DNA of 60,308 nt from NCBI RefSeq assembly GCF_000295095.1, contig NZ_JH806632.1, positions 1 through 60,308 of the forward strand, read 5' to 3'. Of this stretch, positions 1 to 60,308 are shown piece by piece. The notes beneath the pieces are model-generated. The model saw nothing but the letters and a program-made list of their open reading frames with translations. It was not told the origin of the DNA and made no database searches. The position numbers were made by a program, and so were the translations under genes. The number at the start of each line of letters is the position of its first letter. Positions within the stretch are counted from its first letter, which is position 1. This stretch comes from Actinomyces timonensis DSM 23838 (GTDB lineage Bacteria; Actinomycetota; Actinomycetes; Actinomycetales; Actinomycetaceae).

Positions 1-386
1 CACCAAACAAGCAGCAGCCCAGGCCAAACAAAAACACCACACAACCAACACCAACCCAACCCCACCAGCCAAAACCAGCAGAACCAGACCAGCACCAATC
101 ATGCGGCAACCCACAACACCCAACCAGGACAAAACCCAATCAAGCATCATGAGCCAAAACAATGACATAAACAAGCATGACACACTATCGAGTTCTCAAA
201 CAACACACCCACCCCAGGAAACAACCCACAAAAGCGAATCACAACCACCGAGAGGCGCAGAGGAAACAGTACAGAATGGAGCGCCTCGGATCAAACCAGA
301 AACCGGTGATCCCGATCTCGCGCCCCCTGTTCAGTTCCAGCCGGTCGGCCCCAGGATGACCCCAGTGCCGCGCTTGGCCGAGGAGT
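1..386 (-). ncRNA. rRNA operon precursor leader (upstream of a 16S gene lying outside the window)
   Basis: Read on the minus strand this stretch is GT-rich, unlike any gene nearby. At 181-205 it carries the actinobacterial rRNA-leader element GTTTGAGAACTCGATAGTG, a boxA-like antitermination and processing signal known from actinobacterial rrn leaders. A strong promoter sits directly upstream (387-415). The expected 16S rRNA 5' end is not inside the window, so it should start within some tens of bases left of base 1. Seen: motif, composition and promoter. Inferred: identity of the downstream rRNA. Apparent short reading frames here are not believable genes. Confidence 0.75.
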
Positions 387-415
387 AGATTACGTAGCAG
401 TCGTCGTGCCGTCAA
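387..415 (-). promoter_or_regulatory. Strong sigma-70-type promoter of the rRNA operon
   Basis: On the minus strand, TTGACG (410-415) and TAATCT (387-392) are separated by exactly 17 nt, close to the housekeeping sigma consensus and by far the best -35/-10 match in the window. It fires toward the rRNA leader at the left edge and starts right after the tyrS terminator hairpin. Confidence 0.8.
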
Positions 416-420
416 ATATC

Positions 421-460
421 AAGTCGGTGACGGTGCCCACATGGACACCGCCACCGACTT
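421..460 (-). terminator. Terminator hairpin after tyrS
   Basis: Inverted repeat with arms AAGTCGGTG-a-CGGTG and CACCG-c-CACCGACTT (14 bp, one mismatch) around a 10-nt loop. It begins 37 nt after the tyrS stop and ends just before the rRNA promoter. There is no long U tract, as is common in high-GC actinobacteria. Confidence 0.65.
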
Positions 461-496
461 CTCGCAGGTCAGAGAGCTACGCGCTAGCGTGCCACC

Positions 497-1759
497 TCAC
501 TTGCTGCGCGCCACGGAGAGCGTCCTGCGGCCCTTGCGCACGAGGACCACTCCCCCGGCGAGCAGGTCCGACTCAGTCACCACGGCCTCCTCATCGGTCA
601 CCTTGGCGTTGTTGAGGTAGGCCCCGCCCGCGGCGATGGTGCGGCGAGCGGCTCCACGCCCCTTCTCCAGTCCCGCGCCGACGAGCAGGTCGACGATCGT
701 CGACTCCCCCACGACGAGCTCCGCACTCGGCAGGTCCGCCGTGGCGGCCGCCATGGTGGCCTCGTCGATCCCGGTCAGGTCGCCGCGGCCCCAGAGCGCC
801 GCCGTCGCCACCTCGGCCTGCGCGAGGGCCGCCTCGCCATGGACCCAGCGCGTGACCTCGCGGGCGAGGGCCCGCTGGGCCTCGCGCGCCTTGGGATTCT
901 CCGCGACGGCGGTCGCGAGGCGCTCGATCTCGGCGCGGTCGAGGAAGGTGAACACCTTGAGGAAGCGCACGACGTCGTCGTCATCGACCTGGAGCCAGAA
1001 CTGGTAGAAGGCGTAGGGGCTGAGCATCTCGGGGTTGAGCCAGATGGCGCCCCCCTCGGTCTTGCCGAACTTCGTGCCGTCGGACTTGGTGATGAGCGGG
1101 TTCGTCATGATGTGGACGGAGGCGCCCTCGACCTTGTGGATGAGGTCCATGCCTCCCACGAGGTTGCCCCACTGGTCGTTCCCACCGACCTCGAGGGTGC
1201 AGCCGTAGCGGCGGAAGAGCTCGAGGTAGTCGTTGGCCTGGAGGATCTGGTAACTGAACTCTGTGTAGGAGATGCCCTCCTCGCTGGCCAGGCGGCGGGC
1301 GACGATGTCCTTGGAGAGCATGGTGCCCATTCGGAAGTACTTGCCGAGGTCGCGCAGCAGGCCGATGGCGGTCAGCTCACCGGTCCAGTCGAGGTTGTTG
1401 ACGATGCGCGCGGAGTTGTCCCCCTCGAAGTCGAGGAGGTTCTCGAGCTGGGCCTGCAGGGAGCGCGCCCATCCGGCGACGACCTCGGGAGTGTTGAGCG
1501 TCCGCTCCCCCTTGTCACGTGGGTCGCCCACGAGTCCGGTGGCTCCGCCGACGAGCGCGAGCGGGTGGTGCCCGGCCATCTGGAGGTGGCGCATGACCTT
1601 GACGGCGACGAGGTGGCCGTGGTGGAGGGACGGGGCGGTGGGGTCGAAGCCGCAATAGAAGGTGAGCTGGCCGTCGGTGAGCGCCGCGCGGAGCGCGTCG
1701 ATGTCGGTGTGCTGGGCGATGAGCCCACGCCACTGCAGCTCGTCCAGGATGTCGGTCAC
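497..1759 (-). CDS. tyrS: Tyrosyl-tRNA synthetase
   Basis: Class I aminoacyl-tRNA synthetase that charges tRNA-Tyr in the cytosol. The 420-residue product has the HIGH-type motif HHGHL at about residues 46-50, the substrate region GGNDQWGN, the catalytic KFGKT signature and a C-terminal S4 RNA-binding domain (ARRTIAAGGAYLNNAKV). The GTG start at 1759 gives the family N-terminus TDILDELQWRGLIAQ and has GGAAGG upstream; an in-frame ATG at 1777 would add six residues (MEGNRT) but lacks a clear ribosome-binding site. A terminator and then an rRNA operon follow, a tyrS-rrn neighbourship seen in other actinobacteria. Confidence 0.96.
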   Translation of the reverse strand: MTDILDELQWRGLIAQHTDIDALRAALTDGQLTFYCGFDPTAPSLHHGHLVAVKVMRHLQMAGHHPLALVGGATGLVGDPRDKGERTLNTPEVVAGWARSLQAQLENLLDFEGDNSARIVNNLDWTGELTAIGLLRDLGKYFRMGTMLSKDIVARRLASEEGISYTEFSYQILQANDYLELFRRYGCTLEVGGNDQWGNLVGGMDLIHKVEGASVHIMTNPLITKSDGTKFGKTEGGAIWLNPEMLSPYAFYQFWLQVDDDDVVRFLKVFTFLDRAEIERLATAVAENPKAREAQRALAREVTRWVHGEAALAQAEVATAALWGRGDLTGIDEATMAAATADLPSAELVVGESTIVDLLVGAGLEKGRGAARRTIAAGGAYLNNAKVTDEEAVVTESDLLAGGVVLVRKGRRTLSVARSK

Positions 1760-1919
1760 GGTCCTGTTGCCTTCCATGGGTTTGAGCCGGCCTCGAGTGG
1801 GGCGACGGCGCCGGGCGCGCGCCTCGGCGGCGCTAGTCTGCCACGACGTCGGCGCGGCCCCGCTCCGCCGTCCGTCCGAGACCGCCTCAGAGCATCTCAG
1901 GCGCGCGGATCGCGCGCGC

Positions 1920-2348
1920 TCAGGGCGCTGGAGCAGGAGGGAGGCCGTCCGGCGTCGAGTGCGCACCCGGCGACAGCACGCGGACACCCATATGGTGTGC
2001 CGAGTCGATCAGGCGTTTGTCGTAGGTGACGAGATGGGTGGCGCCGCAGCGGATCGCGGACGCCAGGTGCAGGGCATCCAATGAGCGCAGGTTGGCCCCT
2101 CCCACGAGCCCGGCCTCCGTGTAAAGAGAGCGGGGCATGTCATTGAGCGAGACCCCCTCCAGGAACTCGGTGACAGCTCCTTGAGAGAGGTAGGGGCTTC
2201 GCGAGGCGGCCCGGCGCAGCTCAGTCTCGAGCAGAAGGGCGCTGACGAGATCAGCGCTCTCGGCATCGATCAGTCCCGCGAGTGTTGCTGACTCAGATTC
2301 CTCGACGAGGAGCTTGAGGGCTGCCGAGGTATCGAGGTACCACGTCAT
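1920..2348 (-). CDS. vapC: VapC-type PIN-domain toxin ribonuclease
   Basis: A 142-residue PIN-domain protein. The metal-binding acidic residues of the fold are present: Asp in WYLDTSAALK near the N-terminus, Glu in LLLETELRR, Asp in SLDALHLASA and Asp in TYDKRL. Such toxins are Mg-dependent RNases that cleave tRNA or mRNA when the antitoxin is degraded. The ATG overlaps the antitoxin stop by 4 nt (ATGA), the usual coupled arrangement. The C-terminal tail (about 10 residues, Pro/Ala-rich) looks like drift past the domain. The RNA target cannot be told from sequence. Confidence 0.88.
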   Translation of the reverse strand: MTWYLDTSAALKLLVEESESATLAGLIDAESADLVSALLLETELRRAASRSPYLSQGAVTEFLEGVSLNDMPRSLYTEAGLVGGANLRSLDALHLASAIRCGATHLVTYDKRLIDSAHHMGVRVLSPGAHSTPDGLPPAPAP

Positions 2349-2599
2349 CGGTCGTCCCGGATCGCTGCGAGGAGTTCCTCCGTGCTCTCCTCAAGGCGAA
2401 CTCGCCCGAGATCGGAGAACCTGAGGCGACGCGTCGCGGGCTTGACGCATCTGAGGTCGCCATCGGTGGGCACCGGGGACAGTCGCGCGACTGGGACTCC
2501 TCGCCGAGTCACCGTCATCTCCTCACCGGCCTCCACGCGGCGTAGGACAGCGGAACTGTCATTCCGAAGCTCCCGCTGGCTGATCTGCGCAGTTCTCAC
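2345..2599 (-). CDS. vapB: VapB-type antitoxin, Phd/YefM-like
   Basis: An 84-residue antitoxin. The N-terminus (ISQRELRNDSSAVLRRVEAGEEMTV, with TRRGVPVARL following) matches the Phd/YefM DNA-binding fold: a helix followed by the RRG-P-A-L strand. The C-terminal acidic helix (RLEESTEELLAAIRDD) would bind and neutralise the PIN toxin. The GTG start at 2599 lies 6 nt after a TACGAT -10 hexamer, so the mRNA is probably leaderless. The promoter contains a tandem 10-bp repeat expected to be the operator for autorepression by VapBC. Confidence 0.85.
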   Translation of the reverse strand: MRTAQISQRELRNDSSAVLRRVEAGEEMTVTRRGVPVARLSPVPTDGDLRCVKPATRRLRFSDLGRVRLEESTEELLAAIRDDR

Positions 2600-2605
2600 G
2601 AGTTA

Positions 2606-2628
2606 ATCGTAGCATCATGTAGCATCTT
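2606..2628 (-). promoter_or_regulatory. vapBC promoter -10 and tandem 10-bp operator repeat
   Basis: On the plus strand GTAGCATCAT and GTAGCATCTT occur head to tail at 2609-2618 and 2619-2628 and overlap the minus-strand -10 hexamer TACGAT (2606-2611). One helical turn between copies fits cooperative binding of an antitoxin dimer. Autorepression is inferred. Confidence 0.5.
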
Positions 2629-2663
2629 GCCGACGAGGTCAGGCAGGCGAGACGCCCGACGCC

Positions 2664-3263
2664 TCAGCAGTCCCAGATAAGGGTGTACCGGTAGTAGAAG
2701 CGGCGCCGGATGCGGGCGCCCGGGAGGAGCCGCCCAGCCGCCTCCCGGATCTCGTCGAGGGAGTCGCGGGGCCGGGTGGTGGGCACGCCGATGTCGGGGG
2801 TCTCGCGGTGCCAGGCGCTCGCGAAGCGGATCGGCACGGCGCTCAGCCCTGAGAGGATCCAGTCCTTGGCGCTCTTGTTGGCGGCCAGCCCGACGACGAT
2901 GAGCCGGCCGCCCGGCGCCACGAGCCCCGCGAGGCGCTTCAGCCCTGCCTCCAGCGGGAGATGGTGGAGGGCGGCCACGCAGGTGACCGTCTGGAAGGTC
3001 CCCAGGCACCGGGTGGAGGTCACGTCCATGATGCTGGCGCTGAACACCATCGCGTTCGCGGTCCTGGACAACCGGGCACGCGCGCGCTCCACCGTGGCGG
3101 CATGGGACTCAACGCCCACGACCTCATCGCAGACTCCCGCGAGGCGCTCGAGGAGCAGTCCATCCCCACAGCCGACGTCGAGCACCCGGCCGCCCCTGGT
3201 GGCGGCGTCGGCGACGATCTCGTCGTGGAAGGCGGTGTTGTGGTTCCAGTACTGCTCGGGCAT
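2664..3263 (-). CDS. Class I SAM-dependent methyltransferase
   Basis: A 199-residue Rossmann-fold methyltransferase. The SAM-binding motif I is RVLDVGCGDGLLLERL at about residues 26-41, the acidic residue after strand 2 is in VVGVESH, and the post-motif region CVAALHHLPL resembles small-molecule methyltransferases. The substrate is unknown. Its ATG shares one base with the stop of the DNA glycosylase gene upstream (TGATG), so the two are likely translationally coupled, which might hint at nucleic-acid or general housekeeping use but does not prove it. Confidence 0.85.
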   Translation of the reverse strand: MPEQYWNHNTAFHDEIVADAATRGGRVLDVGCGDGLLLERLAGVCDEVVGVESHAATVERARARLSRTANAMVFSASIMDVTSTRCLGTFQTVTCVAALHHLPLEAGLKRLAGLVAPGGRLIVVGLAANKSAKDWILSGLSAVPIRFASAWHRETPDIGVPTTRPRDSLDEIREAAGRLLPGARIRRRFYYRYTLIWDC

Positions 3264-3988
3264 CAGGTTCCTCCTGAGGCGGCTCGCCGGCTCTTGGAGC
3301 GCCGGGGAGCGGCCGCTTTGTAGGGCGAGACCGTGGGCTCGCCGTCGATCCAGAAACGCCAGGGATAGTCCTCGCCGCCACCGGGGCCCGCGACTCCCGT
3401 GCGCGGGCCCGTGCGGACGCTCTCAGGGGCGGGGACGGCTTCGGGGGTGGCCAGGGCGAGGCTGACGCGCGAGCCGGGAGCGCCCAGCGCGGTGCCGTCG
3501 TCGAGGCGGGTGAGCCCCAGGGCGGCGCACAGGCGCGCGGGTCCCCGCGCGAGGTCGCGGTCGTGGCGCGCCTTGGGCCGGCGGGCGCGCGCGAGGTCCA
3601 GGCCCTCGAGCACCTCGCCGGCGCGCAGCAGGACGGCCCGTGAGTTCCCCTCGGGCCCGGTGACCACGTTGAGGCAGTGGTGCATGCCGTAGGTGAAGTA
3701 GACGTAGATGATGCCGCCCGCGCGGAACATCGAGGCGTTGCGGGCGGTGGGGCCCCGGTAGGCGTGGGAGCCGGGGTCCTTCTCGCCCCGGTAGGCCTCC
3801 ACCTCCGTGATCCGCACGGCGACGGTGCCCTCGGCGTCGGTGGCGGAGAAGACCGCGCCGAGCAGGCGCGGCGCCGCGTCCAAGGAGTCGAGTGCCAGCA
3901 CCCTGGCGGTCTGCGCGGGCAGGGCGCTGTCCCGCCCGCGGTCCTCGGGCGCGACGGGCTCGACGGCCCGGGTTGGCGCGGCGGGCAT
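3263..3988 (-). CDS. 3-methyladenine DNA glycosylase (AAG/Mpg family)
   Basis: Base-excision repair glycosylase that removes alkylated purines. The 241-residue protein carries the family core ITEVEAYRGEKDPGSHAYRG (the Glu of EVEAY is the general base), the T-ARNASMF segment and the strand YVYFTYGMHHCLNVV. The ATG at 3988 overlaps the argH stop region (argH ends at 3990), and the stop overlaps the methyltransferase start. About 30 N-terminal residues before LALDSLDAAPRLLG are not conserved. The C-terminal Lys/Arg-rich tail is short and variable. Confidence 0.93.
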   Translation of the reverse strand: MPAAPTRAVEPVAPEDRGRDSALPAQTARVLALDSLDAAPRLLGAVFSATDAEGTVAVRITEVEAYRGEKDPGSHAYRGPTARNASMFRAGGIIYVYFTYGMHHCLNVVTGPEGNSRAVLLRAGEVLEGLDLARARRPKARHDRDLARGPARLCAALGLTRLDDGTALGAPGSRVSLALATPEAVPAPESVRTGPRTGVAGPGGGEDYPWRFWIDGEPTVSPYKAAAPRRSKSRRAASGGT

Positions 3989-3989
3989 G

Positions 3990-5537
<1,548 letters not shown>

Positions 5538-6884
5538 TCACTCCCGGGGGTCCTCTTTGATATCGGTCTGGGTGGGCCTCTCAGCCGTTTTGACCATGAG
5601 CCGGTGCAGCCCCAGCCAGGTGCCGATGGCGCAGGCGACCATCCAGTTCCCCTCGGACAGGAGCCGCGACTCCGTGAGCGCCTGGATCGCCAGCGCCGTG
5701 GACACCAGGAGCGGCAGCAGCACCGACGGCGCTGAGTCGAGGTAGAGCAGGGCGAGCCGCCCGGTGCGCACGAGAAGAAGGAGCACGACGGTCACAATGA
5801 GGACGAATCCGACGATGCCCGTCTGGAAGAGCGCCTCGAGGTAGGCGTTGTGCGCGCTCATGGTGGGGGTGCCGTCGGGGCGGACCACGAGATTCTGGAA
5901 GACCGGGAGCCAGGGCTGCCAGTACATGACCCACCCCCACCCCAGGATGGAGTGCTGCTGCCACAGGTCGATGACGCGCTCCCAGATGATCGCCCGCCCC
6001 GACATGTCCGGGCTGCGGTTGAGGAGCATAGCGAGGTCGTGGCGGAAGAGGAGCGCCACCAGCCCGAGCAGCAGGCAGGCGCCAGCCGTGCGCAGGATCG
6101 CCTGGTAGCGCTGGTCTCGGGGCACGTGCCGCAGCCACCACAGGACCACGGCGAGCACCGCGCAGATGACCGCCGCCACGGTCACTGTGGCGGACCGGGT
6201 CAGGATGAGCGTGAGGACTGAGAGAGAGGACCACACGACGAGGTGGGACCGGCTGATCTGCCGGTCCCGCCATCGCACGACCACGCAGATGAGGGCGAGC
6301 AGGGCGATGAAGGCGAGCGGATTGCGGTTGCCGACGATCCCCTGGATCGGCCCGCCCCGGAGGAGGCGGTCCTCGCTCCAGAAGTAGGAGATGGGCACAC
6401 TCTCCCAGCCGCGCATGTAGAGGGGGACGAGGGGATGCTTGAGAACGAGGGCCACATAGGCCTCGAGGGCCAGGCTCAGCGCGATGGTGGCCTCGAGGGA
6501 GCGGCCCAGGGCGACGGTGAGCTGGCGCAGGGACAGGGCGCAGGCCAGGAGAATGCCCGCCGCGGTGGTGGCCACCATGAGGGCTGAGGCGAGAAGGGTC
6601 TCATCGGGGAACTGGGTCCAGGCGATACTGGCCACGCACCACAGGCAGTAGGCGCATGTCGCGGGGGGCAGCGCCCTCCACACGATCCGATGGCCCTCGA
6701 GGCGGAAGGCCACGTACAGGGCGATCCCGCTGATCGCGGCGATGATGCCGAAGGGCATCCAGCCGACGACGTTGCGGATCCCCTGCCCGGAGAAAGTCAG
6801 GAAGAAGGCCCACACGGCGAGGCCGGGGATGACCGAGCGCCCATGGGCGCGCCCCGCGGGGGCATCGATCTCCTCACGCTGCAT
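5538..6884 (-). CDS. O-antigen ligase / Wzy-type polymerase-like membrane protein
   Basis: A 448-residue polytopic membrane protein with about ten to twelve hydrophobic segments. The large extracytoplasmic loop and following motif SGRAIIWERVIDLWQQHSILGWG-like region (about residues 275-297) plus MSAHNAYLEALFQTGIVGF match the Wzy_C/WaaL domain, where a conserved Arg and His act in transfer of a lipid-linked glycan. In a Gram-positive the likely role is polymerisation or ligation of a surface polysaccharide. It ends exactly where argH begins, but no other glycan gene is adjacent; the exopolysaccharide operon lies at 49-57 kb. Specific substrate unknown. Confidence 0.85.
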   Translation of the reverse strand: MQREEIDAPAGRAHGRSVIPGLAVWAFFLTFSGQGIRNVVGWMPFGIIAAISGIALYVAFRLEGHRIVWRALPPATCAYCLWCVASIAWTQFPDETLLASALMVATTAAGILLACALSLRQLTVALGRSLEATIALSLALEAYVALVLKHPLVPLYMRGWESVPISYFWSEDRLLRGGPIQGIVGNRNPLAFIALLALICVVVRWRDRQISRSHLVVWSSLSVLTLILTRSATVTVAAVICAVLAVVLWWLRHVPRDQRYQAILRTAGACLLLGLVALLFRHDLAMLLNRSPDMSGRAIIWERVIDLWQQHSILGWGWVMYWQPWLPVFQNLVVRPDGTPTMSAHNAYLEALFQTGIVGFVLIVTVVLLLLVRTGRLALLYLDSAPSVLLPLLVSTALAIQALTESRLLSEGNWMVACAIGTWLGLHRLMVKTAERPTQTDIKEDPRE

Positions 6885-7103
6885 TGTTCTTCCGTGTCTG
6901 TTGGTCCTGCTCCGAGCGCTCCAGCGGGCGATGCCAGACGACGGAGCACCTCAGATGTTAGCCCCACAGCGCCCCTCGGCGCCGCCCGCCCAGCGACGTG
7001 GTGATGACGATGCCGGGCCCTGCCGTCTCCTGGCTTGGTTGTTCGTTATGCCACCCTCCTTGAGAGGCTGGACGAATAGCCGACAATGGAGGAGACTATG
7101 ATT
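6885..7103. promoter_or_regulatory. Divergent intergenic region
   Basis: Holds the 5' regions of the minus-strand ligase-like gene and the plus-strand lipoprotein gene. TAACAT at 6955-6960 (minus strand) is a possible -10 for the ligase gene, and TTGAGA at 7060-7065 (plus) a possible -35 for the lipoprotein. Neither is convincing alone. No RNA gene or conserved structure was recognised. Confidence 0.3.
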
Positions 7104-7835
7104 ATGAGCAACGACGCCATGACCAGCAGGAATCATTGTCCGCGCACCGCCTCATCAAAGCTTCGCACTGGCACCCGTGTGATCGGCGCGCTTGTCCTTC
7201 TCCTCACGCCCGGCGTCGCCGTCACGGCCTGTGGGGACTCCTCCTCAGGCGGGGCGGCGGAGTCGCCCAGCGCGTCCGCTCCCGCGCCGTCGGACGCGGG
7301 GGGCGCGTCCGCCGCGGAGCCGAGCGGAGGCGCCTCGATGGCCGCGCCGACAGGCCCCGGTCCGGGAAGCGCTATGCCGACAAGTTCCGACGCGGCGTTC
7401 CCCGCGCCGGACGGGGCGACGAGCCCGCATTATTTCATTTCAGCGGACGGGAACGTCGCCTGCACCTTCTCCCAGATCCATTCCCCGCAGGGAAGCTATC
7501 TCTGCCAGGTCGCCCCGGGAGTGACAGCCTCGTGGTCGCCTGAGACACCGCTTCCAGCCCCCACGGGCGACGGCGCATGCGACCCCAAATGGCAACCGAT
7601 CTTCTACGCCGAGTCCGACGGCGCTGGCATGCAGTGCCACGGCGGCGATCAGGCGATCAACGCCACCACCATCGGATCCGGCGAGTCCGTGGTGAACGGC
7701 AACAGCGCCTGCACGGTCCACGACGGCGCGGTCACCTGCTGGGACACAGTGACCGGCAATTCCTTCGCGCTGTCCCCCATGGGCTACCAGTTCGGCAACC
7801 AGGGAGCGATCTCACCCGACGCCTTCACCTGGTGA
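7104..7835 (+). CDS. Secreted lipoprotein of unknown function
   Basis: A 243-residue predicted lipoprotein: hydrophobic signal segment VIGALVLLLTPGVAV, lipobox VTAC with the lipidated Cys near residue 43, then a Ser/Ala/Pro/Gly-rich linker of about 60 residues and a C-terminal domain of about 130 residues with six or so Cys (including CTFSQIH, YLCQVAPG, GDGACDP, GMQCHGG, SACTVHDGAVTCWD), which suggests disulfides outside the cell. The ATG at 7104 has a perfect GGAGGAG 9 nt upstream (7088-7094), which favours it over the in-frame ATGs at 7086 and 7098. Function not recognised; similar Cys-patterned domains occur in other actinobacterial lipoproteins. Confidence 0.82.
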   Translation: MSNDAMTSRNHCPRTASSKLRTGTRVIGALVLLLTPGVAVTACGDSSSGGAAESPSASAPAPSDAGGASAAEPSGGASMAAPTGPGPGSAMPTSSDAAFPAPDGATSPHYFISADGNVACTFSQIHSPQGSYLCQVAPGVTASWSPETPLPAPTGDGACDPKWQPIFYAESDGAGMQCHGGDQAINATTIGSGESVVNGNSACTVHDGAVTCWDTVTGNSFALSPMGYQFGNQGAISPDAFTW

Positions 7836-7857
7836 TCGCCGGCGCCTTGCCCGCATG

Positions 7858-7903
7858 TGGTGGTGGGGCCGCCCAGAGATCCCCCTGAGCGGCCCCACCA
7901 CCA
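7858..7903. terminator. Bidirectional terminator between the lipoprotein gene and argG
   Basis: Perfect 15-bp inverted repeat, arms TGGTGGTGGGGCCGC (7858-7872) and GCGGCCCCACCACCA (7889-7903), loop 16 nt, between convergent genes ending at 7835 and 7946. No U tract in either direction. Confidence 0.75.
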
Positions 7904-7945
7904 TGACTGCCCGCCGTGCTGGCGGAGAGCGTCCGCGCTCGGGTC

Positions 7946-9169
7946 TTAGAAGCCGGTGCCCTCGCCGAGGCGCTCGGCCCTGGCGGCGGCGAGCTTGGGC
8001 TGCATGCCATAGATCTCGATGAACCCGCGTGAGGACGACTGGTCGAAGGTGTCGCCCGTGTCGTAGGTCGCCAGGTTGAAGTCGTAGAGGCCGGTCTCGC
8101 TGCGGCGGCCGTTGACAGTGGCGCGCCCGCCGTGGAGGACCATGCGGATATCGCCGCTGACATAGTGCTGGGTCTCCTCGATGAAGGCGTCGAGGGAGCG
8201 CTTGAGCGGCGAGTACCACTGCGCCTCGTAGACGAGCTCGCCCCAGGTCTGCTCGATCTGGCGCTTGTAGCGGCGCTGGAGGCGCTCGAGGGTCACCGCC
8301 TCCAGGGCCCGGTGGGCCTCGATGAGGATGACGGCGCCGGGCGCCTCGTAGATCTCCCGCGACTTGATGCCCACGAGCCGGTCCTCGACCATGTCGATGC
8401 GGCCGATCCCCTGGGCCCCTCCCCTGCGGTTGAGCTCCTGGACGGCCTGGAGCGGGGTGACGGCGGCGCCGTCGATCGCCACGGGCAGGCCCTCATTGAA
8501 GGTGATGATGACCTCGTCGGGCAGGGGCGGGTAGGTGGGGTCATCGGTGTAGGTGTAGATGTCCTTCGTCGGAGCGTTCCACAGGTCCTCCAGGAAGCCG
8601 GTCTCGATGGCGCGCCCCCACACGTTCTGGTCGATGGAGAAGGGGTTGTGCTTCGTGGTCTCGATGGGGAGGCTGTGCTTCTCCGCGTAGTCGATGGCGA
8701 CGTCGCGCGTCAGGGCGAGGTCGCGCACCGGGGACAGGCAGTCCATGTCCGGGGCCATGGAGGTGATGGCGACCTCGAAGCGGACCTGGTCGTTGCCCTT
8801 GCCCGTGCAGCCGTGGGCCACCGTCGAGGCGCCGAACTCGCGGGCGGCGCGAACGAGGTGCTTGGCGATGACCGGCCGGGAGAGCGCCGAGACGAGCGGG
8901 TAGGTTCCCTCGTAGAGCGCGTTGGCCTTGAGCGCGGGCATGCAGTACTCGGTGGCGAACTCGTCGCGGGCGTCGGCGACGTAGGCCTCGACGGCGCCGC
9001 AGTCGAGCGCGCGCTGGCGGATGACATCGAGATCCTCGCCTCCCTGCCCGACGTCGACCGAGACGGTGACCACCTCTCGGCCGGTCTGCTCTCCGATCCA
9101 GCCGATGGCGACGGAGGTATCCAGCCCGCCGGAGTAGGCCAGGACGACGCGATCAGTGTTCTTCTTCAT
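7946..9169 (-). CDS. argG: Argininosuccinate synthase
   Basis: Joins citrulline and aspartate with ATP to argininosuccinate. The 407-residue protein starts [20 protein letters not shown] with the ATP-pyrophosphatase P-loop AYSGGLDTS at residues 10-18; [13 protein letters not shown] and the substrate-binding region [13 protein letters not shown] are also present. The ATG at 9169 is preceded by GGAGA at suitable spacing. Downstream of argR by about 100 nt, in the same direction, so it may be read from the argC operon or its own promoter. I saw no second ARG-box-like palindrome in this gap. Confidence 0.97.
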
Positions 9170-9267
9170 GAGGGATCTCCATGGGAGGGGTTGTGCCGGT
9201 GGACCGGCCTGTCGGTTGATGGGGCGCGCGGGGCGGGGCGCCGTGGGCGGTCGGGTTGGGGCGGCTC

Positions 9268-9870
9268 TCAGCGCCGTCCCGCTGGATCGGCCAGGGCCAG
9301 GAGGTGGGTGGCCACTCGGGCGGCGGTCTCCTCTGAGCGGGAGATGACCAGGACGGTGTCGTCGCCGGCGATGCAGCCGAGGACCCCGGGGAGCATCGCG
9401 TCGTCGACGGCGCTGGCCAGCAGCTGGGCCGATGCCGCGGGGGTGCGCAGGACGAGCTGCCCGCCGGACCACTCGGCCGTGACGAGGAGGTCGGCGCACC
9501 AGCGGGTCAGGCGGGGCGTCGTGTACGGGGCCAGGTCGTTCTCGTCCGCGCCCTCGGCCACCGCCTGCGCCGCCCGGAGCTGGCCGGGGGCGCCGGCCTC
9601 GGGGACGGAGTAGACGAGGGCGCCGTCGCATGCGCGGATCTTCGTGGCGCGCAGCTCGACGAGGTCACGGGACAGGGTGGCCTGGGTGGTGCTCACGCCG
9701 CGCTCGGCCAGGGCCTCGCGCAGCTCGGCCTGGGAGCGGATCTGGGAGTGGCCCAGGACCTGGCGAATGAGGGCGTGCCTGGCGGCCTTCGTCGCTGGCG
9801 CCGCGGGGGCGGCTTGGGGCGACTCAGCGCTGGCCGCGGCCGGGCCCGGGGCGGTCATGCGCTCAGTCAT
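9268..9870 (-). CDS. argR: Arginine repressor
   Basis: A 200-residue ArgR/AhrC-family transcription factor. The N-terminal winged helix ([22 protein letters not shown]... with the recognition helix near [18 protein letters not shown]) is followed by the C-terminal hexamerisation and arginine-binding domain ([26 protein letters not shown]). Preceded by a nonconserved Ala/Pro-rich stretch of about 25 residues. The start overlaps the argD stop by 8 nt. It would repress the operon from the palindromes upstream of argC. An ATG at 9858 is an alternative start. Confidence 0.95.
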
Positions 9871-11131
9871 GGTGGCCCGTGATCGCCGCGCCCTCGGGGG
9901 CGCCCGCCAGGCGCGCGGCGAGGAGGGCCGCGAGCGCGGCGGTGAAGGCATCGGCGTCCTCATCGGACAGGATGAGGGGCGGCGCGAGGCGCAGGGTGTC
10001 CGGGCGGGGGGCGTTGACGATGAACCCGGCCTGGGCGAGGTCCTCGGCGACGGCGGAGGCGGGCCCGACCGCGGGGTCGAGGGCGACACCGATGAGCAGC
10101 CCCAGTCCGCGCGTGGCGGTGACGCCGGGAACCTGGGCGAGCTCGGATGCCCAGCGCTCGCCGAGACTGCCCGTGCGCTCCAGGAGGCCCTCGGAGCGCA
10201 GGGTGGCGATGACGGCCAGGGCGGCGCTGGCAGCCACCGGGTTGCCGCCGAAGGTCGTTCCGTGCTGGCCCGGGCCGAGGAGCTCGGCGGCCTGACCGGT
10301 GGCGACCACGGCGCCGATGGGCATCCCGCCGCCCAGTCCCTTGGCCAGGGTGACGACGTCGGGGACGATGCCCGGCGCCAGGAGGTGGTGGGCCATCCAG
10401 GCGCCCGCGCGGCCCATGCCGGTCTGGACCTCGTCGATGATGAGCAGGGCGCCGGCGTCGCGGGTCATGGCGCGGGCGGCCTCGAGGTAGCCGTCGGGCA
10501 GGGGGCGCACGCCGGCCTCGCCCTGGATGGGCTCGACGATGAGGGCGGCGACGTCCGGCCCCATGGCGTCCCGCAGGGCGGTCACGTCCCCGGCGGGCAC
10601 GAACTCGATGCCCCCGGGCAGGGGCTCGAAGGGCTCGCGGTAGGCGGCCTTGTGGGTCATGGCGAGCGCGCCCATGGTGCGCCCGTGGAAGGCCTGCTCC
10701 AGGGCGAGGACCCGGGGGCGGGAGGCGCCGCCGTGGCGGCGGGCGATCTTGAGGGCTCCCTCGTTGGCCTCGGTTCCGGAGTTGGCCAGGAAGACGCGGG
10801 AGGCGCCGGGCTCGGCGCCCGGGAGGGTCAGCGCGATGAGCTCCTCGGCCAGGCGGACCTGGGCGGGGGTGGTGAAGAAGTTGGAGACGTGGCCCAGCGT
10901 GGCCAGCTGGGTGCTCACGGCCTCGACGATCGCGGGGTGGGCGTGGCCGAGGCAGTTGACGGCGATGCCCGCGAGCAGGTCGAGGTACTCGGTGCCGTCG
11001 GCGTCCCAGACCCGCGCGCCACTGCCCCGCACGAGCACGCGCGAGGGCGTGCCGAAGGTGTTCATGATGGCGCCGGCGTAGCGGTCGCGCCACTGCGCGT
11101 TGCCGCCGGGGGTGGTGGTCGCGTCGGTCAT
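9863..11131 (-). CDS. argD: Acetylornithine aminotransferase
   Basis: PLP-dependent class III aminotransferase of arginine synthesis (N-acetylglutamate semialdehyde to N-acetylornithine). In the 422 residues one sees [18 protein letters not shown], the PLP-binding Asp in [15 protein letters not shown], the Schiff-base Lys in [14 protein letters not shown], and [13 protein letters not shown]. Overlaps argB by 4 nt and argR by 8 nt. In many actinobacteria argF follows argD; here argR does. Confidence 0.97.
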
Positions 11132-12060
11132 AGCCGCTTCCCTCCGTCGAGTGGTGGCACGGGGCTGTCCCCCGGGTGGATGACGGTGCCCACGCCCTCG
11201 TCGGTGACGATCTCCAGGAGCATCGAGTGGGCCTGGCGCCCGTCGATGACGTGGGCCTGGCCCACTCCCCCGCGCACGGCCCTCAGGCAGGCCTCCATCT
11301 TGGGGATCATGCCGCTGGCGAGGGTGGGGAGCATCTCCTCCAGGGCGTGGGCGGAGATGAAGGGGACGAGGGAGGAGCGGTCCGGCCAGGCGGAGTAGAG
11401 CCCCTCGACGTCGGTGAGCATGACCAGGGAGCGGGCCTGCAGCGCGATGGCGATGGCGGCGGCGGCGGTGTCCGCGTTGACGTTGAGGACGGTCGCCGAG
11501 TCGGTCACCAGCGGCGCGACGGAGGAGATGACGGGGATACGGCCCTGGTCGAGCAGGTCGATGATGGGCTGGGGGCTGACCTCGACGACGTCGCCGACGA
11601 GGCCCACGTCCACACTCGTGCCGTCGACGGTGGCCGCGCGCTGACTGGCGCGCAGGAGGCCGCCGTCCTCCCCGGAGATGCCCACGGCGGCCGTGCCGTC
11701 AAGGTTGAGCAGGGAGACGAGCTCTCGCTGGACGGAGCCGGTGAGGACCATGCGGACCACGTCCATGACCTCCGGCGTGGTCACGCGCAGGCCGCCGCGG
11801 AACTCGGACTCGATGCCGAGGCGCCCGAGCATCTCGTTGATCTGGGGGCCGCCTCCGTGGACGACGACGGGGCGCACCCCGACCTGGTGGAGGAAGAGGA
11901 TGTCCTGGGCGAAGGCCCGCTTGAGGCCGTCGTCGATCATGGCGTTGCCGCCGTACTTGATGACCATGGTGGCGCCCTTGTAGCTGCGCAGCCATGGCAC
12001 GGCCTCGAGGAGGACCTCTGCTTTGATCTGGGGGCTGATCTGGGATATCTCGATGCTCAT
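11128..12060 (-). CDS. argB: Acetylglutamate kinase
   Basis: Phosphorylates N-acetylglutamate, usually the arginine-feedback step. The 310-residue amino-acid-kinase fold has the phosphate-binding Lys in [10 protein letters not shown], the second Gly-rich loop [14 protein letters not shown], and the nucleotide-binding C-terminal half with [15 protein letters not shown] and [11 protein letters not shown]. The N-terminal helix [20 protein letters not shown] is that of arginine-sensitive hexameric forms in which feedback inhibition depends on this helix. Starts 8 nt after the argJ stop and overlaps argD by 4 nt. Confidence 0.97.
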
Positions 12061-12068
12061 CGTGGTGC

Positions 12069-13238
12069 TCAGGTGGTGTAGTCGGCGTTGATGGTGACGT
12101 AGCCGTGGGTGAGGTCGTTGGTCCAGACGGTCGCCTGGGCCCGGCCCGCCCCCAGGTCGATGTCGATCCTCGTCTCCCTGGGGCTCATGTCGACGGTGTC
12201 GCGGGGCTCGCCCAGGCCGCCGTGGCGGAAGACGGTGACGCCGTTGATGGTCACGTCCACCTCGTCGGGGTCGAAGGGGCAGGTGGCCTCGGGGACGGTC
12301 CCGAGCTGGGACAGGACGCGCCCCCAGTTGGGGTCCTCGCCGGCGACCGCGCATTTGAGCAGGTTGGAGGCGGAGACTGTGCGGGCGGCGGCCTCGGCTG
12401 CCTCCTCGCTGACGGCGCCGGTGACGGTGATGGCGATGTCGTGGGTGGCGCCCTCGGCGTCGGCGACGAGCCTGCGGCCGAGCCCGCCCAGAACCTCCTC
12501 GACCGCGTCGGCGAGCTCGGCGTCCGTGGGGGTGATGCCAGAGGCGCCCGAGGCGAGGAGGACGACGGTGTCGTTCGTGGACATGCAGCCGTCGGAGTTG
12601 ATGCGGTTGACGGTGCGCGCGGTGGCCGCGGCGAGCGCGGCCTGGGCGGCGCCGGGCTCCACGACGGCGTCCGTGGTCAGCACGCAGAGCATGGTGGCCA
12701 GGCCCGGGGCGAGCATGCCCACGCCCTTGATCATGCCGCCGACGGTCCATCCCTCGCGGACGGCCGCGTCCTCCTTGGGGGCGGTGTCCGTGGTCATGAT
12801 GGCGACGGCGGCCTCGTGGCCGGCCTCGGGGGTGGCGGCCAGGGCCTGAGAGGCGGCGGTGGCGCCGGGGAGCAGGACGCCCATGTCGATGGGCTCGCCG
12901 ATGACGCCGGTGGAGCACACGAGGACGTCCGCGCTCTCGCAGTCGAGGAGCCCGGCCACATGCGCGGCGGTGGTGGCGGCGTCGGCGGCGCCGCGCTCCC
13001 CGGTGCAGGCGTTGGCGGAGCCGGAGTTGAGGATGACGGCGCGCGCCGTGGGGGCGGCGGCCAGGGCCTGGCGGGACCAGGTGACGGGAGCGGCGACCAC
13101 CCGGTTGGTGGTGAACACGCCAGCGGCGACTGCCAGCGGGCCGTCGTTGACGACGAGGGCGAGGTCGGGATTGCCCGAGGCCTTGAGCCCGGCCTTGACG
13201 CCGGCGGCGCGGAATCCCTGTGCGGCGGTGACGCTCAC
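12069..13238 (-). CDS. argJ: Bifunctional ornithine acetyltransferase / N-acetylglutamate synthase
   Basis: Recycles the acetyl group from N-acetylornithine to glutamate. A 389-residue Ntn-type protein that self-cleaves before the Thr of [20 protein letters not shown] to give alpha and beta chains; that motif is intact. GEDPNWGRV and the C-terminal [10 protein letters not shown] are typical. The GTG start at 13238 overlaps the argC stop (GTGA) and has GGAG 8 nt upstream. Presence of ArgJ means the cyclic acetyl pathway. Confidence 0.96.
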
Positions 13239-14344
13239 GGCGCTACTCCTTGCATGATGACACCCGTGGTCTCGGTCAGGCCCAGGGCGAGGTTGAGGGA
13301 CTGGATGGCGGCGGAGGCGGTGCCCTTTCCGAGGTTGTCGATGGCGCACATCATCGTCGCCACACCGGCGGTGGTGTCGACGGCGACCTGGACGTGGGCC
13401 AGGCCCGAGCCGGCGACGGAGCCGGTGGTGGGCCACACGTCCTCGGGCAGCAAGCGGATGACGGCCTCGCCGTCGCCATTGCGGCCATAGGCCGCCTCCC
13501 AGGTCCCGCGCAGAAGGGCCTGGGGGTCGTCGGCGCCTTGCGCGGCGGAGGTCAGGGGCGCGATGACGGTGGCGAGGATCCCCCGGCTCATGGGCACGAG
13601 CACCGGGGTGAAGGACAGGCGGGTGGCCCCCGCGGGCACGCCAGCCACCTGGAGGTTCTGGATGATCTCCGGGACGTGCCGGTGCGTGCCCCCCACGGCG
13701 TAGGCCTGGGCTGAGCCGAGGGCCTCCGCGGCGGTGAGGTGGGGCTTGAGGGACTTGCCCGCGCCGGAGTAGCCGACCGCGAGGACGGCGGTGAGGGAGG
13801 AGGTGTCGATGAGGCCGGCCGCCGCGCCGGGCTGGGCGGCGAGGGTGACGGCGGTGACATTGCAGCCGGGGACGGCGATGCGCGTGGCCTCGCTCAGCGC
13901 GGCGCGCTGGGCGGAGGCGCTGGTCTCCCCGGCGTGGAGGAGCTCGGGCATGCCGTAGGTCCAGGGCTCGGCGAAATCCCCGCCGTAGTACCGCTCCCAG
14001 GCCGCTGCCGAGGTGAGGCGGTGGTCGGCCCCGCAGTCGACGAGGATCGGGGAGCGCCCCGAGGCGCTGGCCGCTTCCTCGATGGCGGTGGTGACCTGCC
14101 CGGAGGCCCCATGTGGGAGGGCGAGGACGACGATGTCGTGCTCGGCCAGGCGCTCGGCCCGCGTGGGCTCCACCTCCCGCCCCGCCAGCTCGGGCAGGTG
14201 GGGGTGGTGCTGGCCGAGGAGCGTGCCCGCTGAGGAGCTGGCTGTCACGGCCCCGATCTCGATCTCAGGATGCGCGGCGAGGAGCCTGAGGACTTCACCG
14301 CCTGCGTATCCGGTCGCCCCTGCGACCGCTGCTGTCCACGTCAT
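13235..14344 (-). CDS. argC: N-acetyl-gamma-glutamyl-phosphate reductase
   Basis: NADPH-dependent reductase of arginine synthesis, first gene of the argCJBDR operon. The N-terminal Rossmann motif [15 protein letters not shown] and the catalytic Cys in VPGCNVTAV are present; the C-terminal [10 protein letters not shown] is the usual His-containing substrate loop. The ATG at 14344 (369 residues, [16 protein letters not shown]) sits 6 nt downstream of a TATGGT -10 hexamer, implying a leaderless mRNA. An upstream ATG at 14359 would run into the operator and is less likely. Confidence 0.95.
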
Positions 14345-14350
14345 ACGTGA

Positions 14351-14380
14351 ACCATACATGCGATTGCATAGAAATGCACA
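14351..14380 (-). promoter_or_regulatory. ARG-box-like ArgR operator overlapping the argC promoter
   Basis: Two overlapping palindromes on either strand: TGCAT-AGAA-ATGCA at 14365-14378 and ATGC-GATT-GCAT at 14358-14369. They resemble actinobacterial ARG boxes (TGCAT half-sites) and lie directly upstream of the -10 hexamer TATGGT (14351-14356, minus strand). Binding by the ArgR encoded four genes downstream would block the -35/-10 region. Palindromes are seen; ArgR binding is inferred. Confidence 0.7.
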
Positions 14381-14440
14381 CAGCGCTCTCCCCGGGTCTC
14401 GCGGGGCAGGACCGCCAGCGGGACCGGCAGTGGGGCTGGC

Positions 14441-14935
14441 TCAGCCCTGGTCGCGCAGGGCGGAGGCGATGGAGTCCGCGAAGGCGCGCACGGCTTCCCA
14501 GTCGCGGAAGTCGCCCTCGGAGGCGCCCCCCATCCGGGCGATGGTGCGCTCGCGGAGGTTGAGCTGGGTGGGGTCGAAGCGCCCGGAGAAGGTCACGTGC
14601 TCGCGCGCGTTGAGGGACAGGAGCACCGGGCCGATGCGGTGCGGGTCGCTCACCTCCCCCTTGTCCAGCCCGGACAGGCCCACGGAGAAGGCCCACACGG
14701 GGTGGGTGGCCAACTCGTCGCGGAAGCGGCGCGTGAAGTCGGTGGCCTGCTCGGTCCAGCGCGTCATGTAGATCGCGCTGCCCAGGACGAAGGCATCGTA
14801 GCCCTCGACACTGGTGACCTCCTCCGGGCGCGCCTCATCGACGTCGAGGCCCGCCTCGCGCAGGAGCTGGGCGATGACACCGGCGATCGAGTCGGTGGCG
14901 CCGTGACGGGAGGAGGATGTCAGGAGGATCGTCAT
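14441..14935 (-). CDS. Flavodoxin-domain protein
   Basis: A 164-residue protein of the flavodoxin / HemG-like (protoporphyrinogen oxidase-type) family. The FMN phosphate-binding loop is TSSSRHGATDSIA at about residues 6-18, and YDAFVLGSAIYMTRWTE matches the second FMN loop. The electron partner is unknown. The start is 7 nt after TTGACT (14943-14948, minus), so it may be leaderless with a weak -10. It lies between pheT and argC, same strand, as a separate unit. Confidence 0.82.
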   Translation of the reverse strand: MTILLTSSSRHGATDSIAGVIAQLLREAGLDVDEARPEEVTSVEGYDAFVLGSAIYMTRWTEQATDFTRRFRDELATHPVWAFSVGLSGLDKGEVSDPHRIGPVLLSLNAREHVTFSGRFDPTQLNLRERTIARMGGASEGDFRDWEAVRAFADSIASALRDQG

Positions 14936-15000
14936 GACGGAAAGTCAACCATGAAGCGGGGGCCTCGCGCTGGGACTCCGGGCCGTGAATTCGCGAGCGC

Positions 15001-17667
15001 TCAGGCGCGCAGCTCGGCTCCGAGAGCCTTGGCGGCGCGCTTGACGATCCGCTTGCGGATGCCGGCGGTGTCCTCGGCCGTCAGTGTGCGGTCGGCGGCG
15101 CGCAGGCGCAGGGAGAAGGCGAGCGACTTGCGGCCCTCGCCGAGCTGCTCGCCGCGGAAGACGTCGAAGAGGCGGACCTCCTCGGCCAGGTCCTTCGCGG
15201 TGGCGCGGATGAGGGCCTCGACCTGGGCGGCGGTGACGGACTCGTCGACGACGAGCGCGATGTCCTCCTTGGCGGCGGGGAAGGTCGAGACGGCGCCCAC
15301 CTGGAGCACGCCGCGCTCCTGGGCGGCGTCGAGGAGGGCATCGAGGTCGATCTCCACGGCGCAGGAGCGCTCGGGCAGGCCCAGCGCGCGCGCCACGCGG
15401 GGGTGGAGCTCTCCGGCATGGGCGACGACGGCGCCGGGGGTGATCTCCTTGCCGGCACGGGTTCCGGGCAGGCGCAGCTCGGCGACGCGCCCGGGGTGCC
15501 AGGGGGCGATGGAGGCGGCGGGCGCGCTGGCCTCCACGCCGGCGCCCACGGCGCGGGCGACGGTGCGGACGACCTCGATGGCGTCGGCCCAGTCCCAGGA
15601 GTGGGCGGCGCTGAGCACGCCGGCGCGCTCACGGTCGCCGGCCAGGACGGCCCCGATGTGGACCGGCTGGGCGGGGATGCCGGCCTCGAGGGCGGCGAGC
15701 TCGGAGTCGGTGGGGCGGCGGTCGACGCCGATGATCGGCGCGGGCACGGTCCCCGCGGGGCGGGTGACGGCGCCGATCTCGAAGACGGCGACGTCGGGCA
15801 GGCCGCGGGAGATGTTGCGGCGGGCGGTGTCGACGAGGGTGTCGAGGATGGAGGTGCGCAGGGCCGGCGCGTCCTCGGCCAGGGGGTTGGCCAGACGGGC
15901 GGCCTGGCGCCTGGGGTCGTCGTCGGGGATCTCGAGGCGGTCGTGGGCGTCGCCGATGAAGGGGTAGGACAGCACCTGGGTGAGGCCGGCGTGCGCCAGG
16001 GCGGCGACGGCGTCGCGCCGTGCCTTCTGGCGGGGGGTGAGGCCCAGCCCGGCGGGGGCGGTGGGCACGATCGTGGGGATCGCGTCGTAGCCGTCGAGGC
16101 GGGCGACCTCCTCGGCGAAGTGGGCGGCGCCCACGAGGTCGGGGCGCCAGGTGGGCGGGGTGACGGCGAGGAGCTCGCGGCCGGCCTCATCCGTCCCGGC
16201 GGGGGCGACGGCGCAGCCGATCATCTCGAGCAGCTCGGTCACGCGAGCGGTGCCGTAGGGCACGCCCGTGAGGCGCTCGGCGGCATCGGCCCGGATGACG
16301 ATGGGCTCGGGAGCGTGGGTGCGGTCGACGTCGGTGGCCACGGGCTCGGCGGTGCCGCCTCCGTACTCGACGAGCAGGTCGACGGCCCTCTGCGCGGCGA
16401 CGGCGGCCAGGGCGGTGTCCACGCCGCGCTCGTTGCGCTTGGCGGACTCGCTGGGCAGCTTGTGGCGGCGGGAGGAGCGGGCGATGGACACGGCGTCGAA
16501 GTGGGCGGCCTCGATGAGGACGTTGCGGGTCGAGGCGTCGATCTCGGTGTCGGCGCCGCCGAAGACACCGGCCAGGACGAGGGGGCGCGCTCCCTGGCCA
16601 CCGGCGGAGTCGGAGATGACGAGGTCCTCGGGGTCGAGGTCGCGGGTGACCTCATCGAGGAAGGTGAGGGACTCCCCCGCCCTGGCGCGGCGCACGACGA
16701 TCGGGGCGACGAGCTTGTCGGCGTCGAAGGCGTGGAGGGGCTGGCCCAGGTCGAGCATGACGTAGTTGGTGACGTCGACGGCCAGGCTGATGGGTCTCAT
16801 CCCGGCGGCGGTGAGGCGGTCGGCCATCCACTTCGGGGACGGCGCGGTCGGGTCGATGCCGGCCACGAGGCGCGCCACGTAGCGGTCGCATCCGGGGCGG
16901 CCGTGGATGGGAGTGGGGTCCTCGGCGATGATGACGGGGAAGCCCTCGCCAGCGCTCGTGGAGGCGTCGGCCACGCCCGCCGGGTACAGGCCGGGATTGG
17001 CGCCGTCAGCGGGGTCGGTGAAGCGGGCGCCAGTCGAGTGCGAGTACTCGCGGGCGACCCCGCGCATGGAGAAGCAGTAGCCGCGGTCCGGGGTGATGTT
17101 GATCTCCAGGACCTCCTCCCCCAGGCCGAGCAGGGGCAGGGCGTCGGTCCCGGGGGCGGGGAGCTCCTCGCCGTCGTGACCGGCCTGGGCGAGCCACTGG
17201 TCCAGGACGATGATGCCGTCGTGGTCCTCGCCGATGCCGAGCTCGCGGGCCGAGCAGATCATGCCGTCGGAAAGGTGGCCGTAGGTCTTGCGGGCGGCGA
17301 TGGCGAAGTCGCCGGGCAGGACGGCGCCGGGCAGGGAGACGACGACGCTGTCCCCGGCCTCGAAGTTGTGGGCGCCGCAGACGATGCCGCGGCTGGGCAG
17401 GTCGGAGGGCTCCTTGCCGGTCCCGGGGGCGTTGTTGTGCTCGGGGCCCACGTCGACGCGGCAGTAGTTGATGACCTTGCCGTTGGACTGCTCCTTGGCC
17501 TCGCGGGTGAGGACCTTGCCGACGACGAGCGGGCCGGTGATGGCGGGCGGGACGATCCGCTCCTCCTCCAGACCGACGCGCACGAGGTCGGAGGCGAGCT
17601 GCTCAGCGGTGGTGGAGGTGGGGACGTCGACGTGCTCGCGCAGCCACTCCAGGGGGACGTACGGCAT
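15001..17667 (-). CDS. pheT: Phenylalanyl-tRNA synthetase beta subunit
   Basis: Beta subunit of the alpha2-beta2 enzyme that charges tRNA-Phe. The 888-residue protein has the N-terminal MPYVPLEWLREHVDVP, an EMAP/tRNA-binding domain (VGKVLTREAK... GAHNFEAGDSVVVSLPG), the B3/4 editing domain (LVARLVAGIDPTAPSPKW... LDLGQPLHAFDADKL) and the C-terminal ferredoxin-fold anticodon-binding domain (FPAAKEDIALVVDESV). It starts one nucleotide after the pheS stop. Its two large antisense reading frames are composition artefacts. Confidence 0.97.
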   Translation of the reverse strand: MPYVPLEWLREHVDVPTSTTAEQLASDLVRVGLEEERIVPPAITGPLVVGKVLTREAKEQSNGKVINYCRVDVGPEHNNAPGTGKEPSDLPSRGIVCGAHNFEAGDSVVVSLPGAVLPGDFAIAARKTYGHLSDGMICSARELGIGEDHDGIIVLDQWLAQAGHDGEELPAPGTDALPLLGLGEEVLEINITPDRGYCFSMRGVAREYSHSTGARFTDPADGANPGLYPAGVADASTSAGEGFPVIIAEDPTPIHGRPGCDRYVARLVAGIDPTAPSPKWMADRLTAAGMRPISLAVDVTNYVMLDLGQPLHAFDADKLVAPIVVRRARAGESLTFLDEVTRDLDPEDLVISDSAGGQGARPLVLAGVFGGADTEIDASTRNVLIEAAHFDAVSIARSSRRHKLPSESAKRNERGVDTALAAVAAQRAVDLLVEYGGGTAEPVATDVDRTHAPEPIVIRADAAERLTGVPYGTARVTELLEMIGCAVAPAGTDEAGRELLAVTPPTWRPDLVGAAHFAEEVARLDGYDAIPTIVPTAPAGLGLTPRQKARRDAVAALAHAGLTQVLSYPFIGDAHDRLEIPDDDPRRQAARLANPLAEDAPALRTSILDTLVDTARRNISRGLPDVAVFEIGAVTRPAGTVPAPIIGVDRRPTDSELAALEAGIPAQPVHIGAVLAGDRERAGVLSAAHSWDWADAIEVVRTVARAVGAGVEASAPAASIAPWHPGRVAELRLPGTRAGKEITPGAVVAHAGELHPRVARALGLPERSCAVEIDLDALLDAAQERGVLQVGAVSTFPAAKEDIALVVDESVTAAQVEALIRATAKDLAEEVRLFDVFRGEQLGEGRKSLAFSLRLRAADRTLTAEDTAGIRKRIVKRAAKALGAELRA

Positions 17668-17668
17668 G

Positions 17669-18763
17669 TCAGTGACCCTTTCCGGTGGTTCCGAACTGCT
17701 GGGAGAAGCGGATGTCCCCCTCGACGATGTCATGCATGTCGGCGATGCCGTGGCGCAGCATGAGGGTGCGCTCCAGGCCCATGCCGAAGGCGAAGCCCGT
17801 GTAGACCTCGGGGTCGATCCCGCAGGCGGTGAGCACATTGGGGTTGACCATGCCGCAGCCGCCCCATTCGATCCAGCCGGGGCCGCCCTTCTTCTGCGGG
17901 AACCACAGGTCCATCTCGGCGCTGGGCTCGGTGAAGGGGAAGAAGGAGGGACGCAGGCGGGTGCGGGCCTCGGGGCCGAACATGGCGCGGGCGAAGTGGT
18001 CGAGGGTGCCCTTGAGGTGGGCCATGGTCAGGCCCTTGTCCACGGCGATGCCCTCGACCTGGTGGAAGACGGGGGTGTGGGTGGCGTCGAGCTCGTCGGA
18101 GCGGAAGACCTTGCCGGGGCAGGCCACGTAGATGGGGGGCTCGGAGGCGAGCATGACGTGGGCCTGCACGGGCGAGGTGTGGGTGCGCATGACGAGGTTC
18201 GCGGGCTCGCCGGGCGCGGCACCGACTGAGGCGCCGTCGATGTAGAAGGTGTCCTGCATCTGGCGGGCCGGGTGGTCGGCGTCGAAGTTGAGGGCGTCGA
18301 AGTCGAACCACTCGTGCTCGACCTCCGGGCCCTCGGCAATGGCCCAGCCCATGGCGGCGAAGAAGTCGGAGACCTCGTCCATGAGGACGTCCAGGGGGTG
18401 GCGGGCCCCGGCGGCGACGCGGTCGGTGGGGACGGTGACGTCGACGGTCTCGGTGGCGAGCATGTCCGCCTCGGCGGCGGCCTCGAGCTGGGCGGTCCGC
18501 TCGGCGAGGGCAGCGTTCAGGCGGCCCCGGGCGGCGCCGAGCAGCTTGCCCGCGGTGGGCTTATCCTCCTTGGGAAGGGCGCCGATGCCGCGGTTCGCGG
18601 CCACGAGCGCGGAGGAGTCCCCGGTGTAGGCCAGTCTCGCCTCCTTGAGGGCGGGCAGGGAGTCCGCGGCGGCGATGGCCGCCAGGCCCTGCTCGACGAC
18701 GGCGTTGATGCCGTCGGCGTCGAGGGGGGACAGTGCGCCGGTCGCGGCGGCTGCTTCGGTCAT
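17669..18763 (-). CDS. pheS: Phenylalanyl-tRNA synthetase alpha subunit
   Basis: Catalytic alpha subunit, class II synthetase. The 364-residue protein has an N-terminal coiled-coil (about residues 20-95) for tRNA contact, then motif 2 (FRSDELDATHTPVFHQVEG) and motif 3 (GFAFGMGLERTLMLRHGI), plus FFPFTEPSAEMD. ATG at 18763. The 223 nt upstream show no recognisable T-box specifier or antiterminator, so its control is not visible. Confidence 0.97.
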   Translation of the reverse strand: MTEAAAATGALSPLDADGINAVVEQGLAAIAAADSLPALKEARLAYTGDSSALVAANRGIGALPKEDKPTAGKLLGAARGRLNAALAERTAQLEAAAEADMLATETVDVTVPTDRVAAGARHPLDVLMDEVSDFFAAMGWAIAEGPEVEHEWFDFDALNFDADHPARQMQDTFYIDGASVGAAPGEPANLVMRTHTSPVQAHVMLASEPPIYVACPGKVFRSDELDATHTPVFHQVEGIAVDKGLTMAHLKGTLDHFARAMFGPEARTRLRPSFFPFTEPSAEMDLWFPQKKGGPGWIEWGGCGMVNPNVLTACGIDPEVYTGFAFGMGLERTLMLRHGIADMHDIVEGDIRFSQQFGTTGKGH

Positions 18764-18986
18764 GTGCGGGCGCCTTCCTGAAAAAGGTCCAGTTGCGGTG
18801 CGGCTCCGCCGGGACGTCCGGGATCGCGCGGGAGCGCGCCCGACGGTGTGGCCGCTGGTGCTGGGCCCAGGGTAGTGCCCCGGCCCGACAGGGACGAATC
18901 CGTTCTCAGCCCGGGCGCCCGACCGGGCGCGATGGGCCCCGCCATCCTCCGTGATCGGAAACGCTATGGCCGGTAGGCTCTCGCAC
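18764..18986. other. Divergent intergenic region, pheS and hydrolase
   Basis: Holds the promoters of pheS (minus) and the hydrolase gene (plus). A short GCGCCC-gacc-GGGCGC dyad lies near 18914-18930. I see no RNA gene, and no T-box-like motif ahead of pheS. Confidence 0.3.
18974..18979 (+). promoter_or_regulatory. -10 hexamer of a leaderless promoter (hydrolase)
   Basis: TAGGCT followed by 7 nt and ATG (18987). The same arrangement recurs at several genes in the window, which supports both promoter and start. Confidence 0.6.
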
Positions 18987-19910
18987 ATGCTCATGCCTAT
19001 CGCTGGGGCAGTCCCGCATGCCCCCTTCGGACCCGAGCCCCTCGACGAGGACCTGCGGATACTCGCCATCCCCGCGCCGGCGGGAGAGCTCACCGCGACC
19101 CTCGCCCAGGTCTCCCCCGCCGACGGCGGCCCCGAGCCCGTGCGCGTGCTGTTCATCCCCGGCTTCACCGGCTCCAAGGAGGACTTCTCCTCGTTCCTGC
19201 CGATGGTCCAGGACGCCGGCTACACCGCGCTGGCGTACTCCCAGCGGGGGCAGGCGGATTCGGCGGCCCCCAAGCGCACCCGCGAGTACCGCATCGAGAA
19301 CTACGTGGAGGACGCGCTCGCCGTCGCCCGCGCCTATGGGGCGGAGGATGTGCCGGTCCACCTCGTGGGGCACAGCTTCGGAGGCATCATCGCCCGGGCG
19401 ACGGCGATCGCCGACCCGACCCCGTTCCGCACCCTCACGATCTTCTCCTCGGGCCCCAAGCCCGGCCCGCGCATGTGGCTGATGAACGGGATGCGCCTGC
19501 TCTACGGGCCCTTGGGCGCCAGGATCGCGCACCGACTCATCCACCCCAAGATGCCCAAGGAGCCCCAGGGGAACTCGCATCTGGAGGTCCTGCGCCTGCG
19601 CGCCCTGGCGACCCCCATGGCGGGCCTGAGGGGGATCGCGAAGATCGTCTCCCGCTTCCCCGACATGACCGAGCAGTTGCGCGCCACGGGCCTGCCGCTC
19701 AACGTCGTCGTCGGAGCGAATGACACGATGTGGCCGGTCCAGTGGTACGAGCCCTGGGCCAGGCGGCTCGGCGCCTCCTTCACACTCATCCCCGACGCCG
19801 CCCACTCCGCCCAGTTGGAGAATCCCTCCGCGCTGCTGGAGGCGCTCACGGCCTTCTGGGCCGCCAACGACGAGGCCGGATCCCAGCAGGGTGACACGGC
19901 GGGAGCGTGA
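18987..19910 (+). CDS. Alpha/beta-fold hydrolase
   Basis: A 307-residue cytosolic alpha/beta hydrolase. The oxyanion region is LFIPGFTGSKEDF, the nucleophile elbow is GHSFGG, the acid is likely Asp in VVVGANDTMW and the catalytic His is in AAHSAQLENP. The full triad is visible, so it should be active; the substrate could be an ester or lactone but cannot be named. The ATG at 18987 follows a TAGGCT -10 by 7 nt (leaderless); an in-frame upstream ATG at 18951 would sit before the promoter and is rejected. Confidence 0.87.
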   Translation: MLMPIAGAVPHAPFGPEPLDEDLRILAIPAPAGELTATLAQVSPADGGPEPVRVLFIPGFTGSKEDFSSFLPMVQDAGYTALAYSQRGQADSAAPKRTREYRIENYVEDALAVARAYGAEDVPVHLVGHSFGGIIARATAIADPTPFRTLTIFSSGPKPGPRMWLMNGMRLLYGPLGARIAHRLIHPKMPKEPQGNSHLEVLRLRALATPMAGLRGIAKIVSRFPDMTEQLRATGLPLNVVVGANDTMWPVQWYEPWARRLGASFTLIPDAAHSAQLENPSALLEALTAFWAANDEAGSQQGDTAGA

Positions 19911-19946
19911 GCCCGTAGGCTCGTGATCGGGCTCCATGTCAATGAC

Positions 19947-19977
19947 TTGACGGTGACGCTGCGTCACCTGTTGAGAT
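19947..19977 (+). promoter_or_regulatory. MerR-type promoter with palindromic operator
   Basis: TTGACG (19947-19952) and TGAGAT (19972-19977) are separated by 19 nt, the over-long spacing typical of MerR-activated promoters. The spacer is filled by a perfect dyad, GGTGACGC-T-GCGTCACC (19952-19968). The start codon of the MerR gene is 7 nt after the -10. Autoregulation of the MerR-ABC operon is strongly suggested by this layout. Confidence 0.7.
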
Positions 19978-19983
19978 GGCGCC

Positions 19984-20838
19984 ATGCGAATCAAGGAGGT
20001 CGCGGAAGCGGCGGGCACCACCCCGCGGGCGATCCGCCACTACCACCATCTCGGGCTCCTGCCCGTCCCGCCCACGGTCAGGGGCAGGCGCGAGTACGGC
20101 GTCGAGCACCTGGCCCGGGTTATGCGCATCCGCTGGCTCGCCGACGGCGGCCTTGGGCTTGGGAGGATCGCCGAGCTCATCGAGGCCGATGCCTCCGGCG
20201 ATGACCGCGAGCGCGTGCTGGCCGATCTGCGGGCGACGCGCGCGGGCATCCTCGCCGAGCAGCGTGGCCTGCGCCAGAAGGCAGCGCGCGTCGAGCGGCT
20301 CATCGCTCAGGTGGAGACCGGCGGCCCCCTCTCCCCCATGCCGACCACGCTGGAGCGGTTCTACGACGCCGTCCAGGAGCGCGTCACCGCCGCCGGAGGC
20401 CAGAGCGCCGCGCTCGTGGCCGAGCGGCAACTGGTGCAGGTCATGGGCGCGGCTGGGCTCATCCCCGCATCGGCGGAGGCCTTCGTCGCGGCGCTGGACG
20501 AGGCCGATCTTGATCTGGCGGCTCAGCAGGTCGCCGATTTCTCCGCCCTTGGCTCCCTGCCTGACGCCGAGCGCGCCAGCGCGGCCACCGAGCTCGCGGA
20601 GCGCACGTGGTCCCTCCTCTGCCGGCATCGGGATGAGGTTCTCGGCGTCGCAGCCGACCTTCCCACGGGCAGGACGGGGCGGGCCCTGTGGGCGCTGCTG
20701 TCCCGGCTCGCCCAGCAGTCCTACTCGGATCCCGCCCAACGGGTGTTCACATCCCACCTCGTCCGGCTCATTCACTCCGATCCACAGATCGCGGCCCTCA
20801 TCCGCCGCTCGACCGGCGAGGAGATGATCTCGCTATGA
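19984..20838 (+). CDS. MerR-family transcriptional regulator
   Basis: A 284-residue regulator. The N-terminal MerR winged helix is complete: MRIKEVAEAAGTTPRAIRHY, HHLGLLPVP, REYGVEHLARVMRIRWLADGGLGLGRIAELI, followed by the dimerising coiled coil (about residues 75-115). The 170-residue C-terminal part is all-helical and has no Cys cluster, so a metal or redox ligand is unlikely and a drug-like or hydrophobic effector is more plausible. It overlaps the ABC ATPase gene start by 4 nt (ATGA) and so probably senses a substrate of that exporter. Confidence 0.9.
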   Translation: MRIKEVAEAAGTTPRAIRHYHHLGLLPVPPTVRGRREYGVEHLARVMRIRWLADGGLGLGRIAELIEADASGDDRERVLADLRATRAGILAEQRGLRQKAARVERLIAQVETGGPLSPMPTTLERFYDAVQERVTAAGGQSAALVAERQLVQVMGAAGLIPASAEAFVAALDEADLDLAAQQVADFSALGSLPDAERASAATELAERTWSLLCRHRDEVLGVAADLPTGRTGRALWALLSRLAQQSYSDPAQRVFTSHLVRLIHSDPQIAALIRRSTGEEMISL

Positions 20839-21752
20839 CCAGCCCCGACTCCCCTGTCATCGAGGCCCATGGGCTCGTCAAGCGCTTCGGGCGAACACTG
20901 GCGCTTGATGGCCTCGACCTGGAGGTGGGCGAGGGTCAGATCCACGGGTTCCTCGGCCCGAACGGCGCGGGCAAGTCGACGACGATCCGTGTCCTTCTGG
21001 GCCTGTACCGGTCCGAGCGCGGCCAGGCGCGCGTCCTGGGACGGGATCCGTGGCGGGAGGCTCCCGCGATCAACCAGCAGGTCTCCTATGTGGCGGGCGA
21101 CGTCGCCCTGTGGCCCTCGCTCACCGGCGGGCAGGTGCTCGACGCGCTGGCGGCGCTGCGGGGCCGGCGCGATCGGGCCAGGGAGGCCGAGCTCATCGAG
21201 CGCTTCGACCTCGATCCCTCCAAGAGGGTGCGCGCCTATTCGAAGGGCAATCGGCAGAAGGTGGCGCTCGTGGCCGCCCTGGCCGCGCCCACGCGCCTGC
21301 TCATCCTCGATGAGCCCACCACGGGCCTGGACCCGCTCATGGAGCAGGTCTTCGCCGAGGAGATCACCCGGGCCGCCTCCGAGGGGCGCACTGTGCTGCT
21401 CTCCAGCCACATCCTCGCCGAGGTCCAACGACTGTGCGGCGCGGTGACGATCGTGAAGGCCGGGCGGGTCGTCGAGCAGGGCGATCTAGCGGCGCTCCGG
21501 CGCTTGGCCCTGACCCATGTCGAGGTCGTCGGCGAGAACGGGGCCCTCGCCGAGATCCGTGATGCGCTCACCCGTGAGGGCGCGGACTGCGTCATCACCG
21601 GGAGCCGCCTCATCGCGCAGGTGGGCAGGGATCGGCTCCCGAGCGCGCTCACGGCGGTGGGCTCCCACGGCGTCGACGACGTCGTGTGCCAGCCGGCCAG
21701 CCTGGAGGACCTGTTCCTGCGCCACTACCAGGACGCGGGAGGAGACCAGTGA
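20835..21752 (+). CDS. ABC transporter ATP-binding protein (drug/antibiotic-type exporter)
   Basis: A 305-residue nucleotide-binding subunit of the CcmA/DrrA class. Walker A is GPNGAGKST (41-49), the signature is a variant YSKGNRQ at about 136-142 in place of LSGGQ, as in ABC-2 exporters, and Walker B is LLILDEP (155-161); a C-terminal regulatory extension follows. It pairs with the downstream membrane protein, one-base overlap (TGATG). Confidence 0.92.
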   Translation: MTSPDSPVIEAHGLVKRFGRTLALDGLDLEVGEGQIHGFLGPNGAGKSTTIRVLLGLYRSERGQARVLGRDPWREAPAINQQVSYVAGDVALWPSLTGGQVLDALAALRGRRDRAREAELIERFDLDPSKRVRAYSKGNRQKVALVAALAAPTRLLILDEPTTGLDPLMEQVFAEEITRAASEGRTVLLSSHILAEVQRLCGAVTIVKAGRVVEQGDLAALRRLALTHVEVVGENGALAEIRDALTREGADCVITGSRLIAQVGRDRLPSALTAVGSHGVDDVVCQPASLEDLFLRHYQDAGGDQ

Positions 21753-23368
21753 TGCGCGGGGAGAAGCGCGCGCGGCGGGGCGCGTTGCAGGGCCTCGCCC
21801 CTGCCCTGGCGCTGCTGGCGCGCAGGTACTGGTGGCGGGGAGCGGCGTGGGCTGTGCCCCTGTGGGGGCTCGTCGCGGCGACCGCCCCCTCCTACCGGGA
21901 CACCTACCCGTCGATCGCCTCACGGTCCTCACTCATCGAGGCCATGCGCGCCACCCCTGGCACGCGCCTGCTCTACGGGATCCTGCCGAGACCAGGGCGC
22001 CTGGGCCAGCTCCTGGCGTGGGAGACGGGCACCTACCTCCTCGTGTGCACGGCGCTCATGGCGATCCTGCTGACCTGCCAGATGATGCGCGGCGATGAGG
22101 AGCGCGGGCTGGCGGAACTGGCCCGGGCGACCGGCTGCGGGGGCGCCGTGCCCTTCCTCGCCCCCTGGATGGCGGTGTGGGGGGCCGTGGCGCTCCTGGG
22201 CGGCGGTGTCGGCGCGATCCTCATGGCGGAGGCGGGGAGCATCGATGAGCTGACGGCGCGCGGCGGATGGGCGATGGCTGCCTGCGCCATCGGGGTGGGA
22301 TGGGCCTTCTCCGCGGGCGCGGCCCTGGCATGCCAGGCGGCGCGCGGTCATCGGCAGGCGAGGTCCCTGTCCCTGGCGTGGCTGGGCGGCTGCTTCGGGC
22401 TCAGGGTCGCCGCCGACGAGTGGGGCTGGGCGTGGCTGCGCTGGGTGACGCCCCTGGGATGGCGGGATCTGGTGCAGCCGTACACGCAGGACGATGGCAC
22501 CGTCGTCGCCTTCCTGCTCATCATGTGCCTGGCCCTCATGATGGCGGCGGTTGGTCTCCACGCGCGCCGGGAGCACCTGGGCGGGTTCCTCCCCTCGACT
22601 GAGTCCACCGAGCGCCGGTGGGCGCCTCGTGGCCCGCTCGCCCTCGCCTGGCGCCTGGGGCGCCGCGGCCTCGGCGGCTGGGCGGTGGCGGTGGCCTGCG
22701 CGTCAGCGCTGTTCGGCTCGATGGCGGGAGGGATCACGGACCTGCTCAGGCCCGGCTCGCCCACCGCCGCGCTGGTGGACCGGATGAGCACGGGCTCCCC
22801 CGTCGAGCAGTTCCTCGGGCTGCTCACGGTGATCGTCGTCCTCCTGGTGTCCGTGGGGTCGATCCATGAGGCCTTGAGGCTGCCGGGCAGCGAGCACGCG
22901 GGGATCCTCGAGCTCGAGGCGTCGGTGGGAGCGGGGCGCTCGCGACTCTTCCTCGTTCAGGCCGCGGTCGCGGCCGGCCATGCGGCGATCCTTCTCCTCG
23001 TCTCGGCGGGGGTCCTCGCGGCCGTGGTGTCCACGCGGATCACCGAGGAGCGCGCGGTGGGCCGGGCGCTCTGGTTCACGCTGTCCCAGGGGCCGGGGGT
23101 GCTCGCGGGAATCGGTATCGCCATGGCGCTGGCGGGGCTGTCGGCGAGGCTGGCCCCGTGGGTGTGGGCGGTGGTCGCGTGGAGCGGCTTCGCCCAGTTC
23201 TTCGGCGGGCTCGTGGATCTGCCGGGCTGGGCGCGGGACCTGAGCATCCTCGGTCACCATCTCGACGTCGTCGGGGACGTGGAGTGGGAGCCGCTGGCGA
23301 TCCAGGCGGCTCTTGCCACGGGCGGGATGCTCGTCGGGCTGCTCGCCGTGCGCCGTCGGGACCTGTGA
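21752..23368 (+). CDS. ABC exporter membrane subunit
   Basis: A 538-residue integral membrane protein with about twelve hydrophobic segments in two similar halves, as in ABC exporter permeases of the TetR/MerR-controlled actinobacterial multidrug type (two fused ABC-2-like units). Ends 15 nt from the convergent amino-acid permease gene without a visible hairpin. Substrate unknown; with its MerR regulator it forms an inducible three-gene efflux operon. Confidence 0.85.
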   Translation: MRGEKRARRGALQGLAPALALLARRYWWRGAAWAVPLWGLVAATAPSYRDTYPSIASRSSLIEAMRATPGTRLLYGILPRPGRLGQLLAWETGTYLLVCTALMAILLTCQMMRGDEERGLAELARATGCGGAVPFLAPWMAVWGAVALLGGGVGAILMAEAGSIDELTARGGWAMAACAIGVGWAFSAGAALACQAARGHRQARSLSLAWLGGCFGLRVAADEWGWAWLRWVTPLGWRDLVQPYTQDDGTVVAFLLIMCLALMMAAVGLHARREHLGGFLPSTESTERRWAPRGPLALAWRLGRRGLGGWAVAVACASALFGSMAGGITDLLRPGSPTAALVDRMSTGSPVEQFLGLLTVIVVLLVSVGSIHEALRLPGSEHAGILELEASVGAGRSRLFLVQAAVAAGHAAILLLVSAGVLAAVVSTRITEERAVGRALWFTLSQGPGVLAGIGIAMALAGLSARLAPWVWAVVAWSGFAQFFGGLVDLPGWARDLSILGHHLDVVGDVEWEPLAIQAALATGGMLVGLLAVRRRDL

Positions 23369-23383
23369 ACCGGGCTGGCCGCC

Positions 23384-24253
23384 TCAGCGGCTGCGGGCCT
23401 CGATGCGGCGGGCGGCGGCGGACAGCGCCCAGTTGATGACCACGTAGATGAGGGCGACGATGACGTAGGCGGGCAGGTAGACGTCGAAGCCCGCGGCGTT
23501 GGTGAGCACCTTGGTGGCGTACATGAGCTCCCCGTAGGCGACGACGTAGCCGAGCGAGGTGTCCTTGAGGATCGTCACCATCTGGGTGATGAGGGTGGGC
23601 AGCATGAGCCGCAGGGCCTGGGGGGCGAGGATGAGGCGCATCGTCTGGCCCGCGCTGAGCCCCAGGGCGGCCGCCGCCTCGGACTGCCCGGCGTCCAGGG
23701 AGCGCACGCCGGAGCGGAAGACCTCGGCCGTCGTCGCCGACGTGCACATGATGATGGGGACCACGAGCATCCACATCGACGGCAGGGTGAGGCCCCAGTT
23801 GGGCACGGCCAGGAGGAAGAAGTAGACGAGCAGGAGCATGGGGATGGCGCGCATGGCGTCGATCCACAGTCCGACGGCGCCGCGAAGGGGCGCGGATCGG
23901 GCCATCCGCGCCCATCCCAGCGCGATGCCGATGGGGAAGGACAGGACGGCGGCGATGCCGGCGGCCCGGAGGGTGTCGAGGACGGCCGTGCCGAGGTAGT
24001 CCACGATCGACTGGCCCAGGAAGTAGCGCCATTTGGCGTAGTCGAGCTGGCCACTGGTGGACAGCTGGTGGAGCCCCATGGCGACGGCGGCGATGACGAG
24101 CGCGGTCACCGCCAGTGAGGCGATCATGATCCGGGCGCGGCCCCTCGGGCCGGGGGCGTCGAAGAGGAGGGGGGTCTCGCCCGCGGCGCGCCCCCTCCGG
24201 GTTGAGGGGGCCTTGCCCGGGGCGCTGGCGGTGATGGCCGTGGGCGCGCTCAT
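23384..24253 (-). CDS. Amino-acid ABC transporter permease (second permease)
   Basis: A 289-residue inner-membrane permease of the polar amino-acid (HisM/GlnP-type) family. The EAA loop RSLDAGQSEAAAALGLSAGQTMRLILAPQALR is present over two helices' cytoplasmic side, and five to six membrane segments are visible after a 50-residue Ala/Pro-rich N-terminus. Its ATG overlaps the stop of the first permease by 4 nt. Last gene of the importer operon; equivalent to GluD of the gluABCD systems of corynebacteria. Confidence 0.9.
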   Translation of the reverse strand: MSAPTAITASAPGKAPSTRRGRAAGETPLLFDAPGPRGRARIMIASLAVTALVIAAVAMGLHQLSTSGQLDYAKWRYFLGQSIVDYLGTAVLDTLRAAGIAAVLSFPIGIALGWARMARSAPLRGAVGLWIDAMRAIPMLLLVYFFLLAVPNWGLTLPSMWMLVVPIIMCTSATTAEVFRSGVRSLDAGQSEAAAALGLSAGQTMRLILAPQALRLMLPTLITQMVTILKDTSLGYVVAYGELMYATKVLTNAAGFDVYLPAYVIVALIYVVINWALSAAARRIEARSR

Positions 24254-24906
24254 GCGGCCACTCCCCTCGTGGCCTCGAGCCGGCGCTCCAGGGCGTGCCC
24301 GAGGCGCGTGGCCGCGAAGGCCAGGGCGAGGTAGATGAGCCCGGACAGGAGGAAGCACAGGACGGCCTCGGCGTACTGGAGATTGAGCTGCTGGGTGACG
24401 CTGGTCAGCTCCCTCACGCCGATGGCCGCCGTGAGGGAGGACCCGATGAGGCAGGAGATGAAGATATTGACCAGGGGCTGGATGACTCTGGCGAGCGCCT
24501 GGGGCAGGACCACCTGGCCGATGATCGTCCCGAAGCGCATTCCCAGGGCGCGGGCCGCCTCGATCTGACCGCGCGGGACGGAGTTGATGCCGCTGCGCAC
24601 GGCCTCGCAGACGAAGCCCGATCCGGAGAAGACGATGGCGAGCACCGCCGCCCAGAACAGGCTGATGGGCACGCCCGCGCGCGGCGCCGCGAAGGCGGCG
24701 AGGATCATAAGGCACAGGGTGGGGATGTTGCAGGCCACCGTCACCCAGGCGGCGCCGAGGGCGCGCAGTGGCGGGATCGGGCCGACCCGGAAGACGGCCA
24801 TGATCGTGCCGACGACGAGCGCCCCCGCGTAGGCGAGGAGGGCGAGGATGAGGGTGGTCCTCAGTCCCTCGCCGATCATGCCGAGGTTGTCGAGGATGAC
24901 GTGCAT
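24250..24906 (-). CDS. Amino-acid ABC transporter permease (first permease)
   Basis: A 218-residue permease with five membrane segments and the EAA-loop sequence SVPRGQIEAARALGMRFGTIIGQVVLPQALARVIQP split around the conserved Gly. Family: His/Glu/Gln/Arg/opine permeases. Pairs with the following permease as a heterodimer (GluC-like). About 97 nt separate it from the binding-protein gene. Confidence 0.9.
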   Translation of the reverse strand: MHVILDNLGMIGEGLRTTLILALLAYAGALVVGTIMAVFRVGPIPPLRALGAAWVTVACNIPTLCLMILAAFAAPRAGVPISLFWAAVLAIVFSGSGFVCEAVRSGINSVPRGQIEAARALGMRFGTIIGQVVLPQALARVIQPLVNIFISCLIGSSLTAAIGVRELTSVTQQLNLQYAEAVLCFLLSGLIYLALAFAATRLGHALERRLEATRGVAA

Positions 24907-25002
24907 GGCGGTTCTCCTTTCCCTGCCCCGCTGCTGCCGCGCGCGGGGGCGCCGGTGTGGCGGTGCCCGCCTGGGGCGGTGGCTGGCTGCGCCGTCGACG
25001 TG

Positions 25003-25998
25003 TCAGGCGGCGGGCGCGGAGGCCTGCGCGCCGGGGACCGAGCCGATCGCCGGGGGCTGGGGGACGTCGCCGCCGATGATGGAGCCGATGGTCTCCTGCC
25101 AGATCCTGGCCCAGGTGCCGTCGGACTCGATCGCGGCGAGGAAGCCGTTGACGAAGACCGCCGCGTCGGAGTCCTTGGGCAGGCCGAGGCCGTAGGGGTC
25201 CTCGGTGAAGGGGGTGCCGACGATCGTGATGTCTGTGTTGTTCTCGGCGGCGGCGAGCAGGAGCGACTCGTCGACGACGTAGGCGTCGACCTGCTTGGTC
25301 TGCAGGGCGGACAGGCAGGCGGAGTTGTCGTCGAAGGGGGTCGGCTTGGCGTCCGGGCAGGCCTTGGCGAGGGCCGCCTGGGAGGAGGAGCCGGACTGGA
25401 CGGCGACGGTCTTGCCGGCCAGATCGGTGACGGAGGCGATGTCCGTGCGGTCCTTGAGGACGGCCACGGACTGGCCGGAGGAGTAGTAGGGGCCGGCGAA
25501 GGCGATCTTCTGGGCGCGCTCCTCGGTGATCGTGTAGGTGGCGATGACGACGTCGACCGTGCTGTTGGTCAGCAGCGTCTCACGGGTGTCGGAGGTGGCC
25601 TGGGTGATCTCCACCAGGGAGGCGGCGTCGTCGCCCCCGATGATGTAGCGGGCGAGCGCCTGGCCGATGGCGGCGTCGAATCCGGTGACCTTGTGGGTGG
25701 TGGGGTCCTCGATGGAGAAGACCTGGGCGGTCTTGGAGCCGCCGATCCGGAGCTTCCCCGCCTTCTTGATGGCGGAGGCCCAGGTGGAGGCGGCGACGGC
25801 GTCCTCGGCGGCGAGGGGGCCGGAGTTGATGAGCGCGGTGTAGGCGGCGTCGGCGGTGGAGGAGGCCACGGCCTTGCCGTCGGCGCCGGTGTCGGAGCAG
25901 GCCGCGAGGGCCAGGGCGACGCCGAGTCCGCCCGCGGAGGTGAGCAGGGCGCGGCGCGAGAGCGCGGGGGCGGATCCGGAGGGGGCGGCGTGGGTCAT
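25003..25998 (-). CDS. Glutamate-type amino-acid ABC transporter substrate-binding lipoprotein
   Basis: A 331-residue solute-binding lipoprotein: SRRALLTSAGG start of the signal, lipobox LAAC with Cys34, then an SBP_bac_3 fold (KLRIGGSK, VTGFDAAIGQALARY, DVVIATYTITEERAQKIAFAGPYY, the last two being the hallmark of the glutamate/glutamine group). ATG at 25998 with AAAGG about 7 nt upstream. It delivers the amino acid to the two permeases downstream. Confidence 0.93.
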   Translation of the reverse strand: MTHAAPSGSAPALSRRALLTSAGGLGVALALAACSDTGADGKAVASSTADAAYTALINSGPLAAEDAVAASTWASAIKKAGKLRIGGSKTAQVFSIEDPTTHKVTGFDAAIGQALARYIIGGDDAASLVEITQATSDTRETLLTNSTVDVVIATYTITEERAQKIAFAGPYYSSGQSVAVLKDRTDIASVTDLAGKTVAVQSGSSSQAALAKACPDAKPTPFDDNSACLSALQTKQVDAYVVDESLLLAAAENNTDITIVGTPFTEDPYGLGLPKDSDAAVFVNGFLAAIESDGTWARIWQETIGSIIGGDVPQPPAIGSVPGAQASAPAA

Positions 25999-26063
25999 GG
26001 GAGAGCCTTTCGTCGGTGGCTGGTCAGCGGTGCGGAGGCGGTCGGGCCGGGCGGGAGGGGCAG

Positions 26064-26870
26064 TCAGTGGGACAGGATCGTGGCGAGGAAGTCGCGGGCG
26101 CGGTCGGTGCGCGGGGAGGTGAAGAACTCCTCCGGGCTGGCCTGCTCGACGATGCGCCCGGAGTCCATGAAGACGACGCGGTCCGCCACGGAGCGGGCGA
26201 AGCCCATCTCGTGGGTGACGACGAGCATCGTCATTCCGGAGGTGGCCAGATCGCGGATGACGTCGAGGACCTCGGTGATCATCTCGGGGTCGAGGGCGGA
26301 GGTGGGCTCGTCGAAGAGCATGGCGAGGGGATCCATGGCCAGGGCTCGGGCGATGGCGACGCGCTGGGCCTGCCCGCCGGAGAGCTGGGAGGGGCGCTTG
26401 GCGGCCTGGTCGGCCAGGCCCACGCGGGCCAGGAGCTCGCGGGCGCGGGCCTCGGCGTCGGCTCGGCTCATCCGGCGCACCTTGATGGGGGCGAGCGTGA
26501 TGTTGTCCAGGACGGTGCGGTGCCCGAAGAGGTTGAAGGACTGGAAGACCATGCCGACCTCGGCGCGCAGGCGGGCCAGATCCTTGCCCTCCTCGGGGAG
26601 GAGCTCGCCGTTGATCTCGATGGTGCCCTCGTCGATGGTCTCGAGGCGGTTGATGGTGCGGCACAGGGTGGACTTGCCCGAGCCGGAGGCCCCGACGACG
26701 GCGACGACCTCACCACGGCGGATGTCGAGGGAGACGTTGTCGAGGGCGGTGAAGTCGCCGAAGCGCTTGGTGATGCCGCTGATGCGGATGAGGGGGCTGC
26801 CGGAGGCGGCGTCTCCGGGGGCGCCGGAGACGCTGGAGGGCTCGGCGCCGGTGTCCGTGGGTGCTGTCAC
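26064..26870 (-). CDS. Amino-acid ABC transporter ATP-binding protein
   Basis: A 268-residue ATPase of the polar amino-acid importer family (GlnQ/GluA). Walker A GASGSGKST (60-68), Q-loop VFQSFNLF, signature LSGGQ (163-167), Walker B LAMLFDEPTSALDP. The GTG at 26870 (VTAPTD...) has a GAGG upstream; about 25 nonconserved residues precede the domain. First gene of the importer operon: ATPase, binding protein, two permeases, the same order as gluABCD. Confidence 0.93.
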   Translation of the reverse strand: MTAPTDTGAEPSSVSGAPGDAASGSPLIRISGITKRFGDFTALDNVSLDIRRGEVVAVVGASGSGKSTLCRTINRLETIDEGTIEINGELLPEEGKDLARLRAEVGMVFQSFNLFGHRTVLDNITLAPIKVRRMSRADAEARARELLARVGLADQAAKRPSQLSGGQAQRVAIARALAMDPLAMLFDEPTSALDPEMITEVLDVIRDLATSGMTMLVVTHEMGFARSVADRVVFMDSGRIVEQASPEEFFTSPRTDRARDFLATILSH

Positions 26871-27037
26871 GCTGACCTCGTTCTCGGGGCGGTGCGGAGG
26901 CTGCGGGCGGTGCGCCCGCGAGCAGGACAAACGCAACCCTCCCCCGGAACATTCCCGCGATTGCCCCGCGTCCAAGGAGCGGGACAGACCAGGACGGCGC
27001 GGCGGTCGCCGTCGAGCGCTGCGAGGAGGGGAGGCGG
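26871..27037 (-). other. Intergenic region upstream of the amino-acid importer
   Basis: 167 nt carrying the importer operon's promoter region and the end of the TrmH gene unit. No clear -35/-10 pair, riboswitch or hairpin was recognised. Confidence 0.25.
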
Positions 27038-27889
27038 CTAGGACCGCTGCGCGCGGGCGGAGGCGTAGAGGCAGAGGGCCGCGGCGGAGGCGACGTTGAG
27101 GGACTCGGCCCGCCCGAGGATCGGGATGGCGACGACGGCGTCGGCGCGGCTCAGCGCCTCGGGGGCGAGCCCGTGGGCCTCGTTGCCGAGCAGCCAGGCA
27201 CTCGGGGCGGACAGCAGCCCACCGGAACCCGCTGGCCCCTCGGCCTCGAAGAGGTCGGTGTCCCCGCGCCCGTCGGCGGCCAGGATCGTCAGGCCCGCCG
27301 CCCGCGCGGCCTCCACTGTCTCCTCCAGGCCCACGCCGGTGATGACCGGAAGGTGGAAGAGGCTCCCCGCTGTCGAGCGCACCACCTTGGGGGCCGTGGC
27401 CTCGACGCTCCCGCACAGGAGGATGACGGCGTCGGCGCCGGCGGCGTCGGCGGCGCGGATGATCGTGCCCGCATTGCCCGGGTCCTGGGCCTCAGTGAGC
27501 ACTGCGACGAGCCGCGCGCCCTCCAGCGCGGCAGCCAGGGCCTGGGGCCCGCTGCTCTCCCCCATCGCGACGACGGCGAGCACGCCCTGGGCGTCGGCGG
27601 ACATCGCGGCCATGACCTCCGGGGTCACGAGGTGCCGGTAGAGGCCAGAGGCCTTGGCCTCGGCCCAGATCTCCGGGTGGCGGCTGGCGGCGGCCTCGGT
27701 CATGTACACGTCGAGGACGTGCTCGGCGGCGTGCCGCACGGCCTCGCGCACCCCTTGGGGGCCCTCGACGAGGAAGCGCCCGTGCTTGAAGCGGGCCTGC
27801 CTGCGCGCGAGCCCGGCCACGCGCGCGACCCTCGTGGCTGCTGGGTTGGCGAGGATCTGAGGGGCGTCATGGTGGCTCGCAGGGGTCAT
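27038..27889 (-). CDS. TrmH/SpoU-family RNA 2'-O-methyltransferase
   Basis: A 283-residue SPOUT methyltransferase, likely acting on 23S rRNA ribose. The N-terminal substrate-binding domain (RQARFKHGRFLVEGPQGVREA) precedes the three SpoU motifs: DPGNAGTIIRAADAAGAD, WLLGNEAHGL and IPILGRAESLNVASAAAL, which form the knotted SAM site. ATG at 27889 is 7 nt after TAGGCT, so leaderless; a GTG at 27895 is within that gap. Downstream of rplT, as often seen for this family. Confidence 0.93.
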   Translation of the reverse strand: MTPASHHDAPQILANPAATRVARVAGLARRQARFKHGRFLVEGPQGVREAVRHAAEHVLDVYMTEAAASRHPEIWAEAKASGLYRHLVTPEVMAAMSADAQGVLAVVAMGESSGPQALAAALEGARLVAVLTEAQDPGNAGTIIRAADAAGADAVILLCGSVEATAPKVVRSTAGSLFHLPVITGVGLEETVEAARAAGLTILAADGRGDTDLFEAEGPAGSGGLLSAPSAWLLGNEAHGLAPEALSRADAVVAIPILGRAESLNVASAAALCLYASARAQRS

Positions 27890-27896
27890 GCCCACC

Positions 27897-27902
27897 AGCC
27901 TA
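27897..27902 (-). promoter_or_regulatory. -10 hexamer of a leaderless promoter (TrmH gene)
   Basis: TAGGCT on the minus strand followed by 7 nt and ATG at 27889, identical in spacing to the hydrolase and antiporter genes. Confidence 0.6.
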
Positions 27903-27933
27903 CGGGAGGGCGGTTCCAGCCCCTGTAGCGGAC

Positions 27934-27974
27934 GACGGCGCCGCCGCCCTCGCTGGGAGGGTGGCGGCGCCGTC
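27934..27974 (-). terminator. Terminator of the infC-rpmI-rplT operon
   Basis: Strong hairpin 18 nt after the rplT stop: arms GACGGCGCCGCC-gc-CCTC and GAGG-gt-GGCGGCGCCGTC, loop 5 nt. No U tract, but its position at the operon end and just upstream of the TrmH promoter fits a terminator. Confidence 0.7.
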
Positions 27975-27991
27975 GGCGGGATCGCGGGGAG

Positions 27992-28372
27992 TCAGGCCTT
28001 GGGGGCGTTGACGTCCTTGGGGAGCGCCTTGCGGGCGGTCTCGACGAGCGCCTTGAACGCGGCGGGCTCGTTGACGGCCAGCTCGGCGAGCATGCGGCGG
28101 TCGACCTCGACACCGGCCAGGCCGAGGCCCTGGATGAACCGGTTGTAGGTCATGCCCTCGGCGCGGGCGCCGGCGTTGATGCGCTGGATCCACAGGCGGC
28201 GGAAGTCGCCCTTGCGCGCGCGGCGGTCACGGAAGGCGTAGACGCCGGAGTGCGTGACCTGCTCCTTGGCCTTGCGGTAGAGGCGGGAGCGCTGGCCGCG
28301 GTAGCCCGAGGCCTTCTCGAGAACAGAACGACGCTTCTTGTGGGCGTTGACAGCCCTCTTCACACGTGCCAT
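27992..28372 (-). CDS. rplT: 50S ribosomal protein L20
   Basis: 126 residues starting [20 protein letters not shown], with [17 protein letters not shown] and [18 protein letters not shown]; full-length L20. Binds 23S rRNA and is needed for 50S assembly; in some bacteria it also represses its own operon through a leader RNA. Follows rpmI by 28 nt. Confidence 0.98.
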
Positions 28373-28400
28373 GTGATGTCTCCTTCAGACGTTGGGCCGG

Positions 28401-28595
28401 TCAGCGACCGAGCAGCTTCTTGACCTGGCGAAGGTCGGAGGGGGCGACCGGCTGGTCCATGGACAGCTTGCGCTTGCGGCGCGAGGACTTGACCTCGAGC
28501 AGGTGGCGCTTGTTGGCCTGCTCACGCATGAGCTTGCCGCTGCCGGTGACCCGGAAGCGCTTCTTGGCACCGGAGTGCGTCTTGTTCTTCGGCAT
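28401..28595 (-). CDS. rpmI: 50S ribosomal protein L35
   Basis: 64-residue basic protein: [20 protein letters not shown] and [16 protein letters not shown], standard L35. Second gene of infC-rpmI-rplT; 90 nt after infC. Confidence 0.98.
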
Positions 28596-28685
28596 TGTCG
28601 GTTTCCTCTTGTCGGCCCGGTGGCCGGTTGGCCCCGGGCTGCGGACCCCACCGGCTGTGGCCGGGGGGTGGGTCAGGGTGAGGCC

Positions 28686-29522
28686 TCAGGCCTCGGTGGG
28701 CTTCGCCGGGGCCTTGGGCTTGGCTGCCTTCGGCTTGGCGGGCGCCTTGGGCTTCGCCGGGGCGGCCGGCTTGGCGCCAGTGGCCTTGGCGGGAGCGGCG
28801 GGCTTGGCGGCCGGCTTGGGCGCGGCCTTGGCCTCGGCCGCCTTGGCGGCGGGCTTCGCGGCCGGAGCGGCGGCCGGCTTCGCGGCGGGAGCCGCCTTGG
28901 GGGCCGAGGCTGCCTGGGCCGCGGTCTGGGCGGCCTTCGCGGCGTGCTTCTCGGCGCGCCGGGAGGCGCGGGCCTCCTCGCGACGGCGCCGCTGGTCCGA
29001 CTTGACCTCCGCCTTCTTGCGGGTGGGGGCCAGCACCATGACCATCTGGCGGCCGTCCTGGCGCGGGTGGGACTCGATGGTGGCGAGCTCGCCGACCTCC
29101 TCGGCGACCTTCGCCAGCAGGCGCACACCGAGCTCGGGGCGGGACTGCTCACGGCCGCGGAAGCGGACGATGCACTTGACCTTATCCCCGCCCTCGAGGA
29201 ATCGGCGCACGTGCCCCATCTTGGTGGCGTAGTCGTGCTCGTCGATCTTGGGGCGGAACTGGATCTCCTTGAGCTGCGTGTTCGCCTGGTTGCGCCGGGC
29301 GTCGCGCGCCTTCATGGCCGACTCGTACTTGAACTTGCCGTAGTCCATGAGCTTGCACACCGGGGGGCGCGCATCAGGGGCGACCTCGACGAGGTCGAGA
29401 CCGGCCTCCTCGGCCAGTCGAAGGGCGTCCTCCACGCGGACAACGCCGACCTGCTCGCCGCTGGGGCCGACCAGGCGTACCTCGGGGACGCGGATCCGTT
29501 CGTTGATACGGGGCTCGCTGAT
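28686..29522 (-). CDS. infC: Translation initiation factor IF-3 with AUC start and long basic tail
   Basis: IF-3 prevents subunit joining and checks the start codon. The expected N-terminus, (I)[18 protein letters not shown], reads in frame from an ATC at 29520-29522; TGA lies four codons upstream, and the next canonical in-frame start (GTG at 29435) would delete the conserved first 29 residues. GAGGAA lies at Shine-Dalgarno spacing. IF-3 genes are known to use rare AUU/AUC-type starts for autoregulation. After the two IF-3 domains (about 180 residues) comes a roughly 95-residue Ala/Pro/Lys repeat tail ([14 protein letters not shown] units), giving 278 residues against a usual 180-210. Confidence 0.93.
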
Positions 29523-29820
29523 GGCTGTTCCTCACTCCTTGTTCGGATTCCGTGGCAACGGGAAAGGCCCCCGCTGCGCATCGCAGGCGGAGGCCACATA
29601 TGCTCGTTCGAGCACGCCGACGCCCAGGACGTGTGTCCAGGCGCCGACGCCGAGGGCGTGCCCTCGGCATGAACCCGGCCCCTTGGCGGGACCCAGGTGG
29701 GATTGCTCCGCTTGCGCGCCGGGGACGAGCCCCGGCCGGTCAATCGCTGAGGCTACCAGAGCGCGCGCCGCCATCCCAGGCCGCGAGGAGCATGAGCCCG
29801 CGGGATTCGCGTGGTCCTGC
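29523..29820 (-). promoter_or_regulatory. Structured infC leader with terminator-like attenuator
   Basis: About 230 nt of leader between a possible -10 (TAGCCT, 29750-29755) and infC. It holds several hairpins on the minus strand: CCGGGG-cga-GCCCCGG type near 29720-29737, GCCGAGGGC-ac-GCCCTCGGC near 29651-29670, and a 13-bp stem with one bulge at 29566-29595 (GGCCTCCGC... GCGGGGGCC) followed by UUU. The last looks like an intrinsic terminator about 40 nt before the infC start. Attenuation or protein-binding control is inferred; no known leader family was identified. Confidence 0.5.
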
Positions 29821-31482
29821 TCACGCGCCCCCTTTCTCCTCCTCCATCCCCCAGGCCACCACCACGCCGGTGAGGACCACCTGCAGCGCGAGGAGGATGA
29901 GCGCTGCCGGCGCTCCCACGAGGACGAGGATCATCGGCAGGCTGCCGATGAGCGCGGCGTCGGGGCCTGAGATGAGCATCTCGACGGCGCCCGGCGGCAG
30001 CGAGCCCACGGGTGAGGTGACCAGGCCGGCGGAGAAGTTGGGGGTGCGGCGGTAGCCCGACCTCAGCGCGGCTCCCGCCCATGCGAGCCCCGCCAAGAGC
30101 ACGAGCACAGCTGCGGCGCCTGCAGAGCCCGAGGCCTCGATGACACTGCCGCCCGGCAGGACGCGCCTGACCGTCCTGGTCATGGCGCCCCATTGGGGCG
30201 CGGTGGCGGCGGCGGTCCACACCACCATGCCCGCTGCAGGAACCAGGAGGTGGCCCATGCGGACGACGGCGGGGCGCGCGGGCCACGAGGCGTCGAGACC
30301 GCCGTCGAACCATGCGCGACGGGCCGGCTCGGCCACAGCGAGAGTGGCGATCCACCCGCCGATCGCGTAGGCGGCCGCGCAGGCGATCCTCCCCGCACCG
30401 GGGACGAACTGGGGCACGAGCGCGAGGAGCAGTCCCGCGACCACCTGAATGAGGCGGTGTGGCTCACGGCCGAGGAGGATCGCGTCACCCTGGGCGATGG
30501 CCAGGGGCACTCGCGCCCAGCGCGGCAGGCGCGCGCCAAGACGGGCCACCGGCATGGATGCGCGACGGGTGGGCCGCCGCGGCGGAGCGGCGAGCACCCG
30601 GCCCAGGGCTCGCGTGTCCAGGGACAGCAGGGAGACATGCGCGCCGAGGGAACGGGCGACGGCGTCGAGGATGCGGGCGTCCTCGATCAAGGGCATGGTC
30701 CGGGACAAGCGCGTCCAGGAGGCGAGGAGGAGCGCCCAGCAGACGACGCCCAGGGCGGTCGCCACGCCGGCGGGCACGGCCCCGGGCAGTGGTGGCGCGA
30801 GTGCGGAGGCGAGAACGGCCAGACCAGCGGCAGCGAGGAGCCCGCCGCGCAGGAGCGCCGTGGAGTGACCGGAGATCTGGAGATGGATGAGGACGGCGAT
30901 GAGGATCGCGCCGGCCCCCGATCCGAGGAGCACAGCGCCTGTGAGCAGGGCGGCGTCGGCACCGGCGAGGACCGCGAGGAGGCCTGCGGTGAGCGCGCCG
31001 GTCAGCGCTGCGATGGCGATCTCGGCGCGCGCGATCGGGGCGAGAAGCCCGGCACGCCCTCCTGGGCGCGGGAGCATCCAGGCGGCCTCGAAGGGGCGCA
31101 GGAAGAGCGGTCCGAGGCGGTGGAGGGGGCCGACGAGGAGGCTGAGCCCCAGCAGCGCCGCGGCGACGAGCATCCACCCGGGGCGGAGCGTGGACAACGA
31201 TCCAATGGCGCTGCGGGAGGCTCCGCCGGAGGCCAGCGGCACGGCGCCGACGACGCGGGGCACGACGAGCGCGCCCAGGACGAGCGCGCCCAGGAGGGCG
31301 GAGTAGATGTCGCCGACGATCGCCCATATCCCCCGGCTGAGCGTGTGGCGGCGCACCCAGCGGCGCAGGGCCGCGCCGTCGGGAAAGAGACCAGGGTCGG
31401 GAGCGTCGAGTGCGGCGGCGTCGGGACTGATCGCGACGGGGGCGGCAGTGCTGGCAGCCTTAGCCGAGCGGATGGGCCTCAT
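29821..31482 (-). CDS. Polytopic membrane protein, probable ABC transporter permease (DUF6297-like)
   Basis: A 553-residue membrane protein with about twelve hydrophobic segments and Arg-rich cytoplasmic loops; it starts inside the end of an ABC ATPase gene (4-nt overlap), so it is very probably that ATPase's membrane partner. The family looks like the actinobacterial DUF6297 group; that label is from memory and is uncertain. No substrate clue. Its 3' end is 298 nt from infC, convergent in layout with no hairpin seen. Confidence 0.75.
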   Translation of the reverse strand: MRPIRSAKAASTAAPVAISPDAAALDAPDPGLFPDGAALRRWVRRHTLSRGIWAIVGDIYSALLGALVLGALVVPRVVGAVPLASGGASRSAIGSLSTLRPGWMLVAAALLGLSLLVGPLHRLGPLFLRPFEAAWMLPRPGGRAGLLAPIARAEIAIAALTGALTAGLLAVLAGADAALLTGAVLLGSGAGAILIAVLIHLQISGHSTALLRGGLLAAAGLAVLASALAPPLPGAVPAGVATALGVVCWALLLASWTRLSRTMPLIEDARILDAVARSLGAHVSLLSLDTRALGRVLAAPPRRPTRRASMPVARLGARLPRWARVPLAIAQGDAILLGREPHRLIQVVAGLLLALVPQFVPGAGRIACAAAYAIGGWIATLAVAEPARRAWFDGGLDASWPARPAVVRMGHLLVPAAGMVVWTAAATAPQWGAMTRTVRRVLPGGSVIEASGSAGAAAVLVLLAGLAWAGAALRSGYRRTPNFSAGLVTSPVGSLPPGAVEMLISGPDAALIGSLPMILVLVGAPAALILLALQVVLTGVVVAWGMEEEKGGA

Positions 31483-32240
31483 AGCGCGCCCTCGATGATC
31501 GCCTCGACGCCCTCCTCCACGCTGGCGGCGAGCCGGGTCTGGCGCCCGACCATGAGGACGGCAGTGGCGGCGGCGCGCACGAGCTCGGCGTCGTGGGAGA
31601 CGAGGAGGACCGCCCCGCCGGCCTCGCGCTCGTCGATGAGCCGGTCGGCCAGGGCGAGGCGGGTGACGTGGTCGAGGCGCTGCTCGGGCTCGTCGAGGAT
31701 GAGCAGGGAGCGGGGGCGGGCGAGGACGGCCGCGAGGGCGAGGCGGCGGCGCTGCCCACTGGAGAGCTCGTCCGGCAGGGAGTCGGCGACGACGTCGAGG
31801 TCGAACTCCTCGATAAGGGCCTCGACGACGGCGCCCGGGTCCGCCACGCCGTGCCCGTAGCAGACGAGGTGGAGGTGCTCGGCGACGGAGAGGGTCGGGA
31901 AGAAGGACTCCTCGCCGAGGTCCCTGGCCACGGCGGCGCGGAAGGCGGCGCTGCGCAGGTCCGGGCGGCGTCCCATGACCTCGATCTCGCCGCCCAGGGA
32001 GCGCAGGAGCCCGCAGCAGGTGCGCGCCAGGGTCGATTTTCCGGCCCCGTTGACGCCGACGAGCGCGAGGACGCCTCCGGCGCGAAGCTCGAAGGTGGCG
32101 GGGGCGCAGACGGGGTTCTCGCCGTAGCCGACTGACAGGTCCCGCGCGCGGATGAGGGGCTCGGCGTCGTCGTGGGGACAGGAAGGGATCTGGGCGGGGA
32201 GCGGCGGGCGCGAGGCCGGGGAATCAGCGTCCGAGGGCAT
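31479..32240 (-). CDS. ABC transporter ATP-binding protein
   Basis: A 253-residue ATPase: Walker A VGVNGAGKST (61-70), signature LSSGQRRRL (159-167), Walker B LLILDEP (179-185) followed by EQRLDHVT, H-loop LVSHDAE. N-terminal 30 residues are Pro/Ser-rich and not conserved. Two-gene unit with the following membrane protein. Export is likelier than import since no binding protein is nearby. Confidence 0.88.
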   Translation of the reverse strand: MPSDADSPASRPPLPAQIPSCPHDDAEPLIRARDLSVGYGENPVCAPATFELRAGGVLALVGVNGAGKSTLARTCCGLLRSLGGEIEVMGRRPDLRSAAFRAAVARDLGEESFFPTLSVAEHLHLVCYGHGVADPGAVVEALIEEFDLDVVADSLPDELSSGQRRRLALAAVLARPRSLLILDEPEQRLDHVTRLALADRLIDEREAGGAVLLVSHDAELVRAAATAVLMVGRQTRLAASVEEGVEAIIEGAL

Positions 32241-32318
32241 GGCGCATTCGTAGCAGGCGGGGGTAAGGCGCGCCTCATTCCCGCGGATGAGATGGGCGGC
32301 GGATGAGCCGACGGCGCG

Positions 32319-33143
32319 TCAGGCGGGGATGGGGCAGAGCTCGATGGTGTCGATGAGCTCGCCCCAGGCGGGGTTGACCATGATGCGCTGGCAGCCGTCG
32401 AGGGCGGCGGCGACGGCGGGCATTCCGTGGCTGGCGTCGACGCGGATGAAGACCCGCAGCTCGGCGGTCTCGCCGGGCTCGAAGGCGACGCCGGTGACGC
32501 CGTCGACGGTCTGAAGCTGGGCGCGGACCTCGGCCTGAATCGCCTCGGAGGACCAGGAGGGGATCCAGTCCTCTCCCCCGGCGAGCGCGACGACGGCGGG
32601 GCGGGGCAGGCGCAGGTCGAGGGTGCCGGGGTCGAGGACCCAGAGCTGGTCGGTGTGCTCGCAGGCGACGGCGGCGGCGCGGTGGGGGTCGACGGGGACG
32701 GGGCGCACGTCTTCGCGCCAGGCGCTCATGGCGGCGGCGGAGGTGAAGACGGGCAGGGCGATATGGCCGTCGGGCAGGTCGACGGCGAGCGTGGCGGCGT
32801 CGCGGCTGGCGTCATTGGTGTGGACCGAGTGGGAGGCTGCGCTGCCGGTCAGGGCGTGGGCGGCGACGGGCACGATGACGCGCGTGGCGGTCAGGGCGGC
32901 GACGACGCCGCGTATGTACTCGTGACGGGGCAGGTCGGTGGCCTCGATAGCGGCGGCGACCTCGGGGAGCGCCTCGCCGGTGTCGCTGGCGAACGGGGTC
33001 GGGGCGGCGAGAAGCCGCTCCATCTTGGCGCGCGCGGCGAGCGCCGCGGTCAGTTGCGGATCATCCGGGGCGACGCCGTCAGTGCTGATGGCGTTTGCCC
33101 CTTCGGCGCTCGCTGAGTCATTCACGTCATTCACGTCGTTCAC
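32319..33143 (-). CDS. SseB-family protein
   Basis: A 274-residue cytosolic protein with an N-terminal SseB domain (ALAVDLPDGHIALPVFTSAAAMSAW... VLDPG) and a C-terminal SseB-C-like half (VRAQLQTVDGVTGV... RVFIRVDASHGMP). Found near hisA and infC in many actinobacteria; role unknown, with SseB related to sulfurtransfer/secretion literature only by name. The GTG start at 33143 is 6 nt after TAGGAT (33150-33155), so leaderless. The first codons repeat NDV (GTGAACGAC-type), giving alternative GTGs at 33134 and 33125. Confidence 0.85.
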   Translation of the reverse strand: MNDVNDVNDSASAEGANAISTDGVAPDDPQLTAALAARAKMERLLAAPTPFASDTGEALPEVAAAIEATDLPRHEYIRGVVAALTATRVIVPVAAHALTGSAASHSVHTNDASRDAATLAVDLPDGHIALPVFTSAAAMSAWREDVRPVPVDPHRAAAVACEHTDQLWVLDPGTLDLRLPRPAVVALAGGEDWIPSWSSEAIQAEVRAQLQTVDGVTGVAFEPGETAELRVFIRVDASHGMPAVAAALDGCQRIMVNPAWGELIDTIELCPIPA

Positions 33144-33149
33144 GCCCCG

Positions 33150-33155
33150 ATCCTA
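33150..33155 (-). promoter_or_regulatory. -10 hexamer of a leaderless promoter (SseB-family gene)
   Basis: TAGGAT on the minus strand, 6 nt before the GTG at 33143. Confidence 0.5.
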
Positions 33156-33176
33156 AATCCGCCCCGCCCCTCTCGC

Positions 33177-33230
33177 CGAGACCGGGCGAACAGCACGGCG
33201 AAACCGGGCGAACAGCACGGCGAGACCGGT
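33177..33230 (+). repeat. Tandem 22-bp repeat, left copy of an inverted pair
   Basis: The unit CGAGACCGGGCGAACAGCAC(GG) occurs at 33177-33198 and, with one change (GAGACC to GAAACC), at 33199-33220; a third copy starts at 33221 and breaks off after GAGACCGG. An inverted copy with one mismatch lies at 35168-35189, on the far side of the two-gene island. Confidence 0.8.
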
Positions 33231-33233
33231 TCT

Positions 33234-33282
33234 GTATCCACAGGCTGGTGCTGGTCGGGGCGTGTTGGCGGGGTTATCCACA
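33234..33282 (+). promoter_or_regulatory. Two DnaA-box-like sequences
   Basis: TTATCCACA at 33274-33282 is a perfect consensus DnaA box; GTATCCACA at 33234-33242 differs at one position. They lie 40 nt apart in the SseB / DUF6318 gap. No dnaA, dnaN or AT-rich unwinding region is nearby, so this is not oriC; a DnaA titration or regulatory role is possible, or chance. Confidence 0.4.
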
Positions 33283-33434
33283 GATCCGCGATGGGGCCTG
33301 GCGCGCGGACGGCGTGGGGCTCTAAGGTGGGGGCCGACGGCGAGGCCGCCGTCACTGGGGCCGACCTGGGGCCTCGATTTCTTCCCCTGGTCCATATCCG
33401 CCCGTCCGCTTCCCGCTTGGAAGGCCCCAGACCC

Positions 33435-34211
33435 ATGGCCCCCACGCCTCCCCACACCCCGTTCTACTCCTTCAGCGCGACAGTCTCTCGACGGCGCCCA
33501 AGCGTCGTCCCTCGGCCAGCAGGCCGGCGCCGACAACGCAACCGTCTCGCGGCGGTGGCGTCCGGGCGGTGGGCTCACCCGATTGCCCTCGTTCTGGCGG
33601 CCTGCTGGGCCGTGAGCCTGACACTGCTGACCGCCTGCGCCGACGGCGCGCCCCCGACCGAGGTCTCCGGGACCCTGCCCACGCGCTTCTTCTCCACCCC
33701 CAACGGCAGCGCGGACGCGACACCCACCGCCAGCGCGCTGCCGTCCCTCAGCCCGGAACTGGCGGCGCAGCGCGCCACCGCCCTGGCCGAGCCCAAGCCC
33801 ATCAAACCTCCGGAGGCCAGCCAAAATTCAGAAGAAGGCGCTGTCAACGCCGCCTTCTACTTCCTTCAGCTCTACCGCTACGCCTTCATCACCGGCGACA
33901 CCGCCGACTTGGCCGCCATGAGCGAGGAGGGATGCGTCTTCTGCAAATCCACCATCGACGATGCTGCAAAACTCCACGAAGGTGGAGGATGGGTTAACCC
34001 CTGGACCCAAGAGCTCGCCGATGTCGAATATATACCAGCAGGGCAGGGGAAGAAATACTGTGGTGTGCGGGCAAGAGTTAAATCCGGAGAATCCACTTCC
34101 ATGGAAGGGGGCGGTAAGATCCAACAAGAGGATTATGAGGAGAAAACACTCCTGATCGCCCTGCGCTACGATAACGGAATCTGGGCAGTGGGAGGAGTGG
34201 CCGTCGAATGA
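33435..34211 (+). CDS. DUF6318-family lipoprotein
   Basis: A 258-residue predicted lipoprotein. After a basic N-terminus (RRRPSVVPRPAGRRRQRNR) comes a hydrophobic segment and lipobox LLTAC; a Pro/Ser/Thr linker follows and then the domain with NAAFYFLQLYRYAFITGDTADLAAMSEEGCVFCKSTID, which I recognise as the DUF6318 type common in Actinomyces. Function unknown. The gene's second half is clearly poorer in GC than its surroundings. Start uncertain: ATG at 33435 chosen to keep a short signal; a start at 33291 would add 48 nonconserved residues. Overlaps the next gene by 4 nt. Confidence 0.75.
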   Translation: MAPTPPHTPFYSFSATVSRRRPSVVPRPAGRRRQRNRLAAVASGRWAHPIALVLAACWAVSLTLLTACADGAPPTEVSGTLPTRFFSTPNGSADATPTASALPSLSPELAAQRATALAEPKPIKPPEASQNSEEGAVNAAFYFLQLYRYAFITGDTADLAAMSEEGCVFCKSTIDDAAKLHEGGGWVNPWTQELADVEYIPAGQGKKYCGVRARVKSGESTSMEGGGKIQQEDYEEKTLLIALRYDNGIWAVGGVAVE

Positions 34212-35056
34212 TTTGGAAACTTGTCGCCACCCTAGCTATTGCGGTCCCTCTTGGTGGACAATCGTTTTTTCCCGCCGGGAGCCAATCTCCAACTTTGGCG
34301 CACGGCCAGAAATCGTTTGACGGACGAGGTGACGGGCAAACATTCGAGATAGAGTCGATGATGACTGAGGAGGTCCCAGTCCAGACAGGCCAAACGTCAG
34401 GAAGCTCGGAGAATGCACCAGAAGGCGCTTCCAGCGCTGTCGCAGTATCAGCGGCATCACCTCAAGACAACCCAACCGGAGGACACTGGACATGCTGGGT
34501 GGAGGAGATCAGCGATCTCGACAAGAAGGGGCACTGCACCCTGCTGAACGACGACACGCCCACCTCCGACGCTCCCGCAGCCCCGGCCCCCGCGCCCATC
34601 ACCCTGACCTCACACGACGTGGCCACCCTCATCGTCGACGGCTCCGGGATCACCCTTCAACCACCAGGGGCCACCGTCCTGCTCCACATGCCGCTGATCG
34701 CCTACACCAACCCCACCACCAGAACACTGACCACCAGCGTCGGCGGCACGAGTGTCGACGTCGAAGTCACCCCCGCCACCTACACCTGGAACTGGGGAGA
34801 CAACACCACAACTACCACCACCGACCCCGGACACCCCTACCCGGACCAGACCGTCACCCACCTCTACGCCACCACAGCCGACAACGTCACCGTCACCCTG
34901 ACCACCACCTGGACCGCGAGATTCAAACCCACAGGCGCCACCGACTGGCAGCCCGTCGACGGCTACGTCACCACCACCCAAACAGCCCCACCCTTCAACA
35001 TCCGCCGACTCATCCCCTACCTGTCCGACGACGCCGAAGAACACCAAGGCCACTAA
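34208..35056 (+). CDS. Secreted PKD-domain protein
   Basis: A 282-residue exported protein: short signal-like N-terminus (MIWKLVATLAIAVPLGGQS), a 100-residue Ser/Thr/Ala-rich spacer, and a C-terminal PKD-like beta-sandwich (TYTWNWGDN... HPYPDQTVTHLYA, with the usual W-GD and H-Y positions). The partner of the DUF6318 lipoprotein (ATGA overlap); such pairs are repeated in Actinomyces genomes. The first 300 nt are unusually AT-rich. Likely surface-exposed; ligand unknown. Confidence 0.75.
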   Translation: MIWKLVATLAIAVPLGGQSFFPAGSQSPTLAHGQKSFDGRGDGQTFEIESMMTEEVPVQTGQTSGSSENAPEGASSAVAVSAASPQDNPTGGHWTCWVEEISDLDKKGHCTLLNDDTPTSDAPAAPAPAPITLTSHDVATLIVDGSGITLQPPGATVLLHMPLIAYTNPTTRTLTTSVGGTSVDVEVTPATYTWNWGDNTTTTTTDPGHPYPDQTVTHLYATTADNVTVTLTTTWTARFKPTGATDWQPVDGYVTTTQTAPPFNIRRLIPYLSDDAEEHQGH

Positions 35057-35167
35057 CCCCCACCACACACCACACCGAACCCGCCACCGGTCTCGATCCT
35101 CATTTCGACCGGTCTCGCCACGAAAGCACACCCCGGTCACGCCCGCAGGCACAAGACCAGAATCTCG

Positions 35168-35189
35168 CCGTGCTGATCGCCCGGTCTCG
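35168..35189 (-). repeat. 22-bp repeat, right inverted copy
   Basis: Read on the minus strand: CGAGACCGGGCGATCAGCAC(GG), one mismatch from the left copies at 33177 and 33199. Shorter CCGGTCTCG fragments occur nearby at about 35087 and 35110. Together they bracket the DUF6318-PKD island. Confidence 0.75.
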
Positions 35190-35223
35190 ATGGGGAGGGG
35201 GGGGAAGAAAGATATCGGTCGGT

Positions 35224-35946
35224 TCAGGCGGCGCGGGCGATCTCGAGGGCCTCTTCAAGAGTGAAATTGCCGTTGTAGAGGGCCTTGCCGACAATCGCGG
35301 AATCCACGCCGATCCCCACCAGTCCCGTGAGCGCGCGAATATCGTCGAGTGAGGAGATCCCGCCGGAGGCCACGACGGGCGCGCTGGTGCGCTCGCAGAC
35401 CTGGCGCAGCAGGTCCGTGTTCGGCCCGGTGAGAGTGCCATCGCGGGTCACGTCGGTGACGACGTAGCGCGAGCATCCCGTCGCGTTGAGGCGCTCGAGG
35501 GCCTCCCAGAGGTCGCCGCCCTCCTCCGTCCAGCCGCGAGCGGCCAGCGTCGTCCCCCGCACATCGAGCCCCACGGCGATAGCGTTCCCGTGCTCGGCGA
35601 TGGCCCGCGCCGTCCACTCCGGGTCCTTCAGGGCGGCGGTCCCCAGGTTGACCCGGGCGGCGCCGGCCGCGAGCGCGCGCTCCAAGGAGGCGTCGTCGCG
35701 GATGCCGCCGGACAGCTCCACCTTCACCCCAACCTCGCCGACGATCCGCGCCAGCAGCTCGGCGTTGGAGCCCCGTTCGAAGGCGGCGTCGAGGTCCACC
35801 AGGTGAATCCATTCCGCGCCGGCGCGGGCCCAGTCGAGGGCGGCGTCCACGGGGCTGCCGTAGTCGGTCTCCGATCCGGCCTCGCCCTGGAGCAGGCGGA
35901 CCGCCTTGCCATTGGCGACGTCGACGGCGGGAAGGAGCGTGAGCAT
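35224..35946 (-). CDS. priA: Phosphoribosyl isomerase A (HisA; PriA-type)
   Basis: A 240-residue TIM barrel that isomerises ProFAR in histidine synthesis; in actinobacteria lacking trpF the same enzyme (PriA) also works in tryptophan synthesis. Catalytic Asp residues are in [15 protein letters not shown] and [15 protein letters not shown]; phosphate loops [10 protein letters not shown] and [14 protein letters not shown] are present. ATG at 35946 with GGAGG upstream. Follows hisH by 74 nt. Whether it is truly bifunctional cannot be told here. Confidence 0.93.
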
Positions 35947-36020
35947 GGTGCCTCCTGGGCGGTCGTGGGATGCGGCGCGGCGGGCGCACGGTGGATCGGA
36001 TCAGTCAGTGCGGGCGCGGG

Positions 36021-36659
36021 TCAGAGCGAGCCCAGCCAGTTGCGCAGGAGCTCGGCCCCGGCGTCGCCCGATTTCTCGGGGTGGAACTGGGTGGCGGACA
36101 GGGGGCCGTTCTCGACGGCGGCCAGGAAGTCCTCGCCGTGATGCGCCCACGTGGGCAGTGGCGGGCGCGTCGCGGAGGGCCCCATCCCCTGCCCCGGGTC
36201 CACCTTGGCAGCATAGGAGTGGACGAAGTAGAAGCGCTGGTCGGCGACGCCGTCGAACAGGACGCTGCCCGCGGGCGGGCGGACCTCGGACCAGCCCATA
36301 TGCGGTACCACGGGGGCGTCGAGGCGGCTCACCTCCCCCTCCCACTGCGCCAGGCCGGGGATGGTGGAGCCGTGCTCCTGACTGGATTCGAACATGACCT
36401 GCATGCCCACGCAGATCCCCAGAACGGGGCGGCCACCTGCGAGGCGGCGCTCGATGAGCCGGGGCGCGTCGACGGCGCGCAGCATCTCCATGACGGCGCC
36501 GAAGGCCCCCACGCCGGGGACGAGGAGCCCGTCGGCGGATTCGACGGCGCCGGCGTCGGCGGTGAGATCGACCTCCGCTCCGACTCGCTCCAGGGCTCGC
36601 ACGGCGGAGCGCACATTGCCGGAGCCGTAGTTGAGGACGACGACGCGGGGTGAGGGCAT
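36021..36659 (-). CDS. hisH: Imidazole glycerol phosphate synthase, glutaminase subunit
   Basis: A 212-residue class I glutamine amidotransferase supplying ammonia to HisF. The catalytic Cys is in GICVGMQVMFESS, and His/Glu in TQFHPEKSG; the oxyanion loop VPGVGAFG is complete. The ATG at 36659 lies 7 nt after TAGACT (36667-36672), so it is read from its own promoter although it belongs to the histidine cluster. hisF is not in the window. Confidence 0.95.
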   Translation of the reverse strand: MPSPRVVVLNYGSGNVRSAVRALERVGAEVDLTADAGAVESADGLLVPGVGAFGAVMEMLRAVDAPRLIERRLAGGRPVLGICVGMQVMFESSQEHGSTIPGLAQWEGEVSRLDAPVVPHMGWSEVRPPAGSVLFDGVADQRFYFVHSYAAKVDPGQGMGPSATRPPLPTWAHHGEDFLAAVENGPLSATQFHPEKSGDAGAELLRNWLGSL

Positions 36660-36666
36660 GGCGGGG

Positions 36667-36672
36667 AGTCTA
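36667..36672 (-). promoter_or_regulatory. -10 hexamer of a leaderless promoter (hisH)
   Basis: TAGACT on the minus strand, 7 nt before the hisH ATG. A separate promoter is needed because the plus-strand kinase/deacetylase genes split the histidine cluster here. Confidence 0.55.
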
Positions 36673-36860
36673 CCGGCGCCGTCGTGGGCGCCGCCCCAGG
36701 GTCCGGGGAGCGTCCGGGAGTGTCCAGGCACGCGAGTCCCCGGCCCTATCGCCTGTGCGCCCCGCGGCCTCCGCGGCCTCCTCGGCCCCGAGCACTCCAG
36801 TCTCCGAGCCGGCGGCCTGCGGGCATGCGCCCGACGGCGGGCTCAGGGCAGGATGCCTCC

Positions 36861-38545
36861 ATGAGCATCCCCGAGCACTCCCCGCTGAGCGCGCCGACCT
36901 ACGACTCCCAGTTCCCTGGCCAGCCGCCGGCGCCGCAGCCCCGGGCGTGGCCGGAGGTCCCCGGCGTGCGCATCGTCGGGATCGTCGGCCACGGAGGCTT
37001 CGCGACGGTCTACGAGGGCATCCAGCTGTCGATGAACCGTCCCGTCGCGGTCAAGGTCGACTCGCGCAGCCTCGACGACGAGCGCAACCGCCGCCGCTAC
37101 ATGCGCGAGGTGAGCGCCACCAGCCGCATCAGCTCGCACCCCCACGTCATCTCCCTCATCGACACCGGCGTCCTTGGCGACGGCCGCCCCTTCATCGTCA
37201 TGGAGCTGTGCCCGGGCGGGAGCCTGGCGGACCTCGTGGAGCGGGGCCCCCTGCCCGCGCCCGACGCCGTGGCGCTCGTCGAGGCCGCCGCCTCCGCCCT
37301 GGGAGCGGGCCACGCGGCGGGGATCCTGCACCGCGACGTCAAGCCCGGCAATATCCTCCTCGACGCCTTCGGCGCGCCGCGCCTGACCGACTTCGGGATC
37401 GCCTCGGTGACCCGCGAGGGCCAGGACCCGACCGTCACCCTGGAGTGCCTCACCCCGGACTTCGCCGCGCCGGAGGCCTTCGCCATGGCCGCGCCGACGC
37501 CGCAGGGCGACGTGTGGTCCATGGGCGCCGTCCTCTTCACAATGCTCACCGGCCATTCCCCCAGGCGGCGCACCACGGGGCGCTCCCTCAGCCTCCCGGA
37601 GATCGTCGAGGGGCTCAAGGAGCCCGTCGACCTGAGCGATCCGCGCCTCCCATCGCTCCTGAGGCCGTTGCTCGCGCAGGCGCTCGATCCTGAGCCCGCC
37701 AAGCGGCACGCCGACGGCGCGGCCCTGGCGCGCGCCCTGGTCCAGGCGCGCGAGGCCCTGGGCGACGGTTCCCTGACGGTCGCGGGGCCCCGGGCGGCGC
37801 TCCTCCAGGCGCTCCGCCCCCAGGGGCCCGCCACCCCGCCGTCCCCGGCCTCGTCCCCCATGCCCGTCGGAGCGCAGCCGGTCCTCCCTCCGGGAGGCGC
37901 GCCGTCGGCGCCATCGGCCTCACCGTCATCACCGGGGCTGCCCTCGGGCTCCCCGTTCGCCGGGCAGCCTGCGCGCCCCCGTCGTGGGCGCCGCCTCGCC
38001 GCCGCGGCCGCGGTCCTCGCCGTGGGCGCGGGGCTCGGCGCGGGCGGGGGCGTGGCGTCGCCGCGGATCGGGGCTCCGAGGCGACGACGGCGCTCACGGG
38101 CTCCTCGTCGCAGCCGACCCCCGGCCCGGACCACACAGCCCAGGCAGACCAGACGGGCCAGGCGATCGCGCCCGCCCAGGGCAGCGCCACGGGCGCGGCG
38201 GCCTCGGGCGCCCCCGCGACCGCCGCCTCCACGCCGCCGCATCCCGTGGGCGCGTGCCTGGCCGGGATCACCTCGATCTCGGGCCAGTCGAGCGCGCGGG
38301 CCGTGGGCTGCTCGGAAACGCACTCGTGGAGGGTCTTCGCCGTCGGCACGCTGAGCTCCCAGGCCGCCTCCGGCTCGGATGACAGCCTCGTGGCCGACGC
38401 CGAGGTCCTCAGGACCTGCACGGCCGCGGCCGCCGAGGCCTCGGGCTACGGCGGCGCCGATGCCGAGCTCACCGTCCTCGGCCCCTCGGAGGCCGCGTGG
38501 CGGGCCGGCGAGCGCGGCTTCTCCTGCCTGGTGTCCACCGACTGA
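36861..38545 (+). CDS. PknB-type Ser/Thr protein kinase, frameshifted in its membrane/extracellular part
   Basis: The kinase domain is intact: Gly loop GHGGFATVYEG (43-53), catalytic Lys in VAVKV (65), HRDVKPGN (157-164), DFG (177-179). A Pro-rich linker and one membrane segment (RRLAAAAAVLAVGAGLG) follow. Near 38040-38060, in a G-rich run (GCGGGCGGGGGCG), the frame breaks: the zero frame becomes an Arg/Pro-rich nonsense tail ending at 38354, while the -1 frame gives a sensible extracellular domain (SSSQPTPGPDH... ACLAGITSISGQ... SCLVSTD) ending at 38545. One lost G, a sequencing error or phase variation could explain it. ATG at 36861 with AGGA upstream. Confidence 0.8.
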
Positions 38546-38605
38546 CGCCACGCCGCCGGGGGCTCCACGCGCCACGCGGGCCTCCGGCTCTGGCATGCTC
38601 GTGCT

Positions 38606-39562
38606 GTGTCCCCACTGGTCGAGTCCCTGCGCCCCGCGCGCCCTCCGCGCCGATCATTGCTCGCGCTCGCCCTGGCCGCCTCCCTGGCGGGCTGCGGCGC
38701 GAGGAGGACGAGCGCGCTCTCACCAGACCCGACGGCGCCCTTCCCCGACTCCTCACCACCCGCTGCCTCCCCCACCCCGTCGGAGACGAACGCCCCGGTC
38801 AGCGCCCCGCCGGAGTCAGTGTCGCCCTCCCCCACTCCGAGCGCCACCGGCGCGCCCACGCGCGACGAGATCGCGGCCCGCTACTCCAGCGCCTCTCCCG
38901 CCTGGTTCGATCTGGAGGGCGAGGGCATCGTGTCGCGCACGCCGTCGTCCGGGGTGTGCCTGACCCTCGACGCCTGCGGAGGCGCCCACGGCTCCGGCGT
39001 CGACGAGGACCTTGTCTCCCTGCTGCTCGACCGCGGGATCCCTTTCACGGCCTTCCTCAACTCGCGGTGGGTCGAGGCCAACCCGGCGACCCTCGACCGC
39101 CTCCTGGCCAGCGGTATCGTGGAGATCGGCAACCATGGGACGGCGCATCTGCCCCTGTCCGTGACCGGGCAGTCCGCCTACGGGATCGCGGGAACCGCCG
39201 ACGCCGGCCAGGTCTACGACGAGATCATGGGCTGCCAGGAGCTCCTGACCAGCCGCACGGGCACCGCGCCGCGCTTCTTCCGGCCGGGCACGGCCCACTG
39301 GGATGACGTGTCCGTGGCCATCGCCAGCGGCCTCGGCGTCGAGGCCGCCGGCTTCTCGATCAACGCCGATGCGGGGGCCACCTTCTCCGCCGCGCAGGTG
39401 TCCTCCGAGCTGCGGCGGGCCGGGGCGGGCGACGTCGTCATCTCGCATATGAACCAGCCCGCGGGCTCGACGGCGGAGGGTTACGCGCAGGCGATCCCGG
39501 CCCTCATGGAGGGCGGGACGGTGTTCCTCACGCTGGGCCAGGCGATCCCCGCGCCGGCCTGA
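38606..39562 (+). CDS. Polysaccharide deacetylase-family lipoprotein
   Basis: A 318-residue lipoprotein (lipobox LAGC, Cys30), Ser/Pro linker, then a NodB-type carbohydrate esterase 4 domain: motif 1 as LTLDACGGAHGSG (a variant of TFDDGP with one Asp), motif 2 GNHGTAH, motif 3 RFFRPGTAHW. Expected to remove acetyl groups from peptidoglycan or another glycan outside the cell. Start is GTG at 38606 just after CATGCT, a possible -10. Sixty nucleotides after the kinase frame; the kinase may regulate it, but that is a guess. Confidence 0.85.
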   Translation: MSPLVESLRPARPPRRSLLALALAASLAGCGARRTSALSPDPTAPFPDSSPPAASPTPSETNAPVSAPPESVSPSPTPSATGAPTRDEIAARYSSASPAWFDLEGEGIVSRTPSSGVCLTLDACGGAHGSGVDEDLVSLLLDRGIPFTAFLNSRWVEANPATLDRLLASGIVEIGNHGTAHLPLSVTGQSAYGIAGTADAGQVYDEIMGCQELLTSRTGTAPRFFRPGTAHWDDVSVAIASGLGVEAAGFSINADAGATFSAAQVSSELRRAGAGDVVISHMNQPAGSTAEGYAQAIPALMEGGTVFLTLGQAIPAPA

Positions 39563-39594
39563 GGAGCCCGCACGGGCCTGAGCTGCATTAGGCA

Positions 39595-39614
39595 GCGCCG
39601 GGAAGCACCGGCGC
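39595..39614. terminator. Hairpin between convergent genes
   Basis: GCGCCGG-gaagca-CCGGCGC, a perfect 7-bp stem lying between the deacetylase stop (39562, plus) and the minus-strand gene ending at 39648. Plausible bidirectional terminator. Confidence 0.5.
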
Positions 39615-39647
39615 CCACGGGCCCGGCCGCAGCGGGGCAGCGGGTCT

Positions 39648-40370
39648 TCAGTCGATGCCGGGGCGGCGCAGGCCGCGCCCGATCCAGCGCATGGCGCGAC
39701 CGGTCTTGACCTCGCTGGTGCGCACGGCGCCGGGGGCGTCCTCGGGCCGGGTGAGCCCGAGCAGGACATCCTCGACGACCTGGTCCATCTGGGACAGGAT
39801 GAGGCCCGCGGAGGCCTCCTCGCCCGGTTTGCCACCGGCGAAGCGCCGTGCGGTGATCGTGCCGGACAGGCCCTCCTCGATGCCGATGTCGGTGGCGAGG
39901 TCCGCGGTGAGCAGCACGGATCCGCCGCGGCTGAGGCGGGACAGGGTGGCGGCGAGCTCGGCGGCCTCGGCGGGCTCGTTCTCGGAGCCGCCCAGGAGCT
40001 CGGCGATATCCCATTCGGCGTGGGCGGAGGCGAACTCCTTGACGGCGAAGGCGCCGGTTGAGGCGGGCACGACGAGGCAGTCGAGCCCGCTCATGGCGCA
40101 GAGGGAGGCGAGAGCCTCGGCGGTGGGCAGGGGTGTGAGGACGACGGCGATCTTGAGGGCGCGAGCGGTGGGGGCCTCGGCCGACGCGGCGCCGCCGTTC
40201 GCCGGGGCGGACCCGCCCGCGGCAGCCCCGCGCTCGGCAGCCTCGCTGACGGCGTCCTCGGTACCCTCAGCCGTTCTCAGGTCGAGGCCCTCCACGAGGG
40301 CGGCGAACTCGTCGTCGATGCGGTCGGCGTCGTCGGGGCGGGGGCCGCCCGGGGTGGTCTGGTCGTTCAT
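39648..40370 (-). CDS. Conserved histidine-cluster protein of unknown function
   Basis: A 240-residue soluble protein. The N-terminal 65 residues are acidic and Ala-rich; residues 70-240 look like an alpha/beta domain (ALKIAVVLTPLPTAEALASLCAMSGLDCLVV... GSVLLTADLATDIGIEEGLSG) without catalytic motifs I recognise. Its start shares bases with the hisB stop (TGATG), with GGGAG upstream; a GTG at 40373 is an alternative start. Similar proteins between hisB and hisH occur in related actinobacteria, as far as I recall, so a link to histidine synthesis or its control is possible. Confidence 0.75.
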   Translation of the reverse strand: MNDQTTPGGPRPDDADRIDDEFAALVEGLDLRTAEGTEDAVSEAAERGAAAGGSAPANGGAASAEAPTARALKIAVVLTPLPTAEALASLCAMSGLDCLVVPASTGAFAVKEFASAHAEWDIAELLGGSENEPAEAAELAATLSRLSRGGSVLLTADLATDIGIEEGLSGTITARRFAGGKPGEEASAGLILSQMDQVVEDVLLGLTRPEDAPGAVRTSEVKTGRAMRWIGRGLRRPGID

Positions 40371-40999
40371 CACAGGGCTCCCTTCGTGGAGGGGATGCCG
40401 TGGACCCGCGGGTCGGGCTCGACGGCGGTGCGCAGGGCGCGCGCGAGGGCCTTGAACTCGGCCTCGGCGATGTGGTGGGGGTCGCGCCCGGAGATGACGC
40501 GCACGTGCAGGCAGATGCCGGCGTGGTAGGCGATGGCCTCCAGGGCGTGGCGGACCATGGAGCCGGTGAAGTGCCCACCGATGAGGTGGTGGACGAAGGC
40601 CTCGGACTCGCCGTCGTGGACGAGGTAGGGGCGCCCGGAGATATCGACGACGGCGGTGGCCAGGGCCTCGTCGAGCGGCACGGAGGCGTCGCCGAAGCGG
40701 CGGATGCCGCTCTTGTCCCCGAGCGCGACGCGCAGGGCCTCGCCGATGCAGATGGCGGTGTCCTCCACGGTGTGGTGGACGTCGATGTGAGTGTCTCCCG
40801 TGGCGCGCACGGTGAGGTCGATGAGGGAGTGCTTGCCCAGGGCGGTGAGCATGTGGTCCCAGAAGGGGACGGTGGTGGAGATGTCGGTGGCGCCGGTGCC
40901 GTCGAGGTCGAGGTCGACGACGACGCTGGACTCGCTCGTGGTCCGCTCGATGCGGGCGGTGCGGGCAGTGCTGGCAGTGCTGGCGGCGGTGCTGCTCAT
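40370..40999 (-). CDS. hisB: Imidazoleglycerol-phosphate dehydratase
   Basis: A 209-residue Mn-dependent dehydratase of histidine synthesis. Metal-binding His clusters are visible: [37 protein letters not shown] and [17 protein letters not shown]. Monofunctional (no HisN-type phosphatase domain). N-terminal 20 residues are a Ser/Thr/Ala tract. 4-nt overlaps with hisC and the following gene. Confidence 0.96.
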
Positions 41000-42150
41000 G
41001 CGGGCTCCTGGGTGTCGCGGCCGGCGGCGCTGGCGGCGCGGGCCTTGGTCAGTGCGGCGCGGAAGGCCGCCATCTCCTCGGGAGTGCCCACGCTGGCGCG
41101 CAGGAACCCCTCGGGGCCGACGACGCGGATGAGCACGCCGTCGTCGAGAAGATCCTGCCAGATGGCGCGGCGATCGGCGAAGGGGCCGAAGAGGACGAAG
41201 TTGGCGTCGGACTCGTGGGCGGTCAGGCCCTGCTCGCGCAGCCAGGCGACGAGGGCGTCGCGCTCGGCGCGGAGCGACGCGACCTGCCCCATGAGCTCGT
41301 CGCGGTGGGCCAGGGCTGCCAGTGCGGCGGCCTGGGTGATGGCGGACAGGTGGTAGGGCAGGCGCACGACGCGCAGCATGTCCACCAGCTCGCGGGAGGC
41401 GGCGAGGTAGCCCAGGCGCAGCCCGGCGGCGCCGAAGGCCTTGCTCATCGTGCGGGACACGGCCAGGTGCGGGTTGGCCTCAAGGAGCTCCAGGGCACTG
41501 GGCACACCGGGGCGGCGGAACTCGGCGTAGGCCTCGTCGATGACGACGACGCAGTCCGTGGGCGAGCCGTCGGCGGCGGTCGGCCCGTTGCCGCGGGCGG
41601 CCTCCAGCAGGGCGCGCGCGTCGGCAAGCGGCAGGGCCGTGCCGGTGGGGTTGTTGGGGCTGGTGGCGATGAGGACGGCGGGGCGGCGCTCGGCGATGGC
41701 GGCAGCGGCGGCCTCGACGTCGATGCTGAAGTCGTCGCGGCGCGGGATCGTCACGTACTCGGTGAGGGTGTCGCGGGCGTACTCGGGGTACATGGAGTAC
41801 GTGGGGGTGAAGGACAGGCAGGACCGGCCGGGACCGCCGAAGGCCTGGAGGAGGTGGAGCATGACCTCGTTGGAGCCGTTGGCGGCCCAGATCTGGCGGG
41901 GATCCAGCCGCACCCCGGACTCGACGGCGAGGTAGTCGGCCAGGGCCTCGCGCAGGGCCGGGAAGTCGCGGTCCGGGTAGCGGTTGAGACTGGACGCGGC
42001 ACGGGCGACGGCGTCGGCGATGTCAGCGATGACCGCCGGGCTCGGCGCGTAGGGGTTCTCGTTGACGTTGAGGCGCGCGGGCACGTCCAGCTCCGGGGCG
42101 CCGTAGGGGGTCTCGCCCTCGAGCCCGGGGCGGATGGGAAGGCTGCTCAC
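40996..42150 (-). CDS. hisC: Histidinol-phosphate aminotransferase
   Basis: PLP enzyme (class I/II aminotransferase) of histidine synthesis, 384 residues. [13 protein letters not shown] is the diagnostic N-terminus, [10 protein letters not shown] and [10 protein letters not shown] bind the cofactor, and the Schiff-base Lys is in [17 protein letters not shown]. The GTG at 42150 (VSSLPIRPG) is 8 nt after TAGACT (42159-42164, minus); the GTG at 42156 is only 2 nt after it and so is disfavoured. First gene of hisC-hisB-unknown. hisD, usually directly upstream, is displaced to 57.2 kb. Confidence 0.94.
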
Positions 42151-42158
42151 GGGCACTG

Positions 42159-42164
42159 AGTCTA
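42159..42164 (-). promoter_or_regulatory. -10 hexamer of the hisCB promoter
   Basis: TAGACT on the minus strand 8 nt before the GTG of hisC. The presence of a promoter here shows that hisCB is expressed without hisD. Confidence 0.5.
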
Positions 42165-42202
42165 CGGCGACCCATGGCGGTCGACGATGCCCGCGAGACG
42201 CC

Positions 42203-44080
42203 CTAGGGCGCTGCCGCGAGGGAGGCCTGCGAGGTCTCGTTGATGGTCTCTCGGTAGACCAGGGTGATCTCCTCGTAGTCGAGGCGGGTCAGGGCGTACT
42301 CGATGAGCCCGGCGGAGTACAGGCCGAGCTCGCCGGCGTCGAGCAGGGCCTGGCGCTGGGCCCGGACCATGTCGAGGGCGAGGGCGCGCGTGCGGGCCTG
42401 CTCCTCGCGCCGCGCCGCCCACCTCTCCTCGTCGTCGGGCTCTGGCGCCTCCTCGCGCGCCGCGTGCGCCACGAGGGCGGAGGTCCCCTGGGCGGCCAGG
42501 GCCATGCTCTTGCGCCCATCGTCAGCGGTCAGGCGGTCCTCATCGCCATCCGGGATGACGTCCTTGGCCGCGGAGATGAGCAGCCCCATGAGCTCGCGGC
42601 GCTCGGCGTCGTCGGCCGGGCCCTCCATCCTCGGCCGAACAACCCTGACCACCCAGGGAAGGGTCAGGCCCTGGATGACGAGCGAGCCGGCGGCCACGAG
42701 GATGGCGATGAGCAGGAGGAAGGAGCGGTTGGGGGCCTCGGCGGGGAGGGTCTGGGCGGCGGCGAGCGTGACGGCGCCGCGCATTCCCGCCCAGACCATG
42801 ATCGCGCCCTCGCGCGCGCCGAGCGGCAGCTGGCGGTAGTACGCCATGTCGGCGTCGACCCGCCGGATGCGGTCGAGGGCGTGGGTGGCGCGGGCCTGGA
42901 AGCGCGCGGGGCTCGTCTCGCGGCGGCGCCCCTTGGACAGTCCCTTGAGGCGCCGTCGCACGCCTCGGCGCTCGTGGTCCCAGGGGACGATCATGTCCTC
43001 GGGGATCTCGCCGCGGGCGATGGCGTGGCAGCGCTCCTCGAAGTCCTGGAGGGGCTCGCTCATCCCGTCCCATTTCTCGGCCCGGCGGGCCCCTCGCCGG
43101 CGCAGCCACCCGAGCATCGGCGCGACGACGGCGGCCCGCACGAGGACCGTCAGCGCGCCGGCGAGGAGGGCCAGCCAGAGCGCGGTGGTGATGGACGGAC
43201 CCTCGGCGCGGACGTCCTCCACGATCCCGAACAGCTGCAGGCCCATGACCAAGAAGATGAAGCCCTCGAGGACGAGCTCGACGGTGTGCCAGGTCTCCGC
43301 CCCGGCGATGCGGTGGTCCGGCGGCAGGAGCCGGGGAGAGCGGTGACCGGTCACGAGTCCCGCGACGACGGCCGCCACGAGCCCGCTGCCGCCCATGTGC
43401 TCGGCGGGGATGGCGGCGAGGAACGGCACGGTGAAGGAGATGACCGTGTCGACGCTGGCGTCGGTGACGCGGGCGCGCAGGTGCAGGGTGAGCTCGCCGA
43501 CGGCCCATCCGACGACGAGGGCGACGACGACGGCGAGCGCGAAACTGCCCAGGACCTCCCCCGCGCTCGTGCTCCCGGCCACGGCCGCCGAGATCGCGGA
43601 GGACAGGACCACGAGGGCGGTGGCGTCGTTGAGGAGCCCCTCGCCCTCCAGCACGGTGATGACGCGCTGGGTGACCCCCAGGCGCCGGGCGATGGAGATC
43701 GCCACCGCGTCCGTCGGGCTGAGGACCGCGCCCATGGCGATCGCCCAGGCCACGGGGAGGCTGGGCAGGACGAGGGTGAGCACGCCCCCGATGACGGCCG
43801 AGGACAGCGCGACCAGGACGACGGCGAGGATGGCGACAGGCGCGAGCTCCCTGCGGAAGTTGATGGTGGGGATCCCCACCGCGGTCGCGTACAGCAGCGG
43901 TGGGAGGACGCCCTCGAGGATGACCCCCGGCTCGATCTCGATCGCGGGCACCACCGGAAGGAAGCCGACGACGATGCCCATGGCCAGGAGCAGCAGCGCC
44001 GGCGCCACCCGGAGGCGGTCGCTGATCTGGCTGGCCCCGGCGATGGCCAAGAGCCCCGCGACGATGATGAGGAGGGTCAT
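42203..44080 (-). CDS. CPA1-family Na+/H+ antiporter
   Basis: A 625-residue cation:proton antiporter. About twelve membrane segments occupy residues 1-320 and 420-475; ion-binding motifs are LSPTDAVAIS and EGEGLLNDATALV, and MVWAGMRGAVTLAAA is the late family helix. Between them lies a charged cytoplasmic insert (about residues 325-415), and the C-terminus (480-625) is an acidic cytoplasmic tail. The ATG at 44080 is 7 nt after TAGGCT (44088-44093). Role: sodium and pH homeostasis; direction and specificity unknown. Confidence 0.92.
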   Translation of the reverse strand: MTLLIIVAGLLAIAGASQISDRLRVAPALLLLAMGIVVGFLPVVPAIEIEPGVILEGVLPPLLYATAVGIPTINFRRELAPVAILAVVLVALSSAVIGGVLTLVLPSLPVAWAIAMGAVLSPTDAVAISIARRLGVTQRVITVLEGEGLLNDATALVVLSSAISAAVAGSTSAGEVLGSFALAVVVALVVGWAVGELTLHLRARVTDASVDTVISFTVPFLAAIPAEHMGGSGLVAAVVAGLVTGHRSPRLLPPDHRIAGAETWHTVELVLEGFIFLVMGLQLFGIVEDVRAEGPSITTALWLALLAGALTVLVRAAVVAPMLGWLRRRGARRAEKWDGMSEPLQDFEERCHAIARGEIPEDMIVPWDHERRGVRRRLKGLSKGRRRETSPARFQARATHALDRIRRVDADMAYYRQLPLGAREGAIMVWAGMRGAVTLAAAQTLPAEAPNRSFLLLIAILVAAGSLVIQGLTLPWVVRVVRPRMEGPADDAERRELMGLLISAAKDVIPDGDEDRLTADDGRKSMALAAQGTSALVAHAAREEAPEPDDEERWAARREEQARTRALALDMVRAQRQALLDAGELGLYSAGLIEYALTRLDYEEITLVYRETINETSQASLAAAP

Positions 44081-44087
44081 GGGAGCA

Positions 44088-44093
44088 AGCCTA
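44088..44093 (-). promoter_or_regulatory. -10 hexamer of a leaderless promoter (antiporter)
   Basis: TAGGCT on the minus strand, 7 nt before ATG; third exact copy of this arrangement in the window. Confidence 0.6.
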
Positions 44094-44163
44094 CGGTCTC
44101 GCCGTACGGCCCCCGCCCCGCCGCGCAAGGGCTGGCCAGCGACGGGATCGGGCCGTGATCGCG

Positions 44164-44201
44164 CCGTGCCCGGGACCAGTCGCGGCTGGTCCCGGGCACG
44201 G
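44164..44201 (-). terminator. Terminator after the MetE-like gene
   Basis: Perfect 16-bp inverted repeat, CCGTGCCCGGGACCAG and CTGGTCCCGGGCACGG, 6-nt loop, 45 nt after the stop at 44246. No U tract. Confidence 0.75.
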
Positions 44202-44245
44202 CCGGGAAGGCGGGGCGGGCGCGGTCCGCGAGCGCCCGACGCGGC

Positions 44246-45448
44246 TTAGAGCCGCTCGCTGGCCAGGCGCGCGCCTGCGGCCAGGGACTCGAGCTTCGCC
44301 CAGGCGATCTGCGAGTGGATGCGCCCGCCCAGCCCGCAGTCGGTGGAGGCGATGACCCTCTCGGGGCCCACGAGGCCCGCGAAGCGCTCGATGCGCTCGG
44401 CGACGAGCTCGGGGTGCTCGACGACGTTGGTGGCGTGGGAGACAACGCCGGGGATGATGACTTTGTCCTCGGGCAGCCGGGTGGTCTCCCAGAGGCGCCA
44501 TTCGTGCTCGTGGCGGGCGTTGGCGGCCTCGAAGGTGTAGCCGCCGGCGCGTACGTCCAGGACGAGGTCCACGATGTCGGCGAAGGGGATGTCGGTGGTG
44601 TGCGGACCGTGCCAGGAGCCCCAGCACACGTGGAAGCGGACCTGCTCGGCGGGAATCCCCTCGAGGGCGCGGTTGACCGCGGCGATCCGCTTGGCGATGA
44701 AGTCCCGGTAGTCGGCGACGGAGGGCTCGGGGTTGATCTGATCCCAGGACTCAGCGATATCCGGGGCGTCGATCTGGACGGTCAGGCCGGCGTCGGTGAT
44801 GATCCGGTACTCCTCGTGCATGGCGTCGGCGCAGGCGTCCAGCAGGGCGACGTCGTCGCTGTAGTACTCGTTCTTCACGCGGGCGGCCGACCCCGGGGAC
44901 AGGGCGGCGATGAAGCCGTCGGCGGGGCCCAGTCCGTTGGCGGCCAGCCCCTGGGTCAGCAGGGCGACATCCGCGCTGACGGCCTGGGCTCCGATATAGG
45001 TCAAGGGCCCGGTGATCTTGGGGTTGCCGACGGCGGCGCGGCCGGTGAGGATGCCCGAGGTGGGGTCCTCGTAGGCCTCGTTGAAGCGCTGGCGGTCGCG
45101 GCGGTCTGGGAAGGACGTCAAGCGCGGGTTGCCGGGGGTGGAGCGGACGCGCTCGGGGTTGGCCCAGCGGTCCTCGTCGGTCATGGTCAGACCGCCCAGG
45201 CGGGAGAAGGAGTAGTTCCACCAGGCGCCGTAGTCGACGGCTCCTGAGGTGATGTGCCCGTACTCTCCCTCATTGAGGATGTCGAGGCCGATATCCCGCT
45301 GGCGCGCGATGACATAGGAGGCCGAGGACTCGAGGATGGAGTCGAACTCGGCATCATCGATGGTGCCGTCATGGCGGCGGGTATTGGCCTCGAGGAGCTC
45401 GGGGGTTCGCGGGAGCGAACCGACGTGGGTGGTGCGGATGTGTGTCAT
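44246..45448 (-). CDS. Cobalamin-independent methionine synthase II-like protein
   Basis: A 400-residue TIM barrel of the MetE C-terminal family. The N-terminus THVGSLPRTPELLEAN matches the single-domain MetE-like group; likely zinc ligands are His and Cys in RFHVCWGSWHGPHTTD, a Glu in TFEAANARHEHEW and Cys in VIASTDCGLGGR. It lacks the MetE N-terminal half, so methyl transfer would need another donor or partner; many such proteins act on other thiols or methyl donors. Start ATG at 45448. Its upstream region contains unusual repeats (see 45640-45865). Confidence 0.88.
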   Translation of the reverse strand: MTHIRTTHVGSLPRTPELLEANTRRHDGTIDDAEFDSILESSASYVIARQRDIGLDILNEGEYGHITSGAVDYGAWWNYSFSRLGGLTMTDEDRWANPERVRSTPGNPRLTSFPDRRDRQRFNEAYEDPTSGILTGRAAVGNPKITGPLTYIGAQAVSADVALLTQGLAANGLGPADGFIAALSPGSAARVKNEYYSDDVALLDACADAMHEEYRIITDAGLTVQIDAPDIAESWDQINPEPSVADYRDFIAKRIAAVNRALEGIPAEQVRFHVCWGSWHGPHTTDIPFADIVDLVLDVRAGGYTFEAANARHEHEWRLWETTRLPEDKVIIPGVVSHATNVVEHPELVAERIERFAGLVGPERVIASTDCGLGGRIHSQIAWAKLESLAAGARLASERL

Positions 45449-45639
45449 GGTGCGGTCCTCCGTGGTGCTGGCGGCAGCGCCGCCGTCGTGCGGGAATTGG
45501 TGGGACCGGAACCGCGCGCCTGGCGCGGCTTGGGGCCGAGGCGTCCGGGCGCCTCAGCGGCGCATGGCAGCCCCTGCGAGGCGCCGTGGCGCGCGCAGGG
45601 GGCACTCCGTCCTGGTGGGGGCGTGCGCCCCGTCCCATG

Positions 45640-45657
45640 GTGTCATCAGTGTCATCA
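45640..45657. repeat. Tandem 9-bp repeat upstream of the MetE-like gene
   Basis: GTGTCATCA occurs twice head to tail (45640-45648, 45649-45657). It lies between a possible -10 (TATCCT, 45692-45697, minus) and the MetE-like start, so it could be an operator or part of a leader RNA. Role unknown. Confidence 0.45.
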
Positions 45658-45720
45658 CTGGCCTTCCCTCACCTTCAGTGTTGGTGCCCCGAGGATAGTG
45701 GACGGCCCGGCCATCGCGTC

Positions 45721-45875
45721 CTTCCTGTTTCAGGAAGTGGGCAGCGACCGAGGAGAGGTGGTGAGGTCGATCCGCGGGCCAGTCCCCCGCACCATCGGGC
45801 GCTGGGGCGCCCTCAGGCGCTCCCGCCAGACCCGATGCCAGCCCCCGAGGATCGACCTCACCACCCCTCCCCTCA
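45721..45875. repeat. Nested inverted repeats / structured intergenic element
   Basis: Outer arms of 17 bp are perfect, GGTGGTGAGGTCGATCC (45757-45773) and its complement (45849-45865), and extend imperfectly outward through G/A-rich sequence to about 45875. Inside lies CATCGGG...CCCGATG (about 45793-45838), and inside that GCGCC-ctca-GGCGC. A separate perfect hairpin CTTCCTG-ttt-CAGGAAG is at 45721-45737. The element starts 13 nt after the MarR stop. It could be a terminator, a small structured RNA or a miniature mobile element. Confidence 0.6.
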
Positions 45876-45887
45876 GGCGATATGACC

Positions 45888-46775
45888 TCAGTACGCGCGG
45901 CCGCGGCGGATGCAGTGGTGGTGGCGGCGCGGGCCGCCGGGCTCGCCGTGGGGGCCGTGGCCGTGGCAGTCGCCATGACCGTGACCACCGTGACCACGGT
46001 GGCCGCTCTGGCCATCGGGCCCGCCGCATCCGCCGCGGCCATGCCCGTGCCCGTGTCCACGGCCATGACGATGGCCGTGCTCGCCGGGCCCACCGGGCCC
46101 ACCGTGGGGCCCGGGGAAGCCATGACCGAAACCGTGGCCGAAGCCGTGCTCGCGCATGCGCATGACGTCGGCGAAGCGCTCCTCGCCCAGGCGCTCGCGC
46201 ATGGACTCCAGCTCCTCTTCGCTCACGCCCTGCTCGCCCAGGCGCTGGGAGAGCGGGGCGATGACCTTGTCGAGCAGCTCGGCGAGCCGGGCGGCCTCGT
46301 CCTCGTCGAGCACGGTGAAGGGGCTGGCCGCGCCCGCCTCGATGCTGGTCTCGCGGCCGGCGTCGGTGAGGTGGACGAGCATGACGCGACGGTCCTCGTG
46401 GCTGGGTGCGCGCTCGATGAGGCCCGCGCCCTGGAGCCTGCCGAGCAGCTCGTTGAGGGACTGCTGGCGAATGCCCAGGAGGAAGGCGAGGTCCTTGGTG
46501 GCGATGGGGCTCTGCATCTTCAGGGCGGCTAGGACGCGGCCCTGGCCTCGGCTCGGGTCCCCCAGGGGGCCGTGCTCGGCCCGGCGGGCGGCGCGGTCGC
46601 GCCCCATGAGCCAGACCAGGGCGCGGAACTTGCGGTGCAGCGCGGCATGAATGTCGCCGTCCTCGACGCCGTCGGCACTGCGGGCCTCGCCCGCGTCGGT
46701 GCCCTCGGGGGCCTCGGGATCTCCCAGGGGCTCCTCGAAGGGCTGGTTCTCAGAATCGTTCTGCGTGGGAGTCAT
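45888..46775 (-). CDS. MarR-family regulator with His/Gly-rich tail
   Basis: A 295-residue regulator. The MarR winged helix is central (about residues 45-150): GQGRVLAALKMQSPIATKDLAFLLGIRQQSLNELLGRLQGAGLIER and the wing with HEDRRVMLVHLTDAG. After a helical region comes an 80-residue tail of HG, HGHGRGH and GGPGG repeats that could bind Ni, Zn, Co or Cu. Metal sensing is therefore possible but not shown. ATG at 46775 with AGGAG 6-7 nt upstream. It likely represses its own promoter and possibly the divergent helicase gene. Confidence 0.88.
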   Translation of the reverse strand: MTPTQNDSENQPFEEPLGDPEAPEGTDAGEARSADGVEDGDIHAALHRKFRALVWLMGRDRAARRAEHGPLGDPSRGQGRVLAALKMQSPIATKDLAFLLGIRQQSLNELLGRLQGAGLIERAPSHEDRRVMLVHLTDAGRETSIEAGAASPFTVLDEDEAARLAELLDKVIAPLSQRLGEQGVSEEELESMRERLGEERFADVMRMREHGFGHGFGHGFPGPHGGPGGPGEHGHRHGRGHGHGHGRGGCGGPDGQSGHRGHGGHGHGDCHGHGPHGEPGGPRRHHHCIRRGRAY

Positions 46776-46893
46776 GATGATCTCCTTCTTCCTCTAGGTG
46801 AGTCGTGGGCCCGGTCCGCCTCATATGGGCCGGGCGGGTGGACGCCGGGAGCGGCATCGTCCGTCGCGCTTCGGGCCATCGCCCACCGCATTT

Positions 46894-46964
46894 GACAGGT
46901 GCCTGTCGATCCCGACGACAAGAAATCTACAGGCACCTTCACAATCTTTCAACCGGTACCTGTA
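46894..46964 (-). promoter_or_regulatory. MarR gene promoter with three operator-like palindromes
   Basis: Minus strand: TTGAAA (46947-46952), 17-nt spacer, TAGATT (46924-46929). Three related palindromic sites built on ACAGG/CCTGT halves occur: GACAGGTGCCTGTC (46894-46907), TACAGGCACCTT (46928-46939, next to the -10) and ACCGGTACCTGTA (46952-46964, at the -35). The layout fits autorepression by the MarR protein encoded downstream. Helicase control from the same sites is possible. Confidence 0.65.
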
Positions 46965-47004
46965 TGTCGCGAGTCACATGGGCATTCATGTCAGTGCCCC
47001 GGGC

Positions 47005-47010
47005 TACCGT
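47005..47010 (+). promoter_or_regulatory. -10 hexamer of a leaderless promoter (RecQ-like helicase)
   Basis: TACCGT followed by 6 nt and the ATG at 47017. Confidence 0.5.
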
Positions 47011-47016
47011 GGGCCC

Positions 47017-49365
47017 ATGAGCGCCACAGCCTCGTCCGCAGAGTCATCCGCAGCATCGTCCGCACTGCCCTTGGAGCGGCCCACCGTCCTGCGCGAGCGC
47101 GCGGAGGAGATCCTGCGCGCGCTCGTCGGCAGCCAGTCCGCGCGGCTGCGCGCCGATCAGTGGCGGGCCATCGAGGCGCTGGTGGTCGGACGCCGTCGGG
47201 CCCTCGTGGTGGAGAGGACGGGATGGGGCAAGTCCGCCGTCTACTTCGTGGCCACCATGCTGCTGCGCGAGGGCTGGGGCGGGTGGCGCGAGTCAGACCC
47301 CCTCCCCTTGGCCCGCTCCGGCGAGGGGGCAGGCGGCGCCGGCCCCACGATCATCATCTCCCCGCTGCTGGCCCTCATGCGCGATCAGGTCGCCGCCGCC
47401 GAGCGCGCCGGCATCCGGGCCGTCACCATGAACTCGGCCAACTCCGCCCAGTGGGAGCAGATCGAGTCCGAGATCCGCTCCGGGCGCGCCGATGTCCTCC
47501 TGGTCTCGCCCGAGCGCCTCAACAACCCCGTCTTCCGGGACGAGGTCCTGCCGCACCTGGCGGCCAGCGCGGGCCTCGTCGTCATCGATGAGGCCCACTG
47601 CATCTCGGACTGGGGCCACGATTTCCGGCCGGACTACCGGCGCATCCGCACCCTGCTCGCAGGCCTGCCCACCCTCACCCCCGTCCTGGCGACGACGGCC
47701 ACCGCCAACGAGCGCGTCACCACCGATGTGGCCGAGCAGCTGGCGGGGCGCGCGATGGGCGGGCCCTCCCCCGAGGTGCTCGTCCTGCGCGGGAGCCTCC
47801 AGCGGGATTCCCTCCACCTGGGCGTGGCGCGCCTGGAGGACGCTGCCACCCGGCTGGCCTGGCTCACGGCCTACCTCCAGCGCGCCCAGGGCTCCGGGAT
47901 CGTCTACTGCCTCACCGTCTCCGCCGCGGGCGAGACCGCGCAGGCCCTGCGCGCCGCCGGACTGGAGGTGGCCACCTACACCGGCCAGACCGAGCCCGCC
48001 GAGCGCGAGCGCCTCGAGGCCGATCTCAAGGCCAACCGCGTCAAGGCGCTCGTGGCCACCAGCGCCCTGGGCATGGGCTTCGACAAGCCCGACCTCGGCT
48101 TCGTCATCCACATGGGCGCGCCGGCCTCCCCCGTGGCGTACTACCAGCAGGTGGGGCGCGCGGGGCGCGGCGTCGAGAGGGCGGAGGTGGTCCTGCTGCC
48201 CGGGGCGGAGGATCGCGCGATCTGGGACTGGTTCGGCTCCCAGGGCTTCCCACCGCCCGAGCGGGTCCGCGAGGTGCTCGACGCCCTGGAGGCGGCCGAC
48301 GGCCCCCTGGCGACCGGCGCGCTGGAGACCGTGACGAGCCTGCGGCGCACCCGCCTGGAGTCGATGCTCAAGGTCCTCGACGTCGACGGCGCGGTGCGGC
48401 GGGTGCGGGGCGGCTGGCTCTCCACGGGCGAGCCCTGGGTCTACGACGCCGAGCGCTACGCCCGGGTGGAGGCGGCCAGGAAGGCCGAGCAGGAGGCGAT
48501 GCTCGCCTATGAGCGCCTGCGCGCCCCGGCGTGCCGGATGGCTTTCCTGCGGGCCGCGCTCGACGATCCGGAGATGCCCGAGGGCTGGCGCTGCGGCGCC
48601 TGCGACCTGTGCGGGGGCCTCGACCTGCCCCAGGGGCCGGATGCGGAGCAGGTGGGGGCGGCCCTGGGGTCATTGGCGCGCATCGGGGTGGAGATCACGG
48701 CTCGGCGCCAGTGGCCGGTGGGCATGGATCGGCTGGGGCTCGGCGCGCTGCGGGGCAGGATCCCGCCCGAGCGGCGGGCGGGCACGGGCATCGCCGTCGG
48801 CAGGCTCGATGGACTGGGCATCTCGGCGGCGCTGCGCGCGCTCTTCGCCTCCGGTGAGGACGGGCTCGTCCCTCCTGCGCTGCGAGCCCCCGTCCTGGAG
48901 GCGGTGGACCGCCTGGCTGATCTCGCCTGGGCTGAGCGCGGGGCGGACGGCCCCGAGACGGGCACTGCGGGCCAGGGCGCGTCCAATGATGCCCAGGACG
49001 GCGCGGCGAGCGAGGGAGTCATCGACGCGGTCGTCATCATCGACTCCCGGCGCCATCCGCAGCTGGTTCGGCACCTGGGGGGCGCGGTCGCGCACCGCCT
49101 GGGCGCCGAGCGCCTCGGCGTCATCGCCGCGGGCGGGGAGCCGGGGCGCCATGACGTCAACTCCGCGACCCGCCTGGCGGCGGTGGCCCGCAGCCTCAGC
49201 CTGGACGGATGGGGGCCCGATGCCCTGGAGCGCCTCGATGGCGCCCGCATCGCCCTGGTCGACGACTCGACGGACTCCGGCTGGACCCTCACAGTGGCGG
49301 CCGATCTCCTGCGGCGCTCCGGCGCCGCGGCGGTCCACCCTTTCGTCCTCGCTCAGGAGTCCTGA
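47017..49365 (+). CDS. RecQ-like ATP-dependent DNA helicase fused to a phosphoribosyltransferase-like domain
   Basis: A 782-residue protein. Superfamily 2 helicase motifs are complete: RTGWGKS (67-73), SPLLALMRDQ, DEAHCISDWGHDFRPDYR (191-208), TTATAN, ATSALGMGFDKPDL and QQVGRAGRG. A RecQ zinc-type cluster follows (CRMAFLRAAL... CGACDLCGG). The C-terminal 130 residues (VIDAVVIIDSRRHP... ALVDDSTDSGWTLT) resemble a PRTase fold with the PRPP loop, in place of the HRDC domain. Start ATG at 47017, leaderless. Likely DNA repair; the PRTase-like part may bind a nucleotide. Confidence 0.88.
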   Translation: MSATASSAESSAASSALPLERPTVLRERAEEILRALVGSQSARLRADQWRAIEALVVGRRRALVVERTGWGKSAVYFVATMLLREGWGGWRESDPLPLARSGEGAGGAGPTIIISPLLALMRDQVAAAERAGIRAVTMNSANSAQWEQIESEIRSGRADVLLVSPERLNNPVFRDEVLPHLAASAGLVVIDEAHCISDWGHDFRPDYRRIRTLLAGLPTLTPVLATTATANERVTTDVAEQLAGRAMGGPSPEVLVLRGSLQRDSLHLGVARLEDAATRLAWLTAYLQRAQGSGIVYCLTVSAAGETAQALRAAGLEVATYTGQTEPAERERLEADLKANRVKALVATSALGMGFDKPDLGFVIHMGAPASPVAYYQQVGRAGRGVERAEVVLLPGAEDRAIWDWFGSQGFPPPERVREVLDALEAADGPLATGALETVTSLRRTRLESMLKVLDVDGAVRRVRGGWLSTGEPWVYDAERYARVEAARKAEQEAMLAYERLRAPACRMAFLRAALDDPEMPEGWRCGACDLCGGLDLPQGPDAEQVGAALGSLARIGVEITARRQWPVGMDRLGLGALRGRIPPERRAGTGIAVGRLDGLGISAALRALFASGEDGLVPPALRAPVLEAVDRLADLAWAERGADGPETGTAGQGASNDAQDGAASEGVIDAVVIIDSRRHPQLVRHLGGAVAHRLGAERLGVIAAGGEPGRHDVNSATRLAAVARSLSLDGWGPDALERLDGARIALVDDSTDSGWTLTVAADLLRRSGAAAVHPFVLAQES

Positions 49366-49423
49366 GCCCCCTGGCGGGCAGGCCCGTCTGGCTCAGCGAG
49401 CATGTCCGATTCGGCGGGCCCCC

Positions 49424-51028
49424 TCAGGACCCAGAGGCGGCAGCGCCCTCCGAGGCCTGCTTGAGCGAGCGCCCCACCGGCCCGAGGCCACCGCTTCCCG
49501 CCGTCCCGGGGGCGCCCGCGCCGTCGGCCTCATCCCCAAGGAAGTACCACCAGAAAGGAGCCCCCCAGGCCTGGGGGCGCCCCAGGGCCGCGCCCGTCAC
49601 CTGGGCGATGAGGGCGCTCCGGGCGGCGGCGGTGTCGTCGTGGGAGCCGAACCACCACGGCCCGCCGTCCAGGTCCTCCCCGCCGTAGCCGAGCTCGGTG
49701 ACGGCCACGCGCTTATCCGGGAAGCGCGCGGCCAGGGCGCTCATGACCCGGTCCGCGGCAGTCCCCAGCGGGTGGGACTGCGGGTAGACGGAGATGCCGA
49801 CGACGTCGACGAGGCCCATGAGCTCGCTGCCGGCCAGGGAGGCGGCCACGTTGAACAGGGCGCCGTCGGCCTCCGCCTGGCCGAGCTGGTAGTAGAGGGT
49901 GAGGACGGTGAGCGCGCCGGTGCGCTCCTTCACGGCCCGGGCCGCGCGCGTTGCCCGCCCCACGGGGTCCTCCCCCAGCCAGTCGCCCCCGATCTCGTTG
50001 CCGACCTCCCAGGAGTCCAGGCCCGGCAGGGCAGTCAGCACGGCGTCGACCCGCTCATCGAAGTCCGAGTCGCTCAGGGCGGCCATGCCCTCGGAGTCGC
50101 AGATCTGCCCCATGACGTGGATGCCGGCGCCTTGGAGGGCGTCGGCCGTCTGGCGCCAGGCGGCGAGGGCGGGCGCGCTCACATCGTCGAGGACGAGCCG
50201 CGCCGCGCCCTTTCCCCCGGAGCTGGTGGCGGCGACGACGGCGTCGCGCTGGCCCGCGCTGGGGGCCTCGGTGAGGGTCGCCCCGATGAGGGCGTCCGTT
50301 GGCGCCGCCGAGATGAGCGCGGTGTCGACGGCGATCTGGGCCGTCGAGGCGAGCTCGAGGAGGCGCGCCCCCTGCTCGTCGCCCGCGCCGGAGTCGATCA
50401 CCGTCTGGGTCGTCTCGTGGGCGGCGCGCGCGGCCTCAAGGGCGCTGGCCGCGCTCCCGGCCCGGGCGCCCGCACCGCTCCGGTCCCCCAAAGCGGAGAG
50501 GAGTTCCGCCTGCCGGGCATGCAGGCCCCGGGCGGCCAGGGCGAGGACCTCAGCGCTGCCCTGGCGGGGCAGGTCGGCGATGAGCGCGGAGTAGCCCTGG
50601 GAGGTGGGCCATGACAGGCACAGGGCGCAGTCACGCCCCTGCGGCACATCGACGAGGATCGCCCCATCGGCCTCGTAGAGGGGCCCGATCGCGATGACCT
50701 CGAGGGTCGTGGCATCCAGGAGCGCGTCGTCGTAGCCGTCCTCGCCCCTGCCCGCGGACTGGATGGCCCGCACCCGCTCCAGGGTCAGCGGCTCGCCGTC
50801 GGGGCCGCGGAGGACGAGGGTGATGGGGACGGTCGCGCTGTCGTCGGGACCCTCGCAGGTCATGAGGGCGCCCACGGCGCCGCCCGCGAGAGCCAGGCCT
50901 CCTGCGGCGATGATGGCCCGACGGCGCGTGAGCCATCCCCGCCGCTCCGCCCCAGGAGCGCCGGGCGGGCCCGGGAGGCCGCTCGCGCCGTCGCCCGGGC
51001 CCGTCGGGGCGCTGCCGGCAGGCGTCAT
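49424..51028 (-). CDS. Exported clan GH-A glycoside-hydrolase-like protein
   Basis: A 534-residue protein with a Pro/Gly-rich N-terminus, twin-Arg-like RRRAIIAAGG signal anchor (about 35-57, with a Cys at 58), a beta-rich N-terminal domain and a helical region, then a TIM-barrel part from about 275. WEVGNEIGGD carries the acid/base Glu (345) and VTELGYGGE the nucleophile Glu (445), the clan GH-A layout. It probably trims or degrades the polymer made by this operon, as hydrolases do in other synthase-dependent exopolysaccharide systems. 4-nt overlap with the DUF2334 gene. Last gene of the operon. Confidence 0.78.
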   Translation of the reverse strand: MTPAGSAPTGPGDGASGLPGPPGAPGAERRGWLTRRRAIIAAGGLALAGGAVGALMTCEGPDDSATVPITLVLRGPDGEPLTLERVRAIQSAGRGEDGYDDALLDATTLEVIAIGPLYEADGAILVDVPQGRDCALCLSWPTSQGYSALIADLPRQGSAEVLALAARGLHARQAELLSALGDRSGAGARAGSAASALEAARAAHETTQTVIDSGAGDEQGARLLELASTAQIAVDTALISAAPTDALIGATLTEAPSAGQRDAVVAATSSGGKGAARLVLDDVSAPALAAWRQTADALQGAGIHVMGQICDSEGMAALSDSDFDERVDAVLTALPGLDSWEVGNEIGGDWLGEDPVGRATRAARAVKERTGALTVLTLYYQLGQAEADGALFNVAASLAGSELMGLVDVVGISVYPQSHPLGTAADRVMSALAARFPDKRVAVTELGYGGEDLDGGPWWFGSHDDTAAARSALIAQVTGAALGRPQAWGAPFWWYFLGDEADGAGAPGTAGSGGLGPVGRSLKQASEGAAASGS

Positions 51029-52959
51029 TGAAGGTCCTGGGCCGCCACGAAGGTGTAGCCCTGGCCTTTGATGCCCTCGACGATCGTCTTGAGCTCGTTC
51101 AGCGGGTAGTAGGAGTGGAAGAAGAAGCTCGCCGTGGCGTGCGTCCCCGCGAGGTTGAGGCTGGCGGAGTCGAGGATCTGCTGCGACAGACGCGGCGGGT
51201 GGTTGTTGATGTCCTTCGGCTCGTAGTTGCCCAGGTTCTCCGGCAGCACGTGGGTGCCGTAGGGGTCATTGACCGCGTAGGGGAAGAACTGGCCGATGTA
51301 GTCGTGCGGCCCGCCCGGCGTGCCGGTGAGGGTGCCCGCGTGCATGAGCTCGCGCTCGTAGCGGGTGGAGTAGACCTTGTTGATGCCCTCGTAGCCGCTG
51401 CGGGAGGCCGAGTAGTGGGGGGTCTCGAAGATCTGCGGGGTGGGCAGGCCGACCTTCTTGAAGATCTTGCGGCCGTCCTTCACCCGCTTCTTGGCCCACT
51501 TGGCGCTCGTGCCGGGCAGGTCTCCGCCGATCTGGACCCAGGAGTTGTCCTGGCAGGGCACGACGGGCGCGTCCGGGGAGTTCTCGGCGGAGCACCACGA
51601 GCGGATGAACTCGAAGTCGTCGCTGGACACGCCGTTGTAGGGGTTGTCCAGGTCGCCGAACTGGTGGGTGGTGCCGTGCTGGATGAGGGTGCCGCCCTTG
51701 GCGACGGCGTCCTTGAGGACGGCGACGAGCTCGGGGGTGTCCTGGAGGGTCATGGAGCGCGGGGCGCCGTTGTTGTCGACGCCCTTGGGGTCCTCGTACT
51801 TGGGGTAGACGGCCATCTGGAAGGGCACGTCCTGGGAGTATAGGTAATCGACCATCGCCTGGAGCTCGGCGGGGTCGGTGTCGGGGCCGACGTCCTCGAT
51901 GCGCACGGCGGCCTGGCGGACCTGGGTCGCGCTGGGCTGGAGGGCGTCCAGGACGATGTCAGCGGCGGCGATGTAGCGGTCCTGCTCGCTCATGTAGGTC
52001 ACGGGGACCTCGCCGATGAAGGTCAGGCCGGATGAGGCCACGGCCCACGGGAAGGAGGTCGTGCCGGACTGGGCGACGCTGGCGCACTGGGTGGCGGCGC
52101 CGTCGGCCGAGGAGCACAGGGCCCTGCCCAGCACCGTGACGGCGCCCGCGTTCGTGATGTGGGGGGCGGTGATGCCTCCCTTGTTCAGCTCGTTGCGGCT
52201 GAAGGTCTTGCCGTTGTAATCGATCTGGGTGACGCGGTCGGTGGCGTCGACGTACGAGGTCGCGGCGTCCCAGCCGTACCGGGCGGTGAAGGTGGCGCGG
52301 TCGGCGTCGGTTTTGACGAGCTCCCAGATGTTGAAGCCGGACCACAGGATGGGCACGTTGCCGGTGAGGACGTCGTCGATGAAGGCGCGCGGCAGGGGCT
52401 CGTCGTAGGTGGAGCCGGTGTAGATGACGTTGGTGTAGCGCCCGGCCAGGCCGGCCTGGTAGTCGGCCACCGGCAGGGCGGTCACGAGCCCGGAGTGGCT
52501 GGCCAGGTTGCCCATGGCCATGGCGTAGTACTCGCCGAGCTTGCTCCAGTCCCCGGTGGTGTCGTAGAGGACGAGGGTGGAGGCGGGCCCGGCGTCCTGG
52601 TTGGAGTAGGTGACGGCGCGGTTGGGGACCTCGGGCGGGTTGGCCCGCAGGTCGCGGATCTGGGGCGCGGCCTGCGCGGCGGGGGCGTCGGCAAGGTTGA
52701 CCGCGGCAGCGTCACCGGCCAGGGGCAGGGCCTCGGCCTGGGCGGCGGCGGGAGCGGGGGGAGCCTCGAGCGGGGCGCCCGCCCAGCCGAGGTCGTCGGC
52801 GGGGCTGTCGGCCGCCACCGGGGCGAGGGCCGCGCCGCGCGCGGTCGGGTTGGCGCCGCTGGCGGCCTGGGCGGAGCCGACGAGGCCGAGCGAGGCGCTG
52901 AGCGCCACGAGGGCCGTCAGGACCGCCCGGCGACGGCGCGCGTGGGTCGTCGTTGTCAT
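51025..52959 (-). CDS. Secreted DUF2334 protein (polysaccharide deacetylase-like)
   Basis: A 644-residue exported protein: Tat/Sec-like signal (RRRRAVLTALVALSASLGLVGSAQA), Ala/Pro linker, then a region with VLYDTTGDWSKLGEYYAMAMGN and a DUF2334 barrel (AAVRIEDVGPDTDP, FQMAVYPKY, LIQHGTTHQFGD, FETPHYSASRSG, ATASFFFHSYYPL), where Asp/His positions resemble carbohydrate esterase 4 metal sites. ATG at 52959 is 9 nt after AGGAG; the upstream in-frame ATG at 52968 abuts it. In the operon it would de-N-acetylate the polymer. Confidence 0.83.
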   Translation of the reverse strand: MTTTTHARRRRAVLTALVALSASLGLVGSAQAASGANPTARGAALAPVAADSPADDLGWAGAPLEAPPAPAAAQAEALPLAGDAAAVNLADAPAAQAAPQIRDLRANPPEVPNRAVTYSNQDAGPASTLVLYDTTGDWSKLGEYYAMAMGNLASHSGLVTALPVADYQAGLAGRYTNVIYTGSTYDEPLPRAFIDDVLTGNVPILWSGFNIWELVKTDADRATFTARYGWDAATSYVDATDRVTQIDYNGKTFSRNELNKGGITAPHITNAGAVTVLGRALCSSADGAATQCASVAQSGTTSFPWAVASSGLTFIGEVPVTYMSEQDRYIAAADIVLDALQPSATQVRQAAVRIEDVGPDTDPAELQAMVDYLYSQDVPFQMAVYPKYEDPKGVDNNGAPRSMTLQDTPELVAVLKDAVAKGGTLIQHGTTHQFGDLDNPYNGVSSDDFEFIRSWCSAENSPDAPVVPCQDNSWVQIGGDLPGTSAKWAKKRVKDGRKIFKKVGLPTPQIFETPHYSASRSGYEGINKVYSTRYERELMHAGTLTGTPGGPHDYIGQFFPYAVNDPYGTHVLPENLGNYEPKDINNHPPRLSQQILDSASLNLAGTHATASFFFHSYYPLNELKTIVEGIKGQGYTFVAAQDLQ

Positions 52960-53035
52960 CTGGAGCATCTCCTTATCAGGGTGGGGATCGATCAGGGCGA
53001 GGGGGCAGAAAGAGCAGGGTGGGGGCGGGGCGGGC

Positions 53036-54238
53036 TCAGGCGTGGGCGGGCTCGAAGTCAGGAAGGGGCTCCCCTCTCCCGAACAGGGCGGCGGTGGCCG
53101 CCATGACTCTCTCGCAGGCCCGCCCGTCGCCGTAGGGGTTGGCCGCCTGGGCCATGGCCGCGTAGGCGGCGTCGTCGGTGAGCAGGGTGGTGACGGCGTC
53201 GACGATGCGCTCCTCGTCGGCTCCCACGAGCCTGGCCACGCCGTAGTCGATGGCCTCGGGGCGCTCGGTGCTCTCGCGCATGACGAGCACGGGCTTGGAC
53301 AGCGCGGGGGCCTCCTCCTGGACGCCCCCGGAGTCGGTGAGCACGATGTGGGCCCTGTTCATGAGCGAGCAGAAGGCCCCGTACTCCAGGGGGTCGGTGA
53401 CCACGACGTTGGGCAGTCCCTCGATCCGCGGCAGGAGGGCCTGGCGCACGATCGGGTTGCGGTGGGCGGGAAGGACCATGAGCGCGTCGGGGTGGGCGCG
53501 GGCCAGGCGGGCGATCGCCCGCCCGATCCCCTCCATGGGCTCGCCCCAGGACTCGCGCCGATGCGCGGTCACCAGCACGACCCTGCGGAAGGGGGCCTCG
53601 AGGGCCTCGCGCAGCGCCGGGTCCGCCGGGGGTGTCGGCCTTGTGACGGCCTCCAGCAGGGCGTCGATGACGGTGTTGCCCGTGACCCGTAGGGAGGCGG
53701 GGTCGACGTTCTCACGCAGGAGGTTGTCCCGGCTGGCCGCCGTCGGGCACAGGTGCAGGGAGGTGATCTGCCCGACGAGCTTGCGGTTGGCCTCCTCGGG
53801 GAAGGGCGAGGAGATCGTGCCGGTGCGCAGGCCGGCCTCGAGGTGGAGGACGGGGGTGGAGTGGTAGAAGGCGGCCAGTCCCGCCGCGAAGACCGAGGTG
53901 GTGTCGCCCTGGACGAGGACGGCGTCGCAGGGCCGCTCCTCCAGCGCCCTGCCCACGCCCTCGAGGCACCGGGTGGTGATCTGGGTGAGGGTCTGGCCCG
54001 GGGAGTGGATATCGAGGTCGATATCGGGGGTGATGCCGAAGAAGGCGTTGACCTGGTCGAGCATCTCGCGGTGCTGCCCGGTGACGACGACGACCGGGTC
54101 GAAGCGCTCATCGGCGCGCATCCGGTTGATGAGGGGGGCGACCTTGATGGCCTCGGGCCTCGTGCCGTAGACCAGCATGATCCTCAGGGGCGCGCCCTGC
54201 GTCCGCTGATCGGCGGGTGTCATGGGTTCGGTGGTCAT
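53036..54238 (-). CDS. wecB: UDP-N-acetylglucosamine 2-epimerase (non-hydrolysing)
   Basis: A 400-residue epimerase making UDP-ManNAc. Family motifs: LVYGTRPEAIKVAPLI, TGQHREMLDQV, VQGDTTSVFAAGLAAF, HLEAGLRTG, FPEEANRK, TAHRRESWG, TDSGGVQEEAPAL. A sugar-nucleotide supplier to the GT2 synthase two genes upstream: this suggests ManNAc or a derived sugar in the polymer. About 20 nt after the preceding gene's stop and 76 nt before the DUF2334 gene. Confidence 0.95.
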   Translation of the reverse strand: MTTEPMTPADQRTQGAPLRIMLVYGTRPEAIKVAPLINRMRADERFDPVVVVTGQHREMLDQVNAFFGITPDIDLDIHSPGQTLTQITTRCLEGVGRALEERPCDAVLVQGDTTSVFAAGLAAFYHSTPVLHLEAGLRTGTISSPFPEEANRKLVGQITSLHLCPTAASRDNLLRENVDPASLRVTGNTVIDALLEAVTRPTPPADPALREALEAPFRRVVLVTAHRRESWGEPMEGIGRAIARLARAHPDALMVLPAHRNPIVRQALLPRIEGLPNVVVTDPLEYGAFCSLMNRAHIVLTDSGGVQEEAPALSKPVLVMRESTERPEAIDYGVARLVGADEERIVDAVTTLLTDDAAYAAMAQAANPYGDGRACERVMAATAALFGRGEPLPDFEPAHA

Positions 54239-54258
54239 CGGTGCTCCTCTGTGTCGTG

Positions 54259-54993
54259 TCAGGCGCGTGAGTAGGTGGTCGCGGCGAAGGTGACGATGGC
54301 GTCCTCCGTGTAGGCGCCCACCGGGCCGCTGCGGTAGGGGCTGTCCGAGTCCTCGATGACGCCGAGGTCCTGCCCGTCGGCCGTGACGGTGAAGGAGACG
54401 GCGTCGCCGGTGGTGTCGACGCGCACCTGCGCGAGGTGGGCGATGCCGACCTCGAAGGAGGGCTCATACGCGGAGGCGAGGAAGCGCTGGTTGCCGGGGT
54501 AGGCGGGGTCCTGCTTGGAGACCTCCCAGCCGTTGGGCTTGAGGGCGAGGGCGTAGAAGTGCTCGTTGTCCTGGAAGGACCACATGAGCCAGGCGACCTC
54601 CCATGGGTTGGGCGCCGTTCCCTCTCGCAGTTGCTTCTCCGTGGTCATCATGGAGGTGACGGTCTGCGTGGCCCTGTCGGCGATGGAAGCGGTCGTCGAG
54701 ATGGCAAGGGCGGCGTGCGTGCGCTCGTCCTCGGTGGCCGGGCTGGGGGCCAGGCGCAAGGAGCCGCCCTGGCAGGTGGCGTCGCCGTAGCCGTCGAAGA
54801 GGACCTGCCAGTCATCACAGCCCGTCTCCTGGGTGGAGAAGTAGCGGTACCCGAGCGCGCCCCCTCCCCCGATGAGCGCCACGAGGGCGCCCCCGAGCAC
54901 GAGCCGACGGCGCAGCAGCGCGGACCTCGCGCCATCGTCCGGCGGCTCCGCGGGCGCGGCGCCCCTCTGGGCGGACTGGTCCGGGGCCCTCAT
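54259..54993 (-). CDS. Membrane-anchored sugar-binding-like protein of the exopolysaccharide operon
   Basis: A 244-residue protein with one N-terminal membrane anchor (LVLGGALVALIGGGGALGY, about 32-50) and an extracytoplasmic domain. The latter looks like a concanavalin A-type jelly roll: WLMWSFQDNEHFYALALKPNGWEVSKQDP, VRVDTTGDAVSFTVTADGQDLG and the closing YTEDAIVTFAATTYS, as in LamG/DUF1080-like domains. Possible role: hold or guide the nascent polymer at the membrane. Overlaps the GT2 gene stop by 4 nt. Confidence 0.7.
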   Translation of the reverse strand: MRAPDQSAQRGAAPAEPPDDGARSALLRRRLVLGGALVALIGGGGALGYRYFSTQETGCDDWQVLFDGYGDATCQGGSLRLAPSPATEDERTHAALAISTTASIADRATQTVTSMMTTEKQLREGTAPNPWEVAWLMWSFQDNEHFYALALKPNGWEVSKQDPAYPGNQRFLASAYEPSFEVGIAHLAQVRVDTTGDAVSFTVTADGQDLGVIEDSDSPYRSGPVGAYTEDAIVTFAATTYSRA

Positions 54994-56552
54994 GCGGCCA
55001 CCTCATGATGCTCACGGCGGGCGGGCGGGCGCGGGGATCGCCGCGACTCGGGCGGGACCGACAGGGGGGCGCTCGGCGACGGCGATCCGACCCGCACGAG
55101 CGGCGGCGGGATGCGGAAGCCCTGCGGGACAGCCGCCGCCTCCCTGACCCGCGCCGCCTCCGCGACCACCGCGGTCTTCTCCAGCGGCGCGATGGGCCCC
55201 ATGGGCTCCGTGGACTTCATAGGCTCTGCTGGCTCCGCCGAGTCTGCCGACTCTGCTGGATCCTCCGGCTCCTCTGCCTCCCGCGCGGTCTTCGCCCACC
55301 CGGTGCGTCCCGCGATCTCGCGCAGCAGCGCCCGCCACCCGAAGAGCGCTGGGAGGAGCCCGTAGAGCACGAAGAGATGCGCGTAGGCGAGCGCCTTCAA
55401 CGGGCCGAGCCCCTCGGAGCGCTCGATCCTCCAGTACAGGACGCCGAAGACGAGGCCCGGGCCGAAGGCGAGGAGGTAGGCGCCCAGCAGCCACCACCAG
55501 GTCTGGCTGTGCCCGAGGACCGCCTTGCACACGACGACGAGCACGGTGATCCCGAAGGAGGCCATGAGCAGCGAGGCCGCCAGGAGCACGTAGGGCGTGA
55601 GGATCTGCCACGTGCTGTCCGCCCTGGCCAGGCCGCGCTGCTCGCGAGCGGCGCGACCGAGCAGGTTGAGGGACTGGATGTTGCCCTGGAACCAGCGCGT
55701 GCGCTGGCGCAGGAGCCTCCTGAGGCTCGTGACGCCCTGCTGGTGGACCGCCGCGGTGGGGCGGAAGTCATTGACCCACCTGGTGCCGTTGAGACGGACG
55801 CCGAGGTCGAAGTCCTCAGTGAGCGACTTGGTCCAGGGCCGCTCCCCCAGCGCGGTCAGGGCATCGAGGCGGGCGAACTGCGCGTTGCCGCCCATGCCGA
55901 CGCTGTGGAGATGGCGCCGCCCCCTCTGGAAGACCTCCGTGAAGATGACGAACTCCATGTCCTGCATGCGGGCGAGCAAGGAGGAGAAGCGGTTGTTGAT
56001 GCGCACACCGAACTGCACGGCGCCGATGCGCCGGTTGCCGAAGGCGCGGCGGGCCTCGTCGATGGCCTGCGACTCGAGGCGGCCGTCGGCGTCGACGACC
56101 CCGACCACCACATCAGTGCGCGGATCGCCGCCCCACTGGTCGCGCACGCGCCTCAGGGCGTCATTGAGGGCCTCGCCCTTGCCCAGGCGGGCGCGCGGGG
56201 GGACTCGGCGCATGACGCTCACCCGCGGGTCGGGGATCGCTCTGACGACGTCGGCTGTGCCGTCGTCGGAACCGTCGTCGATGACGAGGATGCGCAGCTT
56301 GTCATCGGGGATGTCGAGGAGCCGTCCGACGCTCGCGCCGATGACCCCGGCCTCATTGAGGCACGGCATGAGGATGACGACGAGGATGTCCTTGGCGCGG
56401 GAGCTGCCGCCGCGCCGCGGCCGCTCGATCCGCGGAGCCCGCCGGGAGGCGATGAGGAGGACGAGCACGTAGAGCAGGCCCGCCCCGATCATGATCACCG
56501 CGCCCCAGCGGCCGACCAGCTCTACTGGGTCACCATCGCCGACGCCGATCAT
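54990..56552 (-). CDS. Processive family 2 glycosyltransferase (exopolysaccharide synthase)
   Basis: A 520-residue membrane GT2. N-terminal membrane segment, then the GT-A domain with IDDGSDDG (91-98), DAD (154-156), acceptor motif TED (245-247) and the processive-synthase motif QRTRWFQGN (283-291, Q-x-x-R-W), followed by about three or four C-terminal membrane helices (305-450). Same plan as PgaC/NodC/HasA-like synthases. The C-terminal 110 residues are disordered with repeated ES/SAEP units. Four-nt overlaps on both sides. It would polymerise and extrude a hexosamine-type polymer. Confidence 0.9.
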   Translation of the reverse strand: MIGVGDGDPVELVGRWGAVIMIGAGLLYVLVLLIASRRAPRIERPRRGGSSRAKDILVVILMPCLNEAGVIGASVGRLLDIPDDKLRILVIDDGSDDGTADVVRAIPDPRVSVMRRVPPRARLGKGEALNDALRRVRDQWGGDPRTDVVVGVVDADGRLESQAIDEARRAFGNRRIGAVQFGVRINNRFSSLLARMQDMEFVIFTEVFQRGRRHLHSVGMGGNAQFARLDALTALGERPWTKSLTEDFDLGVRLNGTRWVNDFRPTAAVHQQGVTSLRRLLRQRTRWFQGNIQSLNLLGRAAREQRGLARADSTWQILTPYVLLAASLLMASFGITVLVVVCKAVLGHSQTWWWLLGAYLLAFGPGLVFGVLYWRIERSEGLGPLKALAYAHLFVLYGLLPALFGWRALLREIAGRTGWAKTAREAEEPEDPAESADSAEPAEPMKSTEPMGPIAPLEKTAVVAEAARVREAAAVPQGFRIPPPLVRVGSPSPSAPLSVPPESRRSPRPPARREHHEVAA

Positions 56553-56776
56553 GCGCCCCTCCTGCGACCCGGCCCCCGGTACCAGCCCAGGAGCGTCCGC
56601 CTGAGGGCGCCGGTCAGGTTGATCCACAGCCAGGCGAGGGCGATCACGGCGAAGAAGAACCCCGCGAGGAGGGAGAGGATATGGGCGATGGTCCCAGCGA
56701 CAGCGAGAATCCGCGCCACGGAGCCCGGCCCGGGCGGCCATGAGGAATGCGCAAGAATCAGGGAGCAATTGCTCAT
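56549..56776 (-). CDS. Small membrane protein before the exopolysaccharide synthase
   Basis: About 75 residues with two adjacent hydrophobic segments (VARILAVAGTIAHILSLLAGFFFAVIALAWLWIN in two helices) and a basic C-terminal tail. It overlaps the GT2 start by 4 nt (ATGA), so it is coupled to it; small partner subunits of GT2 synthases (PgaD-like) have this size and shape. The start is uncertain: the chosen ATG at 56776 has only a weak ribosome-binding site, and a start at 56950 is possible in the same frame. Confidence 0.6.
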   Translation of the reverse strand: MSNCSLILAHSSWPPGPGSVARILAVAGTIAHILSLLAGFFFAVIALAWLWINLTGALRRTLLGWYRGPGRRRGA

Positions 56777-57169
56777 CGCACCGTCATTTCGACTCAAGGG
56801 ATCAGGGTGGAACCACGATGATGATTGTTCACGGAGGAACGCATCCGGATGGGGTCCAGAAACGCTATGAACAGAAGATAACGATTTGATATAGCAGGAG
56901 AACACTGTAGAAACGCACAACTCACAAGGGTCTTGACTGTAGTATTTCACATGTCCGTTGAGGTATCAGTCGTGGTCACCAGCACGTTCGGATCTCATCC
57001 ACAGAATTCGTTGACGTCTATCACGTTCACAGCATTCTTCGATCGCGGCCATCAACGGCGCCCGGAAAATGCGTCAACAGCCGCCGCTCCAAGGGAGTCG
57101 ATCGGCACCGATGGACAAAAGGATGAGGCCCATCAACCTCCGTCCAAGAATCCCCACCCCGCGACAACA
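56777..57169. other. Low-GC intergenic region upstream of the exopolysaccharide operon
   Basis: About 390 nt, clearly richer in A/T than the flanks (for example around 56860-57060). It must contain the promoter of the minus-strand operon; the best candidate, TTGTGA-17-TGTTCT near 56900-56930, is weak. I see no convincing gene: the open frames lack ribosome-binding sites and family resemblance. The composition suggests a regulator-bound region or acquired DNA. Confidence 0.4.
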
Positions 57170-57208
57170 ATCCGCGCCGAGCGCCCATGAATGGGGCTCG
57201 GCGCGGAT
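57170..57208 (-). terminator. Terminator of hisD
   Basis: Stem ATCCGCGCCGAGC (57170-57182) with GCTCGGCGCGGAT (57196-57208), 13 bp perfect plus GCCC/GGGC inside, 14 nt downstream of the hisD stop. Confidence 0.75.
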
Positions 57209-57221
57209 GGAGAGGACCGGC

Positions 57222-58571
57222 TCAGCCGCGATCGCGGAGACGGGCTCCGACAGCCTCGGCGTGGGCGGGCAGATCCTCCGCCTGGGCCAGCGCCGCGAGA
57301 GGGCTCGCCATGGCGCCCAGAGCCTCAGCGCTGTACTCGATCATCTGGACCGGCTTGAGGTAGGCCATGACGCTGAGCCCGGCGGCGAAACGCGCGGTGC
57401 CCCCCGTGGGCAGGACGTGGTTGGAGCCGGCGAGGTAGTCGCCGAGCGGCACGGGGCTGAAGGGGCCGACGAACACCGCCCCGGCGTTGCGGATGCGGCG
57501 CGCCACCTCGGCGGCCTCCTCGGTCTGGATCTCGAGGTGCTCGGCGGCGTAGGCATCAGCCACGGCGATGCCCTGCTCCAGGTCCCGCACGAGCACCACT
57601 CCTGATTGGGCCCCGCCCAGGGCGGTGGCGGCACGATCCCGGTGCCGCGTCGCCGCGAGGCGGCGCTCGAGCGCGGCGTCGACGGCCTCGGCGAGCGCGG
57701 GGCTGTCGGTGATGAGCACTGAGCCGGCGTGAGGGTCGTGCTCGGCCTGGGAGAGCAGGTCGGCGGCGACGTATTCAGGATCGGCTGAGGCGTCGGCGAG
57801 GATGGCGATCTCCGTGGGCCCGGCCTCAGCGTCGATGCCGACGTCGCCGAGCACGGCGCGCTTGGCCGCGGCGACGTACACATTGCCGGGACCGGCGATG
57901 ACGTCGACGGGCTCGCACAGCAGGCCACCCGCGCTCGTCTCCTCATCGGCCCCTGCCTCGGCCCGGGCGCCGTAGGCGAGCATGGCGATGGCCTGGGCGC
58001 CGCCAGCGGCGTGGACCTCGGTGACGCCGAGCAGGCCGCAGGCCGCCAGGATCGTCGGATGGGGAAGCCCACCGTGCTCGGCCTGGGGAGGAGAGGCCAG
58101 GACGATGCTCTCCACCCCGGCGACCTGCGCCGCCACGACGTTCATGACGACCGAGCTCGGGTAGACGGCGAGACCCCCTGGGACGTAGAGGCCGACCCTG
58201 CGCACGGGCACCCAGCGCTGGGTGATGATCCCGCCGTCAATGATGCGCGTGACCCGCTCGGTGGGCATCTGGGCGGCGTGGCCCGCGCGGTTGTGAGCGA
58301 TCGAGAGCTCCAGGGCCTCGCGAACGGCGGGGTCGAGAGCATCGACGGCGCGCTCGATGGCCTCGCGCGGGACGCGCAGGCGCTCGGGACGGACGCCGTC
58401 GAAGCGCTCCGCCAGGTCCCGCAGGGCGGCCGCGCCGCGGGCCTTCACGTCACTGATGATCGGCGCCACGGTCTCCAGGGCCGCAGCGACGTCCAGCGCG
58501 GCTCGCGGCAGGCGCTCGGCGAGCTGGCGGGGGGTGAGGTCGGTGTCGCGCAGGTCGATGCGAGTCAGCAT
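57222..58571 (-). CDS. hisD: Histidinol dehydrogenase
   Basis: Final two oxidations of histidine synthesis, NAD- and Zn-dependent. The 449-residue protein has VGLYVPGGLAVYPSSVVMN, AGPGNVYVAAAKR, the zinc/catalytic region LLSQAEHDPHAGS, and YAAEHLEIQT. ATG at 58571 lies 6 nt after TAACCT, so leaderless. It stands alone here: the exopolysaccharide operon, helicase, MarR and antiporter genes lie between it and hisC. Confidence 0.96.
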   Translation of the reverse strand: MLTRIDLRDTDLTPRQLAERLPRAALDVAAALETVAPIISDVKARGAAALRDLAERFDGVRPERLRVPREAIERAVDALDPAVREALELSIAHNRAGHAAQMPTERVTRIIDGGIITQRWVPVRRVGLYVPGGLAVYPSSVVMNVVAAQVAGVESIVLASPPQAEHGGLPHPTILAACGLLGVTEVHAAGGAQAIAMLAYGARAEAGADEETSAGGLLCEPVDVIAGPGNVYVAAAKRAVLGDVGIDAEAGPTEIAILADASADPEYVAADLLSQAEHDPHAGSVLITDSPALAEAVDAALERRLAATRHRDRAATALGGAQSGVVLVRDLEQGIAVADAYAAEHLEIQTEEAAEVARRIRNAGAVFVGPFSPVPLGDYLAGSNHVLPTGGTARFAAGLSVMAYLKPVQMIEYSAEALGAMASPLAALAQAEDLPAHAEAVGARLRDRG

Positions 58572-58577
58572 GGGCAC

Positions 58578-58583
58578 AGGTTA
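58578..58583 (-). promoter_or_regulatory. -10 hexamer of a leaderless promoter (hisD)
   Basis: TAACCT on the minus strand, 6 nt before the hisD ATG. The same hexamer on the plus strand at 58706-58711 is the likely -10 of the next gene, so the gap holds two back-to-back promoters. Confidence 0.5.
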
Positions 58584-58705
58584 TCGGCATGCGCCCGCAG
58601 TTCACGCCGCAGACCGCAGCCCGGATGCCCCTGCCGCCAGTGGGATGCGCCGCAGGTGGGGCGCGCCTGGGACCGAAGGAGCACAGCAGAATGATCACAA
58701 AACGA

Positions 58706-58711
58706 TAACCT
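58706..58711 (+). promoter_or_regulatory. -10 hexamer of the promoter for the 58758 gene
   Basis: TAACCT about 46 nt before the ATG at 58758, leaving room for a short leader with GAGGAG. Confidence 0.4.
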
Positions 58712-58757
58712 TGTGGCGATCCTGTCCCCTGAAATCCCTGATGACGAGGAGCCATTC

Positions 58758-59705
58758 ATGAGCATGCCCCGCATGCCGCTTCCCACGATGCCCGGAGGGC
58801 GGGACTGGGCGGGGCTCCTGCCGCCGGTGGCCGGCGCCCTCCTCGGGGCGGCGGTGCTGTGGGCGGGGCGCGCGGCGCTGCCAGCACCCCGGTACGCGAC
58901 GGCGCTCATCATCGGCGGCACCGCCGTGATGGCGGTCTTCGCGCTGTCGGCCCTCGCCAGGCTGGCATGGCTGGCGCACCGCGCGTGGCGGGCCCATCGC
59001 TTCCGCTCCGGGCACCCGAACGCGGCGGAGTCCCGAGAGCTGGAGCGGCGCGAGGAGCTGGCCGATTCCCAGGAGCATGCCAGGGCGGTGGCGCGCGGCC
59101 TTGCTCTGGGCGGCGCCTTCGACCTGGGGCGACCCTGGGATGTCGCGATCGACGCGAATGAGCATGTGCTGGCCGACTGCTCCTCCGACTACGCGCGGTA
59201 CTACAGCGAGGACGCCCACCCCCTCCTTCCCGGCAGCGGCGTCATCGAAGGATCGGGCGGGGCGTCGGCGGGCCTGGACGCCGCGCCGATGGAGCGGCGG
59301 CGACGCCTGTGGGCGAGAAACCAACCAGACCTTCAATGGCGGGAGAACCAGTCGGTTCGCGCCCTGGTCACCCAGAGGCGCGTGCTCGTGCAGCGCAACG
59401 ACCTCCACTGGCTCAGCTTCCACTACGACGCGATCGTCGCGATCCGCCCCGAGCTGCCCGCGGGCGTGCTCATCCTGGAGTTCGAGTCCGCCTCACCCCT
59501 GCGCCTGGCGGGCCCCGCCTCTGCTGTGACCGCCGTGGCCGCGGTCTACGCGCTCTTCGGCGCCGAGGGCCTGCGCGATCACCCGGGGCTGGAACCGCTG
59601 CGCATCCGTGATTCCGGGGAGTCCAGCGAGGCCGGGGACGCCGGCGATCCTGACAGCGGGGACGACGGCGCCCCGTCTTGTCAGGAGGCCGCCTCCCCGG
59701 CCTGA
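58758..59705 (+). CDS. Membrane protein of unknown function
   Basis: A 315-residue protein with two adjacent hydrophobic segments near the N-terminus (about residues 20-38 and 45-70), then a soluble part of about 200 residues with a basic stretch (HRAWRAHRFRS), a beta-rich region (DLHWLSFHYDAIVAIRPELPAGVLILEF) reminiscent of PH-like or other small beta domains, and an acidic C-terminal tail. Family not recognised. ATG at 58758 with GAGGAG 8 nt upstream. Its 3' end overlaps the convergent gene by 25 nt. Confidence 0.7.
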   Translation: MSMPRMPLPTMPGGRDWAGLLPPVAGALLGAAVLWAGRAALPAPRYATALIIGGTAVMAVFALSALARLAWLAHRAWRAHRFRSGHPNAAESRELERREELADSQEHARAVARGLALGGAFDLGRPWDVAIDANEHVLADCSSDYARYYSEDAHPLLPGSGVIEGSGGASAGLDAAPMERRRRLWARNQPDLQWRENQSVRALVTQRRVLVQRNDLHWLSFHYDAIVAIRPELPAGVLILEFESASPLRLAGPASAVTAVAAVYALFGAEGLRDHPGLEPLRIRDSGESSEAGDAGDPDSGDDGAPSCQEAASPA

Positions 59706-60121
59706 GCAGTGGCCGGCTCGGATGCTCCGGGCCCAGTGGGGCGGGCAGCCCCGGGGCGGCTGGACCACAGCTCCCAGCAGGCGCTGCGGTTGGGGGGCGC
59801 CCAGCGCGAGTCCCTCGTCGAGACCTCGCCCGTCCCCGCCGACACCACGAGCGAGGCCAGGAAGGGCTCGCCGCGGGCGGCGCAGTCATGGTCGATCATC
59901 GCCAGCAGCGGCCCCATGTGGCGGGGAAGCACAACGCCCTCGATCTCCTCGCTGAGCTCGCCGTAGGTGATGACGTCCCGCTGCTGGGCCACCTCGATGA
60001 GCACCTCCCGGGAGCGCGCGACGGCGCGCGCCAGCCGCTCGGAGAGCAGGTACTGCCGCTCCCCCACCGGATAGCGCGCGCCGACGGCGATCGCCAGGGG
60101 CTTCTCCCCCGATGCGCTCAT
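59681..60121 (-). CDS. Conserved protein of unknown function
   Basis: A 146-residue protein. The core (LARAVARSREVLIEVAQQRDVITYGELSEEIEGVVLPRHMGPLLAMIDHDCAARGEPFLASLVVSAGTGE split over helix-strand units) suggests a small winged-helix-like fold; the TYGELSEEI and SLVV...TGE pattern recalls alkyltransferase-like winged helices, but the reactive PCHR motif is absent. The last 30 residues are a disordered Pro/Ala-rich tail overlapping the convergent gene. Overlaps the upstream gene's stop by 4 nt, so they are coupled. Confidence 0.6.
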   Translation of the reverse strand: MSASGEKPLAIAVGARYPVGERQYLLSERLARAVARSREVLIEVAQQRDVITYGELSEEIEGVVLPRHMGPLLAMIDHDCAARGEPFLASLVVSAGTGEVSTRDSRWAPPNRSACWELWSSRPGAARPTGPGASEPATAQAGEAAS

Positions 60122-60308
60122 GCGCGCATCGACAGGAACCAGCGCCGCAGGAACGGCCCGAGGATGGAGGCCAGGACGGAGGCGAAGGCGCCACCGACCA
60201 TGACGGTCCGCGCCTTGGGCTTGACGTCCTGGGAGATCTCCGCCCTGGACGCGGCAGCCTGCGCGTTGGCCGCGGAGGCATCCTTCGCGGCGGCGGGGGC
60301 CGCCTGAG
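60118..60308 (-). CDS. C-terminal part of a membrane-anchored protein (cut by the window end)
   Basis: Reading from the right edge, 62 residues end at 60118: an Ala-rich helical stretch (AAAKDASAANAQAAASRAEISQ in part), KPKARTVMVGGAFASVLASILGPFLRRW giving a single membrane segment, and a short basic C-terminus. The 5' part lies outside the window. Stop overlaps the next start (ATGA). Role unknown. Confidence 0.6.
   Translation of the reverse strand, partial: QAAPAAAKDASAANAQAAASRAEISQDVKPKARTVMVGGAFASVLASILGPFLRRWFLSMRA

What the first reader, a model, noticed from the sequence alone, without database searches (positions are those of the whole stretch)
49424..56776. Candidate synthase-dependent exopolysaccharide operon with an unusual gene set
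Six minus-strand genes, mostly with 4-nt overlaps: a small membrane protein, a processive GT2 synthase with Q-x-x-R-W, an anchored jelly-roll-like protein, a UDP-GlcNAc 2-epimerase, a DUF2334 deacetylase-like protein and a clan GH-A hydrolase-like protein. Gene for gene this parallels Pga/Pel-type systems (synthase, partner, precursor enzyme, deacetylase, hydrolase), but the DUF2334 and GH proteins and the epimerase do not match the classical sets. A ManNAc-containing or partly deacetylated hexosamine polymer is inferred. It may serve biofilm growth or host adhesion.
Basis: partly seen in the sequence, partly recalled or inferred. Interest (0 to 1): 0.7.

Follow-up and report, generated by a model that had tools for sequence, protein, structure and literature searches.

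The report
Widespread actinobacterial mannosamine-type exopolysaccharide operon
A six-gene block in this Actinomyces-like genome looks like a machine that builds and secretes a sugar coat probably made of N-acetylmannosamine, and five of its genes recur together in many actinobacteria in a combination that matches none of the well-studied biofilm-sugar systems it was compared with.

Summary
In detail: six minus-strand genes at 49424-56776 (A small membrane protein, B GT2 synthase, C anchored jelly-roll-like, D UDP-GlcNAc 2-epimerase, E DUF2334, F GH-like), 4-nt overlaps at three of five junctions. It is conserved. In 49 same-genus genomes B and C occur in the same 30, E in 29 of those and in none of the other 19; six genomes without it have a near-empty hisD-recQ site. 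A C-profile scan gave 74 loci; of 60 with enough flank 56 hold B, 56 E, 50 D. The family of A lies directly before B in 11 of 11 profile hits outside Actinomyces. One Solirubrobacterales contig fuses B to C. So the core is A-B-C-(D)-E; F also occurs without it (8 of 19). Best reading: a synthase-dependent, WecB-fed exopolysaccharide, probably an N-acetylmannosamine polymer trimmed by E and cut by F. It works like Pga/Ica and Listeria Pss but fails membership tests for both.

The parts
56549..56776 (-). A: small single-pass membrane protein (75 aa), conserved accessory subunit
   Evidence: One hydrophobic stretch, residues 30-48. By tblastn only 3 of 34 relatives showed it, but a small ORF with one strongly hydrophobic stretch that aligns with A lies just before B in 27 of 31 relatives L031-L061 (not found by that rule in L035, L053, L054, L061). 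A profile of these finds 11 hits at E<=0.1 outside Actinomyces in L065-L138, all 11 directly upstream of B; one of them, L084, is the contig of a training row.
54990..56552 (-). B: GT2 synthase of the processive kind (520 aa)
   Evidence: GT2 families; D93, D154, D156, E246-D247 and Q283-R-x-R-W287 invariant in 31 aligned sequences of many genera, T245 invariant within the closer set of 22. Profile hits in the PDB: best 6yv7 'Glycosyl transferase, family 2' (55 bits) and chondroitin synthase (44), then cellulose synthase along about 325 positions (37) and hyaluronan synthase 1 (32). Of three E. coli synthases PgaC is closest (109 bits; BcsA 33, NfrB 22).
54259..54993 (-). C: N-terminally anchored jelly-roll-like (LamG/DUF1080-type) protein (244 aa)
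   Evidence: One hydrophobic stretch at 31-49; PF06439 in 25 of 33 aligned sequences, not the window's own; motif PNPWEVxW...ALKPNGWELSKQDPAYPG largely conserved; fused to GT2 in L130. PDB profile hits only weak (levanase, E 0.044).
53036..54238 (-). D: non-hydrolysing UDP-GlcNAc 2-epimerase (400 aa)
   Evidence: TIGR00236 442.6 bits; 53% identical to E. coli WecB over 370 aa; K32 stands where WecB has K15. A second, more distant wecB match (253 bits) lies elsewhere in the genome.
51025..52968 (-). E: exported-looking DUF2334 protein (647 aa), predicted metal-dependent deacetylase
   Evidence: PF10096 163.1 bits over residues 352-632; hydrophobic N-terminal stretch 15-33; E358-D359 and H435 invariant and H431 at least 90% in 32 aligned sequences of many genera. 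No confident match to a solved structure by sequence.
49424..51028 (-). F: exported-looking glycoside-hydrolase-like protein (534 aa)
   Evidence: Invariant R35-R36 before a hydrophobic stretch; W340-E-x-G-N-E345 invariant and T444-E445-L-G-Y at least 90% in 24 aligned sequences; GH53 model weakly in 16 of 24. Present in 30 of 30 B-positive and 8 of 19 B-negative same-genus genomes.

Best explanation
A synthase-dependent exopolysaccharide system. D turns UDP-GlcNAc into UDP-ManNAc. B, held in the membrane with the small protein A and the anchored jelly-roll protein C, polymerises that sugar and pushes the chain out; C receives or guides the chain on the outer face. E removes N-acetyl groups from the emerging polymer, giving a partly cationic mannosamine-type chain that can stick to the cell and to surfaces. 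In Actinomyces, F cuts the chain (length control, release or turnover). Shown here: gene content, conservation, co-occurrence, one fusion, intact motifs. Inferred: UDP-ManNAc as the donor used by B, a polymer as product, the roles of A and C, deacetylation by E, cutting by F, any biofilm role.
For: B and C occur in the same 30 of 49 same-genus genomes, E in 29 of the 30 and 0 of the other 19. Of 60 loci with enough flank from a C-only scan, 56 hold B, 56 E, 50 D, 48 B-C-D-E. Reverse test: DUF2334 genes over 160 bits in 11 sampled genomes besides the own one; B stands beside them in 9 and C in 9 of 11; two of the 11 lie at or near contig ends, and 4 of the 11 loci overlap loci of the C scan, so the two tests are not fully independent. 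B-C fusion in L130. Family of A directly before B in 11 of 11 profile hits outside Actinomyces. B carries the processive-synthase residues and is nearest PgaC among three E. coli synthases. D is WecB-like with the catalytic lysine kept. E keeps an E-D ... H-x3-H arrangement like the D-D or D-x-D plus H-x3-H of CE4, CE18 and CE21 enzymes (passages of PMC7229062 and PMC12022489; E residues). Precedent: Listeria PssC, about 30% identical to IcaA and HmsR, serves a ManNAc-based polymer (passages of PMC4125290, PMC10172500), and the deacetylase PssB is needed for it (first part of PMC6307706); in E. coli WecB with NfrB is proposed to make a ManNAc-containing glycan (passages of PMC8669472).
Against: No biochemistry. 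D is missing beside C in 10 of 60 well-flanked loci, 7 of which keep B, C and E; the rest of those genomes was not searched, so the donor could be another sugar there. The own genome has a second wecB. The comparison of E with CE4 proteins is not convincing (probability 12%, E 0.0023), E has no match among eight E. coli proteins that include PgaB, and no solved structure matches E, C or F with confidence. The best-scoring solved relatives of B are not cellulose or hyaluronan synthases. The only sugar analysis of an Actinomyces exopolysaccharide that I read (A. oris K20, passages of PMC3557718) reports neutral sugars with mannose at 77.5%.
Confidence: 0.62

Rival explanations
1. Same machine, different sugar: B polymerises GlcNAc (a PNAG-like chain) or a mixed chain, and D serves a branch, a second residue or another pathway.
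For: B is nearest to PgaC among the three E. coli synthases compared and matches the PgaC/IcaA model (81 bits); D is absent next to B-C-E in 7 loci that keep the other three; a second wecB exists in the own genome.
Against: D lies between C and E in the operon and is kept in 50 of 60 well-flanked loci. Listeria PssC is also IcaA-like yet its operon makes a ManNAc backbone (passages of PMC4125290 and PMC10172500). The PgaC/IcaA score is far under the cut-off of 422.3.
Confidence: 0.25
2. B makes a glycolipid or a short oligosaccharide rather than a polymer, and C, E and F act on a wall glycan.
For: The closest NCBIfam model is an XrtP-associated glycosyltransferase (266.8 bits, cut-off 520), whose product I do not know. 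Weak matches to non-processive GT2 models also occur, and the best PDB relative is a plain 'Glycosyl transferase, family 2' (6yv7).
Against: Invariant Q-x-x-R-W and E-D and alignment along cellulose synthase over about 325 positions; fusion to the C domain behind a hydrophobic stretch; E and F look exported.
Confidence: 0.1
3. F is not part of the pathway; it is a hisD-linked hydrolase that happens to sit downstream.
For: F alone follows hisD in 7 of 18 fetched B-negative loci and is in 8 of 19 B-negative genomes; at 100 bits or more only 1 of 43 well-flanked loci outside Actinomyces carries it. F is in two pieces in two B-positive genomes.
Against: Present in 30 of 30 B-positive same-genus genomes; Fisher p 2.6e-6, not corrected for kinship. 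In the Geodermatophilaceae locus L121 it again lies directly after E (306 bits). The E/F overlap is 4 nt here.
Confidence: 0.35

Closest known systems
Listeria monocytogenes Pss (pssA-E; beta-1,4-ManNAc backbone with Gal branches)
   Same: IcaA-like GT2, a deacetylase needed for cell-bound polymer, a ManNAc product (passages of PMC4125290, PMC10172500, PMC4817252; first part of PMC6307706).
   Different: No BcsB-like protein recognised (C shows none), no GGDEF domain found in this genome, a wecB inside the operon, and E matches DUF2334 and not the CE4 model. Listeria sequences themselves were not compared; whether PssB also matches DUF2334 is not known to me.
PNAG systems (pgaABCD, icaADBC)
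   Same: Synthase (nearest PgaC), a small membrane protein beside it, a predicted deacetylase; in pgaB also a hydrolase activity (annotation).
   Different: Synthase far under the TIGR03937 cut-off, no CE4 match, A and E not similar to PgaD or PgaB, plus a wecB and a jelly-roll-like partner.
E. coli NGR glycan (NfrB, NfrA, WecB)
   Same: GT2 synthase that depends on WecB; ManNAc polymer proposed (passages of PMC8669472).
   Different: B is farther from NfrB (22 bits) than from PgaC (109); c-di-GMP-controlled there; no deacetylase annotated in nfrB-nfrA-ybcH of K-12.
Galactosaminogalactan cluster and bacterial Agd3 (CE18) operons; Pel (PelA, CE21)
   Same: Glycosyltransferase, deacetylase and hydrolase genes grouped together (PMC7229062 section 13 and passages, PMC12022489 passages).
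   Different: E finds neither Agd3 nor PelA among solved structures by sequence. Spacing from D359 to H431 is 72, against over 120 between the motifs in Agd3, though close to the 70 between D530 and H600 in PelA. F shows no GH114 match in Pfam. The clusters' UDP-glucose 4-epimerase is recalled; here it is a 2-epimerase.

Membership tests
Synthase-dependent exopolysaccharide systems (general) | Membrane GT2 with D, D, (T)ED and Q-x-x-R-W able to polymerise and extrude (motif list recalled) | tested here: met
   D93, D154, D156, E246-D247 and Q283-R-x-R-W287 invariant in 31 aligned sequences; hydrophobic stretches at 17-35, 322-340, 354-372 and 387-405. Activity not tested.
Synthase-dependent exopolysaccharide systems (general) | No flippase or polymerase of the Wzx/Wzy kind in the locus | tested here: met
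   None of the six genes matches such a family. The rest of the genome was not searched for them.
PNAG (Pga/Ica) | Synthase over the PgaC/IcaA equivalog cut-off | tested here: not met
   81 bits against 422.3.
PNAG (Pga/Ica) | CE4 deacetylase (PF01522) | tested here: not met
   E matches only PF10096; profile comparison with CE4 proteins gives probability 12%.
PNAG (Pga/Ica) | PgaD/IcaD-type small subunit | tested here: not met
   A shows no BLASTP match to E. coli PgaD at E<=10; similar in place only. IcaD not compared.
Pel | PelF, PelG, PelD and PelA-type proteins | tested here: not met
   None of the six genes matches such families in Pfam or NCBIfam; no PelA structure among the hits of E. 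Only the six genes were tested.
Listeria Pss | c-di-GMP receptor (GGDEF protein) controlling synthesis | tested here: not met
   No GGDEF match in the own genome.
Listeria Pss | BcsB-like partner | tested here: inconclusive
   C shows no significant match to E. coli BcsB (best E 0.12); Listeria PssD itself was not available.
Listeria Pss | beta-1,4-ManNAc polymer | not testable with these tools
   Needs chemistry.
E. coli NGR | NfrB-type synthase | tested here: not met
   NfrB 22 bits, PgaC 109 bits with the same profile.
E. coli NGR | Non-hydrolysing UDP-GlcNAc 2-epimerase | tested here: met
   53% identity to WecB, TIGR00236 over cut-off, catalytic lysine kept.
CE18 (Agd3) and CE21 (PelA) deacetylases | Sequence relation to a solved member | tested here: not met
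   Neither appears in PDB sequence searches with two E profiles at E<=1. A shared fold is not excluded.
DUF2334 (PF10096) | Score over gathering cut-off | tested here: met
   163.1 against 26 bits.
3-keto-disaccharide hydrolase/DUF1080 jelly-roll (PF06439), for C | Match to the model | tested here: inconclusive
   25 of 33 aligned sequences match at E<=0.01; the window protein itself does not.
Clan GH-A glycoside hydrolase, for F | Barrel with acid/base after N-E and a nucleophile Glu (recalled) | tested here: inconclusive

The most novel reading that the evidence does not exclude
A separate class of exopolysaccharide machine, found in many Actinomycetota, with a five-gene core (small subunit, PgaC-like synthase, jelly-roll synthase partner, WecB, DUF2334) that makes a partly deacetylated, cationic mannosamine polymer, in this genome without c-di-GMP control. 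The DUF2334 proteins would be a new carbohydrate esterase family and C a new kind of extrusion partner for a GT2 synthase.
Probability: 0.4. Interest if true: 0.75.

Novelty: new variant of a known kind. Interest (0 to 1): 0.57.

Why it matters
Oral and soil actinobacteria carry surface glycans whose genes are often unknown. This gives one small, testable gene set, with loci in Actinomyces oris, naeslundii, johnsonii and israelii and in Kocuria, Corynebacterium, Arthrobacter and Streptomyces species. In the library searched, no paper holds both DUF2334 and exopolysaccharide and one holds DUF2334 at all. It would give a likely function to the long DUF2334 proteins, to an unnamed jelly-roll-like family and to an unnoticed small membrane protein, and point to a natural mannosamine-type polymer with enzymes that may modify and cut it.

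Tried and rejected
Searches of solved structures gave nothing firm for C, E or F. Comparison of E with CE4 (NodB) proteins: a first attempt used unoriented loci and is void; the corrected one aligns the P-H-Y motif of E with the P-P-Y motif of CE4, but at probability 12%, so I do not count it as proof. Alignment of D with WecB and the second wecB copy failed (the script did not find the second copy's frame); the lysine was checked instead. Membership of PNAG, Pel, Pss and NGR was considered and rejected on the tests listed. A phylum sample with the C profile found 4 of 396 genomes, own one included, but only 7 first-look candidates per genome were scored there, so I do not use it as a frequency. 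wecB copies in 39 relatives fall into a high-scoring group (about 430-466 bits) and a low one (about 243-288); high-scoring copies also lie outside the operon in some genomes, for example G009, G013 and G021, so a high score does not by itself mark a dedicated copy. Literature, listings only unless said: none of the 10 listed of 26 holds XrtP; 3 papers, 2 listed. Actinoplanes clusters in PMC13390465 (passages) are described as Wzx/Wzy or GtrA types and the text holds no 'epimerase'. No Rfam match in the window at gathering score; no promoter-like site in 49000-57300 by the simple scan.


Full report
What is there. Three of five junctions overlap by 4 nt; the C/D and D/E gaps are 20 and 67 nt. 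A hisD-like ORF lies upstream and a RecQ-like ORF converges from downstream (names recalled from the look of the sequences). B is a GT2 protein, D a WecB-type epimerase well over its curated cut-off, E a DUF2334 protein; A, C and F match no family at E<=0.1.

Is it a unit? I searched 99 genomes with B. Orthologues at 49% identity or more are in 30 of 49 same-genus genomes (own one included), in one other genus of the family (G051) and in one other family of the order (G074). Of 34 loci fetched around B-like genes, 31 have B-C-D in this order; E is in 29 of the 31 (not L040 and L061, the latter a short contig) and F in 29 of the 31 (not L055 and L061). In three loci (L040, L047, L050) hisD lies between D and the next operon gene. 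The other three loci hold only a 33-35% B paralogue without C, E or F, one of them with a D-like match on the other strand. B and C overlap by exactly 4 nt in 25 of 31 (start codons chosen by script).

Presence and absence. In the 49 same-genus genomes C is in 30, the same 30 as B; E is in 29 of these and in none of the other 19 (G028 lacks it). F is in all 30 and in 8 of the 19 without B. I fetched the hisD neighbourhood of 18 of the 19 genomes without B; the nineteenth, G002, has no hisD match. Six have hisD and recQ 19-121 bp apart (a near-empty site), seven have F right after hisD, five have neither pattern. So B, C and E come and go together while F is looser. Fisher tests (E against B p 1.1e-12, F against B p 2.6e-6) ignore kinship. 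D was not scored over all 49.

Beyond the genus. A scan of one genome per species with the C profile gave 74 loci with record titles. The nearest are Actinomyces gaoshouyii and A. denticolens; the window's own species was not determined and its record may be left out of that collection. Profiles of B, D, E and F were run on these loci. In the count (thresholds B 200, C 100, D 150, E 100, F 100 bits) 14 loci with short flanks were set aside (B in 10, D in 10, E in 9 of them). Of the 60 left, 56 have B, 56 E, 50 D, 55 B-C-E, 48 B-C-D-E. Of the 43 of these outside Actinomyces, 39 have B, 40 E, 33 D, 32 B-C-D-E, 1 F. Four well-flanked loci lack B at that threshold: L117, L127, L128 and L137 (the last has a 51-bit piece). 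L127 (Burkholderiales) and L128 (Elusimicrobiota) carry the C domain without B or E. Caveats: the named Actinomyces loci are partly the same contigs as the unnamed ones (for instance L101 and L035); one of the 43, L084, is the contig of a row of the profile (L055); several of the 43 are close kin (Kocuria, Streptomyces), so these are counts of loci, not of events; and the scan rests on two conserved peptides of C.

Reverse test. A search of 296 genomes of the class with the DUF2334 model found matches over cut-off in 51. Matches over 160 bits are in the own genome and 11 others. Around those 11, B stands nearby in 9 and C in 9; L176 and L185, without B, lie at or near a contig end, and L184 has B and two E genes but no C. 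Four of these 11 loci overlap loci of the C scan, so seven are new. The weaker DUF2334 matches (81 bits and less) were not examined and may be other enzymes.

The small protein A is real. tblastn found it in only three close relatives, but 27 of 31 relatives have, just before B, a small ORF with one strongly hydrophobic stretch that aligns with A. A profile from these, run over 30,874 small ORFs, gives 11 hits at E<=0.1 outside Actinomyces in L065-L138, and all 11 end within -60 to +120 nt of the start of the B match; one of the 11 (L084) is a training contig. L035, missed by the rule, is found by the profile on its twin contig L101. In L130 a weaker A-like ORF (E 0.24) ends at the start of the fused protein described next with the ATGA overlap.

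Fusion. In L130, a Solirubrobacterales contig from a metagenome, one frame of 1078 aa holds a GT2 domain (best stretch 432-663) and, at its end, the C domain. This is one contig and could be an assembly peculiarity, but it fits the 4-nt overlap of B and C.

What the parts look like. B: D93, D154, D156, E246-D247 and Q283-R-x-R-W287 are invariant in 31 aligned sequences. In the PDB the best profile scores are 6yv7 'Glycosyl transferase, family 2' (55 bits) and chondroitin synthase (44); cellulose synthase follows along about 325 positions (37 bits) and hyaluronan synthase 1 along about 220 (32 bits). Against E. coli K-12 proteins fetched as yardsticks, PgaC scores 109, BcsA 33, NfrB 22 bits; the profiles of C, E and F match none of the eight E. 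coli proteins, PgaB and BcsB among them. C: one hydrophobic stretch and a domain that matches the DUF1080-type jelly-roll model in 25 of 33 aligned sequences, with invariant Trp, Glu and Asp residues; whether it binds, guides or cuts the chain is open. D: 53% identical to WecB; the lysine whose change inactivates WecB (K15, passages of PMC8669472) has its counterpart in K32. E: E358-D359 and H435 invariant, H431 at least 90% in 32 aligned sequences, an arrangement like the base/metal pair and HxxxH described for CE4, CE18 and CE21 (passages of PMC7229062 and PMC12022489); but the profile comparison with CE4 proteins is not convincing, so deacetylation is a prediction. F: R-R before a hydrophobic stretch, a conserved N-E and a T-E-L, weak GH53 matches. 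Of the seven F genes right after hisD in genomes without B, six keep both motifs by a simple pattern.

Mechanism. Most likely D supplies UDP-ManNAc, B with A and C polymerises and extrudes, E deacetylates on the outer face, and F cuts in Actinomyces. Comparable steps are described for Listeria Pss, where PssC is about 30% identical to IcaA and HmsR over some 300 residues, the product is a beta-1,4-ManNAc chain with galactose, and the deacetylase PssB is needed (passages of PMC4125290, PMC10172500 and PMC4817252, first part of PMC6307706), and for E. coli NGR, which depends on WecB and NfrB (passages of PMC8669472). Unlike those, no GGDEF domain was found in this genome, so c-di-GMP control is unlikely here.

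Against my reading. D is missing beside B-C-E in seven loci that keep the other three, the own genome has a second wecB, and the only sugar analysis of an Actinomyces exopolysaccharide that I read (A. oris K20, passages of PMC3557718) found mainly mannose among neutral sugars. Nothing here measures a polymer.

Novelty. No paper in the searched library holds both DUF2334 and exopolysaccharide, and one holds DUF2334 at all. A survey of synthase-dependent operons (PMC7112194, passages only) mentions Actinobacteria for Pel, and the words epimerase, Actinomyces and Streptomyces do not occur in its held main text. Bacterial Agd3-type operons with glycosyltransferase, deacetylase and hydrolase genes have been described, in Actinobacteria too (PMC7229062 section 13); E does not match Agd3 by sequence. 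The library holds open-licence papers only, so prior description elsewhere is possible. I class it as a new variant of a known kind.

Noticed in passing
window 38939-39346 (+): A polysaccharide deacetylase domain (PF01522, 69.9 bits) lies in the same window, about 10 kb from the operon; its gene and role were not studied.
   Followed up: no
window 46798-49365 (+): The converging RecQ-like ORF ends in a stretch that looks by eye like a phosphoribosyltransferase (ALVDDSTDSGWT...); not tested.
   Followed up: no
window 45888-46775 (-): An ORF that looks MarR-like by eye has a long His/Gly-rich tail (HGFGHGFGHGF...), perhaps metal-binding; not tested.
   Followed up: no
L192 (G018), about 5120-6456: hisD appears in two pieces in two frames in this same-genus genome; F follows directly.
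   Followed up: no
L052 (G012) and L058 (G046): F is in two pieces in these two genomes while B, C and E were found in one piece, again showing F as the least constrained part.
   Followed up: partly
L130, 7352-8645: The Solirubrobacterales GT2-C fusion also carries a long N-terminal part that by eye resembles a VWA-type domain; no Pfam match at E<=0.1.
   Followed up: partly
L180, L182, L184: Three class members carry two DUF2334 genes in tandem beside one GT2 synthase.
   Followed up: no
L086 (Kocuria rosea contig): Two complete B-C-D-E sets stand in tandem within 12 kb.
   Followed up: no
window 33001-36000: G+C drops to about 0.65 against 0.72 on either side, with a GC-skew change.
   Followed up: no
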